Of a stretch of 51,934 bases of DNA, positions 1 through 51,934 are shown in pieces. The notes under the pieces are model-generated. The model made no database searches. It was not told the DNA's origin and saw only the letters and a list, made by a program, of their open reading frames with translations. Made by a program: the position numbers and the translations under genes. Source of the stretch: a virus; IMG/VR virus record IMGVR_UViG_3300035564_000113, positions 1-51,934 of that record. The stretch is one strand, 5' to 3'. Positions within the stretch are counted from its first letter, which is position 1. Each line of letters opens with the position of its first letter.

Positions 1-123
1 TAGGTGTTAAGTTTTCGGGAAAGCCGATCCGCAATGGCGTCGATGCCAGCGAATAGCTTGGGAAGCTCGCGGTCTTTTGGGCCATTCTCGCGGCTCCCGG
101 TCATTTCGTCCGCTACTGCGTCA
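1..123. repeat. Terminal direct repeat, left copy
   Basis: The first 123 bases recur exactly, in the same orientation, at 51812-51934. This means the contig closes on itself: either a circular or circularly permuted molecule, or a genome with terminal redundancy. The length resembles an assembler overlap, so it should not be read as a measured biological terminal repeat. A minus-strand gene reads through the junction without a stop. Confidence 0.97.
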
Positions 124-296
124 AGCGCATTTAGAACCGCCTCGCGGCACTTCTCGCGCATCTCGTCGCGTTGCTCATCTATCGTTTTGGCTCCGTCTTG
201 CGACATTCCAACCGAGCGAAGGAAAGCGGAATCTTGGTCAAGCGCCTGCCCAGCGGTGCGGCCATCGGCGCGAATAGTGTCTCGGGTTATTTTCAT
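1..296 (-). CDS. Unknown early protein, N-terminal part (gene crosses the contig junction)
   Basis: The ATG at 296 (protein starts MKITRDTIRADG) opens a minus-strand frame that reaches base 1 without a stop. In the closed circle it continues from 51811 to a stop at 51526, giving 193 residues. The part here is charged and helical and looks cytoplasmic. I recognise no family. At the junction it runs through a C9 homopolymer (Tyr-Pro-Pro-Pro-Pro). With one C fewer, the frame would stop exactly at the ATGA that starts the downstream frame, which is the usual junction in this operon. Two separate genes are therefore a real alternative. Confidence 0.7.
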   Translation of the reverse strand, partial: MKITRDTIRADGRTAGQALDQDSAFLRSVGMSQDGAKTIDEQRDEMREKCREAVLNALDAVADEMTGSRENGPKDRELPKLFAGIDAIADRLSRKLNT

Positions 297-315
297 TGTT
301 ACTCCGTGCTCGCCG

Positions 316-519
316 TCAGGCGGTGAGTGCCTTTTCGATTCGCTCTTTGCGCGTGGTGTAATCTTGGGTGTATTCACCGTCCGAGTAGTTGGACTGCGAA
401 ACACCGTGTTTTTGAAAGTCAGAAAGGACTTCGCCCAATGCCTCGCGCATTTTGGCCGTTTTCTCGCACTCGGCATCGTAAAGAGCCTGAATCGTGTCTA
501 GTTGATTCGCGTTTTTCAT
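316..519 (-). CDS. Small unknown early protein, 67 aa
   Basis: The ATG at 519 follows GGAAAAGAC, a weak purine-rich leader. The protein is charged and mostly helical (starts MKNANQLDTIQALYDAECEK) with a possible short coiled coil over residues 5-35. No signal peptide or membrane segment is visible, and no family is recognised. It sits 19 bases upstream of the junction-crossing gene in the leftward early operon, so it is probably co-transcribed with it. Confidence 0.6.
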   Translation of the reverse strand: MKNANQLDTIQALYDAECEKTAKMREALGEVLSDFQKHGVSQSNYSDGEYTQDYTTRKERIEKALTA

Positions 520-554
520 GTCTTTTCCGCTCTCGCGGGCTCGGGGTTAAGTGG

Positions 555-743
555 TTACAGTTCAATTTCGTTGTCGTTCCAAGGCCAAGGCAGCGTTTGC
601 GCGGGACGGGGAGATGCTTGGATTTCTCCTGTCTCCCTGACCGCGTAAGGGCTTTCAAAACCGTAGCGCGCACCGCTTCCAAGTAGATCGAATAAGCGGC
701 CGTCTTCGGTAATAACGCCGTGGGAAGTAATTTTAGCTTTCAT
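555..743 (-). CDS. Small unknown early protein, 62 aa
   Basis: Starts MKAKITSHGVITEDGRLFDL and looks like a compact beta-rich domain. The ATG at 743 is preceded by TGATCCC, one of nine ATCCCATG start contexts on the minus strand. No family is recognised. Spacing to the neighbouring genes is short, consistent with membership of the leftward operon. Confidence 0.6.
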   Translation of the reverse strand: MKAKITSHGVITEDGRLFDLLGSGARYGFESPYAVRETGEIQASPRPAQTLPWPWNDNEIEL

Positions 744-767
744 GGGATCAAGTTTGAAGGTTTGCGG

Positions 768-995
768 TTAGGTTGCGGCGACGTTGAAACGCTCCGCCGC
801 ATGGGTGAAGCGCGGGTTTGACATTGACCAGTAGGACCAAGCGCCCGGAAGCGCATTGCCGTGCGAAACGGCTTCGTCGCGGGTTAAGAATGCGTCCTTG
901 CCGACATACCAGCAGCCTGTTTTCGCAAAGCCGAGTAGCTTCGCGTTGGTGCTTGTCGGGTAGGCGTAGGCTAGAATCTTTTCGGGAGGGTTCAT
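768..995 (-). CDS. Small unknown early protein, 75 aa
   Basis: Chosen start is the ATG at 995 (protein MNPPEKILAYAYPT). A GTG at 1061 in the same frame would add 22 residues and bring it closer to the upstream gene; the sequence does not settle this. The protein is rich in aromatic residues (WYVGKDAF, AWSYWSMSN) and looks like a small folded domain. No family is recognised. Confidence 0.5.
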   Translation of the reverse strand: MNPPEKILAYAYPTSTNAKLLGFAKTGCWYVGKDAFLTRDEAVSHGNALPGAWSYWSMSNPRFTHAAERFNVAAT

Positions 996-1082
996 TTGTT
1001 CGCAGGGAGTTGAGTTTTCTGTTGAGATGAGAGCGTGCCGGGTTTCCTCGCCCTGCGGCACTTGCTCCCATGCAAAGAGGGG

Positions 1083-1286
1083 TTAGCGGATGGCTGCGGC
1101 GTGTAGCCGTGATTCTTCTGCGAGGCTAGCCGTGCGCTCGGCAATGATAGCCGACTGCAAGGTCTGCCGATACTCGGCGGCCAATACTAGGCATTCGGCC
1201 GTACTGACTGCTGGATTGCGCAGCGCAGAAATCAGCGCATCACGCGCCGGGGCGGAAACGGACTGGATGAGGATGAGAGTTTTCAT
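1083..1286 (-). CDS. Small unknown early protein, 67 aa
   Basis: The ATG at 1286 opens a short, Ala/Glu-rich, probably helical protein (MKTLILIQSVSAPARDALIS). Its leader, reading GTCAACCAACTCCC towards the start, is nearly the same as the leader of the next gene upstream (start 1530), and both proteins begin MKTL. This suggests a duplicated leader or translation signal. No family is recognised. Confidence 0.55.
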   Translation of the reverse strand: MKTLILIQSVSAPARDALISALRNPAVSTAECLVLAAEYRQTLQSAIIAERTASLAEESRLHAAAIR

Positions 1287-1305
1287 GGGAGGGAGTTGGT
1301 TGACG
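1281..1305 (-). repeat. Duplicated leader element, copy A
   Basis: On the minus strand the 13-mer CGTCAACCAACTC is followed by a C-rich run and then ATGAAAA. The same arrangement occurs at 1525-1551. Each copy ends at the start codon of a gene that begins MKTL, so a repeated translation or processing signal is more likely than chance. Confidence 0.7.
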
Positions 1306-1347
1306 GGTTTCTCGCCCTTTCGGAGCGGTGCGAGAGACAAAGGGGGG

Positions 1348-1530
1348 TCATTCCGCGTCGGCCTCGGCGAGGTCTGACCTGAGTTCCGCAAGTTGCTCGG
1401 TGGCTTCTTCCTCGGTGATGCTGCCGTCGGCAAGGCCATCGGCGAGCGAGAGAGCGGACTCAAAAATCCCGTGGCTGATGTTTTGCGATTTTGCGGCGAA
1501 GGCGCGGATTTGTTTTTCGAGGGTTTTCAT
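1348..1530 (-). CDS. Small acidic early protein, 60 aa (first gene of the leftward operon)
   Basis: The ATG at 1530 gives a 60-residue acidic helical protein (MKTLEKQIRAFAAKSQNISH) ending in an Asp/Glu-rich tail. It is the operon's most promoter-proximal gene: upstream of it lies the roughly 760-bp non-coding control region. Small acidic proteins in this position in phages are often host-takeover or DNA-mimic factors, but nothing in this sequence proves that role. Confidence 0.55.
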   Translation of the reverse strand: MKTLEKQIRAFAAKSQNISHGIFESALSLADGLADGSITEEEATEQLAELRSDLAEADAE

Positions 1531-1551
1531 TGGGGGGGGAGTTGGTTGACG
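1525..1551 (-). repeat. Duplicated leader element, copy B
   Basis: Second copy of the CGTCAACCAACTC plus C-run leader. It differs from copy A only in the C-rich stretch next to the start codon at 1530. Confidence 0.7.
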
Positions 1552-1645
1552 CGCCTACCATCGGCCATTGGTGCACCTTTGGCAAGACTAAAATACGTCA
1601 CTACGTAGAACTACTTACCAAAACCTGGATTCCGCGCCCAAATCT

Positions 1646-1660
1646 ACATTACGGTAATGT
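1646..1660. promoter_or_regulatory. Operator-like palindrome
   Basis: ACATTAC-G-GTAATGT is a perfect 7+1+7 inverted repeat in the non-coding region upstream of the leftward operon. A second, imperfect copy lies at 1687-1701 (ACTTGACAGTAATGT, 12 of 15 positions the same). Paired palindromes between divergent transcription units usually bind a dimeric regulator. The cognate regulator is not known; the ribbon-helix-helix protein at 6019-6309 is one candidate. Confidence 0.5.
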
Positions 1661-1743
1661 GACCTCCGCTCCCTCGGAAGAAAGTTACTTGACAGTAATG
1701 TAATCCTGCCCTCTTTTGCCCGCAGGCGCACGGGTATTTGTTG

Positions 1744-1784
1744 ACGGCATCACTTCGCAAGGGGTGATGCCGTTTTGTTTTTGC
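1744..1784 (+). terminator. Intrinsic terminator-like hairpin with U-tract
   Basis: ACGGCATCAC (1744-1753) pairs perfectly with GTGATGCCGT (1764-1773) around a 10-base loop and is followed by TTTTGTTTTT. This is a textbook rho-independent terminator for plus-strand transcripts. No plus-strand gene ends upstream of it. It may end a short untranslated RNA or block read-through into the small-terminase gene. Confidence 0.75.
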
Positions 1785-2290
1785 TTGCCCAACACCCGCG
1801 CATTTCTTTGGCTCGGCGCGCAACAAACTCAGTGCGCAGCCCGCTCCTGCGATCATACGTGAGCGAACCTCCCCACTCTCACCCGCGCAGGGCAGACCAA
1901 GGGATTCTCTGGCAGCCGGCCTTGACCAATCGTCAGACCCAGCCGGCTTACACTTTCGGGCGCCATGGTAGCGCGCAGGGCAAAAAGCTGGATGTCTTCC
2001 GACCGCGTGAGAGTAGCTCCCCCGAAACTCAGTGGCAGGGCAAGCAAGCGCAGCTCAGCGGAGTCCGCAGCGCGCCTCCTTCGCCCGGTGAATGACCAGA
2101 TGCAGCGCGCAAGCGCAACGTGGGTACAGGGCCAAACCAGCACGGCATCCGGTGACAGTGGCAACGCACGCCCAGCTTCCTGCGGGCTTCGCTCTCTTGC
2201 CCACTTCGCCCTCGCCGGGGTGAAGTGTGGACTCACAACCCGCAACCCGAGAGCTTGACTCTCCCCCGATCTCGGCGCAATTCTGGCCTT
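1783..2290. other. Gene-poor GC-rich stretch
   Basis: About 500 bases between the hairpin and the small-terminase-like gene. Several frames stay open on both strands, but their products are Arg/Ser/Pro-rich with no recognisable domain, as expected of GC-rich non-coding DNA. It probably holds leader and promoter DNA for the gene at 2291. I see no tRNA or other structured RNA. Confidence 0.5.
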
Positions 2291-2950
2291 ATGGTCGCAG
2301 AGCAAACCGCCATAGCCAAGCCGCGCAGCAAATCCCTCAGCGCCGGCAACGCGTGCACTACATGGACCCTCATGCGCGAGCTCGCGGCCGAAACGATGTA
2401 TCTGGTCGATGGCCTGCCTCCCCGCGCAATCGCGGCCGCTCTTTCCACTCCAGAGCGCATCATTTCCAGAAGCGCCGTCACATCACTGATTTCGCGCAAG
2501 GGCTGGACCCAGAAGCGAAGGCAGCAATCGCAGAAGAGTGCAAATATTGCACACAAGCGCGCCCAAGAGCATGTTGAAATGGTCGTACAAGCGCAGGGAT
2601 CACTTGCGGCAGCGGCTAGCGTGCAAGGACTTAAGCGAGCAATGGAAGCGGCTGAGTCAAGTGGTGAAGATTCGGCGCGAGATTTTCGGAGTTGGGCGGG
2701 AGGCGCGCGCGATCTGGTCAACATCATGCGGCAGGCGCGCGGCCTGGTTGATCCGGGCAAGGCGCAGAGCTCGGGAGATGACGCGCGCACGGTTAACTTG
2801 TCGTTTTTCGTGGGCGCGTTGACCTCTGCCGACCGCGCGCAGGGAATGAAGTGCGTGGGTCCAGTGCTCGAGTGCGAGGCAGTGAGCGCGCCGGCGCCGA
2901 GCCCGAAAGCGATTGCGCCCATCGCAGCGCAGCCTACGCTCGCCGGATGA
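2291..2950 (+). CDS. DNA-binding protein, terminase small subunit-like
   Basis: 219 residues from the ATG at 2291 (MVAEQTAIAKPRSKS). An upstream in-frame start at 2225 is possible but adds non-domain-like sequence. Residues about 25-75 form a helix-turn-helix-type region (VDGLPPRAIAAALST ... SAVTSLISRKGWTQKRR), as in terminase small subunits and GcrA-like regulators. A helical, Ala-rich segment follows, then a Pro/Ala tail. A small terminase would recognise the packaging site and load the ATPase at 6823, but here it lies almost 4 kb away with minus-strand genes between. A transcription regulator is the main alternative. Confidence 0.5.
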   Translation: MVAEQTAIAKPRSKSLSAGNACTTWTLMRELAAETMYLVDGLPPRAIAAALSTPERIISRSAVTSLISRKGWTQKRRQQSQKSANIAHKRAQEHVEMVVQAQGSLAAAASVQGLKRAMEAAESSGEDSARDFRSWAGGARDLVNIMRQARGLVDPGKAQSSGDDARTVNLSFFVGALTSADRAQGMKCVGPVLECEAVSAPAPSPKAIAPIAAQPTLAG

Positions 2951-3192
2951 TTCTCAGAAGCGCGACAAGACACGCGCCTTTAACTCTCGCATGTCTGCCA
3001 ATCTGAACATGCGCGGCGAGCGCCTTGACTGATGGCTTGACACGCGCGCTTTAGCGCCAATAGATTAACATCACGTTCGGCAGACAAGGGCAGGCAGTTC
3101 ACCCCCCGCCGTGCCCCCCACCCGCCCACCGCGCACCCGTCGCCTGAATGACATCATCCTTTCCACAGACGTGCCCTACGCGTGAGGGAAAA
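2951..3192. other. Intergenic region between convergent genes
   Basis: About 240 bases between the end of the small-terminase-like gene and the end of the DUF5662 gene. It holds an inverted repeat CGCATGT (2988-2994) with ACATGCG (3007-3013), and two similar GACACGCGC-CTTTA segments. A sigma70-like pair, TTGACA at 3037 and TAGATT at 3061, faces no sense gene. No coding sequence is evident. Confidence 0.5.
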
Positions 3193-3831
3193 TCACCACT
3201 TCATTTCGCGAATGGTGTTTGCGAGAATCGACGCGAGTTGCGGTGAGAGGGCGAAGCGTGCGGTGTTGATCTCCAGTGAGCATCGGATGTCGCCACCGTT
3301 CTTCATACGCTCGGTCGCGGCCTTCCAGTCCATGAGCATTTCGAGCACGTCGAAAAGGCTCATGCCGTTGACGCTGGATTCCAAGTGGTCGGCCGTGCTG
3401 CGTAGGAACTTGGCCGTATCGAGAAGCGCATTGACAGCGAGCGCATTGACAGCGGCTGAGCCCTCAGTGCCGCTCGCTGCGTCCGCCTGTTGTCCTTGGG
3501 CATCTGCGGTCGCGCGAATCATGGCGCCGAGAATTCCGCTATCCTTCCTTGGGTAGAACTCTGGGTGATGCGAATTGGCCGCATAGTGGTGGTCAATGGC
3601 TGGTTTCTCCGCGCGCAAGCAGGCACGGTACTCTTCGGAGCCGTAGTCCATGCCGGAGAGCGAAAGCGCCTTCAGGCGGTCAAAGGCCGACTTCTCGGGC
3701 TCAACCAGTTTGCTTTCGTCGTGATCGCGCCCACGGTCATAAAGTTTCTGAGCGCAATCGTCGATGAGTTGACGGACGCGATGGATGTGGGCCATCGTAT
3801 CGGAGGTGGAATCGGATGGGATGTTGGACAT
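3193..3831 (-). CDS. DUF5662-family phage protein
   Basis: 212 residues. It carries the pattern I associate with DUF5662: RDHDESK at about 35-41, PEKSAF, YGSEEY, then H81-H82 with N86 and HHPE at 88-91, and a C-terminal EMLMDWKAATER block. The conserved His/Asp/Glu positions suggest a metal-binding helical fold. The reaction is not known to me. It is the last gene of the leftward 6.3-3.2 kb cassette, which also encodes a co-chaperonin. The stretch at residues 118-137 is Ala/Gly-rich and may be an insertion relative to the family. Confidence 0.75.
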   Translation of the reverse strand: MSNIPSDSTSDTMAHIHRVRQLIDDCAQKLYDRGRDHDESKLVEPEKSAFDRLKALSLSGMDYGSEEYRACLRAEKPAIDHHYAANSHHPEFYPRKDSGILGAMIRATADAQGQQADAASGTEGSAAVNALAVNALLDTAKFLRSTADHLESSVNGMSLFDVLEMLMDWKAATERMKNGGDIRCSLEINTARFALSPQLASILANTIREMKW

Positions 3832-3917
3832 AGAAATTGGCGGGTGCCTCAGCTTACGTTCTGTTTACCAGCGGGCCAGGTTTCTTCATCCGCGCTGGCG
3901 GTGCCCTAAAGTGTGAG

Positions 3918-4343
3918 TCACTTTTTGCGTTTGCGCCGATGCTTGGGGCGATGGGGAGGGCGCGCGTTGGCAATTTTGCGCCAGCGATTGAATTCGTGGG
4001 CGAGATCGGGGAGAGAGTCGGCCATGAACATGCCGGCGCGGGCGGAAATTTCCGAGAAATGGACGTGCTGGATGACAAAGGTGTAGCCGGACTGCTCGCC
4101 GCCGTAGTCGGGCGAAGGGAGGAAGCGGCAGCCGCAGTGGAAGGCGGCAAACTCGAAGGCTTCGTGAAGGAGGCATTCGACGACGCGGCCCCATCGGCCC
4201 TCGCCGTAGCCGACGCGGATGAAGGGGAGAGGGGAGCCGGGAGTTTCAACGTTGGTCGAGAAGGAGCCGCCGTAGCCGTCGATCAGTTCGAGGCGGACCT
4301 TCATGGGGCCGAGGTTGTAGATGCCGATGCGGGAGGGTTTCAT
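3918..4343 (-). CDS. Unknown phage protein, 141 aa
   Basis: Starts MKPSRIGIYNLGPMKVRLEL; an inner ATG at residue 14 is also possible. The N-terminal half is beta-rich with many glycines. The middle holds ECLLHEAFEFAAFHCGC, an HE-containing helix that recalls metal-dependent enzymes but lacks a full metalloprotease motif. The C terminus is strongly basic (HRPKHRRKRKK) and could bind nucleic acid. Alternative frames across the same DNA are less protein-like. No family is recognised. Confidence 0.65.
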   Translation of the reverse strand: MKPSRIGIYNLGPMKVRLELIDGYGGSFSTNVETPGSPLPFIRVGYGEGRWGRVVECLLHEAFEFAAFHCGCRFLPSPDYGGEQSGYTFVIQHVHFSEISARAGMFMADSLPDLAHEFNRWRKIANARPPHRPKHRRKRKK

Positions 4344-4379
4344 CGGTTAAAATTCCATCGAAGACACGCCCATGGATTT

Positions 4380-4631
4380 TCAGGTACTTTTTCCATGAGC
4401 GGCTTCCATCTCCTCAAGATCATTCGCCTCAGCCATGAGATTTTTATAGCGTTTATCCAAATCTGGGTTGGCCAAGCGGACTGCGCACATGGCCATCGGC
4501 GCGCTCCCGCAATCCCCCATCGTGTCCATCTTCGCGGTGATCTCGTTTAGAAGGACCTTGAAATCGGCGCCGATTTCTTCCTTTGATCGTGGCACGACTT
4601 TAATGTTTGGTGTATTCATTTCGTTTTCCAT
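4380..4631 (-). CDS. Small unknown protein, 83 aa
   Basis: Starts MENEMNTPNIKVVPRSKEE; the second Met (residue 5, base 4619) is an alternative start. Mostly helical and acidic, with EANDLEEMEAAHG near the end. No membrane segment or known motif is visible. It lies within the leftward cassette, 30 bases from the small membrane protein gene at 4661. Confidence 0.55.
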   Translation of the reverse strand: MENEMNTPNIKVVPRSKEEIGADFKVLLNEITAKMDTMGDCGSAPMAMCAVRLANPDLDKRYKNLMAEANDLEEMEAAHGKST

Positions 4632-4660
4632 GTTAATGATGGCCCTATGGCGGACTTAGT

Positions 4661-4801
4661 TCAGTAGCGAATATGACGAAGGGCGGATCTGCGACCGGAA
4701 GCGATGCCATTAACGTAGCCCAAAACAAAGCCGATTATTCCGCCAGTGAGGACACAGGCGAAAATGAGATGATGCGAAACGTGAACGATGGTGGCAATCA
4801 C
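4661..4801 (-). CDS. Small membrane protein, 46 aa, GTG start
   Basis: A GTG at 4801 overlaps the TGA of the upstream gene (GTGA), the same coupled arrangement used throughout the cassette. The 46-residue product has one hydrophobic segment (residues about 12-31, LIFACVLTGGIIGFVLGYVN) followed by a basic tail (SGRRSALRHIR). This predicts one membrane pass with a cytoplasmic C terminus. It resembles small phage membrane proteins of unknown function; an accessory holin or superinfection-exclusion role is only a guess. Confidence 0.6.
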   Translation of the reverse strand: MIATIVHVSHHLIFACVLTGGIIGFVLGYVNGIASGRRSALRHIRY

Positions 4802-5025
4802 GTGAGTTCGGTGTAGGGGTTCGACGCCACAATTTTCTCAACGACTTTTCGTTGTGATTGCCCTTCGGGGCTCGAGGCGAATTCCTTTCGGCGGCGGCGG
4901 GTTTCCCAACCGAGTTTCGCTGCATCTGAATGACGAATGCGAATTTCGCCGAGTTCACGTGGGCTCATCAGCCATCTGCGAGGAATTCCGATTCCCCGGA
5001 GGATGGTTCGGAAATTCAGTTTCAT
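4798..5025 (-). CDS. Small basic unknown protein, 75 aa
   Basis: Starts MKLNFRTILRGIGIPRRWLM. The middle (SDAAKLGWETRRRRKEF) is an Arg-rich helix of a kind often seen in small phage DNA- or RNA-binding proteins. Its ATG overlaps the stop of the KTSC gene (ATGA) and its stop overlaps the GTG of the membrane protein, so the three are probably translationally coupled. Confidence 0.6.
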   Translation of the reverse strand: MKLNFRTILRGIGIPRRWLMSPRELGEIRIRHSDAAKLGWETRRRRKEFASSPEGQSQRKVVEKIVASNPYTELT

Positions 5026-5258
5026 GTGAGTTCGGAGTGGCGGAATCTGCCGCGGATGGCGGAGAAGAAGAAATTGCCGTGGGATTTGGCGGACATCAGA
5101 TCGTGGTGGAGGTGTGGAGGAACGCCGTGGTAGCGGTAGGTCTTGCCGCCGTTGGCGAATTTCACATCAAGGGTGTTGGTGGCAGGGTCGTAGCCGACCG
5201 CGGCGAGGTGGGAAGACTTGATGGGGGAGAGGGGGAGGCGGGGTGCCTGAGTATTCAC
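5022..5258 (-). CDS. KTSC-domain protein
   Basis: 78 residues. The block from SSHLAAVGYDPATNTLDVKF through YRYHGVPPHLHHDLMSAKSH to GNFFFSAIRG matches the KTSC domain: the starting Ser-Ser, the VGYD motif, the Tyr-Xaa-Tyr and the final FxxxIRG. KTSC is a short phage and bacterial domain thought to bind nucleic acid or a partner protein; its exact job is not established. It is coupled by ATGA overlap to both neighbours. Confidence 0.85.
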   Translation of the reverse strand: MNTQAPRLPLSPIKSSHLAAVGYDPATNTLDVKFANGGKTYRYHGVPPHLHHDLMSAKSHGNFFFSAIRGRFRHSELT

Positions 5259-5455
5259 GGGATGGCCTCCAGTTCGGCGGCGATCCTGCCGATGGCAATG
5301 TCAGCGAGTCCAGAAGAGGCGTAGTCCACCTCAATGAACTGGGTGGAATCGGAGAATGAAACGCGGAGGGAGGTCCGGTTGGCGTAAACGTATCGCGTGA
5401 CCATTAGGATTTTGGAGGCGACAACGATCTGGCCGTCGATCCAGATGATTTTCAC
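5255..5455 (-). CDS. Small unknown beta-rich protein, 66 aa
   Basis: Starts MKIIWIDGQIVVASKILMV. The alternating hydrophobic pattern suggests a small beta-barrel or beta-sandwich. No signal peptide, membrane segment or known motif. Overlaps the KTSC start by four bases (ATGA). Confidence 0.55.
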   Translation of the reverse strand: MKIIWIDGQIVVASKILMVTRYVYANRTSLRVSFSDSTQFIEVDYASSGLADIAIGRIAAELEAIP

Positions 5456-5730
5456 AGGGATGAGGGCGGGAGTTTGAAGCCGTGGGGCGGGACGATGATG
5501 TTTGACGAAGGCGAAGCGGCTGGAGCCGGAACCATGTCGTGCTGGGAGAGTGAGGCGAGAGCGAGACTGTGGTAAGTGAGCACGCCGATAACGGTATCTG
5601 GGTGGAGTGCGTGGGCCGTGAGTACTTCGCGGATGGCGCCGGCGATCTTTTCGGAGAAGATAAAAACGTTGGTCGCGGTGGGATCAGGCTGGCCGGGTTG
5701 CTGGGCAGGACCGCAAAGATTGGAGATCAT
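5452..5730 (-). CDS. Small unknown protein, 92 aa
   Basis: Starts MISNLCGPAQQPGQPDPTAT. A Pro-rich N terminus is followed by a helical core (EKIAGAIREVLTAHALHPDT) and a Ser/Pro/Leu tail. The core resembles small phage proteins with one amphipathic helix pair, but I cannot assign a family. ATGA overlaps at both ends place it between the co-chaperonin and the 66-residue protein. Confidence 0.55.
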   Translation of the reverse strand: MISNLCGPAQQPGQPDPTATNVFIFSEKIAGAIREVLTAHALHPDTVIGVLTYHSLALASLSQHDMVPAPAASPSSNIIVPPHGFKLPPSSL

Positions 5731-6035
5731 GAGGCGGGAATGTAGGCGGTGAGGATTTTTTCGGAGGCGACTTCGAGGGATTCGCCGTTGACGTTGACCT
5801 TGGAGAACGCCATCTGGCAGGGGGCCAGTGCGATGTCGCCTACATGAACGTTTTCACATTTCGGGCCGATGGCGATAACGTCGAACTTGGCTTGGTCAAC
5901 GTGCATGGCGGTCTTGGGGATGAAGATTCCTCCGACTTCGGCCGGTCGAGCGTGGCGGCGTAAGAGCACTTTGTCGCCGACTGGGCGAAAGGTGGTGATG
6001 ACGGGATCCAGGGATGAGTTATGACGTTGGAGCAT
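5727..6035 (-). CDS. groES-like: GroES-like co-chaperonin (Cpn10 family)
   Basis: 102 residues from the ATG at 6035. RPVGDKVLLRR (17-27) is the Cpn10 N-terminal strand. GGIFIP (35-40) matches the mobile-loop tripeptide region that contacts GroEL. DVIAIGP (52-58), VHVGDIALAP (63-72) and SEKILTAYI (91-99) match the later conserved strands. The likely role is to cap the host GroEL ring and help fold phage proteins, as T4 gp31 does for its capsid protein. A single subunit would assemble into a heptamer. It overlaps the ribbon-helix-helix gene by 17 bases. The upstream in-frame extension to 6167 lacks Cpn10 features. Confidence 0.88.
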   Translation of the reverse strand: MLQRHNSSLDPVITTFRPVGDKVLLRRHARPAEVGGIFIPKTAMHVDQAKFDVIAIGPKCENVHVGDIALAPCQMAFSKVNVNGESLEVASEKILTAYIPAS

Positions 6036-6309
6036 ATTTCTTCTTGCGTGGAGGATTGACAGTGATGTAACGGGAAATTTCGCATGCCTCCCTCCCGTAG
6101 ATTTTGTAGAATGAGGCCAGGGCGTGAGTGGCCTCGGATGAGGCAGAGCGGAAATTCTTTTGGGCATCCGTCTTCACTCGTTCGGAAATCTGAGGATCGA
6201 GGCGCACTTGCATGGAATCCTCGTGGGGCAAAGTGGGGCAACCGTCAAGGACAATTTGAAGATTGACGGGGAAAGGATTCGGAGCGATGGGTGGGAGGTC
6301 GTCAGGCAA
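6019..6309 (-). CDS. Arc/ribbon-helix-helix-like DNA-binding protein
   Basis: The segment MQVRLDPQISERVKTDAQKN from residue 33 has the strand-helix-helix pattern of Arc-type repressors. The frame opens with TTG at 6309 (96 residues); the ATG at 6213 (64 residues, starting right before the strand) is the alternative and is equally typical of the family. It heads the leftward 6.3-3.2 kb cassette and lies 31 bases from the divergent late operon, so it could regulate both. The basic tail NPPRKKKY may also touch DNA. Confidence 0.65.
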   Translation of the reverse strand: MPDDLPPIAPNPFPVNLQIVLDGCPTLPHEDSMQVRLDPQISERVKTDAQKNFRSASSEATHALASFYKIYGREACEISRYITVNPPRKKKYAPTS

Positions 6310-6340
6310 TGCAGTAACGAAAATTCAACCCACTTCCACG

Positions 6341-6592
6341 ATGGCCGTCATCAGTTCCGTTTCGACCAAATCCAGCGGCTTTAGCACGCCGGCTGTCAAG
6401 TATACCAAAGTCACCGTGGATCGCGGCGACGGGAATCCTCATCCGACCGCGGCCGGCGTGCCGGCGGAAGATGTGGGCAAAGATTCGGGCGGCGAGTACC
6501 ACGAAACCCCCTCGGCCGGCATCACACAGACCGGCGTGGGCAGCCTTCAGGGCAACGATGCCGCCCATGAGCATATCGTCAAACACCCGTAG
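6341..6592 (+). CDS. Small unknown protein, first gene of the rightward late operon
   Basis: 83 residues from the ATG at 6341 (MAVISSVSTKSSGFSTPAVK). Gly/Ser/Thr-rich and probably extended. No membrane segment or motif. A longer frame from 6263 would overlap the divergent regulator gene and is less likely. Its position just before the terminase suggests a packaging or head accessory role. Confidence 0.6.
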   Translation: MAVISSVSTKSSGFSTPAVKYTKVTVDRGDGNPHPTAAGVPAEDVGKDSGGEYHETPSAGITQTGVGSLQGNDAAHEHIVKHP

Positions 6593-6595
6593 GCC

Positions 6596-6820
6596 ATGAG
6601 CGAGCCGCAAATCATTATCGAGTCCAAGGGCATAGCCAATGGCGTGCAGGGTTCGTATGCCGAGGCGTTGAAAGGGATGCCCCAGCGACCAGATCGGCCG
6701 GCGCCCAGCATCGGCTATCAGTGTCCGGCGTATGCGGACGTTCCCGGTATGCAACCGGCTCCGGCCAGTGCGGGCGATGCCACGATTGATGTCGGTGGTC
6801 CCTCGCGGCTCCACGTCTGA
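6596..6820 (+). CDS. Small unknown protein, 74 aa
   Basis: Starts MSEPQIIIESKGIANGVQGS three bases after the previous stop and ends two bases before the terminase ATG. Pro/Gly-rich, with a helical first third. No family is recognised. Its position is where a small terminase subunit is often found, but it has no helix-turn-helix, so I do not call it one. Confidence 0.6.
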   Translation: MSEPQIIIESKGIANGVQGSYAEALKGMPQRPDRPAPSIGYQCPAYADVPGMQPAPASAGDATIDVGGPSRLHV

Positions 6821-6822
6821 CC

Positions 6823-8604
6823 ATGGGCGCATCGCCCGGTATCGTCGAAAGATACGGGCTCAAGTGGGAACGCGACAAACACACCGAGTTCTCGATTGAG
6901 AGCTGGTGTTATCGCCACAACCACCCGAAAGAGAAGGGGGGTCTGGGCGCGGAAGGACATTTCCGCAAGATGTGGAAAATCATGTGGCCAAAGTTCGAGA
7001 TCAACGAGTGGGTCGAACTGATGATTTGGGCGTGGTGTAATTACAAATACATCATTGTCATCGGACATCAGCGGGCATCAAAGACTTACACATTTGCCTA
7101 CATCGCATACCTGGATTACTGTTGTTCCCCGCTGGATACGATGACCTCGATTGCGACCGTGACCTTCGAGGGGTTGCGGTTGCGCATGTGGTCTGACCTT
7201 CTGCACGCCATCGAAAGCAGCGAGGCCGTGCGCAATGGGATTCAGGATTTTGCCGTCAGGTCCACGACGAACGAGTGCCGTGTGTATCCGATAGATTCAG
7301 GACACGAGGCCGCGGAGAAGTTTCAAATCCATGGGATGAGCGTGTCGCGCACGGCGGATGCGCCTGGTCGTATCCGTGGTGGCCATGCCGACCGACGCCG
7401 GGTGATACTCGACGAATCGCAGGACATGCCGGCGGCGATCTTTGATGCGATGGTTAATCCGATGTCGGCCCCGGACGCCAAGTGTGTGCTGCTCACGAAT
7501 CCGATTGAGAAGGTCAGTCGCTTTGGCGAGTGGTGCGAACCGGCGGAAGGCTGGTCAAGCGTGGACGAGAACGACCTGTTCTGGAAATTACGGATCGGGA
7601 ATGGACAGGGTATTTGCATTCATCTGGATGGCCTCCAGTCGCCAAATTTGAAGGCGGGTAAGACGATCTACCCATACATGCTCACGCAGGAGTCGATCAA
7701 CGAAATCATCTCAAACCATGGGGCGGATTCGGTGCAGTATTGGGCGCTCGTGCGCGGGTTCTTTCCGCCGGATGGCATGGTCTCGAAGATTTGGCCCAAC
7801 TCTACGACTGAGCGAGCGAAGGCACCGATCAAGTTCGACTTCCAGCCGCAGCAATGCGCGACGCTTGACCCGGCATTCGAGTTCGACAATTGCGTAATGC
7901 ACATTGGCCAGCTCGGAATGCCGGTCTTCGGCCAACGCGACTACAAGATTAGCGGGACAGAAACACTCGTGGCCAAGCTGGACGCTGGACTGACCGCTGA
8001 GCCCAAGGACTATCAGGTAGCGCACTGGGTCATGCACGAGTGCCAGAAGCGGGGAATTTTGCCCGAGCATTTCATCATGGACACGACTGGTAATGCGCGA
8101 GGCGTGTATGCGATTCTGCAAAAGGAGTGGTCGCGAAACGTTCAGGGCGTGGAGTACGGCGGGGCGGCGACGAATCGGCCGTTGCGCGCCGATGATAACC
8201 GCAAGTGCGAAGACCTCTATCGGTGGTTCATTACGGAACTGTATTTCCGAGCTTCGGAGTGTGCCAAGGCCGGATTGCTCGGAGGGTTGTCAAATTTGGA
8301 CCGGCGAACGATTGATGATCTCTCGGCCCGGAGGTACGAATTGAAACAGGGAACCAATGGCGTCCTGATGGTCGCCGAGTCGAAAAAGGAAGTTAAGAAG
8401 CGGCTGGGTCGTTCCCCGGACTTTGGCGATGCGTTTGTGCAATGGGGAGAATTGCTGGCACGACTGGGCACCATGCCCGGCGGTGGTGCGGCGCAACGCC
8501 TGGCTCAGACCAAGGCGGCTGGGTCGCGGTGGTCACGTCAGAAAGCACGGGCATTATCCGTATCTGGTCGGTACAACGAAGAAAAAGAATTTACCTACTA
8601 CTGA
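6823..8604 (+). CDS. terL: Terminase large subunit
   Basis: 593 residues, normal length. It is the ATP-driven motor and nuclease that packages phage DNA into the procapsid. The ATPase half shows a Walker A-like loop GHQRASKT (81-88), Walker B VILDES with D197-E198, and a coupling motif LLTNP (223-227). The RNase H-like nuclease half has Asp at TLDPAF (349), MDTTG (420) and SPDFGDA (533/536), the three acidic positions expected. It precedes the zinc-ribbon protein and portal. The start at 6823 follows the previous stop by two bases. Confidence 0.93.
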   Translation: MGASPGIVERYGLKWERDKHTEFSIESWCYRHNHPKEKGGLGAEGHFRKMWKIMWPKFEINEWVELMIWAWCNYKYIIVIGHQRASKTYTFAYIAYLDYCCSPLDTMTSIATVTFEGLRLRMWSDLLHAIESSEAVRNGIQDFAVRSTTNECRVYPIDSGHEAAEKFQIHGMSVSRTADAPGRIRGGHADRRRVILDESQDMPAAIFDAMVNPMSAPDAKCVLLTNPIEKVSRFGEWCEPAEGWSSVDENDLFWKLRIGNGQGICIHLDGLQSPNLKAGKTIYPYMLTQESINEIISNHGADSVQYWALVRGFFPPDGMVSKIWPNSTTERAKAPIKFDFQPQQCATLDPAFEFDNCVMHIGQLGMPVFGQRDYKISGTETLVAKLDAGLTAEPKDYQVAHWVMHECQKRGILPEHFIMDTTGNARGVYAILQKEWSRNVQGVEYGGAATNRPLRADDNRKCEDLYRWFITELYFRASECAKAGLLGGLSNLDRRTIDDLSARRYELKQGTNGVLMVAESKKEVKKRLGRSPDFGDAFVQWGELLARLGTMPGGGAAQRLAQTKAAGSRWSRQKARALSVSGRYNEEKEFTYY

Positions 8605-8605
8605 C

Positions 8606-9223
8606 ATGGCCCTGCTACGCAATCCACGAGAGACTCCGCCAGACGGATTCCGCTACGTCCAGATGGAGACGCAGGCGCGGTTCACGGGCGAAACATTGGG
8701 TGAATGCGCCGACGTAGTGATTGCCCATCGACAGCATTACAACCTACAACCACAGGACCATCCGACCGTCGAGTTGGAAATCCAGCGGCAGATTTGTGAG
8801 GGGATGTTCCCGCACGTCTGCACCGCCGAGCCGGGCGAAAACTACCAGCCGTTGCAGGACCGTTCGCGTGGATTGGATGCGGACAAGATCATGGCGTTCA
8901 CGGGGGCGGCGTTCCGCTTCATTGAGAGCGGCGGCGAACTTGTGACCAAGGAAGAGTCGGCGCGCCGGGCCGCAATCTGCCGCGGATGCCAGTATAACCG
9001 TCGAACTACTTGTATTTGCACCCCGATTTTCAAGATGCTGGATGCGCTCGTGCCATCCTCACGGCGCGAGTCTGGTCTTGCAATTTGTGGAATTTGCGGG
9101 TGTTCATTGGAAATTAAGACCCTTCTGCCCATGTCAACAATTCAGTCCGACAATGCCGGTAAGTCTTTGAGATTCCCCGCGTATTGCTGGATGAACGAAC
9201 CCGATGGCCAAAAAACCACGTAG
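8606..9223 (+). CDS. Zinc-ribbon-like protein between terminase and portal
   Basis: 205 residues from the ATG at 8606, one base after the terminase stop. The C-terminal half has paired cysteines: CRGCQYNRRTTCIC and CGICGC, plus a late Cys in AYCWMNE. This suggests one or two zinc ribbons. The N-terminal half (starts MALLRNPRETPPDG) is mixed alpha/beta with a possible peptide- or nucleic-acid-binding role. Its place between terminase and portal suggests a packaging or connector accessory. No named family is recognised. Confidence 0.7.
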   Translation: MALLRNPRETPPDGFRYVQMETQARFTGETLGECADVVIAHRQHYNLQPQDHPTVELEIQRQICEGMFPHVCTAEPGENYQPLQDRSRGLDADKIMAFTGAAFRFIESGGELVTKEESARRAAICRGCQYNRRTTCICTPIFKMLDALVPSSRRESGLAICGICGCSLEIKTLLPMSTIQSDNAGKSLRFPAYCWMNEPDGQKTT

Positions 9224-11420
9224 CAGAAACGAGGTGGTTTTGCAGAAGTTTCTGCCCGAGTCCGTGCAGAAGACGCAGGCGGAGTCTGGTAGCGGGATTC
9301 AGGATCAGCCGTTCACCGGACCGACCTACGCCAACGACCGGCGCATCCGAGACTGCTCTCAGGCGCGTGAGTTATATGTTCGGCTTTACCTTGAAGGACA
9401 GTTACGAGCTCAGGCGTTCGCTCAGGTGCGCAACCAGATCGAGGGCGGCCGACCGTTCGATCCTGATGAGTTAAAGCGCAACGGCGAACTCTGGCGGACT
9501 AACGTGAATTTCAACGATGCGCGGGCCTCATTCCGTCGCGTCTCGATGCCCTATTGGAAGATGGTCCATGAGGTACCGAACCTGATTTCGCTCAAGATCC
9601 ATTCGCGGGCGCCCGAGGTTCCACAGTGGGAAAAGGGATTCGCCGAGTGCTTCGACATGTTTCGCGATGACTGGGGACCGGACTATTTCATGCAGTTCTC
9701 AGGGTTTGCCGATGACTACGTGATGTACGGTACCGGCCACACGATGAACCCGGATGAGGCATCAGCTCGTTTTCAGTGGATGCCCTCGGTGCAAATCCTC
9801 CTGCCAAAGCGTACCAAGTCGAACATCGACAAATGGGAACTCGTTTGCTTCAAGACCGAGTTGACGGCGGACGAACTCTGGCAGCATCTGAAGGGCGGTG
9901 GGAAAGCGGCGAAGACCGCCGGCTGGAATCCTGAGATGATAAAGCAGGCCATCCGCATGGCCGCTCCGGCTCCAGGAAACACGCGGTATTTCGATCCGAA
10001 CTACTGGCAGGACATGATCGCGTCAAATGACCTCGTGATTGGAGGAGTCTGGCCACCGGTAAGCGTCGTGCATGAATGGGCGTACCTTCCCAAGCAGAAG
10101 AAGATCATGCACTACATCTTCACGGAAAAGGCCGACGTGGCGGACTACTTGTACTGCGCCGAAGAATCCGTGGCGTCCTTCCGGCAGCTCTTTGGTACGG
10201 CATTTTACAGCGTCGGGTCGAACGGGCTGTACCATTCGATCAAGGGCTTTGGCGTAATGAACTACTACTACGCCACGGTCATCAATCGCTCGAAGTGCCG
10301 GCTGGTGGATTCCGCGACGTTCGCCATGGGCATGAACTTCGTCAAGGGTGACAACACGCCCGACGAAGCGCCCCCCGTCGAAAACTATTCGATGGTGAAC
10401 ATTTTCCCGACCGGACTCCAGCAATTGCAGTGGTATCCCCAGCTTGGACCGGCATCGGAACTGATTGGAACCCTCGCCCAAAACCAGACAGAAAACAACT
10501 TCACGTACAATGAGCCGCAGAAGGAGATTGCGAATACGCGGACGGCGCATCAGGCCGAGATGCTGGGTCAGATTGCGAATGAGATGAGTTCGGCGGGCAG
10601 TTCGATCTTCCTTTCGCAGATGGGCGTGATCTACGGTGAGTGCTTCCGACGACTGCTGCGCAAGAATTCGTCCGACGATGACGCCAAGAAATTCCGCCGC
10701 CGCTGCAAGGCAAAGGGCATCCCAGAAAAAGTGATGGATGCGATGGCCGATCCCGAAGGGAAGGACGGCATCGAATATACCGTGAAGACGAGTGCCAGCC
10801 CGACCACGGCGAGTCCAGTGATCCGTCAACAGCTCGTGAACTGGCTTTTCAATGCGATCATGCCGCTACCCGACGCCAACCGCCGAGAGATTCTGGAATT
10901 TGGCGTGGCGACAAATCTCGGTGCGGATGGCCCGCAGCGGTTCCTGCTGCCGATTGGCGTTGGCTCCGATCCGCGCGCCCGGCGCGAGGCGCGCATGGAG
11001 AACGTCGATTTGGGTCAGGGTCAGCCGCTCGGCGATCCGCCGAACTTCGGCGTCGATCCTTCGGACTCCCACGTCGAGCATATCGACGAGCATTTGAAGC
11101 CGCTGGAGATGATCTGTCAGGCGGTGCAGCAAAGTGGACAACCGGGCCAGCCGGGACAACCTGCGCCGCAACTCACGCCCGATCATCTCGTGGCCCTGCA
11201 ACTGGTTATACCTCACACGCAGGCGCACCTGGAATTGCTCGCCAACAACGAAACCCAGAAACAGGCATACCAGCAACTCAAGGCGCGGTTCACGGCAGTT
11301 GCCTCCATCGCGCAGGGATTGATGGCGCGGCTCGCCCGCGCTCACATGCAGGCGCAACAGAACGGCCAACCGCTTCAACCCGGTGACGTGCAGCAGGCAA
11401 TCTCAGGAGCCCAGCAATGA
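9204..11420 (+). CDS. Portal protein
   Basis: 738 residues, in the size range of podovirus portals. It would form the dodecameric ring at one capsid vertex through which DNA enters and leaves. There is no short diagnostic motif; the call rests on size, the mixed N-terminal domain with aromatic patches (WKMVHEVPNLISLKIHSRAP, MQFSGFADDYVMYGTG), the long helical C-terminal part rich in Gln (barrel/crown-like), and its place directly after the terminase and before the scaffold-like gene. It overlaps the previous gene by 20 bases. Confidence 0.85.
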   Translation: MAKKPRSRNEVVLQKFLPESVQKTQAESGSGIQDQPFTGPTYANDRRIRDCSQARELYVRLYLEGQLRAQAFAQVRNQIEGGRPFDPDELKRNGELWRTNVNFNDARASFRRVSMPYWKMVHEVPNLISLKIHSRAPEVPQWEKGFAECFDMFRDDWGPDYFMQFSGFADDYVMYGTGHTMNPDEASARFQWMPSVQILLPKRTKSNIDKWELVCFKTELTADELWQHLKGGGKAAKTAGWNPEMIKQAIRMAAPAPGNTRYFDPNYWQDMIASNDLVIGGVWPPVSVVHEWAYLPKQKKIMHYIFTEKADVADYLYCAEESVASFRQLFGTAFYSVGSNGLYHSIKGFGVMNYYYATVINRSKCRLVDSATFAMGMNFVKGDNTPDEAPPVENYSMVNIFPTGLQQLQWYPQLGPASELIGTLAQNQTENNFTYNEPQKEIANTRTAHQAEMLGQIANEMSSAGSSIFLSQMGVIYGECFRRLLRKNSSDDDAKKFRRRCKAKGIPEKVMDAMADPEGKDGIEYTVKTSASPTTASPVIRQQLVNWLFNAIMPLPDANRREILEFGVATNLGADGPQRFLLPIGVGSDPRARREARMENVDLGQGQPLGDPPNFGVDPSDSHVEHIDEHLKPLEMICQAVQQSGQPGQPGQPAPQLTPDHLVALQLVIPHTQAHLELLANNETQKQAYQQLKARFTAVASIAQGLMARLARAHMQAQQNGQPLQPGDVQQAISGAQQ

Positions 11421-11776
11421 AAAAAGGAGAACGCAAACGACCCGATATTTACTTCGATCCGCTGGCAAAGTTCTTGCCGGAGGAAAAGTCGAAGTTGCGA
11501 GCCATCCTCGTCGATCCGACCTACGTGAAATGGTTGCGCATCGTGGAGGGGAAGAAGCCATCATCGAATTGCGCGCTGGCCGGCACTGGAAACCGTGATG
11601 CTTTCAGCAACGACCGGGCAAATGCGCGCCTTGGTGAAATCCGCGGATGGGAACTGCACACTGTTGCGATGTACTGGGCGCTCACCGATGCCCCGCCGCC
11701 CCGCATTGAAACCGAGTCCAGTTACTCGAACAACGCGGCAATGAATCTCGAACCCAGAATCCCTGAACAGAAATAG
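11417..11776 (+). CDS. Unknown head-region protein, 119 aa
   Basis: The ATG overlaps the portal stop (ATGA). The upstream AGGAG in the portal's last codons is one of the better Shine-Dalgarno sequences of the late operon. Starts MKKGERKRPDIYFDPLAKFL. Basic N terminus, mixed fold, no membrane segment. Position between portal and scaffold suggests a head accessory protein. Confidence 0.65.
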   Translation: MKKGERKRPDIYFDPLAKFLPEEKSKLRAILVDPTYVKWLRIVEGKKPSSNCALAGTGNRDAFSNDRANARLGEIRGWELHTVAMYWALTDAPPPRIETESSYSNNAAMNLEPRIPEQK

Positions 11777-11778
11777 CC

Positions 11779-13188
11779 ATGTCCAATATCACTCCGAACA
11801 CACCGGCGGCAGCCCCCGCCACTCCCGCGGCAATTCCTCCGGTTGCTGGCACGGTTTCCGGTCCAGCGTCCATGCCTTCTCACAAGAGCGTCCTTCCCGA
11901 AGGATTGAAGGTCGATCACGGTCATTCCGCCGATGAGTTCTTCGCGCGTCATCAAGAGGCGAATGGCCTTTCGGCCCCTGCGCCAGTTGCGCCGGCTGCG
12001 GCCGCCGCTCCGGTAGCGCCCGTCGTACCGCCTGTCGCGGCTGCGACCGTGGCGCCAGAACCTTCGTCCGTTCCGGTCAAGGGTTCGATGATGGATAAAC
12101 TGGCGGCCAAGGCAAAGCCGGCGGCTCCCGCTGTTCCCGCTCCAGTGGTCCCCGCTGCGCCATCCGCGGCCAATCCCGAGGATCAAATCAGTCTCGACCC
12201 GAAGTATTCTCCGGCGGCACACGCGAGTTTCGCCCAAATCAAGGGCATCGCGGCTGGACTGCGTGACCAGTTGAACGCGGCGCGCGAGACGGAACGTCAG
12301 TTGAAGGCTCAACTTGACGCGGCGAAATCTGCCACGCCTGTACCCGATGTCGCCGAAATAGAAAAACTACGCGCCGAGAACAAGGCATTTTCTGATCGGC
12401 TGATGCTGGTCGATCTGCGCGAGCACCCGAAATTCCAATCGGAGTTTGTTGCTCCGCAGCAGCAGGCATTGCAGACCGCCAAGGAATTGCTCGTGGCAAA
12501 TGGAAAATCAGACGATATTAGTCGATTGGTTGATTTGCCGCGCGGTGAACTGGGCAAGACTTTATCGGAAATTACCAAGGATTTGCCAGACCTTGATCGT
12601 CGTGATGTAACGGATTCCGTTTACAAGGCATGGACAATCGCCCAACAGGCGTCATCTGCGCTTTCCAAGTCGCGCGAAACCTACGGGGCGCTGCGCAACC
12701 AAACCGACGCCACCCAAAAGCAGGCGTTTGAGCGCACGTGGGAGCGTTCGGCTGGTCACGTCGCCGAACACATCGTTGAACTCGAGGTTCCCGACGACGC
12801 CACGCCAGAAGTTCGCGCCAGCATTGAAGCCGACAACGCGGCTTTCAAGGGACTGCGGACGGTGGCCGAGCAACGCGCATTCGGCCCGGCAACGTCTGAA
12901 GTCGTGGCCGAAAACGCCATCAAGAGCGCGGCCTACGATCTGCACATCCAACGAGTGATGCCGAGAATCATCAAGGAGTACGATTCGCTTTTGACACTAA
13001 ACCGTCAACTCGCTGGGGAACTTCAGGCAATCCGCGACCGAAATCCGAATCGTCAAATTGCTGGCGTGGCCGCGGGCGGTGGAGGTGGTGGGCTTGGCCC
13101 GGATGGCACACTCTCAGAGGCGCAACTTTCCAAGATGACCCACGAAGAGGCGGCTGCGGCGCTGGCTCCTCGCGTGGGCGGAAGATAA
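11779..13188 (+). CDS. Scaffold-like protein
   Basis: 469 residues. The first 150 are Ala/Pro-rich and disordered. A coiled coil follows (about 150-215, with RDQLNAARETERQLKAQLDA), then a helical region, and a Gly-rich linker (AGGGGGGLGPDG) before a short basic C terminus. This is the build of internal scaffolding proteins, which shape the procapsid and then leave. It lies after the portal as expected, but the capsid gene that normally follows is 20 kb away at 33460. A minor head protein is the alternative. Confidence 0.72.
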   Translation: MSNITPNTPAAAPATPAAIPPVAGTVSGPASMPSHKSVLPEGLKVDHGHSADEFFARHQEANGLSAPAPVAPAAAAAPVAPVVPPVAAATVAPEPSSVPVKGSMMDKLAAKAKPAAPAVPAPVVPAAPSAANPEDQISLDPKYSPAAHASFAQIKGIAAGLRDQLNAARETERQLKAQLDAAKSATPVPDVAEIEKLRAENKAFSDRLMLVDLREHPKFQSEFVAPQQQALQTAKELLVANGKSDDISRLVDLPRGELGKTLSEITKDLPDLDRRDVTDSVYKAWTIAQQASSALSKSRETYGALRNQTDATQKQAFERTWERSAGHVAEHIVELEVPDDATPEVRASIEADNAAFKGLRTVAEQRAFGPATSEVVAENAIKSAAYDLHIQRVMPRIIKEYDSLLTLNRQLAGELQAIRDRNPNRQIAGVAAGGGGGGLGPDGTLSEAQLSKMTHEEAAAALAPRVGGR

Positions 13189-13191
13189 CCC

Positions 13192-13575
13192 ATGAGTGGA
13201 CTTTCCATTGGATCGACCAACCGCCGGCCACAAACCTACACTGGTGGTCAGTCTCATGATGCGCCCCGATGGACGGATGACCCTTTACACTCAATCCTAA
13301 GTCAATTTATGAACACCGTAATTTCAGCGGGTTTTGGCCCCATCAACATTCCGTTCCTGTCTTCTGTCACTCAACTCGCCGGAACAGGATATTCCTCATT
13401 GGCCGCAGTCCCAACCATTCCACTTCCAACCGTGTTCGCCGTTGATATTCTGGTCGGGGGTTCTCCCCAGCGATGGTATCTGGTCGCGGGCACGAGTGCC
13501 GGGGGGACCGGCATTGTTTTGCCAAACGATTATGATCCAGTGACTAACGCAAAATACTGGGTACAATTGGCTTAA
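13192..13575 (+). CDS. Small structural protein, 127 aa (decoration or head-fibre-like)
   Basis: Starts MSGLSIGSTNRRPQTYTGGQ. After a disordered N terminus it is beta-rich (TVFAVDILVGGSPQRWYLVA). Lies between the scaffold-like gene and the tail adaptor, where decoration proteins often sit. No known family is recognised; a virion role is inferred from position only. Confidence 0.6.
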   Translation: MSGLSIGSTNRRPQTYTGGQSHDAPRWTDDPLHSILSQFMNTVISAGFGPINIPFLSSVTQLAGTGYSSLAAVPTIPLPTVFAVDILVGGSPQRWYLVAGTSAGGTGIVLPNDYDPVTNAKYWVQLA

Positions 13576-13576
13576 C

Positions 13577-14635
13577 ATGATTCGCGCACGATACAGTGAC
13601 TTTCAGGTTCAACTCGCTCGGGTGAGTGGGACTACGGGGATGTCGCCGACTGACCCTCGGGTGATGGACTACACGAACATGGCCATCTTCGAGTTGATGA
13701 ACGAAGGTGACTGGCCTTCGCTCATCGCCCGGTTGCAGTTCAGGCTCACCCAGCCGCGTCTTGTGCTGCCGGCCGAGTTCGACCGGATTTTGTACCTTAC
13801 GGTGAATCACGCGCCAGTCCCGATGCAATCGCCTTGGTTTGAGTTCATCGGCGAAGGACCGGACTTGGCGAGTGCAGGTTACGTTGCCCCACAGAACACG
13901 CAAAACGACATTCTGTGGAAGCGATTCATTGGCGTGCTTGACCGTGAACAGATTTACACCTTCGAGGATGTGCCCGACGATGGGAACGTCTACTACCCGG
14001 TGATCTATGGCACGGTCGATGAGCGCACGCCGGGAAATCCTGTTCGCCCGAATCTCATTTTGCCTGGTTACGATAACAACAAGCAGTGGATTCGGACACA
14101 GGACTCGACTGGCGCATGGATCGACGGGATGGAACTTCCAATCAACGGAGATTTGGCCCCGTTCGCTTCGGCCGGCGTGATTCCAATTTCTCAGGTGACT
14201 GGCATATCAAAGCCAATCACAAAAGGTTACGTGAATCTCTATGCCTATTGCCCGGTGACGGGTGCCAATATCTTTCTCGCGAGTTATGCGCCAAACGACA
14301 CGACGCCGTTCTACCGGAGTTACAACATTCCGGGTCTGGAGTGCGTGAATGGCCAACACGTGCATGTCAACGTGAGAGCGCGCAGGCGGTACACCCCGAT
14401 CCAGAAGGCGTCCGATTTTTTGCTCATCAACAGTCTGCCGGCGCTGATTTCGATGGTGCAAGCCATCTACTACCGGGAGTCGAAAGATCCGCAGAGCTAC
14501 ATCGTTTACAAGCAAATCGCCGTCGATATTCTCAAAAAGGAGATGACGGCCTACATTGGTCAGCAGCGTAATAAACCTGCCATCACGTTCGGCGAGGGCA
14601 CAGGAGTCCGACGCGATGGCATGTACATCCACTGA
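13577..14635 (+). CDS. Tail adaptor / head-tail connector protein
   Basis: 352 residues. The N-terminal helices (YTNMAIFELMNEGDWPSLIA) and the C-terminal helical block (INSLPALISMVQAIYYRESK) flank a large beta-rich insert. This layout fits the podovirus adaptor class (T7 gp11 / P22 gp4-like) that joins the portal to the nozzle. It is followed by a tiny gene and then the nozzle-like protein, the standard order. Similarity is structural and positional; I see no short signature motif. Confidence 0.72.
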   Translation: MIRARYSDFQVQLARVSGTTGMSPTDPRVMDYTNMAIFELMNEGDWPSLIARLQFRLTQPRLVLPAEFDRILYLTVNHAPVPMQSPWFEFIGEGPDLASAGYVAPQNTQNDILWKRFIGVLDREQIYTFEDVPDDGNVYYPVIYGTVDERTPGNPVRPNLILPGYDNNKQWIRTQDSTGAWIDGMELPINGDLAPFASAGVIPISQVTGISKPITKGYVNLYAYCPVTGANIFLASYAPNDTTPFYRSYNIPGLECVNGQHVHVNVRARRRYTPIQKASDFLLINSLPALISMVQAIYYRESKDPQSYIVYKQIAVDILKKEMTAYIGQQRNKPAITFGEGTGVRRDGMYIH

Positions 14636-14838
14636 TGCCGCGCCGTGAAGCAGACTGGGCCGCGTTGGTTCCGTATGACGGAATCCAGAAAAAGCCCGTT
14701 CAACTGACGGGCCTCGTAGCCGCTGCACCGCCGCAGATAACGGTTGTTGTCGCCATTCCGAAACTAACCCCTGGCGGCACCAACGGTAGTCTCACCATCG
14801 TCAACGGTCTTGTCACGAATACCGTAGCCCCCACCTGA
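14635..14838 (+). CDS. Small unknown protein, 67 aa
   Basis: The ATG shares one base with the adaptor stop (TGATG), so it is probably translationally coupled. Starts MPRREADWAALVPYDGIQKK. The second half is Val/Thr/Pro-rich and beta-like. Possibly a minor virion part or connector accessory; no family is recognised. Confidence 0.6.
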   Translation: MPRREADWAALVPYDGIQKKPVQLTGLVAAAPPQITVVVAIPKLTPGGTNGSLTIVNGLVTNTVAPT

Positions 14839-14840
14839 AC

Positions 14841-16688
14841 ATGGACGACTCATGGAGACCACAGGATCAGGTGGTTTTGAATGACGGAATTAATTCGGGG
14901 TTCCGGCCAGACCAGATTGGACAAAATCAGGCTGCTTGGGCGCAGAACGTCACGATCCGCGATGGGAAGCCACGCACGCGCGATTACAAATTTGTTCAGC
15001 GGGCAACACTTCCCAAGGGACTTTTGCAGGGCTGGGGGTTTTACAGCGTGCAGGGCGGCAGTTTTGTAGTTTCGATATGGGGTCAACTCTGGCGGTTGAT
15101 CGTCAATGGAAACAACGTTTCGGTAGTTTCGATTCCACTCGACTGGCGTAATTCAGAAACGATTCGTCAGGCCTGGATGTGTGAGACGGCCGGTTCGCTG
15201 GTCATCCAAGATGGGCAGTCCGCGGCGATCATCTTTGATGGGTCAACGGCGAGACGAGCCGGGAACAACGAAGTTCCACGTGGAACATCCATGGCGTACG
15301 GCAATGGCCGGCTGGCGGTGGTCGTCTTTGGCAATCAGGTCATGGTAGGTAACATCACGACCAATCTTTTCCAGTCAGAATTGCAGTTCACAGAAACCAC
15401 GTACCTTTCTGGAGGCGGTTCGTTCCTTTTCCCAAAGGCAGTCAGTGGATTGGCCTTCCTTCCAATCAACAACACGAACACCGGACTTGGGAGCTTAATA
15501 GTTTTTGGGCAACGGTTTGCGAATAGTCTCCGTCTCGATGTTACCGCACGCGAACTTTGGGATCAGATTCCCGGATTTGAACAGGTTGTTTTGCCGGTCG
15601 GGGCCGCCGGCCAAAACTGCATCGTGCCTGTCAACCAAGACCTCTATTGGCGGGATTCCAACGGCAATATCTGGTCGCTTCGTTCTGCGCAGTGGGATGC
15701 GATGAGTCCGGGCAATGCTCCGATTTCGCGCGAGGTATCGCGCATCGTCGATTTTGAAACGTCCGCGCTGCTTCCTTTCTCATCGGGGATTTTCGACAAC
15801 AACCGTTTGCTGATGCTGGGCAGTCCGTTGCTGAACGTGTACGGGAACCCTTCGTTCCTCGACATCATCAGCCTCGATGCCGCGGCGCTTGCTACAATGC
15901 GGGGAAAGGCACCGCCGGCCTACGATGGCGTTGCGTGTGGACTGGCGTTCACCGCGCTCATGCACGGCGACATCGAAAACCAGAGCCGCTCCTTTGCCAT
16001 TTCGACGGACGCGGACGGTGAGAATCGGCTGTGGGAAATTCTTCCGGCTGAGAAGACCGACTTCGCCTACATCTCAGTCGGAACAGCGAACGCCTACACT
16101 GCGATTGCCAAACTGACCCCCATCCCAGTTACGTCCTTCGTGGAGACTCGCCGATTCGACTTCGGAATGCCGGGGATGAAGAAGCAGATCGTGCGCGTCG
16201 ATCTCTGGCCCACAGACATTGAGGGGAGTGTGACGATGACGGTTTACTGGCGCGCGGATAATCGCACGCAGTGGCAGTTATGGGGTTCAGTCTCCGTCTG
16301 TGCTGACATGGATAACGCCGATGGAGAATGGCTCGATTTGGCGTCACAAGAGCGGGGGCGCATCAAGACCCTCACGGCCCCCGACAACATCGACGTGATC
16401 GACAACCAACGGGCCGACATGGGTTATGGATTTCAGATCAGGATCGTGTGGACTGGAAGCATGTTGCTCGACCGAATCAAACTCTGGGCGAAGTCGGACA
16501 TTCCAGAGTCAAGTTACTCGGAAGTCAGCAACCTGTCATCGGCCTGCGTTCAAAATGTCGTGACAAACAATGGGATTTCGTATGCCATCCCGTTCGGAGG
16601 GCTTGGCGGCTCCTACACCGACCAGAACGGGAACGTGTACGCGGATCAAAATGGAACCCCTTACACGGGCTCGGTGATCTTGCAGTAA
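14841..16688 (+). CDS. Tail nozzle-like beta-propeller protein
   Basis: 615 residues. The opening (MDDSWRPQDQVVLNDGINSG ... NQAAWAQNVTIRDGKPRTR) is the pattern seen at the start of podovirus nozzle/tail tubular B-type proteins. The rest is beta-rich with repeated Trp/Gly turns (LYWRDSNGNIWSLR, VYWRADNRTQWQLWGS), consistent with a propeller plus beta-sandwich. It would form the tube end beyond the adaptor, through which DNA passes. Immediately upstream is the adaptor pair and downstream are fibre-type genes. Confidence 0.75.
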   Translation: MDDSWRPQDQVVLNDGINSGFRPDQIGQNQAAWAQNVTIRDGKPRTRDYKFVQRATLPKGLLQGWGFYSVQGGSFVVSIWGQLWRLIVNGNNVSVVSIPLDWRNSETIRQAWMCETAGSLVIQDGQSAAIIFDGSTARRAGNNEVPRGTSMAYGNGRLAVVVFGNQVMVGNITTNLFQSELQFTETTYLSGGGSFLFPKAVSGLAFLPINNTNTGLGSLIVFGQRFANSLRLDVTARELWDQIPGFEQVVLPVGAAGQNCIVPVNQDLYWRDSNGNIWSLRSAQWDAMSPGNAPISREVSRIVDFETSALLPFSSGIFDNNRLLMLGSPLLNVYGNPSFLDIISLDAAALATMRGKAPPAYDGVACGLAFTALMHGDIENQSRSFAISTDADGENRLWEILPAEKTDFAYISVGTANAYTAIAKLTPIPVTSFVETRRFDFGMPGMKKQIVRVDLWPTDIEGSVTMTVYWRADNRTQWQLWGSVSVCADMDNADGEWLDLASQERGRIKTLTAPDNIDVIDNQRADMGYGFQIRIVWTGSMLLDRIKLWAKSDIPESSYSEVSNLSSACVQNVVTNNGISYAIPFGGLGGSYTDQNGNVYADQNGTPYTGSVILQ

Positions 16689-16689
16689 C

Positions 16690-17265
16690 ATGGCACGCCT
16701 CAATCAAAATCCTATCAAAGCGGTGCTGTCCGGCAATGAAGGCTGGACCGCAGTCGATCCCTCCACCGGGGATGATGTTGGGCTGACGCCGCTGACGATC
16801 ACACAGTTTGTAGGTCAGAATATCCCGCTGGCTTCCGGGTCTACTAACGGTTCGATGTCGGGCGCGCAGTCAGCAAAGCTCAATGCGCTCCCAGATGCGG
16901 CGTCACTCTCCAGCCAGATCAGCCAACTGGCGGAAGTCGCATTCCCCATCTTCGTTTCTGACCCGGCGGACGGGACCATCGAAATTTACACGCATGTTCT
17001 CGATACACCATGGGTCTTGGCCAAGGCAGTCGCCGCGCTCTCAGTTGGCAGCGCCAATCTCACGTTGATGAAGAATGGGGTGAACATTGCTGGGTTGACC
17101 AATTGTGCTGTGAACGGATCTTCGCAGACATTCACCGGCACTGACACGCCACCCAACATGACATTGAGTGCCGGAGACGTTTTTGGAATCACTCTTAGCG
17201 GGGTCACACTTGGGGCCAAGAACTTGATGCTTTCGGTGAGAGCCGACAGCACCATCACGCCATGA
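16690..17265 (+). CDS. Fibre-like virion protein, 191 aa
   Basis: Starts MARLNQNPIKAVLSGNEGWT one base after the nozzle stop. A middle segment (SGSTNGSMSGAQSAKLNALP) looks like fibre shaft or trimerisation sequence, followed by a beta-sandwich (SANLTLMKNGVNIAGLTNCA). Probably a short tail fibre or collar component. It is coupled by ATGA to the PKD protein, so the two may act together. Confidence 0.6.
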   Translation: MARLNQNPIKAVLSGNEGWTAVDPSTGDDVGLTPLTITQFVGQNIPLASGSTNGSMSGAQSAKLNALPDAASLSSQISQLAEVAFPIFVSDPADGTIEIYTHVLDTPWVLAKAVAALSVGSANLTLMKNGVNIAGLTNCAVNGSSQTFTGTDTPPNMTLSAGDVFGITLSGVTLGAKNLMLSVRADSTITP

Positions 17266-17561
17266 TTGCAGCCTGCATCGCCATCCAAAGTTCGGCCGGC
17301 ACAAATCCCGGCCTCGCTCCGATAGCGATATTTCATCCGACCGATTTCAATCCATATGTCGGGGATACCATCCAATTTATCGACAACTCAACCAACAACC
17401 CAATCTCATGGACGTGGGATATTGATGGGTCGGTTTTCTCGCAAATCCAAAATCCCACATTTTATTGCAGCCAGTTTGGAACACACGATTTTCGTCTGAC
17501 TGTATCCAACCAATACGGATCGTCTCAATACACCCTGCCGATCACCATTCAAATCAACTGA
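17262..17561 (+). CDS. PKD-domain protein
   Basis: 99 residues that are mostly a single PKD (Ig-like) fold: VGDTIQFIDNSTNNPISWTW, then NPTFYCSQFGTHDFRLTVSN. PKD domains bind polysaccharide or protein surfaces. The N terminus (MIAACIAIQSSAGTNP) has two Cys-Ile pairs but no clear signal peptide. On virions, Ig-like domains decorate heads or tails and give weak binding to host or mucus glycans. Overlaps the previous gene by four bases. Confidence 0.8.
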   Translation: MIAACIAIQSSAGTNPGLAPIAIFHPTDFNPYVGDTIQFIDNSTNNPISWTWDIDGSVFSQIQNPTFYCSQFGTHDFRLTVSNQYGSSQYTLPITIQIN

Positions 17562-17564
17562 CCG

Positions 17565-18320
17565 ATGTCCGGGTTAAATCTCACGCTTCAGGCCGGAACA
17601 GCGCCCTACCAGCAGCCACTGCCAGGCAATGCGCAGGCGTTGCTAAACTTCATCGCGGCGTATATTATGATTGCGGGTGGGCAGAATTTCAACGGCATCA
17701 ATTTCGGTGCATCGACGCCGGCACCGGCAAATCGTGGATTGCCGTGGTTCAAGACCGATCAGTTTAGGAATCCACTCGGATTTTTTTCATGGAACGGAAC
17801 GATTTGGAGTGGAATCCCAATCGTGTTGGCAAATGGCCCAACTACTTCCCGTCCTCCCAATCCCGGTGTCGGCACGGAATACTACGATACCACGATTGGG
17901 GCACTGCTGGTATTCAGTGCGAGCGGATGGACGACGGCGAGCGGTAGTGTCGGAGATGTCAAGGAAGTGCAGGCGGCAGACATCGCAACCGCTTTGGCGA
18001 ACAATCCGGGCTGGGTACAGGACACGCAATCGACCGGGCTTGTCGTGGGAGCGGCCGGAGACGCAACCGGAATCACGGTGGCGCATCCCTATGGTCAGAT
18101 CATAGGCGAGGAAGCCCATACGCTACTCCTCAATGAAATGCCTGCGCACACGCACCCGTTTACGGGGTACCTTAATGGCGCGTCGGCGAATGGAAACACG
18201 GGACCGGGAGGAATACTTTCGGATCACAACACGACGGCGACGCAAAGTGCGGGTGGTAACGCACCGCACAACAATCTACCTCCAATGATTTTTTATTGGA
18301 GGCTTTTGAAGAAATTCTAA
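17565..18320 (+). CDS. Tail fibre / collar-domain protein
   Basis: 251 residues. The C-terminal 90 residues are typical of phage tail-collar and microcystin-dependent-type domains: GEEAHTLLLNEMPAHTHPFT, a Gly/Asn-rich loop, and NAPHNNLPPMIFYWRLLKKF at the end. The His-Xaa-His positions often bind metal within the trimer tip. The N-terminal half is probably the shaft and virion anchor. Likely role: receptor contact. It sits among other tail-tip genes. Confidence 0.8.
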   Translation: MSGLNLTLQAGTAPYQQPLPGNAQALLNFIAAYIMIAGGQNFNGINFGASTPAPANRGLPWFKTDQFRNPLGFFSWNGTIWSGIPIVLANGPTTSRPPNPGVGTEYYDTTIGALLVFSASGWTTASGSVGDVKEVQAADIATALANNPGWVQDTQSTGLVVGAAGDATGITVAHPYGQIIGEEAHTLLLNEMPAHTHPFTGYLNGASANGNTGPGGILSDHNTTATQSAGGNAPHNNLPPMIFYWRLLKKF

Positions 18321-18321
18321 C

Positions 18322-19134
18322 ATGGCCGGCATCGCAACAGGCGCAGTCGCGGGAGCAAAGGCGGGTTCTGTATTTGGCCCGTGGGGTACCGTTATTGGCG
18401 GAGTTGTAGGTGGGGCTGCCGGATATTTTAGCGGCGGTGGAGACAAGAAAGCGCCGGCCACGATCCCGTATCAGCCCGTTGACCTTCAACAGGAGCAAAG
18501 CAAGGCGATTGCTGGAAACGCCGCGGCTGCTACGTCCATCGACGATCTACTTGCCCAGTCAAACGCTTTTCAGCAAAAGCAGGCCAGTCAGTTGATGGAT
18601 CAAGCATTGCCAGGGTATTCCAAGTTCGCATCTAACCTCATGGGCAGTGCCTCGAAACTGGCAGCGGACCCGTATGCGGTTCCGCAGTCGGTGGTCGATC
18701 AACTCACGCAGTACGCGGCTGAGCACAACATCAGTCAGGGAACGGGGGCGTCATCTGGTTTCTCGCAATCGAATTTGCTTCGTTCGCTCGGAGTCAACGC
18801 GCTTCAGTACGGACAGTCAAACATGACGACGGCCATGAACGCGCTTTCCGTCCTGACTGGCACTGCACCGCGCACGTCTCCAATGTCGCCACTTTCCTTT
18901 ATGGTTACGCCAGGCCAGCAGATTCAGAATCAGCAGCTCACCAATCAGACGCAGGCCGGGATTTCGCAGGCGGGTGCGAATGCTAACACCGCGGCGGGCA
19001 ACTACAATTCGCAGAACCTTTGGGATAATCTCACGTCGTCAATGGCGATGCTGAACAACAGCGGTTTGCTCAAGTCATCTGCCAAGTCGAGTAGTGGAGT
19101 TGGGGTTCTAAGTTCTCCCGAACAGAGCGAATAA
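18322..19134 (+). CDS. Internal virion (ejection-type) protein with glycine zipper
   Basis: 270 residues. Residues 8-40 contain a glycine-zipper membrane-like stretch (AGAKAGSVFGPWGTVIGGVV then GGAAGYFSGGG), followed by a Gln/Ala/Ser-rich, mostly helical body. Podovirus ejection proteins with such segments leave the head and form a channel across the host envelope. It is the first of three consecutive genes of this kind. The assignment is by composition and context. Confidence 0.65.
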   Translation: MAGIATGAVAGAKAGSVFGPWGTVIGGVVGGAAGYFSGGGDKKAPATIPYQPVDLQQEQSKAIAGNAAAATSIDDLLAQSNAFQQKQASQLMDQALPGYSKFASNLMGSASKLAADPYAVPQSVVDQLTQYAAEHNISQGTGASSGFSQSNLLRSLGVNALQYGQSNMTTAMNALSVLTGTAPRTSPMSPLSFMVTPGQQIQNQQLTNQTQAGISQAGANANTAAGNYNSQNLWDNLTSSMAMLNNSGLLKSSAKSSSGVGVLSSPEQSE

Positions 19135-19149
19135 CGTATCCGATTACTG

Positions 19150-20196
19150 ATGTCCAATCTCCCCCAGTTCATGCCCGAGGGTAAGCCAATGGAGGCGATC
19201 AATGCCGGCATTGCGTCCGGGAACGCCGCTCAGTCGTGGATGAATCAGGCGCAGGAGCGGGAGATTCGAGCGCAGCGGGCACTACAGCAGGAGGCCGCAG
19301 CAGAACGCGCCCAGCAGGAATTCCAGATCATGCTTCCGGCTATCGTCGCCAAGTCACAGGTCGATCAGGCCGTGGCTCCAAATCTGGTTGCGAATGCAGT
19401 CGCCGAACAGAAGTTCCGTAAGGATGCGTTGGATGAAATGCCAATTGTCACTACCCAATATACGGAGGCGCTCAAGATCGCCGATTACAGCGCACGGGCC
19501 GATGCGTTGGCTGCACTTCAAGCCAAGTCATCGTGGCTCGGACAGGTTCCAGAGTCCAAGGGTTTGGCTGATGCGATCAACAACGCACGAGCGAGAGCGG
19601 AACATGAAGCGCAACTTGATGCGAAGTTGAAAAACGACCGCTACGTTGCCGATCAAACAAGTGACAGAGTTAAGTATGGTGCCGACCTAAGATGGGCCGC
19701 TTCTGTCTCTGCATCAGCAGCGCGCGTTAAAGCCTTAGAATCGGCCAGAGATAATGCCGGCGGTCATGACCAGACGGCAATCAATACCGCGTTGATCCGT
19801 GAGTATGGCGAAGCCGCAACGAGAAACGAGGTCGTTGCCGAACAACAGCGATTGTTCAACCCAGAACAGGCCGATGCGATGATAACGAACGCAAAGGATC
19901 TTCGGGCGAAGATGGAAAAACTTGCCGCTCAGTCTCTCGCTCCGCAAACCTCGCCACCCGGAACAGGCGGCCCTTCCGCAGCGCCAAGTCCGGCAGCGAA
20001 AGCCGTGCCGATTGAGAAGAAGCCGTACGTGATCGACACCAAGGCCGGTACTTTCGCCTTCACCGATCCGAAGTTGAAACCGGAAGGCCAGAGGACGGTC
20101 ATCAAGGCTGCAATTGATGCTGGAGACATCACGAAAGAACAGGGGTTGGCCATTTTACTAGCGCACGATTGGGGTCATCCTAAAGCGAAACCGTAA
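19150..20196 (+). CDS. Internal virion (ejection-type) coiled-coil protein
   Basis: 348 residues. Long Ala/Gln/Glu-rich helices (about 20-270; for example QEREIRAQRALQQEAAAERA) predict coiled coils. A Pro/Ala linker (SPPGTGGPSAAPSPAAKA) leads to a small C-terminal helical domain. Between the glycine-zipper protein and the 1353-residue protein, it fits the middle member of an ejection-protein trio. Gap before it is 15 bases with no clear Shine-Dalgarno. Confidence 0.65.
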   Translation: MSNLPQFMPEGKPMEAINAGIASGNAAQSWMNQAQEREIRAQRALQQEAAAERAQQEFQIMLPAIVAKSQVDQAVAPNLVANAVAEQKFRKDALDEMPIVTTQYTEALKIADYSARADALAALQAKSSWLGQVPESKGLADAINNARARAEHEAQLDAKLKNDRYVADQTSDRVKYGADLRWAASVSASAARVKALESARDNAGGHDQTAINTALIREYGEAATRNEVVAEQQRLFNPEQADAMITNAKDLRAKMEKLAAQSLAPQTSPPGTGGPSAAPSPAAKAVPIEKKPYVIDTKAGTFAFTDPKLKPEGQRTVIKAAIDAGDITKEQGLAILLAHDWGHPKAKP

Positions 20197-20197
20197 A

Positions 20198-23100
20198 ATG
20201 TCGGAAATAGATGACCTCGTTCCTCCGGCAGACCAATCCGCCACAACTGAATCAGCATACGGCGCGATTGACTCATTAACTCCGCCGACGAAATACGGGG
20301 ACATAGACTCTCTGGCACCGCCTGCCTCGCCAGAAGAGACCGCGAAGAAAAGAACCGCACTTTTCGGACAGGCCATCGACGGAATGCCGATAACGTGGCT
20401 GGAAAAAGCGGCCATGAAAGCCGCTCTGACCAAGGGCGGTAAAATCGGCGATTTGGCAATAAACGTCGTTGTACCAATCAGCGGTATGATCGGAGGGGGT
20501 GCGATTGGCGCAGGGGTCGGAGCCCCGGAAGGTGGGGTTGGTGCCATACCAGGGGCGGTTATCGGTTCTAGATTGGGCGGAGCTGCTGGCGGAGCCGCAG
20601 CCGACACCATGGTACAGGCGCGGCAATTCATTCGCGGTGAACGCACGTCATTTTCACCCGGAAGCGTAGTGGCATCTGCCGCCATCGGCGCGTTTATCCC
20701 CAAGCCAATATCGTCGGCAACTACCGTCGCGGGGACTTTGGCCAAGACGGTCCTGACGCGCGCCGGCCAAGGGGCGTTGCTCAATGCGACGCACACGGCG
20801 ATGAGTGAGTTGATCGACGGTGGGAAGCTGAATCTCAGCAACATCATCGAAAGCGGAGCGTGGGGCACGCTTTTCGGCGGTGCGGTGGGAACGGTTGAAG
20901 GCGTTGCTCCGATGGCTCTAAATCTGTTGAAGTCGATCAATGGAAAGACGCCGGCTGAAGCCACGAAGATCATCGCGGAGTCGAACGTCGATGGCTCGCT
21001 GAAGACCGAACTCCAGAAGCGGATCGAGGAAATGGTGGGGTACAAGCGGTCGCAGGAGATTCGCGAAAATCCGCCGGCAACGCCAACGGGTGCGCTTGCG
21101 CAGGAGAACCCGCCTGTCATCAAGAGCGCGGCGGAATCGGCTCGCGTGTTTCAGGACGCTGAAGCGATGGATTCCTTGACCGCCAACGCTTCCAAGGTTG
21201 CCCCCAAAATAACCGAGAGAGAGAAGAACTTTCAGTATCAGTTGGAAGATGAACTCAACCGTCCGTCGGAGGTTGTTTATCCAGAGGGTGCCGAAGGTTC
21301 CGCGATGGCTCTAGCGGCGGAATTCCCACCAATCAAGAGTGCGGCGGAATCGGCGAAGGTATTCGAGAGTGCTATGCAAAACGCTAAAGACGTTGCAGAC
21401 CTTGAGACAAGGTTTGCAACTCGTTTAACTGATGAATCTCACATCCAGCCGAACGAGTACCATAACTTTGCGAATGAATCGTTTGAGAGATTGCGCGCAT
21501 TGAAAAACCAGATAGATACCCTCGAATCTCATCAGCGAACGGTCTGGGAGCCTGAGAACCTGCCAAATATGTCTTCGCAGGCGCAGAAGATTTACGACCA
21601 GCACGGGTTTGTTTTGCCGAAGGTGGCCATGACGCTGGCCGGCGGCGGCGGAGGGTTCGCCTATGGGATGGCGCAACCGGGCACGCCCGAAGAGAGGATC
21701 AAGCTGGCGATGACCTACGGGGCCATCGGAGCGACCATCGGATACGGAACCGGAATCGGAATATCGAAGATGGCCGAGGCCGGGGAATTCGGCGGCCTGA
21801 AGGCGCTGACCGACCTTGGCGTTTTGAAAGGTCTCTGGAAGCGCGGCATGATTAACGAGGCGCTAACTTACACGCATGATGCAGTGCCGAACAAGGCCAA
21901 CCTGCTGGGGCGGGAGTCGGGCAACGCCATCACTGATGCATTGTCTCAGGTTGTTCCCGCGGCGGAAATGAAGATCGCGCAGCAGGCGCTCCCGTTCGTG
22001 GTCGAGGCCAAGGGATTTCCTGGCGCGGTGGACGCCATGATGGAAAAGGTCTCGCTATCGACCAAGGCCAACCCGAAGGCGCGGCTCGAGGCGATGGCGG
22101 CGCTCCAATACGCGAAAGACAATTTCGAAAATCTGTCCGGGCCGGCGAAGTTGCATGGCGAGATGACGCTGGCGCAGGCGGCGCGAGAAAACGCCAACGG
22201 CGGCGACGTGCTGATCCGTGACGGCTACGTGAAGCATTCGTGGCACTCTGACGACCTTGAAGGGAATCCGCTGGGTTCTGGTCGCTCTGCCGGCTCGAGT
22301 TCGCCGCAAGAGAAGATGCGGACCTATGACACCTTCGCTGATGGCATCGCCAACGGCGAGGTTCCGAAGACCCTGAACGCATCGGACCTGATGCAGAGCC
22401 GTGTGACCGCGGGCGAGACGAAGATCGGGCGCCTACAATGGCTGGAGTCCATGAAGGATTACCCGCCCGACCCGCTGACGGGCAATCCGCTGGTTGAAAA
22501 GGTGACGACCGAAACGCGGCCGGACGGCAAGACCTACGAAACGGCCCCGAAGGGGTACACAGTTCAGCGGGTAGGCGGGCAGAGCTTCGCGCTTCTCAGT
22601 GGGTACGGCGACGTTTTCAACGACCTGAATAATCCAAGTTGGTGGTCTGGTGGGCCATTGCGGCGGGCAACGATGGCATCCACGGCCGGCGCGAAGTCGA
22701 TTCGCCTGGTTGGCGACGTTTACCACCTTGTGCGGATCGGTGCCATGGAGGCGGGTGCGCGAGCCTTCAACGCGCTGGACAGGATTCGCCAGGGGGCGTC
22801 GCCGATGGATGCGATCACGAGTTCTGGGATGCGGGACTTAGACAACAGCGTGGAGACCCTGCAACGCATGGCGGAGCGTGGCGACATCACGAAGGCGGAA
22901 CTCGATGCGTCGATCCTGCGTAAACAGGAGGTCGGAAAACTTGTGGACAACGGGTTGATGCTTGGAAGCGTCGAGGATGCCTCGCACCAAGAATTCATGC
23001 GCGGCATCCCGCTGGCCGGAGATTTCCAAAAGTTCCTTTTTACGTCGTTTCAGCGCCGGGCCATGAAGGATGTTGCGCTGATGGAACTCGGTCGGCGCGC

Positions 23101-24259
23101 ACTGAGCTACGGCGACAACATCCCCGAGTCGATCTATCGCGACACGGCCAAAGACGTGAATACGTGGTTCCGAAATTTCGGTTCGCAGGGCGCGGTTCGT
23201 TCGCAGACTGGAAAGGACACGACCCGATTTTTGGTACTGGCCCCACAGTGGACAGAGGGCGCGATTCGATCCGAGATTGGCGCAGTGAGGCAGGGGGCAG
23301 AGGCGCTGGCCGGCGGCAAAAAACCCATCGGCCTGTTGGCCGGTGCCACCGGCGCGGTGATCGGCGGATCGTTCGTCGCCAACCAGATCATCAACCAGTA
23401 CACGCGCGGACATCCGACGTGGGAAAACAATGAGGAAGGCGTCGGGGCGAAGATTTCCGCATGGGTTCCCGATTACGCCGGGCGGGCTATGGGGAAAGAA
23501 GGGCCGGGATTCTTCATCAACCCGTTGGGCATAGCCGGGGAAACGGCGCATTTGCTGGTGGCGGGATATGAAAAGACTGATGACTTTGCCCGAACGCTGG
23601 CTGATTACATCAGGAACCGGGCAGCGGCGGTGACGAGCCCTGCCGCGGTCTTCTTCACGCATACGGACAACATGGGGCGCCCGGTCAAGAAGGGCGAAAC
23701 GGTTACTGAGATGATGAAGGCAGCCATCCCTTCCCCGATTCCAACGCAAGCAATCACCGGGTCGATCAATTCGGTCGTGACCCAGCATCCGCAGCAGAAG
23801 TTCGTCGGGCAATTCCAGCGGCAACTAATGACTACCGTTGGAATCCGAGCTGACCAAGCGCCCTCGCCAGAACAACGGATTTACGGCCTCGTCCGCGACT
23901 TCAAGAAAGAAAACAAGATCGAAGAAAACCCGGCCTACAACGGGTCCGATTATCAGGATTTGCGGACGGCTCTCAAAACCGGGAACGAGCTGGATGCGTC
24001 TGACGCAATGGATGAAATCCTTACGAAAAAGACTCCCCAGCAGGTTAAGCAGTATTTCGAGACCCTTCCAAATCATCCGTTCACGGGCAGCGAACGGACT
24101 GAGGGTAAATTCATCAGCTCGTTGAACCCCGAGCAGAGCGGCCAGTATTACAAGGCAGTGAATGATCGCGTAGCCGTGGCACGCGATGGGCTCAAGTTGC
24201 TTGCGTCTCGGCTGGCGGCAAAGGCGCAGGCATCGGGTTCTGGCGCGCAATCTGATTGA
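20198..24259 (+). CDS. Large internal virion protein (ejection-type), 1353 aa
   Basis: Largest gene of the window. The N terminus has three short repeats (IDDLVPPA, AIDSLTPP, DIDSLAPP). Glycine-zipper membrane-like segments lie near 98-140 and 470-530. PPVIKSAAESARVFQDA near 307 and PPIKSAAESAKVFESA near 385 form an internal duplication. The C-terminal third is helical with another hydrophobic Gly/Ala stretch (IGLLAGATGAVIGGSFVA). Size, membrane-like segments and last place in the late operon fit a large ejection protein. I see no transglycosylase Glu motif. Its last 68 bases overlap the convergent heptosyltransferase gene. Confidence 0.72.
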   Translation: MSEIDDLVPPADQSATTESAYGAIDSLTPPTKYGDIDSLAPPASPEETAKKRTALFGQAIDGMPITWLEKAAMKAALTKGGKIGDLAINVVVPISGMIGGGAIGAGVGAPEGGVGAIPGAVIGSRLGGAAGGAAADTMVQARQFIRGERTSFSPGSVVASAAIGAFIPKPISSATTVAGTLAKTVLTRAGQGALLNATHTAMSELIDGGKLNLSNIIESGAWGTLFGGAVGTVEGVAPMALNLLKSINGKTPAEATKIIAESNVDGSLKTELQKRIEEMVGYKRSQEIRENPPATPTGALAQENPPVIKSAAESARVFQDAEAMDSLTANASKVAPKITEREKNFQYQLEDELNRPSEVVYPEGAEGSAMALAAEFPPIKSAAESAKVFESAMQNAKDVADLETRFATRLTDESHIQPNEYHNFANESFERLRALKNQIDTLESHQRTVWEPENLPNMSSQAQKIYDQHGFVLPKVAMTLAGGGGGFAYGMAQPGTPEERIKLAMTYGAIGATIGYGTGIGISKMAEAGEFGGLKALTDLGVLKGLWKRGMINEALTYTHDAVPNKANLLGRESGNAITDALSQVVPAAEMKIAQQALPFVVEAKGFPGAVDAMMEKVSLSTKANPKARLEAMAALQYAKDNFENLSGPAKLHGEMTLAQAARENANGGDVLIRDGYVKHSWHSDDLEGNPLGSGRSAGSSSPQEKMRTYDTFADGIANGEVPKTLNASDLMQSRVTAGETKIGRLQWLESMKDYPPDPLTGNPLVEKVTTETRPDGKTYETAPKGYTVQRVGGQSFALLSGYGDVFNDLNNPSWWSGGPLRRATMASTAGAKSIRLVGDVYHLVRIGAMEAGARAFNALDRIRQGASPMDAITSSGMRDLDNSVETLQRMAERGDITKAELDASILRKQEVGKLVDNGLMLGSVEDASHQEFMRGIPLAGDFQKFLFTSFQRRAMKDVALMELGRRALSYGDNIPESIYRDTAKDVNTWFRNFGSQGAVRSQTGKDTTRFLVLAPQWTEGAIRSEIGAVRQGAEALAGGKKPIGLLAGATGAVIGGSFVANQIINQYTRGHPTWENNEEGVGAKISAWVPDYAGRAMGKEGPGFFINPLGIAGETAHLLVAGYEKTDDFARTLADYIRNRAAAVTSPAAVFFTHTDNMGRPVKKGETVTEMMKAAIPSPIPTQAITGSINSVVTQHPQQKFVGQFQRQLMTTVGIRADQAPSPEQRIYGLVRDFKKENKIEENPAYNGSDYQDLRTALKTGNELDASDAMDEILTKKTPQQVKQYFETLPNHPFTGSERTEGKFISSLNPEQSGQYYKAVNDRVAVARDGLKLLASRLAAKAQASGSGAQSD

Positions 24260-25334
24260 TCTTCGCCATGATCCGGCTGGGCAGGATGGATTCGATGGCG
24301 GTACAGCGTCCGGTCATCGCGCAGGGGCCGGCAGGCGGCAGTTCTGGCAGGCCAATGTGGTGCGAATGGAAGCAGGGAGCAATGGGACAGCCTTCGATGC
24401 CTTGCAGGGCGTGGACGAACTCGTAGTAGGCGGTGCGCAGCTTCCACGGAAAGGCTCCGAAAAGACCCACGGCAGGCACACCTAGCGCGCCAGCCGCGTG
24501 CAAAAGAGACGAGTCTGGGGCCAGTACCACGTCACACGTCAACAGGAAGGCCACGGATTGCCGCCACGTCAGCCCGAGACGCGAAAGATCGAATACGCCC
24601 TTGCTGTTCGTTCCATCAACGCGGAACTCGCCCATGCGTCCCAGCAGGTAAACTTCCCAGTTCTCGCGGCGCAATGCTTCAACAATGAGACCGATTCTCG
24701 GATAGGTCCGGCAGCGAGCTCCCGCCTGCACCTGAATCCCGATACGGCGCTTCTCAGTGCGTGGGAAACTTGCCCAAACCCACTCGCGTTCGGCACCGGA
24801 CACGACGTAATCGGCGCGCTTATCCTTCAGTTCGCCCAACCCCAGGTGTTCCGCGAACCGATCCGTCATGTGTTGTTCCTTCGCCCGCGGGTTGAACTCC
24901 ACTGAACCCTCCAGGCACAAGACGCAATCGTAGCGGGACAATTGGGCAAGCGGCAGCGGATAGTCGGCGAAGGCGTCCACGTAGGGAAGCCCCAATAATG
25001 GCTGACGATATTCGTGGAGTGTAGCCACGGTGAGAGTCGCCTGTGGGTGGAGTTGTTTGATTTGGCGTAGGCATGGCGTTAAAAGAATGGCGTCTCCGAA
25101 ACCGATTGGGGCGACGATGAGGATATTGCTACCGAATCCTGAATTGGGAAGTCTCCAGAACACCGCCAGATCATCGGCATGGTCTTCGATGTAGCGTTGA
25201 AGCGGAATCATGGTTGACCCCGGAGCGCGCAGCATGATCTCCGCTCCGTTGCGGTCCTCCACGATATATTCGCCGGCAGGTAGGCTGCCTTGCGGGCCGA
25301 GGTCAAGCGGGCTTGGGAGAGTCAGGACGTGCAT
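24192..25334 (-). CDS. Heptosyltransferase-type glycosyltransferase (GT9)
   Basis: 380 residues, GT-B fold. The first domain has APIGFGDAILLTPCLR (75-90), the glycine loop of GT9 enzymes. The second has DVVLAPDSSLLHAAGALGVP followed by AVGLFGAFPW (268-296), the nucleotide-sugar binding signature with D274 and H279. GT9 enzymes add heptose from ADP-heptose to lipopolysaccharide core; the donor and acceptor here are unknown. An N-terminal extension of about 65 residues precedes the usual start. It is the promoter-distal end of the glycan island and runs tail-to-tail into the ejection gene. Confidence 0.88.
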   Translation of the reverse strand: MHVLTLPSPLDLGPQGSLPAGEYIVEDRNGAEIMLRAPGSTMIPLQRYIEDHADDLAVFWRLPNSGFGSNILIVAPIGFGDAILLTPCLRQIKQLHPQATLTVATLHEYRQPLLGLPYVDAFADYPLPLAQLSRYDCVLCLEGSVEFNPRAKEQHMTDRFAEHLGLGELKDKRADYVVSGAEREWVWASFPRTEKRRIGIQVQAGARCRTYPRIGLIVEALRRENWEVYLLGRMGEFRVDGTNSKGVFDLSRLGLTWRQSVAFLLTCDVVLAPDSSLLHAAGALGVPAVGLFGAFPWKLRTAYYEFVHALQGIEGCPIAPCFHSHHIGLPELPPAGPCAMTGRCTAIESILPSRIMAKINQIARQNPMPAPLPPAETQAT

Positions 25335-25606
25335 TTGAGAATAGAAAGACGAAAATACCCATAGTGTCCAAGTTGGCCGGAATTATTGTCGGGATTGCTG
25401 ATCCACCTAAGTGTCGGAATTCCCCATTCCGGTTTCCACTCGCGATAGAGTGCGTTCACTTGATCGCATATCTTCCCAGTAAGCGCCTCATTAAGATGAT
25501 ATTTCATGTCCGTCATGCAGAGCACCGGACCGGATAACGCAAAGTATTCATTCGGGGCCAGTGGGGGAGTTAGGACGTTAACTACAATGTCTTTGTTGGT
25601 ATTCAT
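25322..25606 (-). CDS. Small protein with a capsid C-terminus-like motif, 94 aa
   Basis: Residues 67-89 read RWISNPDNNSGQLGHYGYFR then LSI. The C terminus of the likely major capsid protein (33460) has RWINNPDMSTNALGNFGFYR then LDI at 355-377: 12 identities in 23 positions without a gap, with Phe/Tyr swaps elsewhere. DNA identity is low, so this is an old relationship or convergence. The N-terminal 65 residues are unlike the capsid. Starts at the ATG at 25606 in an ATCCCATG context and overlaps the heptosyltransferase start by 13 bases. Function unknown. Confidence 0.65.
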   Translation of the reverse strand: MNTNKDIVVNVLTPPLAPNEYFALSGPVLCMTDMKYHLNEALTGKICDQVNALYREWKPEWGIPTLRWISNPDNNSGQLGHYGYFRLSILKCTS

Positions 25607-25610
25607 GGGA

Positions 25611-26072
25611 TTATTTCTGGCCGGGGCGTTTCATTGCAAGCATGGGAGTGAAGCCAAATCTCGCGTAGAGTTTCTGTGCATCGTTGGTAACTAACATACA
25701 TGGGCGTGGACTGACTTCGGGATGGGTCATCACGGCGTTGATGAGAAATTGCCCGAGTCCTTTCCCTTGGAATTGCTGTTGCACGAACACGTCGCAGAGC
25801 CATGAGAAAGTAGCGTAGTCAGTCACAACGCGTGCGAATCCAATCTGGTGGTCGGAATACCCAACGGGGCCATCTTCGGCTTCCGCAGTCCGGCGCTCGT
25901 ACAGGCCAAAGCAGAGGGAGTTTTCTATGGACTTCATCACCACGGGGAGCGTCAGCCATCCGCCCCAGTACGTATGTTGAAGTTGGTTCGTGATGAGGGG
26001 AACGTTCAACAGCGATTTGTCCGAACTGACGAAGAAATTACCGAGGCGTGGGCCGTCGCCGATGGGGTTCAT
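25611..26072 (-). CDS. GNAT-family N-acetyltransferase
   Basis: 153 residues. VFVQQQFQGKGLGQFLINAV holds the acetyl-CoA binding motif A (Q-Xaa-K-G-L-G), and NDAQKLYARFGF is the typical C-terminal motif. It would transfer an acetyl group from acetyl-CoA to an amine. Inside the glycan island an amino-sugar or a virion protein lysine is a plausible acceptor, but the sequence does not say which. Coupled by ATGA to the 68-residue gene upstream. Confidence 0.88.
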   Translation of the reverse strand: MNPIGDGPRLGNFFVSSDKSLLNVPLITNQLQHTYWGGWLTLPVVMKSIENSLCFGLYERRTAEAEDGPVGYSDHQIGFARVVTDYATFSWLCDVFVQQQFQGKGLGQFLINAVMTHPEVSPRPCMLVTNDAQKLYARFGFTPMLAMKRPGQK

Positions 26073-26275
26073 AGAAAGTCCCGGTTTGGAAACGCACGGT
26101 TGAAGAAATGGATGATGGCCCCTTCTTGTTTACTGACATCTTTCCATTTCGACTCGGCTATACGATGTGCTGCGCATCTCTCTTTCCCCTGAGCACGTCT
26201 ATTTTCTTCAAAAGCATTTTTATAAACAGACCATGCTTTTGATAGGGCATCTATAAGGTTGGCGAATTCGTTCAT
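26069..26275 (-). CDS. Small unknown protein, 68 aa
   Basis: Starts MNEFANLIDALSKAWSVYKN. Helical and charged, ending HFFNRAFPNRDFL. ATGA overlaps with both neighbours tie it to the acetyltransferase and methyltransferase-like genes. No known motif. Confidence 0.6.
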   Translation of the reverse strand: MNEFANLIDALSKAWSVYKNAFEENRRAQGKERCAAHRIAESKWKDVSKQEGAIIHFFNRAFPNRDFL

Positions 26276-26877
26276 TTTCTAAGATGGGTTGGCAGTGCGG
26301 ATAGAATCGGCTCCATGCTGTGACTGGCAATCCAGCAGCTCCCGCGGACTGCGCCGGTTTCGGTGTTAGATGGCGCAACGGGGAAATACGGAGTGAGCGT
26401 GTGTTTGGCCAGCACTGGAGAGATAAGCGGAAGAGCGATGACGCTCTCGCAGCCGTAGTCGTCAAACCTGTATCCATCGTCTTCAGGCACCTTGAAATCG
26501 TCGATCAGAATCACGAAGTCGGCCCATCGTGACGCGATGATGTCGATTTCTTCTGCCAGCGGAAGTTCTGGCCCCCAGTGCGCGTCGAGATAGAAGAATG
26601 TCCGTGGATGTCCATCCAGTAAGGCGGACAGGAAAGTTCTGGAATCACCGAGAAGGCATCGAACGTCCAATCCAACGGTATTCTTTTGGGACTCACGCCA
26701 TGGCACTTCCTGCACTTCCATGGTCACTACCGGAAGCCCCGTCAATTCAGCCAACCATGCCGAGGTGTGCCCGCATGAACTTCCCGTCTCGCAAATGATT
26801 TCAAACGCAGACCTCTCCCGAACGGCGTTGAATGCCTCGATGCGCCGCTCCTGTCCGTTGAATCCGAGGAATCTCAT
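26272..26877 (-). CDS. Class I SAM-methyltransferase-like protein
   Basis: 201 residues. FEIICETGSSCGHTSAWLAE resembles motif I of class I methyltransferases (ETGxxxG). VVTMEVQE matches the acidic strand-2 end. GDSRTFL, FYLDAHWG and FVILIDDFKV follow at the expected later strands. Similar proteins are found near sugar-transfer genes and methylate hydroxyls. The first Gly of the usual E-Xaa-G-Xaa-G loop is partly replaced, so activity is not certain. A small gene follows at its upstream side with ATGA overlap. Confidence 0.7.
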   Translation of the reverse strand: MRFLGFNGQERRIEAFNAVRERSAFEIICETGSSCGHTSAWLAELTGLPVVTMEVQEVPWRESQKNTVGLDVRCLLGDSRTFLSALLDGHPRTFFYLDAHWGPELPLAEEIDIIASRWADFVILIDDFKVPEDDGYRFDDYGCESVIALPLISPVLAKHTLTPYFPVAPSNTETGAVRGSCWIASHSMEPILSALPTHLRK

Positions 26878-27071
26878 TGGGTAATACGCTGCCAGATTGT
26901 CGGCTTAGTTTCGCGGAATATTTTTCTGTTTGGAACGAGACATGGCCCCCACGGTGTCGTTAAAATAGAGAATTCTTCATCTCGTACCGCCATACACCTT
27001 CCAACAACAGCGTGTCCGTTGCTGTGGATTGTGTCGGATGCCCAATACCACTTTCCTATTTCTGTTTTCAT
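26874..27071 (-). CDS. Small unknown protein, 65 aa
   Basis: The ATG at 27071 is preferred (MKTEIGKWYWASDTIHSNGH); a longer frame to 27140 adds a basic, non-domain-like extension overlapping the zinc-finger gene. Beta-rich with many Trp. No known motif. Lies between methyltransferase-like and zinc-finger genes. Confidence 0.5.
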   Translation of the reverse strand: MKTEIGKWYWASDTIHSNGHAVVGRCMAVRDEEFSILTTPWGPCLVPNRKIFRETKPTIWQRITQ

Positions 27072-27091
27072 GATCGTAAAAAACGAGTGGG

Positions 27092-27313
27092 TTATATAGC
27101 CTTTGCGCATTCTTCGCTGCAATAGGTGCCGTTCCACCAATAACCGGGTGCTATACGATTATGCGTGATCCGATTACAGCAAGCGCAATTCACGTATATA
27201 GACGGCGCCGATTTAGCAGATGGGAAAAGGCGTTCAAATTCATCTTTAGAAACGGTTGCCACTAGATCGCCACTAAAAACCTGAAACGTTAGTTGTTCAG
27301 TTTGTTGGTTCAT
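27092..27313 (-). CDS. Small zinc-finger protein, 73 aa
   Basis: The C-terminal part CACCNRITHNRIAPGYWWNG followed by TYCSEECAKAI has two Cys-Xaa2/3-Cys pairs (treble-clef-like). The N-terminal half is beta-rich (QLTFQVFSGDLVATVSKDEF). Such small phage zinc fingers usually mediate protein or nucleic-acid contacts. Coupled to the GT11-like gene by ATGA. Confidence 0.7.
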   Translation of the reverse strand: MNQQTEQLTFQVFSGDLVATVSKDEFERLFPSAKSAPSIYVNCACCNRITHNRIAPGYWWNGTYCSEECAKAI

Positions 27314-28101
27314 GATTCCTTCCAGTGGAGTTCAGAGTGACCCCAGTAGTTTGTAATCGGCATGTGATTTCCTTCGACGAAAGGCACGTCCTGATAGAGC
27401 GGACGATCGCCACGCGACGGGATGCCGACGATGTTCGGGCAGAACACCCGCTTATTGTTTCCGATGAGCGCGGCCATCAGTGAAAAGGTGGAGTTCGCGC
27501 GCAACAAGATGTCCGCGTTCATCAGCGCGTAGAAATCGGGCAGGAATCCCAGCCCCTTGTCGAGCGCGGGATCTCCACCGCGAGAGTGTTCGTTCCCCTT
27601 GACCGGAAACCCTGGCAGAACGATGGGATCTTCTTCGGAGATAAAGCGGAGCTTTGTCGCGTCGATTCCAAATTTCTCGCACGCCTTGAAGTAGGACTTG
27701 CTGGAAATCGTCACGAAGTCATCAAGTCCAACGAAGTCAGCCCAGCGCAGATGCGCGGCAACCTCGAAATGCGGAACGGCTTTGAGCATCTCCAATATCT
27801 CGGGCCGAAACGTGAACCATTTCCGAGCCTGCGCCCGCGTGTAGTACAGGCTGTGCTGATGCAGTCCACCGCCTGAAATTCGGATGTCCGTCTCGCCTGC
27901 CCAGTCTTCGATGGTATCCTCACTGCGTTCGTGCATGTTCATGCTGGCAATCGGAGGATCGTCGATCATGAAAACCTTCTGCCCCATCCACGGGTTTGTC
28001 TGGAGCGTGCAGCCGTAGCGTTCGGCGTAGCCGCGCACGAAGGCATATTGTGCCATACGATTGCAGAATCCCTCTTGAAGAATGGTGGTGATGACGCTCA
28101 T
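27310..28101 (-). CDS. GT11-like fucosyltransferase-type glycosyltransferase
   Basis: 263 residues, usual size. EGFCNRMAQYAFVRGYAERY near the start replaces the GGLGNQMFQYA motif of GT11 enzymes. HLRWADFVG (near 118) corresponds to the HxRRxD GDP-fucose motif. DFYALMNADILLRANSTFSL (near 190-210) matches the last GT11 motif with the invariant ANSTFS. The enzyme would add a deoxyhexose such as fucose from GDP-fucose. The changed HxR(W)xD motif makes the exact donor uncertain. Confidence 0.82.
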   Translation of the reverse strand: MSVITTILQEGFCNRMAQYAFVRGYAERYGCTLQTNPWMGQKVFMIDDPPIASMNMHERSEDTIEDWAGETDIRISGGGLHQHSLYYTRAQARKWFTFRPEILEMLKAVPHFEVAAHLRWADFVGLDDFVTISSKSYFKACEKFGIDATKLRFISEEDPIVLPGFPVKGNEHSRGGDPALDKGLGFLPDFYALMNADILLRANSTFSLMAALIGNNKRVFCPNIVGIPSRGDRPLYQDVPFVEGNHMPITNYWGHSELHWKES

Positions 28102-28847
28102 GGAATCACCCGTTGCAGTGTCGCCAAAATCTTCGCCCGTTTCTCGCAGGCGTGGGTACTTCCGGCCATCGTCGGACCCCAGCCGTATTGCTTGTTGAGG
28201 TCAGAGTAACGCTGCCGCGTCTCGTCATATTCTCGCGCGATTTCTTCGATGGGTCGGATGTGGTGAAAGTGAAGCAGGTAAGTGCTGGGGATGTTTGGCG
28301 TCACCGGATTTGCAAACGGCGTTCCGTCTTGCAGGTGCCCGGTGCAGACGTGAGCGCCGCACCCGAAATCAATATCATGAATTCGCTTCGGCGAGAACAG
28401 TATTGGCTTCGCGTAATCAACGTCATCTTTTCCGCCCATCTTGATTTCATCGTAGACCTGCCCGGTGCAGGTCGGAAACACGTCTGATAGCATCTCCCAG
28501 CCGTAGGGCTTGACGACCGCCACGCCTTGTTGCGCGTAAGAGTCAAGCGTTGGGCCAACCCCAGCCGGGAAATAGATCAGTTCATCGGCATCAGCACAGA
28601 TCACCCAGTCGGCGTCAGTCCCACGCCATGCGGCGTTTTTAAGTTGTTTATTGAGGAGGTCATTTATCTTCCCTCCGGTATCGAAACCAATCACATCGAC
28701 TCCAAACTTCTTGGCAATCTCGCGCGTGCCATCAGTCGAGAAAGCGTCATGCACCACGATGCGATCACAAAAGGTTTGGTAGTGGCGCAGCGCGTAGGCG
28801 ATGAACGCCTCTTCGTTGAAAGTGATGAGGTGGGCTTCGATTTTCAT
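28098..28847 (-). CDS. Family 2 glycosyltransferase
   Basis: 249 residues from the ATG at 28847, which overlaps the previous stop (ATGA). EAHLITFNEEAFIAYALRHY at the start and VVHDAFSTDGTREIAKKFGV are the GT2 (GT-A) nucleotide-binding region. DADWVICADADELIYFPAG carries the DxD metal site. The C-terminal part (THACEKRAKILATL) has the helical cap of the glycosyltransferase group with unclear donors. Acts in the cytoplasm on an unknown acceptor. Confidence 0.87.
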   Translation of the reverse strand: MKIEAHLITFNEEAFIAYALRHYQTFCDRIVVHDAFSTDGTREIAKKFGVDVIGFDTGGKINDLLNKQLKNAAWRGTDADWVICADADELIYFPAGVGPTLDSYAQQGVAVVKPYGWEMLSDVFPTCTGQVYDEIKMGGKDDVDYAKPILFSPKRIHDIDFGCGAHVCTGHLQDGTPFANPVTPNIPSTYLLHFHHIRPIEEIAREYDETRQRYSDLNKQYGWGPTMAGSTHACEKRAKILATLQRVIP

Positions 28848-29611
28848 TTTCTGACCCAAAGGGCGTGTGGGCAGTCCGACAACCCAAGCGGCTCTTCGGC
28901 GATGAGGTTAAAGTGCTGTTCGATCATCGGACGGAAACTAACCGGGAATTTCTCGTTCCACAGTGCGTAGGCACTCCCCATTGTCCCGTGTGATACGGTG
29001 AAGAGGAATGGCGTACCCATCGACACGATCACATCAATCCAGTTCTGAACCTGTGCCGGCGAACACTCGTTCCACGAGTGGATATTAATGGCGACGTGCG
29101 GCCGCATCGTAGCCGAATCGGTTATGAACTCATCCAGTGTCAGCACTTTCACGGGCGGATAGAAACGCTGGCAGTAGTAGCGGCAAAGTTTCGTGCTGAT
29201 GGGAATCGCGTCCACGCAAGTCATCGTGTGCGTCAGTGGGGCGAGCATCACCGCCAACCGGCCGTAGCCTGCGCCAATCTCTAGGATGTCTGCATAACTA
29301 AGTTCCATTGGCAAGTGGCGGCGCAGGAAATCAATTTCGATGTTCGCCTCCAGCCACATTCGATTGACGCGCCCAAGCGCCGGTGTATCGACCATGCGCG
29401 CCCCGAATTCCTCATCACGACTTTTCCCGCAAGGATCAGCCATGAAGCAGGTTAATTTGTCTACTTGCTCGGCAGCACGGCAGAACCGTTCTTCGGCCGG
29501 GTTGCCCTGTTCGACGTAAATGGCATTGGCGGCGAAGTACGGCAGCGCATCGCGCACCACTTCGCACCACGTTTTCCACATGCCACCGTCAGATAGGTCT
29601 TCTGGTTTCAT
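28844..29611 (-). CDS. SAM-dependent methyltransferase, putative sugar O-methyltransferase
   Basis: 255 residues from the ATG at 29611 (ATGA overlap with the fusion gene); a longer start at 29641 is less likely. YADILEIGAGYGRLAVMLAP holds motif I (EIGAGYG), and MTCVDAIPISTKLCRYYCQR the acidic strand-2 residue. An N-terminal helical cap of about 100 residues and the C-terminal HALWVRK fit the putative sugar O-methyltransferase family found in polysaccharide loci. Likely role: capping or decorating a glycan. Confidence 0.85.
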   Translation of the reverse strand: MKPEDLSDGGMWKTWCEVVRDALPYFAANAIYVEQGNPAEERFCRAAEQVDKLTCFMADPCGKSRDEEFGARMVDTPALGRVNRMWLEANIEIDFLRRHLPMELSYADILEIGAGYGRLAVMLAPLTHTMTCVDAIPISTKLCRYYCQRFYPPVKVLTLDEFITDSATMRPHVAINIHSWNECSPAQVQNWIDVIVSMGTPFLFTVSHGTMGSAYALWNEKFPVSFRPMIEQHFNLIAEEPLGLSDCPHALWVRK

Positions 29612-30948
29612 TCGGAGATTTTGATGAATGCCACCTGCCACGCTTTCCCGATCACCTGAATCTCTCGCGCGTAGATCGCCAGAAATGAGTCGATCGCCAT
29701 CTTCGGCCGGTCAATCGGAAGCGGCATGGAGTCCCATGCGTAGTCGTCACAGATCATCACGCCTCCGATCTTGAGAAGACGGAAGGCGAAAACCATATCG
29801 GAGAGTGCGCCTTTCGCGGTGTGCAGTCCATCCACGTAGATGAAGGACAGACTTGCCGGGAAGGTCGGAAGCACGTTCCCAGAGTAATCCTTGATGATCG
29901 TGCATTGCGGGAAGCGGGCGAGCCGAGCCCTGGCGGCTTCTTCAATGTGAGACACGTCAATTCTGTGCAAGACGTGCTCAGGACTTCCGGTGAACGGATC
30001 ACAGCAGAAAAATTGCGCCCCGTCGCCAGTCACGATGTTGTCGCAAAACCATTCGGCAGATTCGCCCTGGAAGGTGCCAATTTCCATCCCTACCACACCT
30101 TTCTTGCCCTGAAATGGAGCGAGCCATTTGAGCCAATTAGGGCCGTGTGCTCGGCCGGTTTCTGACTTGGCGATGTTCACCACTTGAGCCGAAGGGATCG
30201 GGGGTGTTGGGATTGCGATGGGCGTTCGCGGCGTTTGAAAGAATCCGGCATAGTTGCCGGCGTCGTCTCCGATTAACTCGCACAGCTTTTCCAGCTTCGG
30301 GTCATCCTTCGCCGCTGAGTCGCGCCGGACGTGTGCCGGCCCGTACCCAACTTTTCCCGGCATCGCCTTGATGCCAATAACCATTCGCCGGCCGTAGATT
30401 CCGTTTGGGCTCAAGACCATCTTCCGGTTCGGTGCCAGTTTCCAAAGCGGCTCGTCAATAAAAGCGTCGTTGTCCGGAGAGCGCATGATTCCGTTGCAGA
30501 CCTCAAGTATGAGCGGAAAGAACCTGCGACCAATGGCGGTTGAACACAAGCTGGCGTGGGTGGCGTTCGTGTGCGAAAACCACGTTCGGTCCCGCACGTT
30601 GTAGTATACGGCCCAGCCCTCGCCGACTAAATCGAGATTGGCCAATTTCTCAGCGCACCACGCAATCCAGTTCTCGCGGTAGAAATCGTCATCCTCAATG
30701 AAAACGAGCGCATCGCCCTTCACTAACCCGCCGACCAGCGCCATGCGAACCTTACTGACCATGCTTTTCTTGCCGCGAAACTCCGGGCAGTAGATGTATT
30801 GCTGACCCATCGTCGGAACAATGGGTTTGTCTCCATCGTCGAGAACGAGCCATTGGTCGGGCTTGCGAGTCTGCCGCGAAACATATTTTTCGCAGAGAGC
30901 GAAAGCCTCGGGGCGGTCGGCAGTGCAGGTGATAGCGGTAATGAGCAT
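29608..30948 (-). CDS. Two-domain glycosyltransferase-methyltransferase fusion
   Basis: 446 residues. Residues 1-230: GT2-type domain with ITAITCTADRPEAFALCEKY, WLVLDDGD and ALVFIEDDDFY (metal site). A Pro-rich linker near 245-260 (PRTPIAIPTPPIPS) leads to a class I methyltransferase domain with MEIGTFQGESAEWFCDN (motif I near 290), FCCDPFTG, and FIYVDGLHTAKGALSDMVFA then VMICDDYAWDS. A single chain could add a sugar and methylate it. The adjacent genes encode the same two activities separately. Confidence 0.85.
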   Translation of the reverse strand: MLITAITCTADRPEAFALCEKYVSRQTRKPDQWLVLDDGDKPIVPTMGQQYIYCPEFRGKKSMVSKVRMALVGGLVKGDALVFIEDDDFYRENWIAWCAEKLANLDLVGEGWAVYYNVRDRTWFSHTNATHASLCSTAIGRRFFPLILEVCNGIMRSPDNDAFIDEPLWKLAPNRKMVLSPNGIYGRRMVIGIKAMPGKVGYGPAHVRRDSAAKDDPKLEKLCELIGDDAGNYAGFFQTPRTPIAIPTPPIPSAQVVNIAKSETGRAHGPNWLKWLAPFQGKKGVVGMEIGTFQGESAEWFCDNIVTGDGAQFFCCDPFTGSPEHVLHRIDVSHIEEAARARLARFPQCTIIKDYSGNVLPTFPASLSFIYVDGLHTAKGALSDMVFAFRLLKIGGVMICDDYAWDSMPLPIDRPKMAIDSFLAIYAREIQVIGKAWQVAFIKISE

Positions 30949-30957
30949 GGGGAAAAT

Positions 30958-31668
30958 CTATCGTGTGAGGTAATCGAACGAATGGCTTGGCATGTAGCGG
31001 GCGAACCGCTGTTGAAGGAAGGCCAGATTCTTGGCGTGCCACTCGCGGCACTGCGGGACCATGGCGGACGTAGCGCCGCGGTAATGCGTGAACGGAAGGT
31101 CAACACGGTGCAGATTGTAGCCGGCCTCGCGCATCCGCAGCGATATGTAGGCGTCCTCTCCGTAGGCTCCCTCAAGCTCTGGCGGAAACAGGCCGGGCTC
31201 CACGGCGCGCACCTTCTCGGTATCCATGCAAAGCATCGCGCCCTCCAGATACTCGAAACGCGGGCCAACCTCGCCGCAGAAGTCATCGCGCAACTGGCAG
31301 CACCCGCCCGCCGGCCCAGTCATGGCGCACTTCGGATCGACTGCGAACGGAGCCTTGAGCACGTCAAGCCATCCGCGCGTAACCACCGTGTCATCGTTCA
31401 GCATGACAAAGTATTTGCCCTTGGCCCACGTGAACGCCCGGCGATTCGGCATAATAAATCCCATGTTTTCCGAATTGTGAATGGCACCGACTTTGCCGGG
31501 ATATGCGAATTTCATTTCCTCGAAAAACCTCTCGACCTCGGTCGATCCTCCATTGTCCGTCAGGATCAGCTCGAAGTCACCGCCAGCCGATAGCACGGAG
31601 TCTATGCAACGCTTCGCCATCGGCAGCGCCGTGTACGTCAGGATCGATATGGAGAATTCAGGCGTCAT
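30958..31668 (-). CDS. Family 2 glycosyltransferase
   Basis: 236 residues from the ATG at 31668, overlapping the ABA-sandwich stop (ATGA). FSISILTYTALPMAKRCIDS, FELILTDNGGST and YFVMLNDDTVVTRGWLDVLK give the GT2 core with an NDDT metal motif. GEDAYISLRMREAGY carries the catalytic ED pair. Closest to rhamnosyl- and galactosyltransferase-like GT2 enzymes in general appearance, but substrate is unknown. First enzyme transcribed in the island. Confidence 0.88.
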   Translation of the reverse strand: MTPEFSISILTYTALPMAKRCIDSVLSAGGDFELILTDNGGSTEVERFFEEMKFAYPGKVGAIHNSENMGFIMPNRRAFTWAKGKYFVMLNDDTVVTRGWLDVLKAPFAVDPKCAMTGPAGGCCQLRDDFCGEVGPRFEYLEGAMLCMDTEKVRAVEPGLFPPELEGAYGEDAYISLRMREAGYNLHRVDLPFTHYRGATSAMVPQCREWHAKNLAFLQQRFARYMPSHSFDYLTR

Positions 31669-31985
31669 TTTGAGTCGTCCCATTTGCCGATGGTGCGCAG
31701 GAAGGCTTCGGCGCGTTGGGAGGAAGTAGCAAAAATGCAATCAGCTAGAGCCAAGCATCCGGGCGAATTTCTCAATTCGGCCAATGTGAGCACGAACTTA
31801 ACCTTCTGCATAGCAGTCCGCGTCTTCTCTGCCTCGTGCATGGCGTTGAGGTCGGAGGGGTATTGTGGAACTTCCGATTCGGCATGAACCATATCATCTC
31901 CGGGCAACCACCAATCACCCGCATGTATGCCTTTCTTCCATCCGCACGCCTCCGCAATCGCGATCCGTTGTGCTTCAGGGGTCAT
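31665..31985 (-). CDS. Phage ABA-sandwich-like protein
   Basis: 106 residues. MTPEAQRIAIAEACGWKKG, WWLPGDDM, YPSDLNAMHEAEKT and the later LADCIFATSSQRAEAFLRTI match the phage ABA-sandwich pattern common in accessory regions of phages that infect diverse bacteria. Function is unknown. The ATG at 31985 has the ATCCCATG context; an upstream GTG or other start is less typical of the family. Confidence 0.8.
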   Translation of the reverse strand: MTPEAQRIAIAEACGWKKGIHAGDWWLPGDDMVHAESEVPQYPSDLNAMHEAEKTRTAMQKVKFVLTLAELRNSPGCLALADCIFATSSQRAEAFLRTIGKWDDSK

Positions 31986-32194
31986 GGGATTTTGCTGTAC
32001 TTGGCCGCGCAATCCTCGATTCCAACCCAGAGTTCACGTAGGCGGCATAGTTGGTTTTCGAGCGGCTCGTTCAATTTGAAAGGCATCTGGTAACTGAACG
32101 TCTTCCCTTCAGGGGTCTCAAAGAGCATTTGAAGTTGGATGATGCCGAGAACCTCGTGAACCAAAACAATGTCGATGAGTCGCCAAGTTTTCAT
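31982..32194 (-). CDS. Small unknown protein, 70 aa
   Basis: The ATG at 32194 follows GAAGGAGCAAGAA, one of the clearest Shine-Dalgarno sequences in the window. Starts MKTWRLIDIVLVHEVLGIIQ and is beta-rich. ATGA overlaps at both ends. No family is recognised. Confidence 0.65.
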   Translation of the reverse strand: MKTWRLIDIVLVHEVLGIIQLQMLFETPEGKTFSYQMPFKLNEPLENQLCRLRELWVGIEDCAAKYSKIP

Positions 32195-32328
32195 TTCTTG
32201 CTCCTTCGTTTCGCGAGCGCCGAGTAGTACGCCGAGTCGCCGCGGCTGCGTGACGGCACTTTCTTGCCCTTCGTCTTCCCGCCCAGAGCGGCGAGATACT
32301 TGATGACTTCGGGATGCAACGGCTTCAT
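32191..32328 (-). CDS. Small basic protein, 45 aa
   Basis: Short gene with ATGA overlaps at both its start (32328) and its stop, so it fits the operon exactly. The product (MKPLHPEVIKYLAALGGKTK, ending AKRRSKK) is Lys/Arg-rich and probably binds nucleic acid or another protein. Its last codons also contain the Shine-Dalgarno of the next gene. Confidence 0.65.
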   Translation of the reverse strand: MKPLHPEVIKYLAALGGKTKGKKVPSRSRGDSAYYSALAKRRSKK

Positions 32329-32588
32329 TGCTCAAGTCGAAGCTCGATGATTTTGTGTTGGTGAAGCGCCTCAAGTAAAACTCGGGCGTCATTCGATATT
32401 GGCGATGAACCTGAGGCAGCTAACCCCTTCAAAAATGATTCCGCGTGCCCACCTTCATGGATCGTAATTGTGCCCTCAAGACTCCCGTCATGGCCAAAGA
32501 ATTCCCTACAGAAAGCCCACTTGAACTCTGTATCCAGATGGCGATTCATTACGGGTGAAACTGGTTTCCAGACAAGCGTCGTGCTCAT
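32325..32588 (-). CDS. Small unknown protein, 87 aa
   Basis: The ATG at 32588 (MSTTLVWKPVSPVMNRHLDT) is the conservative start. A TTG at 32624 overlaps the upstream stop as TTGA, a coupled arrangement, and would add 12 residues. A central FGHDGSLEGTITIHEGGHAE stretch is beta-like. No family is recognised. Confidence 0.55.
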   Translation of the reverse strand: MSTTLVWKPVSPVMNRHLDTEFKWAFCREFFGHDGSLEGTITIHEGGHAESFLKGLAASGSSPISNDARVLLEALHQHKIIELRLEQ

Positions 32589-32620
32589 GCCGCGCACCGT
32601 GCGCGTACCGTTTGAGCTTG

Positions 32621-33250
32621 TCAAGGAGAAATCGTGCGCGTGATGGTATGTTGGGAAACCTTCTGCGATGGCTTGATGATTTCCTCATAGGGAAGCCCGT
32701 GTTCCATCCTACGTTTTAGCCCGGGAACTGAGATGCCTATTTCCTTTGCCCACTCGGCGGCAGTTTTGGTAATCCCGTTCAAAACGATTCGTTCTGACCT
32801 GATACGCTCGCTGGGTTTCGCGAGAAGATCACGCCCTGTCCATCCGAGCTTTATCCGAACTGACATGGTGGGGCGACTAATGCCGGATTCATCTGCCCAC
32901 TGGCTTGCCAGTTTTGATACCCCGTCGATTGTAATTGGTTTGTTACTACGTACGTTTCTCATGTTGGTTGTCCGAGTAACCCAGCGAACATTGCCCGGCT
33001 CATAATTACCGTTGTTGTTGGTACGGTCTAATTCGAGTTCGGGAGATTCGGGCAATCCAACATCGGCGACAAACTGCATGAAGTTGTTCACCCACTGGTC
33101 GCAGATCTTAATGCCGCGGCCACCGTAATCGGCATAGGTCGCATTGCTCGGGTTTAGGCATCGGTCCTTGATGCTCTTCCACCGAAAGAAAATCGACCGT
33201 TCGATTTGGTTCATCGCTTTGACGCAGTAACGCAGTTCATATCGTATCAT
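32621..33250 (-). CDS. HNH-like homing-type endonuclease with two HTH repeats
   Basis: 209 residues from the ATG at 33250. YADYGGRGIKICDQWVNNFM, ELELDRTNNNGNYEPGNVRW and NMRNVR form the zinc-free HNH-like domain common in phage genomes (residues 20-100). Two tandem helix-turn-helix repeats follow: ITIDGVSKLASQWADESGIS (about 106-125) and IVLNGITKTAAEWAKEIGIS (about 155-174), like the DNA-recognition repeats of free-standing homing endonucleases. Such genes spread themselves and their flanks between related phages. This one stands at the upstream end of the glycan island, next to the capsid gene. Confidence 0.78.
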   Translation of the reverse strand: MIRYELRYCVKAMNQIERSIFFRWKSIKDRCLNPSNATYADYGGRGIKICDQWVNNFMQFVADVGLPESPELELDRTNNNGNYEPGNVRWVTRTTNMRNVRSNKPITIDGVSKLASQWADESGISRPTMSVRIKLGWTGRDLLAKPSERIRSERIVLNGITKTAAEWAKEIGISVPGLKRRMEHGLPYEEIIKPSQKVSQHTITRTISP

Positions 33251-33459
33251 TTTATTTTGGGTTGACGGTTGTGAGTTTATCTGAGAGTAGAACACCAATC
33301 TTAAATGTCGGGCCTGATTGCCCCGACTAAAACGCGCCAAGCGCGATTCAGATTCGGCCTGTGAAGGATTGGCCGCCCTTGCAGAAAAACGGGAGACACT
33401 GTGTTCATCACGGATAAACATACCTTCCAAACATCAATCGTCAACTCTAATTTAAAATC
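33251..33459. promoter_or_regulatory. Divergent control region upstream of the capsid gene
   Basis: About 210 non-coding bases between the divergent endonuclease and capsid genes, so promoters for both probably lie here. It contains an inverted repeat GTCGGG (33308-33313) with CCCGAC (33323-33328), possibly a 5-prime hairpin of the capsid mRNA. AT content is higher near both start codons. No convincing -35/-10 pair could be fixed by eye. Confidence 0.5.
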
Positions 33460-34656
33460 ATGGCCAACTTGACAAACATCAATAGTTACTTTCTTACCCG
33501 TCGGTCGCAATTTGAGCAGAACATATTTGCAAGGTTTTGGACAACCGATCCCAATGCTGGGCTTATTGAGCAAAAGCCCTTCGAGCTGGAAATGGGCCTG
33601 ACGCCGACCGTAGTGACGGCGACGCACGATCTGCCGACGAGCTACCTGCCGCTGACGCAGACGGCGCTGGCGCTGTCCAACGGCACGGGCAACACGGCGT
33701 GCAACCCTGGCGTCGTCACGATTGGCGGCGGCTACATCACGCGCAACTTCAACCTGACGGTGAATGCGTTCCAGACGGAAGTGTTCTGCCTGACGGATCT
33801 GCAATTCAAGTTCCAGTGGGAGCAACAGGCGCGGTTCCGCGAGAAGGGGCTCGGCGACTACGTGACGCAGTTCCAAGGTGACTGGGGCCGCGTCAACAAC
33901 ATCGGCCAGCTCAACACAAAGATCAGCACCACGGGGGCCGGCGTCTTCACGCAGGCGACCAGTGCGTTGTTCGATTTCAGCGCGCTCGCCGGCTCACTGC
34001 CCACGGTGGCACTCGACTGGGCGATGCTCGGCCAACTCTACGACCGGCTCAATCAAATCGGCGCGCAGCAAAACGCGGTTGGCATGAGCGACGGTACGCC
34101 GGTGTACGCGCTGAACGTCGGTCCCGGACTCAAGCGGTTGCTCTACCAAGGCAGTTCGACGGCGGCCAGCCTTGTCCGCACGTCGGTTGACTTCATGGAC
34201 ATGGGCAAGGAGTACAGCCGGAACTTCCTGGCGCGGGGCATCGACACGGCGATCAACGGCTTCCTTCCGAACGTCGATCTGTGCCAAGTGCGCTACGATT
34301 CGCAGTTGAATCCGCTGTACCCGTATGTGAACAACCCGGTGACGGTCGGCACAGGCGCGGCGCCCAACCCCAACTACCGCACGGTGGCGAACGGCGGGTT
34401 GGCGGTTTACGAGGCGTTCACGGTCATGGCGCGCGGGGTGTACTCGAAGCGCCCGCGGCCGGTCGGACCGTTGCAGGCTGGGCTGGAGGCGTTCAATCCG
34501 GTGACGTACAGCGGCGAGGTGCGCTGGATCAACAACCCGGACATGAGCACCAATGCGCTGGGCAACTTCGGTTTCTACCGGCTGGACATCCAGCAGGCGG
34601 CCATGCCGGAGTTTCCGGAGCTGGGTTTCGCCGGGATCACCATCGCGGTCGATTGA
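33460..34656 (+). CDS. Probable major capsid protein
   Basis: 398 residues, normal for an HK97-fold capsid protein. The segment LQFKFQWEQQARFREKGLGD then YVTQFQGDWGRVNN resembles the spine-helix to P-loop region of podovirus capsid proteins. The rest is a mixed alpha/beta fold with a beta-rich C terminus containing RWINNPD at 355-361. It has its own control region and a strong terminator, as expected of the most expressed virion gene. After about codon 45 the gene uses mostly G/C-ending codons, unlike its neighbours. No other gene is a better capsid candidate, but it lies 20 kb from the scaffold-like gene. Confidence 0.78.
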   Translation: MANLTNINSYFLTRRSQFEQNIFARFWTTDPNAGLIEQKPFELEMGLTPTVVTATHDLPTSYLPLTQTALALSNGTGNTACNPGVVTIGGGYITRNFNLTVNAFQTEVFCLTDLQFKFQWEQQARFREKGLGDYVTQFQGDWGRVNNIGQLNTKISTTGAGVFTQATSALFDFSALAGSLPTVALDWAMLGQLYDRLNQIGAQQNAVGMSDGTPVYALNVGPGLKRLLYQGSSTAASLVRTSVDFMDMGKEYSRNFLARGIDTAINGFLPNVDLCQVRYDSQLNPLYPYVNNPVTVGTGAAPNPNYRTVANGGLAVYEAFTVMARGVYSKRPRPVGPLQAGLEAFNPVTYSGEVRWINNPDMSTNALGNFGFYRLDIQQAAMPEFPELGFAGITIAVD

Positions 34657-34691
34657 TTCGACCGGGTTTCGGAGATATGAGTAACGGGCTG

Positions 34692-34732
34692 GGGGCCGGC
34701 GCAGGGATACGCCGGCCCCTCCCCCATTCTTT
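34692..34732 (+). terminator. Intrinsic terminator after the capsid gene
   Basis: GGGGCCGGCG (34692-34701) pairs perfectly with CGCCGGCCCC (34710-34719) around an 8-base loop, followed by a pyrimidine tail TCCCCCATTCTTT. Position 35 bases after the capsid stop fits a terminator that limits read-through and stabilises the capsid mRNA. The tail is less T-rich than the ideal, so termination may be partial and allow tailspike expression. Confidence 0.8.
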
Positions 34733-34771
34733 GCCATCACATTGTAGCTTCCAATTTTCAGATACATTGCC

Positions 34772-37270
34772 ATGAAACGCCTCTACTCGCTTTTCTTCAC
34801 ATTCGCCATGTTGGCGAATATCAACACCGCCCAGGTTGTGCCAAAGGAGAATGTGCAGCACGTTTTGGGAACAGGTAATTATGTTGGATCGAATGCCGGT
34901 GCGCTGCTCTTTACAACACCGAATGGCGGCGGGGCTGCTTTTAATTCTGTTAATACGATTGTCGCTCTTCGCTCATTGTCGATCACCGGAATGGCCAATG
35001 GCGCGCAAGGTGGCGTAGCTGGATACTATGCCGTTGGCGATGGAGGCGGAGGGCCGACGCGGGTGCTTGTCACCGGGCAGCCTGCGGGCACGTACACTGA
35101 TAATGGAGGTAGCGTCATCGTGCCGACTGGCGGTAATGGTTCTGCGGCGTGGTTGTGGCAGTATACTGGGGCAATAAATGCGCGTTGGTTCGGAGCCTAT
35201 GGCGACGGAACGCACGATGACACCGCTGCAATTCAGGCAGCGATCAACGCAACTGGCACAGCGGATTATTCGGTTGGAACAGGGGCGATGACTACCGTTC
35301 GCGGTCTTGAGGTATACGTTCCGCGCGGCACATATCTAATCACGACGCTCAACCTAAAGCGTGGAATCGTGATCCGTGGCGAATCCATGAACAGTACGGT
35401 TTTCATTCATGCGTCGGCAACGGGAAATGCGTTCAGTTTTACCAACGTAGCCGAATACGTTTCCAGCGTGCAGGACGAGGTTCACTTGCGGGACTTTTCT
35501 ATGTATCAGTCAACGCACCCCGCGTCGGGGAGCGCGATTGACTGTACCCCAACAACGTCGGCAAGCCGCACGCTGATTGATAACGTGACGATCAGCAATT
35601 TCTTCAATGGAGTGACGTTGAAAGCGCAGATCAACTCAAAGTTGAACAACGTATACATCAACGCTTATTACGGATACGGTTTTCACTTGGAGGGCACGCT
35701 TTCGTCTTTTAGGAATTGTTATGCCACGCAAGGGGTAAACAATGGCAATGCGTTCGAGTTTGAGGGTTGCGTCTACTGTAGCGCATACACGTGTTCTGCG
35801 GACGCATCTGGCGGCGCTTCGTTTCTGTTGTCGAATTGCCTTTCGACGAATCTTTATGGGTGCGCTGGAGAGGCGAACGTCTATGGCGTGAAGGTGTTTC
35901 AGTCTTACGGGTGCATCGTTGATGGATTCTTCCTTAATGTCGGTTCCACCACGATCAACTACTTGAATCTAGTGTCGGCGTACCAATGCGAATTTCGCAA
36001 TCTTTCGTATCAGGGGTTGGCTCCCGGTTACGGGAGTGGATGGGCGGTGGCTGGCGCGGATTCTCCGGTCAACGTGCAGAACTCCGTTTCGTTTGGGCAT
36101 GTGTCGGGTTCCACGGCGTTTGCGACTGGCTGGGTTCAGTCTCCGAGCGCATTTGCGAACATCTTGCTACCCGATAGCATGACCGAAAGCAAATCCAGCA
36201 CTCGCTCCATGGGTCCGGGATTGGTCGCTTTCCCGTATAACTGCAACGCGGCAGGAATCCCGCCGGCCACTACGGGCGTTTCGCTGGGGTACAATTATTC
36301 TGGCGGAGACGCAGAGGCGAACATCATTTGGGGAACGGGCTATTCGGGCTCCCCCTTGCAGTTTGCCGAATGGAGTGGAACGGCATTGACCGAGCGAGCG
36401 CGAATCGTAAACGGGAACCTTCTTTTTGGAACCACTTCGGCTACGGGACTGACAGGTGTTGGAGGCGTTAAAATCGCGTCAACCACGGCAGCGTCTTCCA
36501 GCACGGTAGGATCTCTCTTGGTTGGGAATGGAACGGCGGCGACTAACGTAGGAATTGGCGGCGGAAGTATCAACGCCGGAGCCGGTATCACGTCTTCTAC
36601 GGTCGGGTTTTCAGCCACGGCTACCGGGACCGGACTTGGGCTACACGGCGGCGGGGCGATCACCGGGGCATCTGGAGCAATCACGCTGACGGGATCGGGG
36701 ACAAACCAGAACGTCACTCTAACTCCGAGCGGGGTTGGGTACACGTTGCTGAACGGAAACGTCGGAATCGGGTCTGCGGTTCCACCGAACGCATTGTCAG
36801 TAGGAACGCCGAATGGCGCATACGGGAAGGTTGGAATCAAGCAAAGTGGAACCGCTACCTATACCGGCCTTTGGGTCGAATCATCTGATGTAAATTCCAA
36901 TACGATTACGGTTGGGCACAGCGGAACTTATGGTTCGGTCAGCACAACCTATGGTACCGGAGTCGGCGGAGGGCCGACGTACTTGGTGCTGGAAGAGTTT
37001 GGCGGTGATGTTGAAATCGGAGGCGCAGGCAACACGCTAAAGATAAAGGCCGGAAGCAATTGCCTTGCTGGCACCGTTGTTCTTACGACCGGATCAGGCA
37101 CGATCACAAGCACGGCCATTGACGCCAACACCGTGATTTTTCTTACACTCAGGACGGCAAACGGCGCGGCATCCGCTCCGCTGGTAACGCTTGGAACCGG
37201 CAGTGCGACAGTGACCGGGCTTGCAACGGATTCAGGCACATATAACTGGATTGGTTTCAAGGCATACTAA
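34772..37270 (+). CDS. Tailspike with pectate-lyase-type beta-helix
   Basis: 832 residues. Residues 1-20 (MKRLYSLFFTFAMLANINTA) look like a Sec signal peptide, unusual for a virion protein. FGAYGDGTHDDTAAIQAAIN (140-159) is the start of the pectate-lyase superfamily beta-helix, followed by rungs to about residue 400. The C-terminal half is Gly/Ser/Thr-rich and fibre-like (NVGIGSAVPPNALSVGTPNG). The likely role is to bind or cut a host surface polysaccharide. No catalytic residues can be fixed by eye. It lies between the capsid gene and the lysis cassette. Confidence 0.8.
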   Translation: MKRLYSLFFTFAMLANINTAQVVPKENVQHVLGTGNYVGSNAGALLFTTPNGGGAAFNSVNTIVALRSLSITGMANGAQGGVAGYYAVGDGGGGPTRVLVTGQPAGTYTDNGGSVIVPTGGNGSAAWLWQYTGAINARWFGAYGDGTHDDTAAIQAAINATGTADYSVGTGAMTTVRGLEVYVPRGTYLITTLNLKRGIVIRGESMNSTVFIHASATGNAFSFTNVAEYVSSVQDEVHLRDFSMYQSTHPASGSAIDCTPTTSASRTLIDNVTISNFFNGVTLKAQINSKLNNVYINAYYGYGFHLEGTLSSFRNCYATQGVNNGNAFEFEGCVYCSAYTCSADASGGASFLLSNCLSTNLYGCAGEANVYGVKVFQSYGCIVDGFFLNVGSTTINYLNLVSAYQCEFRNLSYQGLAPGYGSGWAVAGADSPVNVQNSVSFGHVSGSTAFATGWVQSPSAFANILLPDSMTESKSSTRSMGPGLVAFPYNCNAAGIPPATTGVSLGYNYSGGDAEANIIWGTGYSGSPLQFAEWSGTALTERARIVNGNLLFGTTSATGLTGVGGVKIASTTAASSSTVGSLLVGNGTAATNVGIGGGSINAGAGITSSTVGFSATATGTGLGLHGGGAITGASGAITLTGSGTNQNVTLTPSGVGYTLLNGNVGIGSAVPPNALSVGTPNGAYGKVGIKQSGTATYTGLWVESSDVNSNTITVGHSGTYGSVSTTYGTGVGGGPTYLVLEEFGGDVEIGGAGNTLKIKAGSNCLAGTVVLTTGSGTITSTAIDANTVIFLTLRTANGAASAPLVTLGTGSATVTGLATDSGTYNWIGFKAY

Positions 37271-37321
37271 TCCAATGATCCTCCCCACCTTATTAGCTTC
37301 CGCCGCCCGTCACTACTTGCC

Positions 37322-37693
37322 ATGACCTACTTTTACTGGTTTCTCGGTCTGTTCGCGGTTGGTCTTGCAGCGGTGATCTATGTCTTCCGTGGAACGTGGA
37401 ACAGCATCGCCAACGAGATGGCTGACCACGCGAAGACCTATGCCATCGCTTACACGGTTGGAGGCGCGCTCATCTTCATCGCCGCTGGCACTCAGTTTGA
37501 GCAAAGCTACTACGCCTTAGACGGGAAAATGCAGGACTCAATGCCATGGGCTCCCTACGTCGTTTTCTTCTGGAAGCCAGTCGCAGCCGGACTTACTACT
37601 CTCGTGGCCTTCCTTAACCGCTCGATTGAGCGTGCTCAAGAGGTTCGCCGCAACGCTCCTACTCCCGATAATCAACCCGCTAAAGTACCATGA
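37322..37693 (+). CDS. Holin-like membrane protein
   Basis: 123 residues with three hydrophobic segments: about 4-22 (FYWFLGLFAVGLAAVIYVF), 43-58 (AYTVGGALIFIAAGT), and 80-97 (PYVVFFWKPVAAGLTTLV), then a charged tail (ERAQEVRRNAPTPD). This is the build of class I holins, which open the inner membrane at lysis. First gene of a four-gene cassette with a lipoprotein, lipase and coiled-coil protein. No sequence family is recognised; the call rests on topology and neighbours. Confidence 0.6.
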   Translation: MTYFYWFLGLFAVGLAAVIYVFRGTWNSIANEMADHAKTYAIAYTVGGALIFIAAGTQFEQSYYALDGKMQDSMPWAPYVVFFWKPVAAGLTTLVAFLNRSIERAQEVRRNAPTPDNQPAKVP

Positions 37694-38037
37694 AAATCCG
37701 CCTCATCATCGCAGTAATCGCGCTGGCCCTGCTTTCGGGCTGCGCTACGTCAACGCAGAAGAATGCCGGTGCCTTCCTCGCCAAAGTCGCCAGCATGAAC
37801 ATCACGGCGGCTGACGTTAGCCAGTCCACGACCGGGCCGTTCTACAACCATAGCGAGTCTATCAGCGGGCTTCACCACCAACCGGGCTCGTTCTCGATTG
37901 AGAATCTGAAAGCCGAGTTTGGCATCCCGCTGTGGGGCGTCAAGTGGTCGTTCTCGGCCTCAGCTATCTCGGGCGAGACACCGCAGGCCGTCGCCGCCGT
38001 CGCTACCGCCGCCGTCAAAGAGCCAACCACCAAATGA
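37690..38037 (+). CDS. Lipoprotein of the lysis cassette
   Basis: 115 residues. MKIRLIIAVIALALLSGCAT is a signal peptide with lipobox LSGC, so Cys18 would be lipidated and the protein anchored at the outer membrane. The mature part is Ala/Ser/Thr-rich with a beta-like middle. It is longer than a typical Rz1-type outer spanin and is less Pro-rich, but its place in the lysis region makes a spanin-like role possible. ATGA overlaps with both neighbours. Confidence 0.75.
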   Translation: MKIRLIIAVIALALLSGCATSTQKNAGAFLAKVASMNITAADVSQSTTGPFYNHSESISGLHHQPGSFSIENLKAEFGIPLWGVKWSFSASAISGETPQAVAAVATAAVKEPTTK

Positions 38038-38741
38038 TCGACCCGCTAGTAGGCATCAGGCTCGTGCAGGAAGCCTACGCCACGGCCTTTTTGGCTACTG
38101 GCGTGATACCTGACCTGTCTCGCTACGGTTTGGCCGCACAGGGCACCATTTACGGGCCGGAAGGCGACTTCTCGGTTCCGTATGGCTTCCTGCTGGAAGT
38201 GATGGCCAACGGCGATCAGGTGATAGTGCTTCGCGGCACGAACTCGATTTGGGAATGGCTGGAAGATGGCCAGATTCACATGCACACGAACCCTTGGGGG
38301 CCGGGGCTGGTGCATGGCGGGTTCTCAGACATCTGTGGGGCGCTTGGGATAGGTCAGCAGCGCACGCCAATCATCGACGCCATCACGAACCTCTCGCGGC
38401 TGACCATCGTGGGGCATAGTTTGGGCGCTGCGGTTGGCCGGCAGCTCTGCGCCAAGCTGGGCCACGTCGGCGCGATCTACACTTGGGGGGAGCCGCGTTC
38501 CTGCAATGGCGATGCCGCTGGCTACGCGCTCAACTGCGCCACCGTCTCGCGCCGTGCCCGCAACCCACGCGATCTTGTTCCGAAAGTGCCGGTGTTCGAC
38601 CCTTGCCGCCTCTTCGATGGCTACCGCCACGCTGGCGACCCCATCCTGCTTGCCGCAGTAGGTTCAGACCCCATTGACGCCCACTCTGTAACGACGTACA
38701 TTAGCCTCGAATGCCCTTCACCATGCCCGACGAAGACCTAA
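38034..38741 (+). CDS. Class 3 lipase-like alpha/beta hydrolase
   Basis: 235 residues from the ATG at 38034 (ATGA overlap). LTIVGHSLGAAVGRQLCAKL gives the nucleophile elbow GHSLG with Ser129. VLRGTN (65-70) is the oxyanion strand. RNPRDLVPKVP gives Asp180 and DAHSVTTY gives His217, completing the Lipase_3 triad order. IYTWGEPRSCNGD is the family's 'GxPRxGN'-like turn. It would cleave ester bonds in acyl lipids. No signal peptide is seen, so holin release is the likely route. It stands where an endolysin is expected. Confidence 0.85.
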   Translation: MIDPLVGIRLVQEAYATAFLATGVIPDLSRYGLAAQGTIYGPEGDFSVPYGFLLEVMANGDQVIVLRGTNSIWEWLEDGQIHMHTNPWGPGLVHGGFSDICGALGIGQQRTPIIDAITNLSRLTIVGHSLGAAVGRQLCAKLGHVGAIYTWGEPRSCNGDAAGYALNCATVSRRARNPRDLVPKVPVFDPCRLFDGYRHAGDPILLAAVGSDPIDAHSVTTYISLECPSPCPTKT

Positions 38742-39079
38742 ACCGCCTGCGTACCGTTCTCGAAGAAGCCGGCAAGTTCTCCGACACGATCAGCAAAATC
38801 CTCAACGCGGCCCGCGTGCTTGGCGCTATCGTGGTGGTCTGCGTTGGCGGCTGCATTACCTCGATTCTGTGGGTGAACGCGAAAGCCGCTTCCATCGACA
38901 AGCTCGAAGCGTGGACCGCCCAAGCCGACCTTGACCGCAAGGAGATGATCAAAGAGTGGACCATGTGGCGCAGCGACATCGAAAAAGTCTTGGCCAAACT
39001 CTCCACGAATCAGGAGATGGTTATCCGACTACAGGGGCAACAGGCCGATCTCATCGCGCGCCATCTGGATAAACCGTAG
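38711..39079 (+). CDS. Membrane-anchored coiled-coil protein (spanin- or holin-accessory-like)
   Basis: 122 residues; the Met at residue 5 (38723) is an alternative start. After about 35 residues a hydrophobic segment (VLGAIVVVCVGGCITSILWV) is followed by a charged coiled coil (AASIDKLEAWTAQADLDRKE to the end). One membrane pass plus a long periplasm-facing helix fits an inner-membrane spanin, which would pair with the lipoprotein. It overlaps the lipase by 31 bases and is the last gene of the rightward operon. Confidence 0.6.
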   Translation: MPFTMPDEDLNRLRTVLEEAGKFSDTISKILNAARVLGAIVVVCVGGCITSILWVNAKAASIDKLEAWTAQADLDRKEMIKEWTMWRSDIEKVLAKLSTNQEMVIRLQGQQADLIARHLDKP

Positions 39080-39412
39080 TTGCTGCGGTTGCTGCTAAAT
39101 CGCGGCGGCGTGTTTGCGGTCGCTGATAACTATTTCTTATCATCGACAGGATTGCTCAATGAGTGGTTAGGTTGGTCAGGGGATTGCGGCGCAGAGGCAG
39201 TGAGAGGCGCGTCGGTCATCTTAGGTGTTCGGCACTAGCGTTTTCTCCAATCATAAACGATGTTGTTTATCGCTCGGTCTATAGCTCTCCACTGTTTATT
39301 CGCGCGAGTAGCACATTTCGATTTTGCCGAACCAGACGCCCGAGCCAACGGCGCGGAAACGTCCGTCCGGCTGGCCTTAGTGGTGAGTGTCGCGCCGTGG
39401 CTCATCTTAGGT
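39080..39412. other. Intergenic region between convergent operons
   Basis: About 330 bases between the ends of the lysis and early operons. It holds hairpin CGCTGATAA/TTATCATCG (39121-39145, one mismatch) and ATAAAC/GTTTAT (39253-39270), plus a direct repeat TCATCTTAGGT near 39217 and 39402. None has a clean U-tract. Open frames here are short and not protein-like. No tRNA is seen. Confidence 0.5.
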
Positions 39413-39727
39413 TTAGGCTTGCCTGAGTGTTTCGTTTATGTTCACGCGAATTGGCGATTTCTTCCCCACTCCGCAGGTGGCTAGTGCGGCATCGGCTCGC
39501 ACGAGCATTTCTATGAGGCGCTGGATTTTCAGCGCGTCGGATGCTTGCCACGCAATGAGGTTGGAATACCCATCTCGGAGCCGGGCTATTTCCGCCATGC
39601 GTTTTTGCGCGAGGTCATGCCAGTACTTTCCGTGCTCGGAAGGAGACAAAAATCGCCTAACCAAGCGTCCAGAGCCAACGGCACTGACGTGCCGTTGGGC
39701 GGTAGTCTTCTTTCTTTTCGTTGACAT
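39413..39727 (-). CDS. Unknown protein, last gene of the leftward early operon, 104 aa
   Basis: The ATG at 39727 follows GAGGACAATTCT, a recognisable Shine-Dalgarno. Starts MSTKRKKTTAQRHVSAVGSG, basic N terminus, then a helical region (QKRMAEIARLRDGYSNLIAW) and a Cys-containing tail. It resembles small phage helical regulators, but no family is assigned. Its 5-prime part carries a plus-strand hairpin (39675-39698). Confidence 0.6.
   Translation of the reverse strand: MSTKRKKTTAQRHVSAVGSGRLVRRFLSPSEHGKYWHDLAQKRMAEIARLRDGYSNLIAWQASDALKIQRLIEMLVRADAALATCGVGKKSPIRVNINETLRQA
39675..39718 (+). terminator. Possible late-operon terminator inside an antisense gene
   Basis: CCAACGGCAC (39675-39684) pairs perfectly with GTGCCGTTGG (39689-39698) over a TGAC loop, followed on the plus strand by a pyrimidine-rich run GTCTTCTTTCTTTTCG. 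It could end transcripts coming from the lysis genes about 600 bases upstream. It lies within the coding sequence of the minus-strand gene at 39413-39727, so coding constraint alone may explain part of the pairing. Confidence 0.45.
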
Positions 39728-39737
39728 AGAATTGTCC

Positions 39738-39965
39738 TCAGTGCCGCGGCTCATACGCGGCGTTCGATTTGTCCACGAGCCGTAGGAGTTCGTCGCGGCA
39801 GTACAGAAGATTGGCGGTATCTCCGAGGGTCTGGTGATACCGATTAAGCCAAGTCTCTGCGAGGTATTCGAGTTCCCGGTGCAGCGCCGAAATCGAACCA
39901 GTCGCCACAGCGCAATTCGCACGCTGGGCCTCGGGGGCGGATACAGAGTCAGGGAGAGTGCTCAT
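39738..39965 (-). CDS. Small unknown protein, 75 aa
   Basis: The ATG at 39965 overlaps the previous stop (ATGA). Starts MSTLPDSVSAPEAQRANCAV. The helical middle (ALHRELEYLAETWLNRYHQT) suggests a coiled-coil dimer. No known motif. Confidence 0.6.
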   Translation of the reverse strand: MSTLPDSVSAPEAQRANCAVATGSISALHRELEYLAETWLNRYHQTLGDTANLLYCRDELLRLVDKSNAAYEPRH

Positions 39966-40201
39966 GGCTGGTCTTTCAAGTTCGACGTGAAGGCGGACGC
40001 TGGCACCCACACGACGATGCCCACGTAATCAGCGGCTTTCCCGGCCATCACGCTGCGGGCGAGTTGCGAGGCTACTTCGGGTTCGGTCGAAAATGTGACT
40101 TCCGCGTGGGTTTTCTTTTGTTCCATTGCCACGAAAGAGCCGTCGAGTCGTTGATGTTTTAGGCCGTTTCCGGCGCGTTGCAGTAGTTCAATGAGTCTCA
40201 T
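39962..40201 (-). CDS. Small unknown protein, 79 aa
   Basis: Starts MRLIELLQRAGNGLKHQRLD. Mixed alpha/beta, ending in a hydrophobic strand (YVGIVVWVPASAF). ATGA overlaps with both neighbours. No family recognised; no membrane segment long enough for a full pass. Confidence 0.58.
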   Translation of the reverse strand: MRLIELLQRAGNGLKHQRLDGSFVAMEQKKTHAEVTFSTEPEVASQLARSVMAGKAADYVGIVVWVPASAFTSNLKDQP

Positions 40202-40449
40202 GGTTTTCTTTCGATGAATTTGCCTTTCTTGGCTCGGAGCTGGTGGATGACCCAGCGTTCGTCAACACTCAGGATCACCTTCTCGTACCCCATCCTTCTG
40301 AGGATGGTGTAGACGTAGGTTTCGGCGACGCGCAACTCAGCGGCGATGTCCTTGACTTCGCGTGACTCTGCGATGCCGCGCACGCAGGCGTTTTTTAGCG
40401 CGTCGGTTTCTGCGGGTGTGCGCTTGTGCTGGCCGGGGCGGATTTTCAT
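40198..40449 (-). CDS. Helix-turn-helix DNA-binding protein, 83 aa
   Basis: The ATG at 40449 is separated from the previous stop by TCCC (TAATCCCATG). Starts MKIRPGQHKRTPAETDALKN. VKDIAAELRVAETYVYTILR is a helix-turn-helix of the resolvase/LuxR-like simple type. Its C terminus is basic (RAKKGKFIERK). Probably a small regulator of late transcription or of the early operon itself. Confidence 0.7.
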   Translation of the reverse strand: MKIRPGQHKRTPAETDALKNACVRGIAESREVKDIAAELRVAETYVYTILRRMGYEKVILSVDERWVIHQLRAKKGKFIERKP

Positions 40450-40453
40450 GGGA

Positions 40454-40894
40454 TTAATAGTCGCCATCTTGCCAGTTGAGTTTGGCATCTTTCCATTGCG
40501 CGGCTCCTCCAAGTGAGTTGAAAAGCGCACGAGCTTTTGCCGCAAGTTTGATTGCCTTGTTTCGTTTTAGCTTATCGGCCTTACAGTCTTTCTCATATCG
40601 AGCCGTGACTTCTTCCCGATAGCCCTTGCAATGGCCAAACTGACGGTTCCAATCGTCCGTTGTCAGTTTCTTCATGGCCTCAACTCGGAAAGCGTCGTTG
40701 CCAATTTCCGCTTCGCTTTTCACGCCACGAATTGGAGCCATTCCAGCAATGATCTTTTCGAGGCCAACGATAGCGGTTACTGCGCTCTGCCCCTCGGGAA
40801 TTTCTACGGTCAAGTCATAGCGCACATTCTCGTAGTTGCCGAGGTTGTAGAGACGCCCGACGGTGATTCTGCTGATGCGTGCTTGTTTTTTCAT
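40454..40894 (-). CDS. Unknown phage protein, 146 aa
   Basis: The ATG at 40894 overlaps the upstream stop (ATGA). The N-terminal part ISRITVGRLYNLGNYENVRY then DLTVEIPEGQSA resembles the NLGNYE-type domain seen in many phage early proteins of unknown function. The middle and C terminus are charged helices (TARYEKDCKADKLKRNKAIK). It lies near recombination genes. Confidence 0.65.
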   Translation of the reverse strand: MKKQARISRITVGRLYNLGNYENVRYDLTVEIPEGQSAVTAIVGLEKIIAGMAPIRGVKSEAEIGNDAFRVEAMKKLTTDDWNRQFGHCKGYREEVTARYEKDCKADKLKRNKAIKLAAKARALFNSLGGAAQWKDAKLNWQDGDY

Positions 40895-41406
40895 GTGATT
40901 GCAGTGGTTGTTGGTTGAAATCTTCGGGAGCGTAGTTCGTCCCACGCTTCGCGGTCGAATACCGGGTCCGATGACATATCAATCGGCGATGCTTCGTGGT
41001 AGTCTTCGATCCACGCTTGGCGCTCTTTCTTCCAACTGAATCCATCGTCGTTCACGCAGATTGCGTCTGCCTCGGGCTCGGTTGCCTGCCGCAAAGCGGA
41101 TAAGATACAGGCAGGACAGTTATGCGCCACAATACGAAGGGTGTCTATTTTACGCTCGATCTCTTTTGGAATGCCTTCGCCAGAATCTCCAAGGGTGAAC
41201 GCTTCATATCCGGGTCTGTCGCCGTACTTGATCGCGGCGATTAGGTCAGCCATCGGAGCCTGCTTGTCGCCGACCGCTGCGCACATGCGGCAAACACGAT
41301 TCGGGTTCTTCGTGCAATGAATCTCGTGCTTCGCAATCGCACCGCCCGAGCAGTTCGCCTTCCCGCAGAAGTCGCATTTGTAGCGCCAAGTCTGGTATCG
41401 TTTCAT
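40891..41406 (-). CDS. Zinc-finger-type early protein, 171 aa
   Basis: YKCDFCGKANCSGGAIAKHE followed by IHCTKNPNRVCRMC (residues 9-42) has two Cys-Xaa2-Cys pairs and His residues, a phage zinc finger usually found at the N terminus of early proteins. A second pair appears in NCPACI. The C-terminal half is acidic. Binding of nucleic acid is likely but unproven. The ATG has the ATCCCATG context. Confidence 0.72.
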   Translation of the reverse strand: MKRYQTWRYKCDFCGKANCSGGAIAKHEIHCTKNPNRVCRMCAAVGDKQAPMADLIAAIKYGDRPGYEAFTLGDSGEGIPKEIERKIDTLRIVAHNCPACILSALRQATEPEADAICVNDDGFSWKKERQAWIEDYHEASPIDMSSDPVFDREAWDELRSRRFQPTTTAIT

Positions 41407-42005
41407 GGGATTAGTTTCAGGATTTCAGGTCTGAGAAGTGGCGAAACGTCGAACCACGCGACCGTAGCGAAGTCGCACGGGTTTCCCCAGTCTGCGGCGT
41501 CAGGATAACGCTTGCGGGCGACCTCGCGCCAGCCGGTGGGAGGCTCTTGGTAAATATCCATCTTGGCTGTGCGCGTGCGCTCCGTGCGCTGGGTGGCAAT
41601 TTCGTGCCAATGAGCCGCGACCGCCATCGGGCCGCAGTTGTCGAATTTCTTGCGCACGTAGCGGCAACCGCGCTCCAAATCTTCGGCGGTCACGGTCGGG
41701 TCAACCTCGCGGATTTCAGCCAGCGCCTTGCCAATCGTTCCGGCGGCGGCTCGGGTGATCTTGCCGTTGTGCCCGAATCCGGCTGCTATGGCGTCGAAAA
41801 GCACATTGCGACCGTTCACTGCTCTGGCCTTCTTCGGCATTTCCTTGGCCAAGGCGGGGCGCAAAGCGGCGAGCAGGGCATCTTCCGTCAGCTTGTACGC
41901 CGGGTTACCCTGGCGGGCCGCCATCACGGCAGCCCAGCACGCCCGGGCGACGCGCGTAGCGGCGTCTTCGGGCGGCATTCCGGGGAGCTGGGGTGTCGCG
42001 ATCAT
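41403..42005 (-). CDS. Unknown helical protein, possibly replication-associated
   Basis: 200 residues from the ATG at 42005 (ATGA overlap). Helical throughout, with ERGCRYVRKKFDNCGPMAVA then AHWHE near 122-145, a pattern that recalls C-terminal parts of phage replication initiators where a Cys/Thr-Pro-Xaa-Ala turn precedes a Trp helix. No Walker motif is present, so it is not a helicase. Evidence for a replication role is weak and rests mostly on its neighbours. Confidence 0.55.
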   Translation of the reverse strand: MIATPQLPGMPPEDAATRVARACWAAVMAARQGNPAYKLTEDALLAALRPALAKEMPKKARAVNGRNVLFDAIAAGFGHNGKITRAAAGTIGKALAEIREVDPTVTAEDLERGCRYVRKKFDNCGPMAVAAHWHEIATQRTERTRTAKMDIYQEPPTGWREVARKRYPDAADWGNPCDFATVAWFDVSPLLRPEILKLIP

Positions 42006-42883
42006 ACTCCGCACATCCCCTCGCATTCGTTGCCAAACATCACCTGCTGTCCGTTGTCCTCGTCGGTAGATAGGTCTACCTCGTTTAATGGCTTGCAAGA
42101 TCGGTGCAAAAACAGTTGCGAGGTTCGCGAAAGATTCAGCGCCTTCTCGAATTGCAGCGCCTTCTCGAATTGCAGCGCCTTCTCGAATTGCAGCGCCTTC
42201 TCGAATTGCAGCGCCTTCTCGAATTGCAGCGCCTTCTCGAATTCAGTCGGCTCGAAATCCCGCAACCGACGCCATTCCTTATCCGAATGGAATGGGCAAT
42301 AACGGCACGCCGAGCGCGGGGGCGTTGGGAACTTGTGCGCAGCCATCCATCGAAGGCAATCATGCCGTGTCATGTTCGCGTCGATCAACGGCCAATGGGT
42401 TTTCAGATAGGCGTGCCGAGATGGCTTCATCCTCGAAATTTCATCGAGCGTTATCCCGATCCATTGAATTGCTATCACGGTTTTACCGCCTCGTTTCACT
42501 CCGGCGAGCTCTTTTATTTTTCGTTGAATCGGGACCAACTTAAAGTCTCTCGTGCAGGCGCGATTTTGAACCATCGCCTTCGTGCCATCGGAGGATAGGG
42601 TGAACGCAGGGAACGAAGTCTTGTTGAACATTGAGCCCTTTTTGCTCTTTCTGAGCGTCAGGATGGACTTCCCAAGGCTTCCCGCCGTCACCCGATAGAC
42701 CGGGTATGGGAGTTGTTTTTCAAGCCAGTCAAGCCAAGTGTAGACGCTCGCCGGCTCGTCTTGCGTGTCGGCAAAGATCGCGGCGGTCGGCATTGGCGTT
42801 ATCTCGCCGCACGCCGCCATAAGCGCCATCGTGGATGACTGTACGCCTGCCCCAAGGGAAATTACGTGAATAGGATCGCTCAT
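42002..42883 (-). CDS. PAPS-reductase-like PP-loop protein with an internal repeat array
   Basis: 293 residues. ISLGAGVQSSTMAL (8-21) is the ATP-binding PP-loop of phosphoadenosine-phosphosulfate reductase-like phage proteins. IQWIGITLDEISRMK and CRYCPFHSDKEWRRL (193-207) are later family motifs, and LHRSCKPL lies near the end. Members may activate sulfur or nucleotides for DNA or RNA modification; the exact reaction is not established. Residues 214-249 are six hexapeptide repeats of FEKALQ, encoded by an 18-bp tandem array at 42137-42244. This lengthens a helix that already exists in the family and stays in frame. Confidence 0.85.
   Translation of the reverse strand: MSDPIHVISLGAGVQSSTMALMAACGEITPMPTAAIFADTQDEPASVYTWLDWLEKQLPYPVYRVTAGSLGKSILTLRKSKKGSMFNKTSFPAFTLSSDGTKAMVQNRACTRDFKLVPIQRKIKELAGVKRGGKTVIAIQWIGITLDEISRMKPSRHAYLKTHWPLIDANMTRHDCLRWMAAHKFPTPPRSACRYCPFHSDKEWRRLRDFEPTEFEKALQFEKALQFEKALQFEKALQFEKALQFEKALNLSRTSQLFLHRSCKPLNEVDLSTDEDNGQQVMFGNECEGMCGV
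42137..42244. repeat. Six-copy 18-bp tandem repeat
   Basis: Plus-strand unit CAGCGCCTTCTCGAATTG. Five units are identical and the sixth differs at its last base. It lies inside the PP-loop gene and keeps the reading frame. Near-identity of the copies means recent expansion. Confidence 0.97.
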
Positions 42884-43368
42884 GACGGGTTAGCGGTCGC
42901 AGCCGCCTTTGCGTGTTCGGCGAGAGAGATTATTTCCACGACCGCGCCGGGATTCGGACCATAGGTCTTCCCAGCGAACAGCGAGCAGACCTGCGAATCG
43001 TCGCGCCAGAAGGTGCCGAGCTGGGTGAGCGCGTCGAGTACCGCCTTGGCCAGATTATCGGAATCCGGTTTCGATGTGTGGTAGGTCGGCGCGTCGCCGC
43101 GCAATTCCTTCGCGGGATTGCTGGATCGGAAATGGGAGTTGGGCCGGCGGAAGACGAAGGCGATGCGCACCTGCACCGGCCCGGCGAGGGGCCTAGCGGG
43201 CGCGTGCGGCTTTGCGGCGAGCACGACTTGCGCCTTCCATCCCTCGGCGGTGCCAGAGTCGAACACGCGAGCCGAGTATTTGCCGTCCGGCATCCGCATC
43301 GCGAAGGCGCGCGGGCGCGGCTGGCCCTTCGGATCGCCGGAAACAGTGAAGCTATAAAGTTCGTTCAT
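42880..43368 (-). CDS. rusA: RusA-type Holliday junction resolvase
   Basis: 162 residues from the ATG at 43368, with AAAGGA upstream. GDPKGQPRPRAF near the start, KPDSDNLAKAVLDALTQLGT (100-119) and WRDDSQV (121-127) match RusA; D102, D104 and D124 correspond to the catalytic acidic triad. It would cut four-way junctions formed during phage DNA recombination or replication. ATGA overlap with the HNH gene upstream and a shared operon with ERF and YqaJ support this. Confidence 0.92.
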   Translation of the reverse strand: MNELYSFTVSGDPKGQPRPRAFAMRMPDGKYSARVFDSGTAEGWKAQVVLAAKPHAPARPLAGPVQVRIAFVFRRPNSHFRSSNPAKELRGDAPTYHTSKPDSDNLAKAVLDALTQLGTFWRDDSQVCSLFAGKTYGPNPGAVVEIISLAEHAKAAATANPS

Positions 43369-43835
43369 GTTATCCTTTCGTGGGCCAAGAGTTCGTCGAG
43401 ACGTTGCATCACTTCTTCGCGTGTGAGCTGTTTTCCTTCGTATTTCGCCGCGTAGAAGCCGGCAACGTAGGGTTTGATCCAATCCGAATGCTCTAGCATG
43501 TATGGTTGCTGCGGATTGACGTGTCCCTGTATCCGAAGATGACACCGCTGGCAGAGCGCGAGCAGGTTCCACCATGCGCAATTCGACTTGTTACCGTCGA
43601 AATGATGCACGGTGAGAATGCGCCATTGCGCCTCTGGAAACCCGAGCCAAAAGCGAACTGGCCCGTCATTGTGGGTGCAATGCTCATCGCAGCGTGTCCA
43701 CTCGCCCTTGCCGTGCGTGCCCTTCGTGTAGGGATGCCCGCACCGAATGCACCGATGGCCAACGCTCGCGCAGACGGCGGCGTTAATCTCCGGCCAGTCG
43801 GGCGGGTATTCTCCGGGTGTGTGCAGGCGTGGCAT
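43365..43835 (-). CDS. HNH endonuclease
   Basis: 156 residues. ILTVHHFDGNKSNCAWWNLL then ALCQRCHLRIQGHV holds H77-H78, N90 and H99 of the beta-beta-alpha-metal site. Cys29/Cys32 and Cys95/Cys98 can bind a structural zinc. Role may be packaging-related nicking or DNA processing; it lies among the recombination genes rather than next to the terminase. Reads directly into RusA with a four-base overlap. Confidence 0.88.
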   Translation of the reverse strand: MPRLHTPGEYPPDWPEINAAVCASVGHRCIRCGHPYTKGTHGKGEWTRCDEHCTHNDGPVRFWLGFPEAQWRILTVHHFDGNKSNCAWWNLLALCQRCHLRIQGHVNPQQPYMLEHSDWIKPYVAGFYAAKYEGKQLTREEVMQRLDELLAHERIT

Positions 43836-43888
43836 GGTGAAAATTAATTGGCCGGATTACGCGCCGGCCCGCGTCGTTGTGTTGTCGG

Positions 43889-44443
43889 TCACTCTTCGCT
43901 GTCAACCGTGCCCTCGTCGGCCGGAACGCCGACCGTTCCGGGAGAAGCCTTGATCTTGCTCGCCTCGTCTTCTGTGATGACCGGATTGGGCAGCGCGGCG
44001 CCGAGTTGGATGATCTCGCCGACGCGGGCGACCTGCGGAGACTCCAGTGCAAGTTCGTCCTGCATCTCGGCTTGGCTCATTTCCTCTTCGCCGATGACTT
44101 CGTGCGTGTCGAGCCGGGTGAGACGTTTCACGCCGGTCTTGGGCGTGTGGTACTGAACCAATACCTGCGTGTTGCGATACTCGAAACCCGAATTGACCTT
44201 GCCGGCGTGCTCGGTCAGGCGCGATTGGATGCCGTCGCATTTGGCCTTGAGCTGACTCGTGACAGCCTTCTTGTCTTCTTCCGCTTGGTTGAGTTCGCGG
44301 CTGGCCTCGGCGAGTTTCTTCGCGATTTCGACGATTTCGGGGATCGTGAAGGTGTGCCGTAGTTGCATTTCGATCTTGCGATCCGGCTTCGTGGGCTTGG
44401 CCGGCACGGTAGTTTTCTTGGGCGATGCTTTCTTGCTACTCAT
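43889..44443 (-). CDS. Unknown coiled-coil early protein, 184 aa
   Basis: Starts MSSKKASPKKTTVPAKPTKP, a basic disordered N terminus. A coiled coil follows (IAKKLAEASRELNQAEEDKK to about residue 85), then a beta segment (QVLVQYHTPKTGVKRLTRLD) and an acidic tail. Similar layouts occur in phage proteins of unknown function near recombination genes. An upstream in-frame start at 44485 adds 14 residues and is less likely. Confidence 0.65.
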   Translation of the reverse strand: MSSKKASPKKTTVPAKPTKPDRKIEMQLRHTFTIPEIVEIAKKLAEASRELNQAEEDKKAVTSQLKAKCDGIQSRLTEHAGKVNSGFEYRNTQVLVQYHTPKTGVKRLTRLDTHEVIGEEEMSQAEMQDELALESPQVARVGEIIQLGAALPNPVITEDEASKIKASPGTVGVPADEGTVDSEE

Positions 44444-44492
44444 GGATGTATGTTTTCGGTGGATTGACGGTTTGGATGCAGACAAAATGAGC

Positions 44493-44711
44493 CTAGTCTC
44501 GGCGGTGCGGCAGGGCGTTCAGCGCATCCTTGCGCTTGCCGATGGTCAGCCAGTGGTAAACGGCGCCGTCTTCCTGCGCGTGTGTTGCGCTGGGGAGGCG
44601 TTGCTTCACGCCGTTGGCGCCGAGCCGCACGAGCAACGCGGCTTCTTTTATGGTGCCGGCTTCAAGCATAACCGAGAAGTCGTGCGCCCGTTCCATTACG
44701 TGAACTTTCAT
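44493..44711 (-). CDS. Small unknown protein, 72 aa
   Basis: Starts MKVHVMERAHDFSVMLEAGT. The middle KEAALLVRLGANGVKQRLPS could form a small HTH-like helical pair. The ATG follows ATATCCC. No family recognised. Confidence 0.58.
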   Translation of the reverse strand: MKVHVMERAHDFSVMLEAGTIKEAALLVRLGANGVKQRLPSATHAQEDGAVYHWLTIGKRKDALNALPHRRD

Positions 44712-44723
44712 GGGATATTTGGG

Positions 44724-45416
44724 TTAGTCTGGAATCTTGCCCGTCGCCTCGTACTCCGCCTTCTGCGCCTCGTAGGCCGCTCGCTTCGGAGCGTCGGCGG
44801 CTTCTTTCAGCGCCATCACCTTTGCGTAGGCCGCATCGAACGTCGCCAGAAAGCCGTTTAGCGCCGCTTGCAGCGCGGCCATTATTTTCTCGTCGCGCTC
44901 GATCCGCAGCAGCAGCGGGGGGAACTGGCGCGAGTAACTAAGGAAATACCACCACTTGCGGTCGGTCACGAGCATGGAGCCATAGACCTGCGCACGGTAC
45001 TGCGGCGGCAGCTCGCCGTTCACGAGATAGCGCAGGTGCGTGTCTGGCTGCGGACACTTTGCCTCGATGCCGCCGTCAGTCCCGATGAGCCCGTCCGGCG
45101 AGCAACCAATGCGCCCGTCGTCCGTCGTTACGAATCCCACGCGGTCAATCTGAATGTCTCGCGTGAACATTACGAATGGAAGCGCCTCGCCCTCCAGAAT
45201 CGAGCCCTGCCCCATTTCCCAAGAGCCGCCGCCCGTTTGCAGCGGGACGCCCATGCACCGCTCTGCCAGCTTGCGGTAAAGGTACGTCTCTGGCGTCTGG
45301 CCGGTGCGCAGCTTCCACTCTGGCGTCACAAGGTTATCAAATTCGCTGGCGGTCGGAATACCGGCGCGAGCCTTGAGCCATTCCGGCGTTCCCTGTGTGC
45401 AAGAAATCGTTTTCAT
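44724..45416 (-). CDS. YqaJ-type viral recombinase (lambda-exonuclease fold)
   Basis: 230 residues. QGTPEWLKARAGIPTASEFD near the start and GSILEGEALPF are typical family blocks. GCSPDGLIG (D108) and GGIEAKCP (E118, K120) give the PD-(D/E)XK nuclease centre. The enzyme would resect double-stranded ends to leave 3-prime overhangs for the annealing protein. It is coupled by overlap to the ERF gene upstream, the standard pairing. The C-terminal 45 residues are a charged helix. Confidence 0.92.
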   Translation of the reverse strand: MKTISCTQGTPEWLKARAGIPTASEFDNLVTPEWKLRTGQTPETYLYRKLAERCMGVPLQTGGGSWEMGQGSILEGEALPFVMFTRDIQIDRVGFVTTDDGRIGCSPDGLIGTDGGIEAKCPQPDTHLRYLVNGELPPQYRAQVYGSMLVTDRKWWYFLSYSRQFPPLLLRIERDEKIMAALQAALNGFLATFDAAYAKVMALKEAADAPKRAAYEAQKAEYEATGKIPD

Positions 45417-46186
45417 TTCTTGGCGCGTTTGCGGGCTTCGATGGCGCGAACCAGCACCGGGTAAACTGCGCTCGGTACGTCCTCAAGTTTGGCGACGCCA
45501 GCAAGCTGGCAAAGGCCGGCTTCGGTGCCGCCTGCCTCCTTCAACTCTTCGCGGAGGTACTGTACCTTGTCGCTGGCGATTGGTCCGCCTTGGTCGCGGG
45601 CATCCTGACTTGCGCCGTCGCTGTCGTGTTCGACGGTAATGTTGAGCGCATTGCAGAGCGCGTACCGCTTGGCGTAGGTCATCGCTGCGCCGTCCGCCTG
45701 CGTCTCGGTTGCACCGTAGGGACCGGCCCCAGCGCGCACGAATGCCTGATAATCGCGGTGGTGACCGCCGTTGTGCTGGAGCGTGCAAGTCTGAACGATG
45801 CGCGCATCCTTGCAATCCGTAGAGAAGCTAATCGAGAAACCGTGCCGCTGTGCGAGCGGGTTCACCTCTCGCATAATTTCCTCGTAGGGCAGATACGTGT
45901 AGCGTGTTTTGCCCTGTTTGTCGGGAACGATCTTCGTTGCCTGGAATGTTTTCAGCTCGTTTTGCAGAGCGGCGAATGCCTCGGCAAACTGCTTCTCAGC
46001 CTTCTTGTCCTCCATGTGTTCGTGCAGGGCGACAAGGCGCTCCACGACGGAAACGGATTCCGCCGTGAGTTTGCCTGAGTCGATCATGCGCTCAATGAGC
46101 GATAGCGGGGAAGCGCCTACGGGCGTGATGGCGACGGTTTCTTGCGGCGCGATGTCGAGAGCTGCGGTCTGGTCTTTGGGATTCAT
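45413..46186 (-). CDS. erf: ERF-family single-strand annealing protein
   Basis: 257 residues. FAALQNELKTFQATKIVPDK, TYLPYEEIMREVNPLAQRHG, CTLQHNGGHHRDY and QADGAAMTYAKRYALCNALN match the ERF (Essential Recombination Function) domain in order. It would coat single strands and anneal them, supporting recombination-dependent replication. Followed by the YqaJ exonuclease with which it probably works. The ATG is separated from the previous stop by CCC. Confidence 0.93.
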   Translation of the reverse strand: MNPKDQTAALDIAPQETVAITPVGASPLSLIERMIDSGKLTAESVSVVERLVALHEHMEDKKAEKQFAEAFAALQNELKTFQATKIVPDKQGKTRYTYLPYEEIMREVNPLAQRHGFSISFSTDCKDARIVQTCTLQHNGGHHRDYQAFVRAGAGPYGATETQADGAAMTYAKRYALCNALNITVEHDSDGASQDARDQGGPIASDKVQYLREELKEAGGTEAGLCQLAGVAKLEDVPSAVYPVLVRAIEARKRAKK

Positions 46187-46189
46187 GGG

Positions 46190-47350
46190 TTAAAGTCCTT
46201 TCGCGGTGGTTTCGATCCAGACGGCGAACTTCTCGCGCTGGCTGGCGAGCGTGACGCCGATTGACTTTGCCTCTTCGGTTTTGAAGTCGGGCAGTTCCAA
46301 GGCGCGAAGGGATTGAGCGAACGCCAGCAGCTTGTCTTTGTCGGGCGCGGCAGCAGCTTTCTTGGCGGCTGCGGCTTCGTCTGCCGCTTTCTTGGCTGCG
46401 GCATCACGCAACTCCTTAGCCTCGGCTTCTGCCTTTTCACGGGCCGCTTTTTCCAATGCTGCTAAGGCGTCGGCCTTGCGCTTCTGCTCTGCGGCAGTAG
46501 CCTGAATTTTTTCCCGCTCAGCCTTGGCCTTCGCCTCTATCTCTGCCTTCTCTTGCGCAGCCTTGGCGGCTGCCAGTTTGGCCGCAGCGTCGGCTTTGGC
46601 CTTCTCTTCGGCGGCAATGCGTGCGGCTTCGGCCCGTTCTTCGGCCAGCTTCTTTTCCGCAGCCTCCCGCTCCGCCTTGGCCGCAGCCTCGCGGGCGATG
46701 GCCTCTTGTTGCAGCCGGGCGTTCTCAGCGCGGATTCGCTCGCGCTCTGCCGCGTCGGCCTGCTCTTTGGCAATGCGATCTTCCTCGGCCTTCTTGGCGG
46801 CAGCGATGGCCTGCTCTTTGGCCAACCGAACGCCGGTCAAAAGCTGGGTAAAGGTAGGCTCCGGCATGTCACGGACGGCGTACAGATTCACGTCCTCAAC
46901 GTAGGGCGCAAGCGCAGCCTTGCGGCCCGCTTCGAGTGCGTCTTTTCGCGCAATCTCGGCACGCTCGGCGGTGTCCTCGGCGTCCTGTAACGCCTTTTCA
47001 ACCGGCGCAAGGTCGGCTTCTAGGATATTGTAAAACCCATCAACGGCTCGCCCGTAGGTCAGCGCATTCGCTTTCTGCGCCTTCTTCACCTTCTCGCCTT
47101 CGATTCGGACGCGGCGAATAGCCAGCCGGCAGGCGCGAGCCCTTTTGATTTCCGTGACGCAGGTTGCGTCCTTCACGGATTCAGCGACGCCAACAGCATC
47201 GGCAAGCACGGTACGCGCCTGAATGAAAAGCGGGCGGAATGCTGCGACTAACGGCGTTGTCGAGGCTTGTTCAAGGCCGGTTTGGCCTGCGTATGCTACC
47301 AGCTTCTCCTCTACTGGAGAGACGATTTCGAGTTCGGTTGTAGGATTCAT
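46190..47350 (-). CDS. Long coiled-coil protein, recombination-associated
   Basis: 386 residues. The N-terminal 170 residues are helical with Arg-rich stretches (RACRLAIRRVRIEGEKVKKA) and a small domain (LAPYVEDVNLYAVRDMPEPT). Residues about 185-340 are a Lys/Glu/Ala coiled coil. Phages that carry ERF or RecT-like genes often have such a protein directly upstream; DUF1351-type proteins are comparable. It may act as a partner or scaffold for the annealing protein. The low-complexity part gives false TolA-like similarity. Confidence 0.72.
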   Translation of the reverse strand: MNPTTELEIVSPVEEKLVAYAGQTGLEQASTTPLVAAFRPLFIQARTVLADAVGVAESVKDATCVTEIKRARACRLAIRRVRIEGEKVKKAQKANALTYGRAVDGFYNILEADLAPVEKALQDAEDTAERAEIARKDALEAGRKAALAPYVEDVNLYAVRDMPEPTFTQLLTGVRLAKEQAIAAAKKAEEDRIAKEQADAAERERIRAENARLQQEAIAREAAAKAEREAAEKKLAEERAEAARIAAEEKAKADAAAKLAAAKAAQEKAEIEAKAKAEREKIQATAAEQKRKADALAALEKAAREKAEAEAKELRDAAAKKAADEAAAAKKAAAAPDKDKLLAFAQSLRALELPDFKTEEAKSIGVTLASQREKFAVWIETTAKGL

Positions 47351-47404
47351 GGGATTGATTAGAGAGTGGTCCTGCCGGCGCGGTCCTCGGCTGTTGCGCT
47401 ACCC

Positions 47405-47659
47405 CTAGACGCAATTCCGCGCCGCACCGGCAGGAAGATGTTTGGTCGGCTTGAAGCCGTTCTTTTTGGCGAAGGCGATAAGCTGGTCCTCCAGCAGCCC
47501 GGCGCTGCCTGCGATCGCCGCCCACTTGTCGCGCTGTGCCTTGGTGGCCACGTCCACCTTTGCGCCGGGGAGCAGCACGCGGGGCAGTTTGCCGTATCGC
47601 CTGCGATGGCCGCGCTCAGCCGCGACCTGAACGAAGAGCGTTGCGTGTAGGTTAGCCAT
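47405..47659 (-). CDS. Small unknown protein, 84 aa
   Basis: The ATG at 47659 (MANLHATLFVQVAAERGHRR) follows AATTCCC. Basic and mixed alpha/beta, ending ARNCV. Overlaps the upstream gene by eight bases. No family recognised. Confidence 0.55.
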   Translation of the reverse strand: MANLHATLFVQVAAERGHRRRYGKLPRVLLPGAKVDVATKAQRDKWAAIAGSAGLLEDQLIAFAKKNGFKPTKHLPAGAARNCV

Positions 47660-47861
47660 GGGAATTGGTGGTGAATCGCGCGCCGAACATATCGCGGAGC
47701 GCGAAAACGATGTGAGGCTTGAGCTGGCCGTCGTGGTTGTTGTAGCGCAGCCACGCTTGGTAGTCCTTGCGGGTCTTGAAGGTTGTTGGACCGCGATCAT
47801 CGAAAATAATGACGACGCGATGCCCGGCGTTCCACGCTGCGTAGAGGTCTTTGACTTTCAT
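47652..47861 (-). CDS. Small unknown protein, 69 aa
   Basis: Starts MKVKDLYAAWNAGHRVVIIF with ATGA overlap to the upstream gene. A beta strand (HRVVIIFDD) and Tyr/Trp-rich helix (RKDYQAWLRYNNHDGQ) suggest a compact domain. No family is recognised. Confidence 0.6.
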   Translation of the reverse strand: MKVKDLYAAWNAGHRVVIIFDDRGPTTFKTRKDYQAWLRYNNHDGQLKPHIVFALRDMFGARFTTNSHG

Positions 47862-48484
47862 GGCTTAAAATCGGTTTCCGGCCCTTCGTATGATTCGTGC
47901 GGCTGCTCTGCGTCGCACTTCTCGCAGCGCTCAAAAACGACTCTCTCCGTTCCAAATTCATGGTCAAAAGAATCGTCGATTACCTTCCAATCGTGGTCAC
48001 AGGTGGATTGCTGCTGGCGCTTCTCAGCGCGTCTGATTATCTCTTCGTCAACTTGTTCTTGAATTGATGGATCGTCTGCCTCTCCGCCTTCTTTGTTCGT
48101 GGCATCCGAGCAAACCACTTCCCATCCGCTATTCGTGAACTTGGCGACGGCTCGAACGTAAACTTCATGGTCTCGGTCGTGGTGCGTCACGGTCATTTCA
48201 AACTCCTCCACGTAGTCGGGAGTAGCCAACACCTGCCAGTCGATGCGGTCGATGTTCACGTCTGAGAGCGTGGGGTAAGCGGTGATGCAGGAATCTTGGG
48301 TATCGCTGTTGAGCTTACCGACGCACTCCTGCGCGCAGACGACGGCAATCGCCCGCAGCGCGTATAGGCGTTTCTCGGAATCGGTCAGCGCCATTGCTGC
48401 GGCGAAATCCTTGTGCTCGCGTATGTCTTCTGCGCGCACCCAGATTTCCACGCGGGCGTCTAAATCAAAGCGAAGATCATTCAT
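47858..48484 (-). CDS. Unknown early protein with C-terminal zinc-binding motif, 208 aa
   Basis: Starts MNDLRFDLDARVEIWVRAED. The middle is acidic and mixed. Near the C terminus CDHDWKVIDDSFDHEF then ERVVFERCEKCDAEQPHE has a Cys-His plus Cys-Xaa2-Cys set, typical of phage 'DHDW...C..C' zinc knuckles. ATGA overlaps with both neighbours. Confidence 0.65.
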   Translation of the reverse strand: MNDLRFDLDARVEIWVRAEDIREHKDFAAAMALTDSEKRLYALRAIAVVCAQECVGKLNSDTQDSCITAYPTLSDVNIDRIDWQVLATPDYVEEFEMTVTHHDRDHEVYVRAVAKFTNSGWEVVCSDATNKEGGEADDPSIQEQVDEEIIRRAEKRQQQSTCDHDWKVIDDSFDHEFGTERVVFERCEKCDAEQPHESYEGPETDFKP

Positions 48485-49002
48485 GTCTGGTTTCCTCGGT
48501 TGAGCTTGGCGAGCGCGGCTTGCGCATCTTGCACCGCTCGCAATATGGAGTCCGATGCTTCTATCTTGACCGACATAAAGGCGTTCTCGATTTTGGATTT
48601 CTCTAGCGCGTCCGCCAGCTCCTTGACCTGCGCCTTCACCAGTTCCAGCGATTGCAGCGCGTCCTGCCGCTCGTAGAAAGCCTTGCGTTCTATCTTCTCA
48701 AGTTCCCCATATTGGCCGTTTACCTCTTTGCGCCTATCGGATTCTGCGGCAAACTGGCTCTCCAGCTCGGCGCACTTCGCGGCGCTGGCGTCGTCTTTTA
48801 CCTCGGCTTCTGTGAACATTTCGGCGAGCTGATCGTCTGTTGGCTCAACCCAGCCACGGACACGCTTTGCGCAATCCGTCAGGGCGTATGCCTCTGAAAG
48901 TTCATCATCGGCATTGCGGCGGTTGCTCTCATCGACGCAAATATTGTTTGATAGCGTTATCGCTGCGCGCCAAATGCCCTTGTCTCGTTCGGTGATGTTC
49001 AT
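48481..49002 (-). CDS. Coiled-coil early protein, 173 aa
   Basis: The ATG at 49002 follows GGAGATTAGCA, a good Shine-Dalgarno. Starts MNITERDKGIWRAAITLSNN. Residues about 75-165 are a charged coiled coil (YGELEKIERKAFYERQDALQ). A much longer reading frame continues upstream through the 24-bp repeats but is a repeat artefact. Function unknown. Confidence 0.65.
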   Translation of the reverse strand: MNITERDKGIWRAAITLSNNICVDESNRRNADDELSEAYALTDCAKRVRGWVEPTDDQLAEMFTEAEVKDDASAAKCAELESQFAAESDRRKEVNGQYGELEKIERKAFYERQDALQSLELVKAQVKELADALEKSKIENAFMSVKIEASDSILRAVQDAQAALAKLNRGNQT

Positions 49003-49004
49003 TG

Positions 49005-49253
49005 CTAATCTCCAATTGAAATACTGAGCCTGTCCGCCCTGTCGTAGTGCCGCGTCAGCTCGGCCCGGTGGAAGGCGCGGGCGCGGAAAAAGTCTCTGGC
49101 CTCCTCGGCGGTCGCTGGGCGGATCTCGCGCGGCTCCGGCGCGACGTGGACCGCGTGCGACTTCCGCAGCGTCCGAGTACGCTCGTCCCAAAAGCCAACG
49201 CCAAAGTCCGTGGACACGAGCGGCGAGAATGAGGACTGCAAGGCGAGTCTCAT
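49005..49253 (-). CDS. Small unknown protein, 82 aa
   Basis: The ATG at 49253 overlaps the GGTV gene's stop (ATGA), and this decides the start against the long repeat-derived extension to 49529. Starts MRLALQSSFSPLVSTDFGVG. PREIRPATAEEARDFFRARA is helical and charged. No family recognised. Confidence 0.65.
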   Translation of the reverse strand: MRLALQSSFSPLVSTDFGVGFWDERTRTLRKSHAVHVAPEPREIRPATAEEARDFFRARAFHRAELTRHYDRADRLSISIGD

Positions 49254-49924
49254 TTGCGGTTGTCCGCCTGAATTTTCGCGCCAGGCCCGATCGCGCCGAC
49301 GGTCCCGCCCCGAATCGCGCCGACGGTCCCGCCCCAAATCGCGCTGACGGTCCCGCCCCGAATCGCGCCGACGGTCCCGCCCCGAATCGCGCTGACGGTC
49401 CCGCCCCAAATCGCGCTGACGGTCCCGCCCCGAATCGCGCCGACGGTCCCGCCCCAAATCGCGCCGACGGTCCCGCCCCAAATCTCGCCGACGGTCCCGC
49501 CACAAATCTCGCTGACGGCCCCGCCACAAATCGCGGTTATGAGCATCTCCCTTGCGCAGGAAATTTTCGCGCCGGGCGCGACGATGAACTGGCCGCCGAT
49601 GAGCAAATCAACGTCGCCCGAGATGATGCACGACTTGATGTAGTTGCGGAGCATATCGCGGACGCGCTCTTGTTTCTCGGCATCGAACCAATCAGGCGTG
49701 CGGTCCTCGTCGATCTTGAGCTTGTAGCCGTCCAGCAGATGAGCGGTTTCAAGCGACGGCGGAGAAAACTCCACTTTGGCCATATCGAGGCGCTTGTCGG
49801 TTCCGGCGAGCTGGTAGATTTTGCACAGGTCGGAATGGCTTTCGGACCACGGGGAGAAAAGCAGGCGGAAGCCGTGCTTGACGGATTCATCTTTGACACA
49901 AATGGCGGACTTGAATTCGCACAT
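49250..49924 (-). CDS. GGTV-octapeptide-repeat protein, 224 aa
   Basis: Starts MCEFKSAICVKDESVKHGFR at the ATG at 49924 (AAATCCCATG). The N-terminal 115 residues form a unique domain (KIDEDRTPDWFDAEKQERVR). VDLLIGGQFIVAPGAK leads into ten copies of an octapeptide with consensus GGTVGAIW or GGTVGAIR, ending GPGAK. Such Gly-Gly-Thr-Val repeats make a regular beta-helix or beta-sheet stack and are widespread in phage early proteins. The repeat DNA is nearly uniform. A binding role for the repetitive surface is likely; the partner is unknown. Confidence 0.8.
   Translation of the reverse strand: MCEFKSAICVKDESVKHGFRLLFSPWSESHSDLCKIYQLAGTDKRLDMAKVEFSPPSLETAHLLDGYKLKIDEDRTPDWFDAEKQERVRDMLRNYIKSCIISGDVDLLIGGQFIVAPGAKISCAREMLITAICGGAVSEICGGTVGEIWGGTVGAIWGGTVGAIRGGTVSAIWGGTVSAIRGGTVGAIRGGTVSAIWGGTVGAIRGGTVGAIGPGAKIQADNRK
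49293..49532. repeat. Ten-copy 24-bp tandem repeat
   Basis: Plus-strand unit GCGCCGACGGTCCCGCCCCG plus AATC, ten copies without spacers. They differ mainly at three sites: C/T in the sixth codon region, G/A that switches Arg and Trp in the protein, and C/A in the two outermost copies. All frames on both strands are open here, which creates several spurious long reading frames. Confidence 0.97.
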
Positions 49925-50012
49925 GGGATTTAAGGGTAGTAGCGGGCGTTGTGGTTGGAACAATCTTGAAGTGTCGCACTAAAGCGAGCGTAATTTGTGG
50001 CACTACGCGTTT

Positions 50013-50162
50013 CTACTTAGCGCCCCAGGTCAGCCAGAGCCAGAAGGCGGAGGCCAGAACCATGCCGACCGAGAGCCCGGCCATGAAGCCGGTTGCGAGC
50101 GAGATTCGTCCGAATCGCTCAACGTCCTGCGTGAGTCTGTCGGATGCTGATTTGGTGTTCAT
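50013..50162 (-). CDS. Small membrane protein, 49 aa
   Basis: The ATG at 50162 overlaps the previous stop (ATGA), which supports it as a real gene. Starts MNTKSASDRLTQDVERFGRI, a charged amphipathic N terminus, then a hydrophobic segment (FMAGLSVGMVLASAFWLWLT) and a short tail WGAK. One membrane pass with N terminus probably inside. Function unknown; small early membrane proteins often affect host division or exclude other phages. Confidence 0.68.
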   Translation of the reverse strand: MNTKSASDRLTQDVERFGRISLATGFMAGLSVGMVLASAFWLWLTWGAK

Positions 50163-50395
50163 GTTGCGCAGTCCATTTCGACCGCGGCTCTGGCCCGCAG
50201 AATATCGCCGAGCGTAATTTTGGTAGCGTTCAGGCCGAAAACCGGATGATCCGGCGCTTTCTCCATCTCGGTCATGTGGCGAACGTCAAGGGCTGCGAAC
50301 GGCGTAAGCGCCTCTCGAAGCTGCCCGTTTTCGGCTTCGAGTTTATCGCGCAACTCCTGCCATGTCTCTTGGCCTGTTATTTTAGCGCTCATCAT
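50159..50395 (-). CDS. Small coiled-coil protein, 78 aa
   Basis: GAGGAGG lies eight bases before the ATG at 50395, the strongest Shine-Dalgarno of the early operon. Starts MMSAKITGQETWQELRDKLE with a coiled coil to about residue 30, then a short folded part (HPVFGLNATKITLGDILRAR). Similar to Ea-type early phage proteins in general layout. No family assigned. Confidence 0.62.
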   Translation of the reverse strand: MMSAKITGQETWQELRDKLEAENGQLREALTPFAALDVRHMTEMEKAPDHPVFGLNATKITLGDILRARAAVEMDCAT

Positions 50396-50745
50396 TTGCA
50401 GTCCTCCTCAAGCGCGGCGAGCGCGGCGCGGGCTTGCTCAGCTACATCACGTAGAACCGTAGCGGCGTCGGCTATTGCCGATAGGTCGCCCCGATTGTTT
50501 GCAAGAATCACGGCCCGCGTTGCCGAGTCATAAGACGCAAGCGCCTTCACGAGCGCGGGCAGGTGGTTGTGGCTGGCCCTCAGAACGCGGGCGTTATGCG
50601 CTCCGTCTTTGTAGTAGTTTTCAACTGTGCATATATCGCGGGCTTGGAACGTCAGCACAGGAGCGCCTTCGCCATTGTATCCGATTTCAAGCGGTCCCGG
50701 CGTCGCCGAGGCCAGCAGCTTTTGGAGGTTGGGAAGCGTGTTCAT
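50392..50745 (-). CDS. Ead/Ea22-like early protein, 117 aa
   Basis: Starts MNTLPNLQKLLASATPGPLE. The ATPGP turn, a beta-rich middle (APVLTFQARDICTVENYYKD), NARVLRASHNHLPALVKALA and a C-terminal charged helix are typical of Ead/Ea22-like phage early proteins. Their function is unknown. ATGA overlap with the coiled-coil gene. Confidence 0.65.
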   Translation of the reverse strand: MNTLPNLQKLLASATPGPLEIGYNGEGAPVLTFQARDICTVENYYKDGAHNARVLRASHNHLPALVKALASYDSATRAVILANNRGDLSAIADAATVLRDVAEQARAALAALEEDCK

Positions 50746-50749
50746 GGCG

Positions 50750-50956
50750 TCAGGTGTTGAGGATTGCGCGGACGGCGTGATATGCCCGCTCTTGCGAGTA
50801 GCCGAAATGCACGCGGAATCCGTCCTTGTCGTAGGCGTCAAGCGTGTCGTTGACTGTGCAGCGAACATCGCAGCGTGTCGGCTCTCGTTCGCCTTCGCTG
50901 CGGAATATGCCGGCCACGGCTTCGTAAATCGTCGCCATCGGAATTGTCTGTTTCAT
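50750..50956 (-). CDS. Small unknown protein, 68 aa
   Basis: The ATG at 50956 is in the CAATCCCATGAAA context. Starts MKQTIPMATIYEAVAGIFRS; the second Met is an alternative. Ends FGYSQERAYHAVRAILNT. Mixed fold, two Cys, no known motif. Confidence 0.58.
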   Translation of the reverse strand: MKQTIPMATIYEAVAGIFRSEGEREPTRCDVRCTVNDTLDAYDKDGFRVHFGYSQERAYHAVRAILNT

Positions 50957-50978
50957 GGGATTGGTTTTGAGGGTTAGC

Positions 50979-51449
50979 CTAGCAGCACACCGCGATGCCG
51001 CGATTGTAGAAAGACTCGATGGGCTGGAGCACACCGTTAATCGTGAGATCGGCCCGCGTGACTAGGTACAGCATACAGCCGCGACAGTCGCCCTGATGAT
51101 AGGCGAAAATATGATCTTGCGCGTTCGCAGCCATAAACGGCGTCCCTTCTTCGCGGGCATTTCGGGCGTCAACAATAGCATTGAGCCTACGCAACGCGCC
51201 CGCTTCGCGGTCGGCAATCGGGTGCCGGCGCATCTTGCCCATGTGCGGGTAAACGCAGCGGAACGGCTTGCCGGTGATTTCATCGCGCTCGATTGAAAAG
51301 CTGGCGTATTCGTTTGAATCGCCGCACTCGGCTTCCGCCCAGCGTTGCAGCGTCATCTCGATCCGGCGCAAGGCTGCGCTCTCTTCATAGGTAAAGCCCA
51401 GCTCGGCGAGCTTGGCGAATAGTGCGAATTTCTGTTTTTGGGTAGCCAT
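50979..51449 (-). CDS. Unknown early protein, 156 aa
   Basis: Starts MATQKQKFALFAKLAELGFT. The N-terminal helix-turn-helix-like part (YEESAALRRIEMTLQRWAEA) is followed by a beta-rich domain with CRGCMLY and a final double Cys. It could be a small DNA-binding protein. No family recognised. The gap upstream (76 bases) is the largest in this part of the operon and has a short hairpin CGAGC/GCTCG at 51466-51480. Confidence 0.6.
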   Translation of the reverse strand: MATQKQKFALFAKLAELGFTYEESAALRRIEMTLQRWAEAECGDSNEYASFSIERDEITGKPFRCVYPHMGKMRRHPIADREAGALRRLNAIVDARNAREEGTPFMAANAQDHIFAYHQGDCRGCMLYLVTRADLTINGVLQPIESFYNRGIAVCC

Positions 51450-51525
51450 GTTGTTATCGTTTTGTCGAGCTGATCCGCTCGTTTGTTTTTGGTTTCTGTG
51501 CGCCCCTTCGGGCAAAGTGGTAAAG

Positions 51526-51934
51526 TCAGGCGGTCGCCCGCGCTATCGCGGAGCGGGCTTGGTCTAGAGAGTCAGATAGGGCTTCGTCTTGCTCTAGGGT
51601 CTGGCAGTTGCAGCCGATGGTAAATTTTGTCGCTGCGGCTTCCAAGTGTTGCAGCGCGGCCAGAAGCTCGGCTTGCTCGGCTTTGTGTGCGCGTACTACT
51701 GCTTTGGCCCGGCTCTTGGAAAGGCCAAGGCATTGCAGCCATGCTTCGCCGATTCGTGGCAAATCTTCTTCGGGCGTGTGCGTGATTTTCGGGCTCATGG
51801 GCGGGGGGGGGTAGGTGTTAAGTTTTCGGGAAAGCCGATCCGCAATGGCGTCGATGCCAGCGAATAGCTTGGGAAGCTCGCGGTCTTTTGGGCCATTCTC
51901 GCGGCTCCCGGTCATTTCGTCCGCTACTGCGTCA
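51526..51934 (-). CDS. Unknown early protein, C-terminal part of the junction-crossing gene
   Basis: The frame enters from the contig junction (continued from 1-296) and stops at 51526. After the C9 tract (51803-51811) it has an internal ATG at 51798 (MSPKITHTPEEDLPRIGEAW). The section from there is 90 residues: a helical, Ala-rich protein with an N-terminal HTH-like part and LEAAATKFTIGCNCQTLEQD. If the homopolymer is eight rather than nine, this section is an independent gene coupled by ATGA to the upstream one. Confidence 0.7.
   Translation of the reverse strand, partial: DAVADEMTGSRENGPKDRELPKLFAGIDAIADRLSRKLNTYPPPPMSPKITHTPEEDLPRIGEAWLQCLGLSKSRAKAVVRAHKAEQAELLAALQHLEAAATKFTIGCNCQTLEQDEALSDSLDQARSAIARATA
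51812..51934. repeat. Terminal direct repeat, right copy
   Basis: Exact second copy of bases 1-123. Removing one copy gives a circle of 51,811 bp. The copy begins directly after a run of nine G at 51803-51811, a tract where assemblies commonly break or miscount. Confidence 0.97.

Follow-up and report, generated by a model that had tools for sequence, protein, structure and literature searches.

The complete phage genome IMGVR_UViG_3300035564_000113 (51.9 kb, with a 123-bp direct terminal repeat) carries among its virion genes an island of sugar enzymes, which we propose, at a probability of roughly 0.6, to be a late, cytoplasmic and stepwise glycosylation pathway with a virion protein as its target, most likely V398, the probable capsid protein. 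The window denotes the whole stretch of DNA that was analysed, 51,934 nucleotides of this record; the phage has no relative among 50,697 phage records.

Layout and enzymes of the island

ORF lists and translations place about 17 minus-strand ORFs in a block spanning 24192–33430, flanked on one side by a 1353-aa virion protein, the gene of which overlaps the GT9 gene at its 3′ end, and on the other side by V398. ORF lists, overlaps and family matches agree with an earlier note on this DNA, which had described a minus-strand glycan-enzyme island in a virion-gene region. Overlaps of 4 bp and of the ATGA type recur along the block (26069/26072, 26272/26275, 26874/26877, 27310/27313, 28098/28101, 28844/28847, 29608/29611 and 32621/32624), and promoter and terminator scans gave signals at or below chance. 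The extent of the island stands as a block of genes, but at its promoter-proximal end there are no glycan enzymes, the genes there being short ORFs of unknown function and one for an HNH endonuclease. The features are:

20198–24259, plus strand: 1353-aa virion protein (L019 has a homologue at this junction)
24192–25334, minus strand: GT9 (heptosyltransferase-fold) glycosyltransferase (Pfam PF01075, 9.8e-6)
25322–25606, minus strand: mini-V398, 94 aa, with the C-terminal motif of V398 (hhalign and profile)
25611–26072, minus strand: GNAT acetyltransferase (PF13508, 7e-11)
26272–26877, minus strand: MT201, methyltransferase-like (motif reading only)
27310–28101, minus strand: putative GT11-like (fucosyltransferase-like) glycosyltransferase (PHROG_2644, glycosyltransferase, 4e-6)
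28098–28847, minus strand: GT2_4 glycosyltransferase with a DADE motif (PF13704, 2.5e-11)
28844–29611, minus strand: MT265, class I methyltransferase (near NCBIfam sugar O-methyltransferase TIGR04371)
29608–30948, minus strand: GT2-Methyltransf_24 fusion (PF13578, 3e-15; PF00535 weak)
30958–31668, minus strand: GT2A, core GT2 glycosyltransferase (PF00535, 1e-12)
32621–33214 or 32621–33430, minus strand: HNH (homing-type) endonuclease adjoining V398 (PHROG_3377, 5e-53)
33460–34656, plus strand: V398, probable major capsid protein (synteny in relatives)
34772–37270, plus strand: tailspike-like protein with a pectate-lyase-type domain (PF12708, 1e-16)

Pfam matches bear out the GT9, the two GT2 enzymes, the GT2-methyltransferase fusion and the GNAT that had been read from the sequence, and alignments show that catalytic residues are retained in the cassette GTs. 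The GT11-like assignment fares less well, being a weak profile match with no counterpart in Pfam, yet the protein is 59% identical to one in L060, where the gene order is the same. Two further methyltransferase-like proteins had also been named, one of which, MT265, falls 0.5 bit short of the TIGR04371 cut-off (43.5 against 44 bits), while the other, MT201, has no match in Pfam, PHROG or NCBIfam. Host sugar donors, as previously suggested, would suit an island in which no sugar-nucleotide synthesis gene was found; the related L064 cassette, however, carries an extra NAD-dependent epimerase along with a further GT.

Conservation, position and mosaic structure

Six near-complete IMG/VR relatives were retrieved via V398 and not via the GT genes, and all six encode homologues of both GT9 and GT2A. 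The cassette lies between virion genes in every one of them, with variation in its site, strand and accessory genes, and is a conserved gene set, not random cargo. Its genes are under purifying selection, with dN/dS values of 0.03–0.17 that are close to those of the virion genes. L019, L058 and L068 have GNAT homologues in their cassettes, GT2_4 is 47–50% identical to proteins of G013, G011 and L004, and the GT2-methyltransferase protein shares 49% identity with the same fusion in G013. The short TerL-bearing contigs G001–G006 contain neither V398 nor GT9; as none of these fragments exceeds 24 kb, the absence is uninformative.

These data bear on whether the genes are transient bacterial cargo or an assembly artefact with no function in the phage, for which the local fall in GC to 52–53% at 25–28 kb and the HNH endonuclease at one end could be adduced. 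We regard this as very unlikely, given the conservation in independent assemblies and the purifying selection. The specific concern raised in the earlier note, a bacterial contaminant joined by misassembly, is rejected because independent assemblies share the same gene junctions and because a scan of 84,980 genomes of bacteria and archaea, within its sensitivity, found no relative of GT2A.

The cassette of the window is a mosaic, in which both ends match the closest relative and the middle (GT2-methyltransferase, GT2_4 and GT11-like) matches a different sub-lineage. Because this middle part is exchanged between related phages, the surface glycan would differ among them in a phage-specific, serotype-like manner.

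The relatives also inform the identity of V398, which follows portal, a small gene and a scaffold-like protein in their gene order and is 95% identical inside one sub-lineage. On this synteny V398 is probably the major capsid protein; its AF2 prediction has no usable fold (pLDDT 28), searches for family, PDB sequence and capsid-profile matches, including a profile comparison with recognised head proteins, found none, and a scan of 84,980 prokaryote genomes gave no relative. For the 1353-aa protein, the collection scan gave no relatives, though L019 has one.

In one sub-lineage the cassette is co-oriented and lies between the terminase and portal genes, and in type-A and type-B genomes it adjoins head genes; in the window, G007, G011 and G013 it is antisense to the adjacent virion genes. 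Position thus suggests late co-transcription of the cassette in type-A genomes only. Beyond these relatives, the phage GT9 is a virus family common to 53 IMG/VR loci, and the GT9s of other phage lineages repeatedly adjoin terminase, portal or major head genes; a related GT cassette sits immediately upstream of a major head protein in L006, and in L009/L011 another directly follows a probable capsid protein. Overall, 24 of 41 GT9-domain clusters lie within four genes of a recognised head gene, compared with 33% of other genes at the same loci, a rough control in that the loci are GT9-centred and the head seeds incomplete.

Linkage of this kind also weighs on an acceptor in the tail, such as the tailspike, whose glycosylation would tune adsorption. 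The spike gene comes just after V398 in the window, and glycosylation of the tail tube is known in mycobacteriophages (PMC12363180); however, relatives with a common GT core have different spikes and the type-A and type-B cassettes adjoin head genes, making a tail target improbable. Among the targets that had been offered, namely capsid, spike, DNA and host glycans, comparison with other phages points to the virion, and there probably to the capsid, with the host surface as the main rival.

The GT9 enzyme and the host-surface alternative

The AF2 model of GT9 is confident (pLDDT 88.9), and Foldseek relates it to WaaF (E 3e-14; 1psw, the best PDB match) and TibC (E 2e-11), predicting a GT-B heptosyltransferase catalytic domain. 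The N-terminal extension is about 65 aa long, modelled as an alpha/beta extension of approximately 45–60 residues, and nearly all of 28 phage sequences carry a C-terminal four-cysteine motif, C-x(2-4)-C-x(13-16)-C-x5-C. In alignment, these cysteines appear to occupy the place of the TibC iron finger, C-x2-C-x15-C-x11-C (PMC4358343); the enzyme resembles the TibC/AAH autotransporter heptosyltransferases in fold and may do so in this motif. It differs from them in its shorter N-terminal domain, in the spacing of the last cysteine (x5 against x11) and in its model, which has neither a thumb hairpin nor a clear TibC beta-barrel of about 97 residues. NCBIfam returned no match to the TibC/AAH (BAHT) family, and simple membership of the BAHT is ruled out by thumb, barrel and family model. 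LPS heptosyltransferases are nearer in sequence than TibC, and the catalytic core is shared with WaaF and WaaC, from which the phage enzyme is set apart by its N-terminal extension and four-cysteine motif; its NCBIfam matches to this group are weak, at 31.4 bits against TIGR02195, far below the equivalog cut-off of 134.6.

This kinship is the starting point of the main rival, in which, during infection, the enzymes would alter the LPS core as the host makes it, or some other glycan of the host surface, and so block superinfection or the re-adsorption of progeny to debris. WaaF being the nearest solved structure, and surface glycans being commonly built by GT2 enzymes, both fit such a role, and the polysaccharide-lyase-type fold of the spike implies that glycans matter for entry. 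Yet Pfam and PHROG matches of the island proteins include no GtrA/GtrB-like or flippase-like protein, the island shows no multi-helix membrane protein, the window proteins scanned (a subset of the ORFs) include no integrase, repressor or other lysogeny gene, and the head-gene linkage recurs in several unrelated lineages. We consider a host-surface target possible, though doubtful. Gtr-type O-antigen seroconversion in particular employs a membrane flippase and a lipid-carrier GT of a temperate phage, neither of which was matched in the island.

Proposed pathway and known systems

In the virion pathway that we infer, GT9 would act on the protein acceptor or close to it. The chain would then be lengthened from nucleotide sugars of the host by GT2A together with the variable enzymes (GT2, GT2_4 and GT11-like), and capped with methyl and acyl groups by the methyltransferases and GNAT; late expression, the sugars, the order of transfer and the benefit to the phage are part of the same proposal. 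Transfer to DNA bases in the manner of T-even phages is extremely unlikely. Certain phage GTs do act on DNA, and one PHROG match of the fusion is labelled DNA methyltransferase, but T-even glucosylation depends on a hydroxymethylated base pathway, and no such base-hypermodification gene was found among the proteins scanned, which included some of the small ORFs; moreover, the enzyme families are of the wrong kind, acting on protein, lipid or sugar, and the head linkage is kept in relatives.

According to PMC12363180, citing Freeman 2023, the mycobacteriophages Che8, Corndog and Myrna encode GTs that decorate their capsid and tail tube proteins. Phage-encoded GTs are the shared element, the virion glycan here being a proposal; that paper names one GT per phage, whereas the present phages have a movable cassette of four to five GTs with methyl- and acyltransferases. 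Homology to GTs of cultured phages, mycobacteriophages among them, is not a strictly defining trait; for the window GT9, the window GT2A and the GT9 of L085, tblastn at 1e-5 gave no match in the 50,697 phage records. A further parallel is chlorovirus PBCV-1, in which capsid glycans are made by mostly soluble virus-encoded GTs (A064R, A061L, A111/114R), including a GT-methyltransferase protein, with a methylated sugar cap and antigenic variants arising from GT gene changes (PMC9614988). PBCV-1 is, however, a eukaryotic virus with N-glycans on Vp54, other GT families and scattered genes. In the literature we found nothing matching phage GT-methyltransferase capsid islands.

Phage virion glycosylation is so far known from a few mycobacteriophages. 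If correct, our proposal of a conserved, movable and mosaic GT/methyltransferase cassette linked to head genes in unrelated uncultured phages would make such glycosylation a common strategy, would account for many stray phage glycosyltransferases now classed as auxiliary or moron genes, and would provide a source of soluble enzymes with which protein shells could be given defined glycans.

More tentatively, several uncultured tailed-phage lineages might share a virus-specific, head-module protein glycosylation, in which a GT9 with a metal-finger-like motif places the founder sugar on a capsid protein, interchangeable GT/methyltransferase modules extend it into capsid glycotypes, and mini-V398 serves as a capsid-derived partner or acceptor. 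Mini-V398, present in the window only, matches V398 with an hhalign E of 8e-8 and a profile E of 2.9e-6 among 32,090 ORFs.

Layout of the window and its island

The window record (51,934 bases) carries a 123-bp direct terminal repeat and is therefore probably complete. A first plus-strand virion module, running from the terminase to a 1353-aa protein that ends at 24259, is separated by the minus-strand island from a second plus-strand block containing V398 and a tailspike-like protein, while the replication side encodes Erf, RusA, YqaJ and a PAPS-reductase-like protein. Window terminase, portal and V398 gave no tblastn matches in 50,697 phage records.

Features of the window (coordinates, strand, identity)
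6823-8604, plus, terminase (PHROG_2)
25322-25606, minus, 94-aa V398-like ORF (mini-V398) with the C-terminal motif of V398
32621-33430, minus, HNH endonuclease, immediately adjoining V398
33460-34656, plus, V398
38034-38741, plus, class 3 lipase domain protein downstream of the tailspike (PF01764, 4e-10), possibly an esterase or lysis-related protein
42002-42883, minus, PAPS-reductase-like protein among the replication genes (PHROG_424, 2e-44)

From the V398 side, the island encodes the HNH endonuclease, small ORFs with no assigned function, the GT2 core glycosyltransferase GT2A, a GT2-Methyltransf_24 fusion, the methyltransferase MT265, GT2_4, a GT11-like protein, two small ORFs, the methyltransferase-like MT201, a 68-aa ORF, GNAT, the 94-aa V398-like protein and GT9. 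GC content drops to ~52-53% at 25-28 kb and a second time at 32-33 kb, whereas many other parts of the window have 57-60%.

Cassette arrangements and exchange among relatives

Scanning IMG/VR with V398, a query that does not select for glycosyltransferases, retrieved seven contigs, of which one is a 9.8-kb fragment and six are nearly complete, two of these six having terminal repeats; GT9 and GT2A homologues were present in all six near-complete relatives (G-numbers). Together with the window and further IMG/VR loci (L-numbers), these showed three cassette arrangements.

Cassette arrangements
Type A (G008, G009, G012; also L057): terminase, small genes, GT9, GT2-GT9 fusion, GT2_4-like, methyltransferases, portal, scaffold-like protein and V398, on a single strand
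Type B (G011, G013, L060, L064): 974-1156-aa virion protein converging on GT2_4, GT2-methyltransferase, GT2A and GT9, which diverge from terminase
Type C (window, G007; L068 similar): cassette between a large virion protein and V398

In the window, L019 and L068, the virion gene overlaps GT9 at its 3' end, so this junction is old and not an assembly error; the misassembly with a bacterial contaminant that the earlier note had listed as refuting its reading is rejected.

The virion genes of the window are nearest to G007 (identity 80% for V398, 75% for portal), as are the cassette ends (GT9 57%, GNAT 59%, GT2A 64%). The middle, however, matches other relatives: GT2_4 is 48% identical to G013, versus 20% to its closest L019 counterpart, G013 is also the match for the GT2-methyltransferase fusion (49% identity), and L060, with which the window shares the order GT2A, fusion, GT2_4, GT11-like, is the match for the GT11-like protein (59%). 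Judged from these identities, the cassette middle is swapped between sub-lineages, an exchange resembling that of loci that vary a surface glycan.

Purifying selection acts on the cassette genes. In comparisons of G008, G009 and G012, where dS is near saturation and values are rough, GT9 had a dN/dS of 0.05-0.08, the GT2-GT9 fusion 0.07-0.08, GT2_4-like 0.06-0.08, one methyltransferase 0.10-0.17 and the other 0.03 (a single usable comparison); virion genes had 0.03-0.13.

Additionally, the L064 cassette (10460-13074) contains an extra NAD-dependent epimerase, a short-chain dehydrogenase and a Gly_transf_sug glycosyltransferase, so sugar-nucleotide steps are probably encoded by some relatives. 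In L060, a 71-aa ORF after GT9 (7287-7502) resembles the GT9 N-terminal extension and C-terminal end, and is perhaps a duplicated GT9 remnant.

V398 as the probable major capsid protein

V398 is probably the major capsid protein because, in types A and B, it follows portal and then a scaffold-like protein, and because few virion proteins are as strongly conserved (95-96% within type A, others down to 70-80%). Structure prediction of V398 yielded no usable model. The V398 profile also matched the 94-aa island ORF (E 2.9e-6 among 32,090 ORFs), which shares V398's most conserved C-terminal motif (RWISNPDNNSGQLGHYGYFRLSI versus RWINNPDMSTNALGNFGFYRLDI). Found in the window genome only, this ORF may have been left behind by a relocation of V398 or may be a working miniature form of it, and the HNH endonuclease may have driven that relocation from the usual site after the scaffold-like gene.

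Proposed acceptor of the glycan and linkage to head genes

The AlphaFold2 model of GT9, from 28 phage sequences, was confident (pLDDT 88.9, pTM 0.88), and its top PDB matches were the LPS heptosyltransferase WaaF (E 2.8e-14), a Veillonella GT9 and the protein heptosyltransferase TibC (E 1.7e-11). A C-terminal four-cysteine motif, C-x(2-4)-C-x(13-16)-C-x5-C, is almost invariant across the 28 sequences and lies at the place corresponding to that in TibC; the modelled enzyme, however, lacks the thumb and large barrel of TibC and did not match the curated TibC family model, and we therefore leave it outside that family. The resemblance to TibC makes a protein acceptor plausible; given the similarity to WaaF, the acceptor may also be a lipid. 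Modification of the host surface by the cassette enzymes, the main rival, has perhaps one chance in four; a virion target is preferred mainly because linkage to head genes recurs.

The GT9 alignment retrieved 53 IMG/VR loci. GT9 adjoins a portal or terminase gene in several further groups of phages, often with an FkbM-type methyltransferase.

Head-linked GT9 loci
L085: portal, GT9, FkbM methyltransferase, two genes, major head protein
L110: GT9, portal, major head protein
L098: GT9, FkbM-like protein, terminase

Head genes were recognised from a restricted seed set; on this basis one lay at most four genes away for 24 of 41 GT9-domain clusters (counting the GT9 half of GT2-GT9 fusions), versus 33% of the remaining genes of these loci. 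Similarly, the GT2-methyltransferase family occurs directly upstream of the major head protein in L006 and directly downstream of a probable capsid protein in L009 and L011.

Our preferred reading, which we hold at a probability of roughly 0.6, is that the pathway would decorate a virion protein with a capped oligosaccharide, drawing its sugar nucleotides from the host. Capsid and tail-tube glycosylation is described for mycobacteriophages (PMC12363180), and chlorovirus capsid glycans are made by mostly soluble glycosyltransferases and a glycosyltransferase-methyltransferase protein (PMC9614988). Compared to these, new here are a conserved mobile cassette, the modular exchange of its parts, and a head-linked GT9 family in uncultured phages, absent from the phage collection (50,697 records) at tblastn sensitivity.

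In L006 (8947-13077), from another phage, a GroES-like co-chaperonin, glycosyltransferase genes and the major head protein are consecutive. An unrelated phage contig, L114 (7713-10523), encodes a 936-aa GT9-GT2-GT9 protein near epimerase-type genes.
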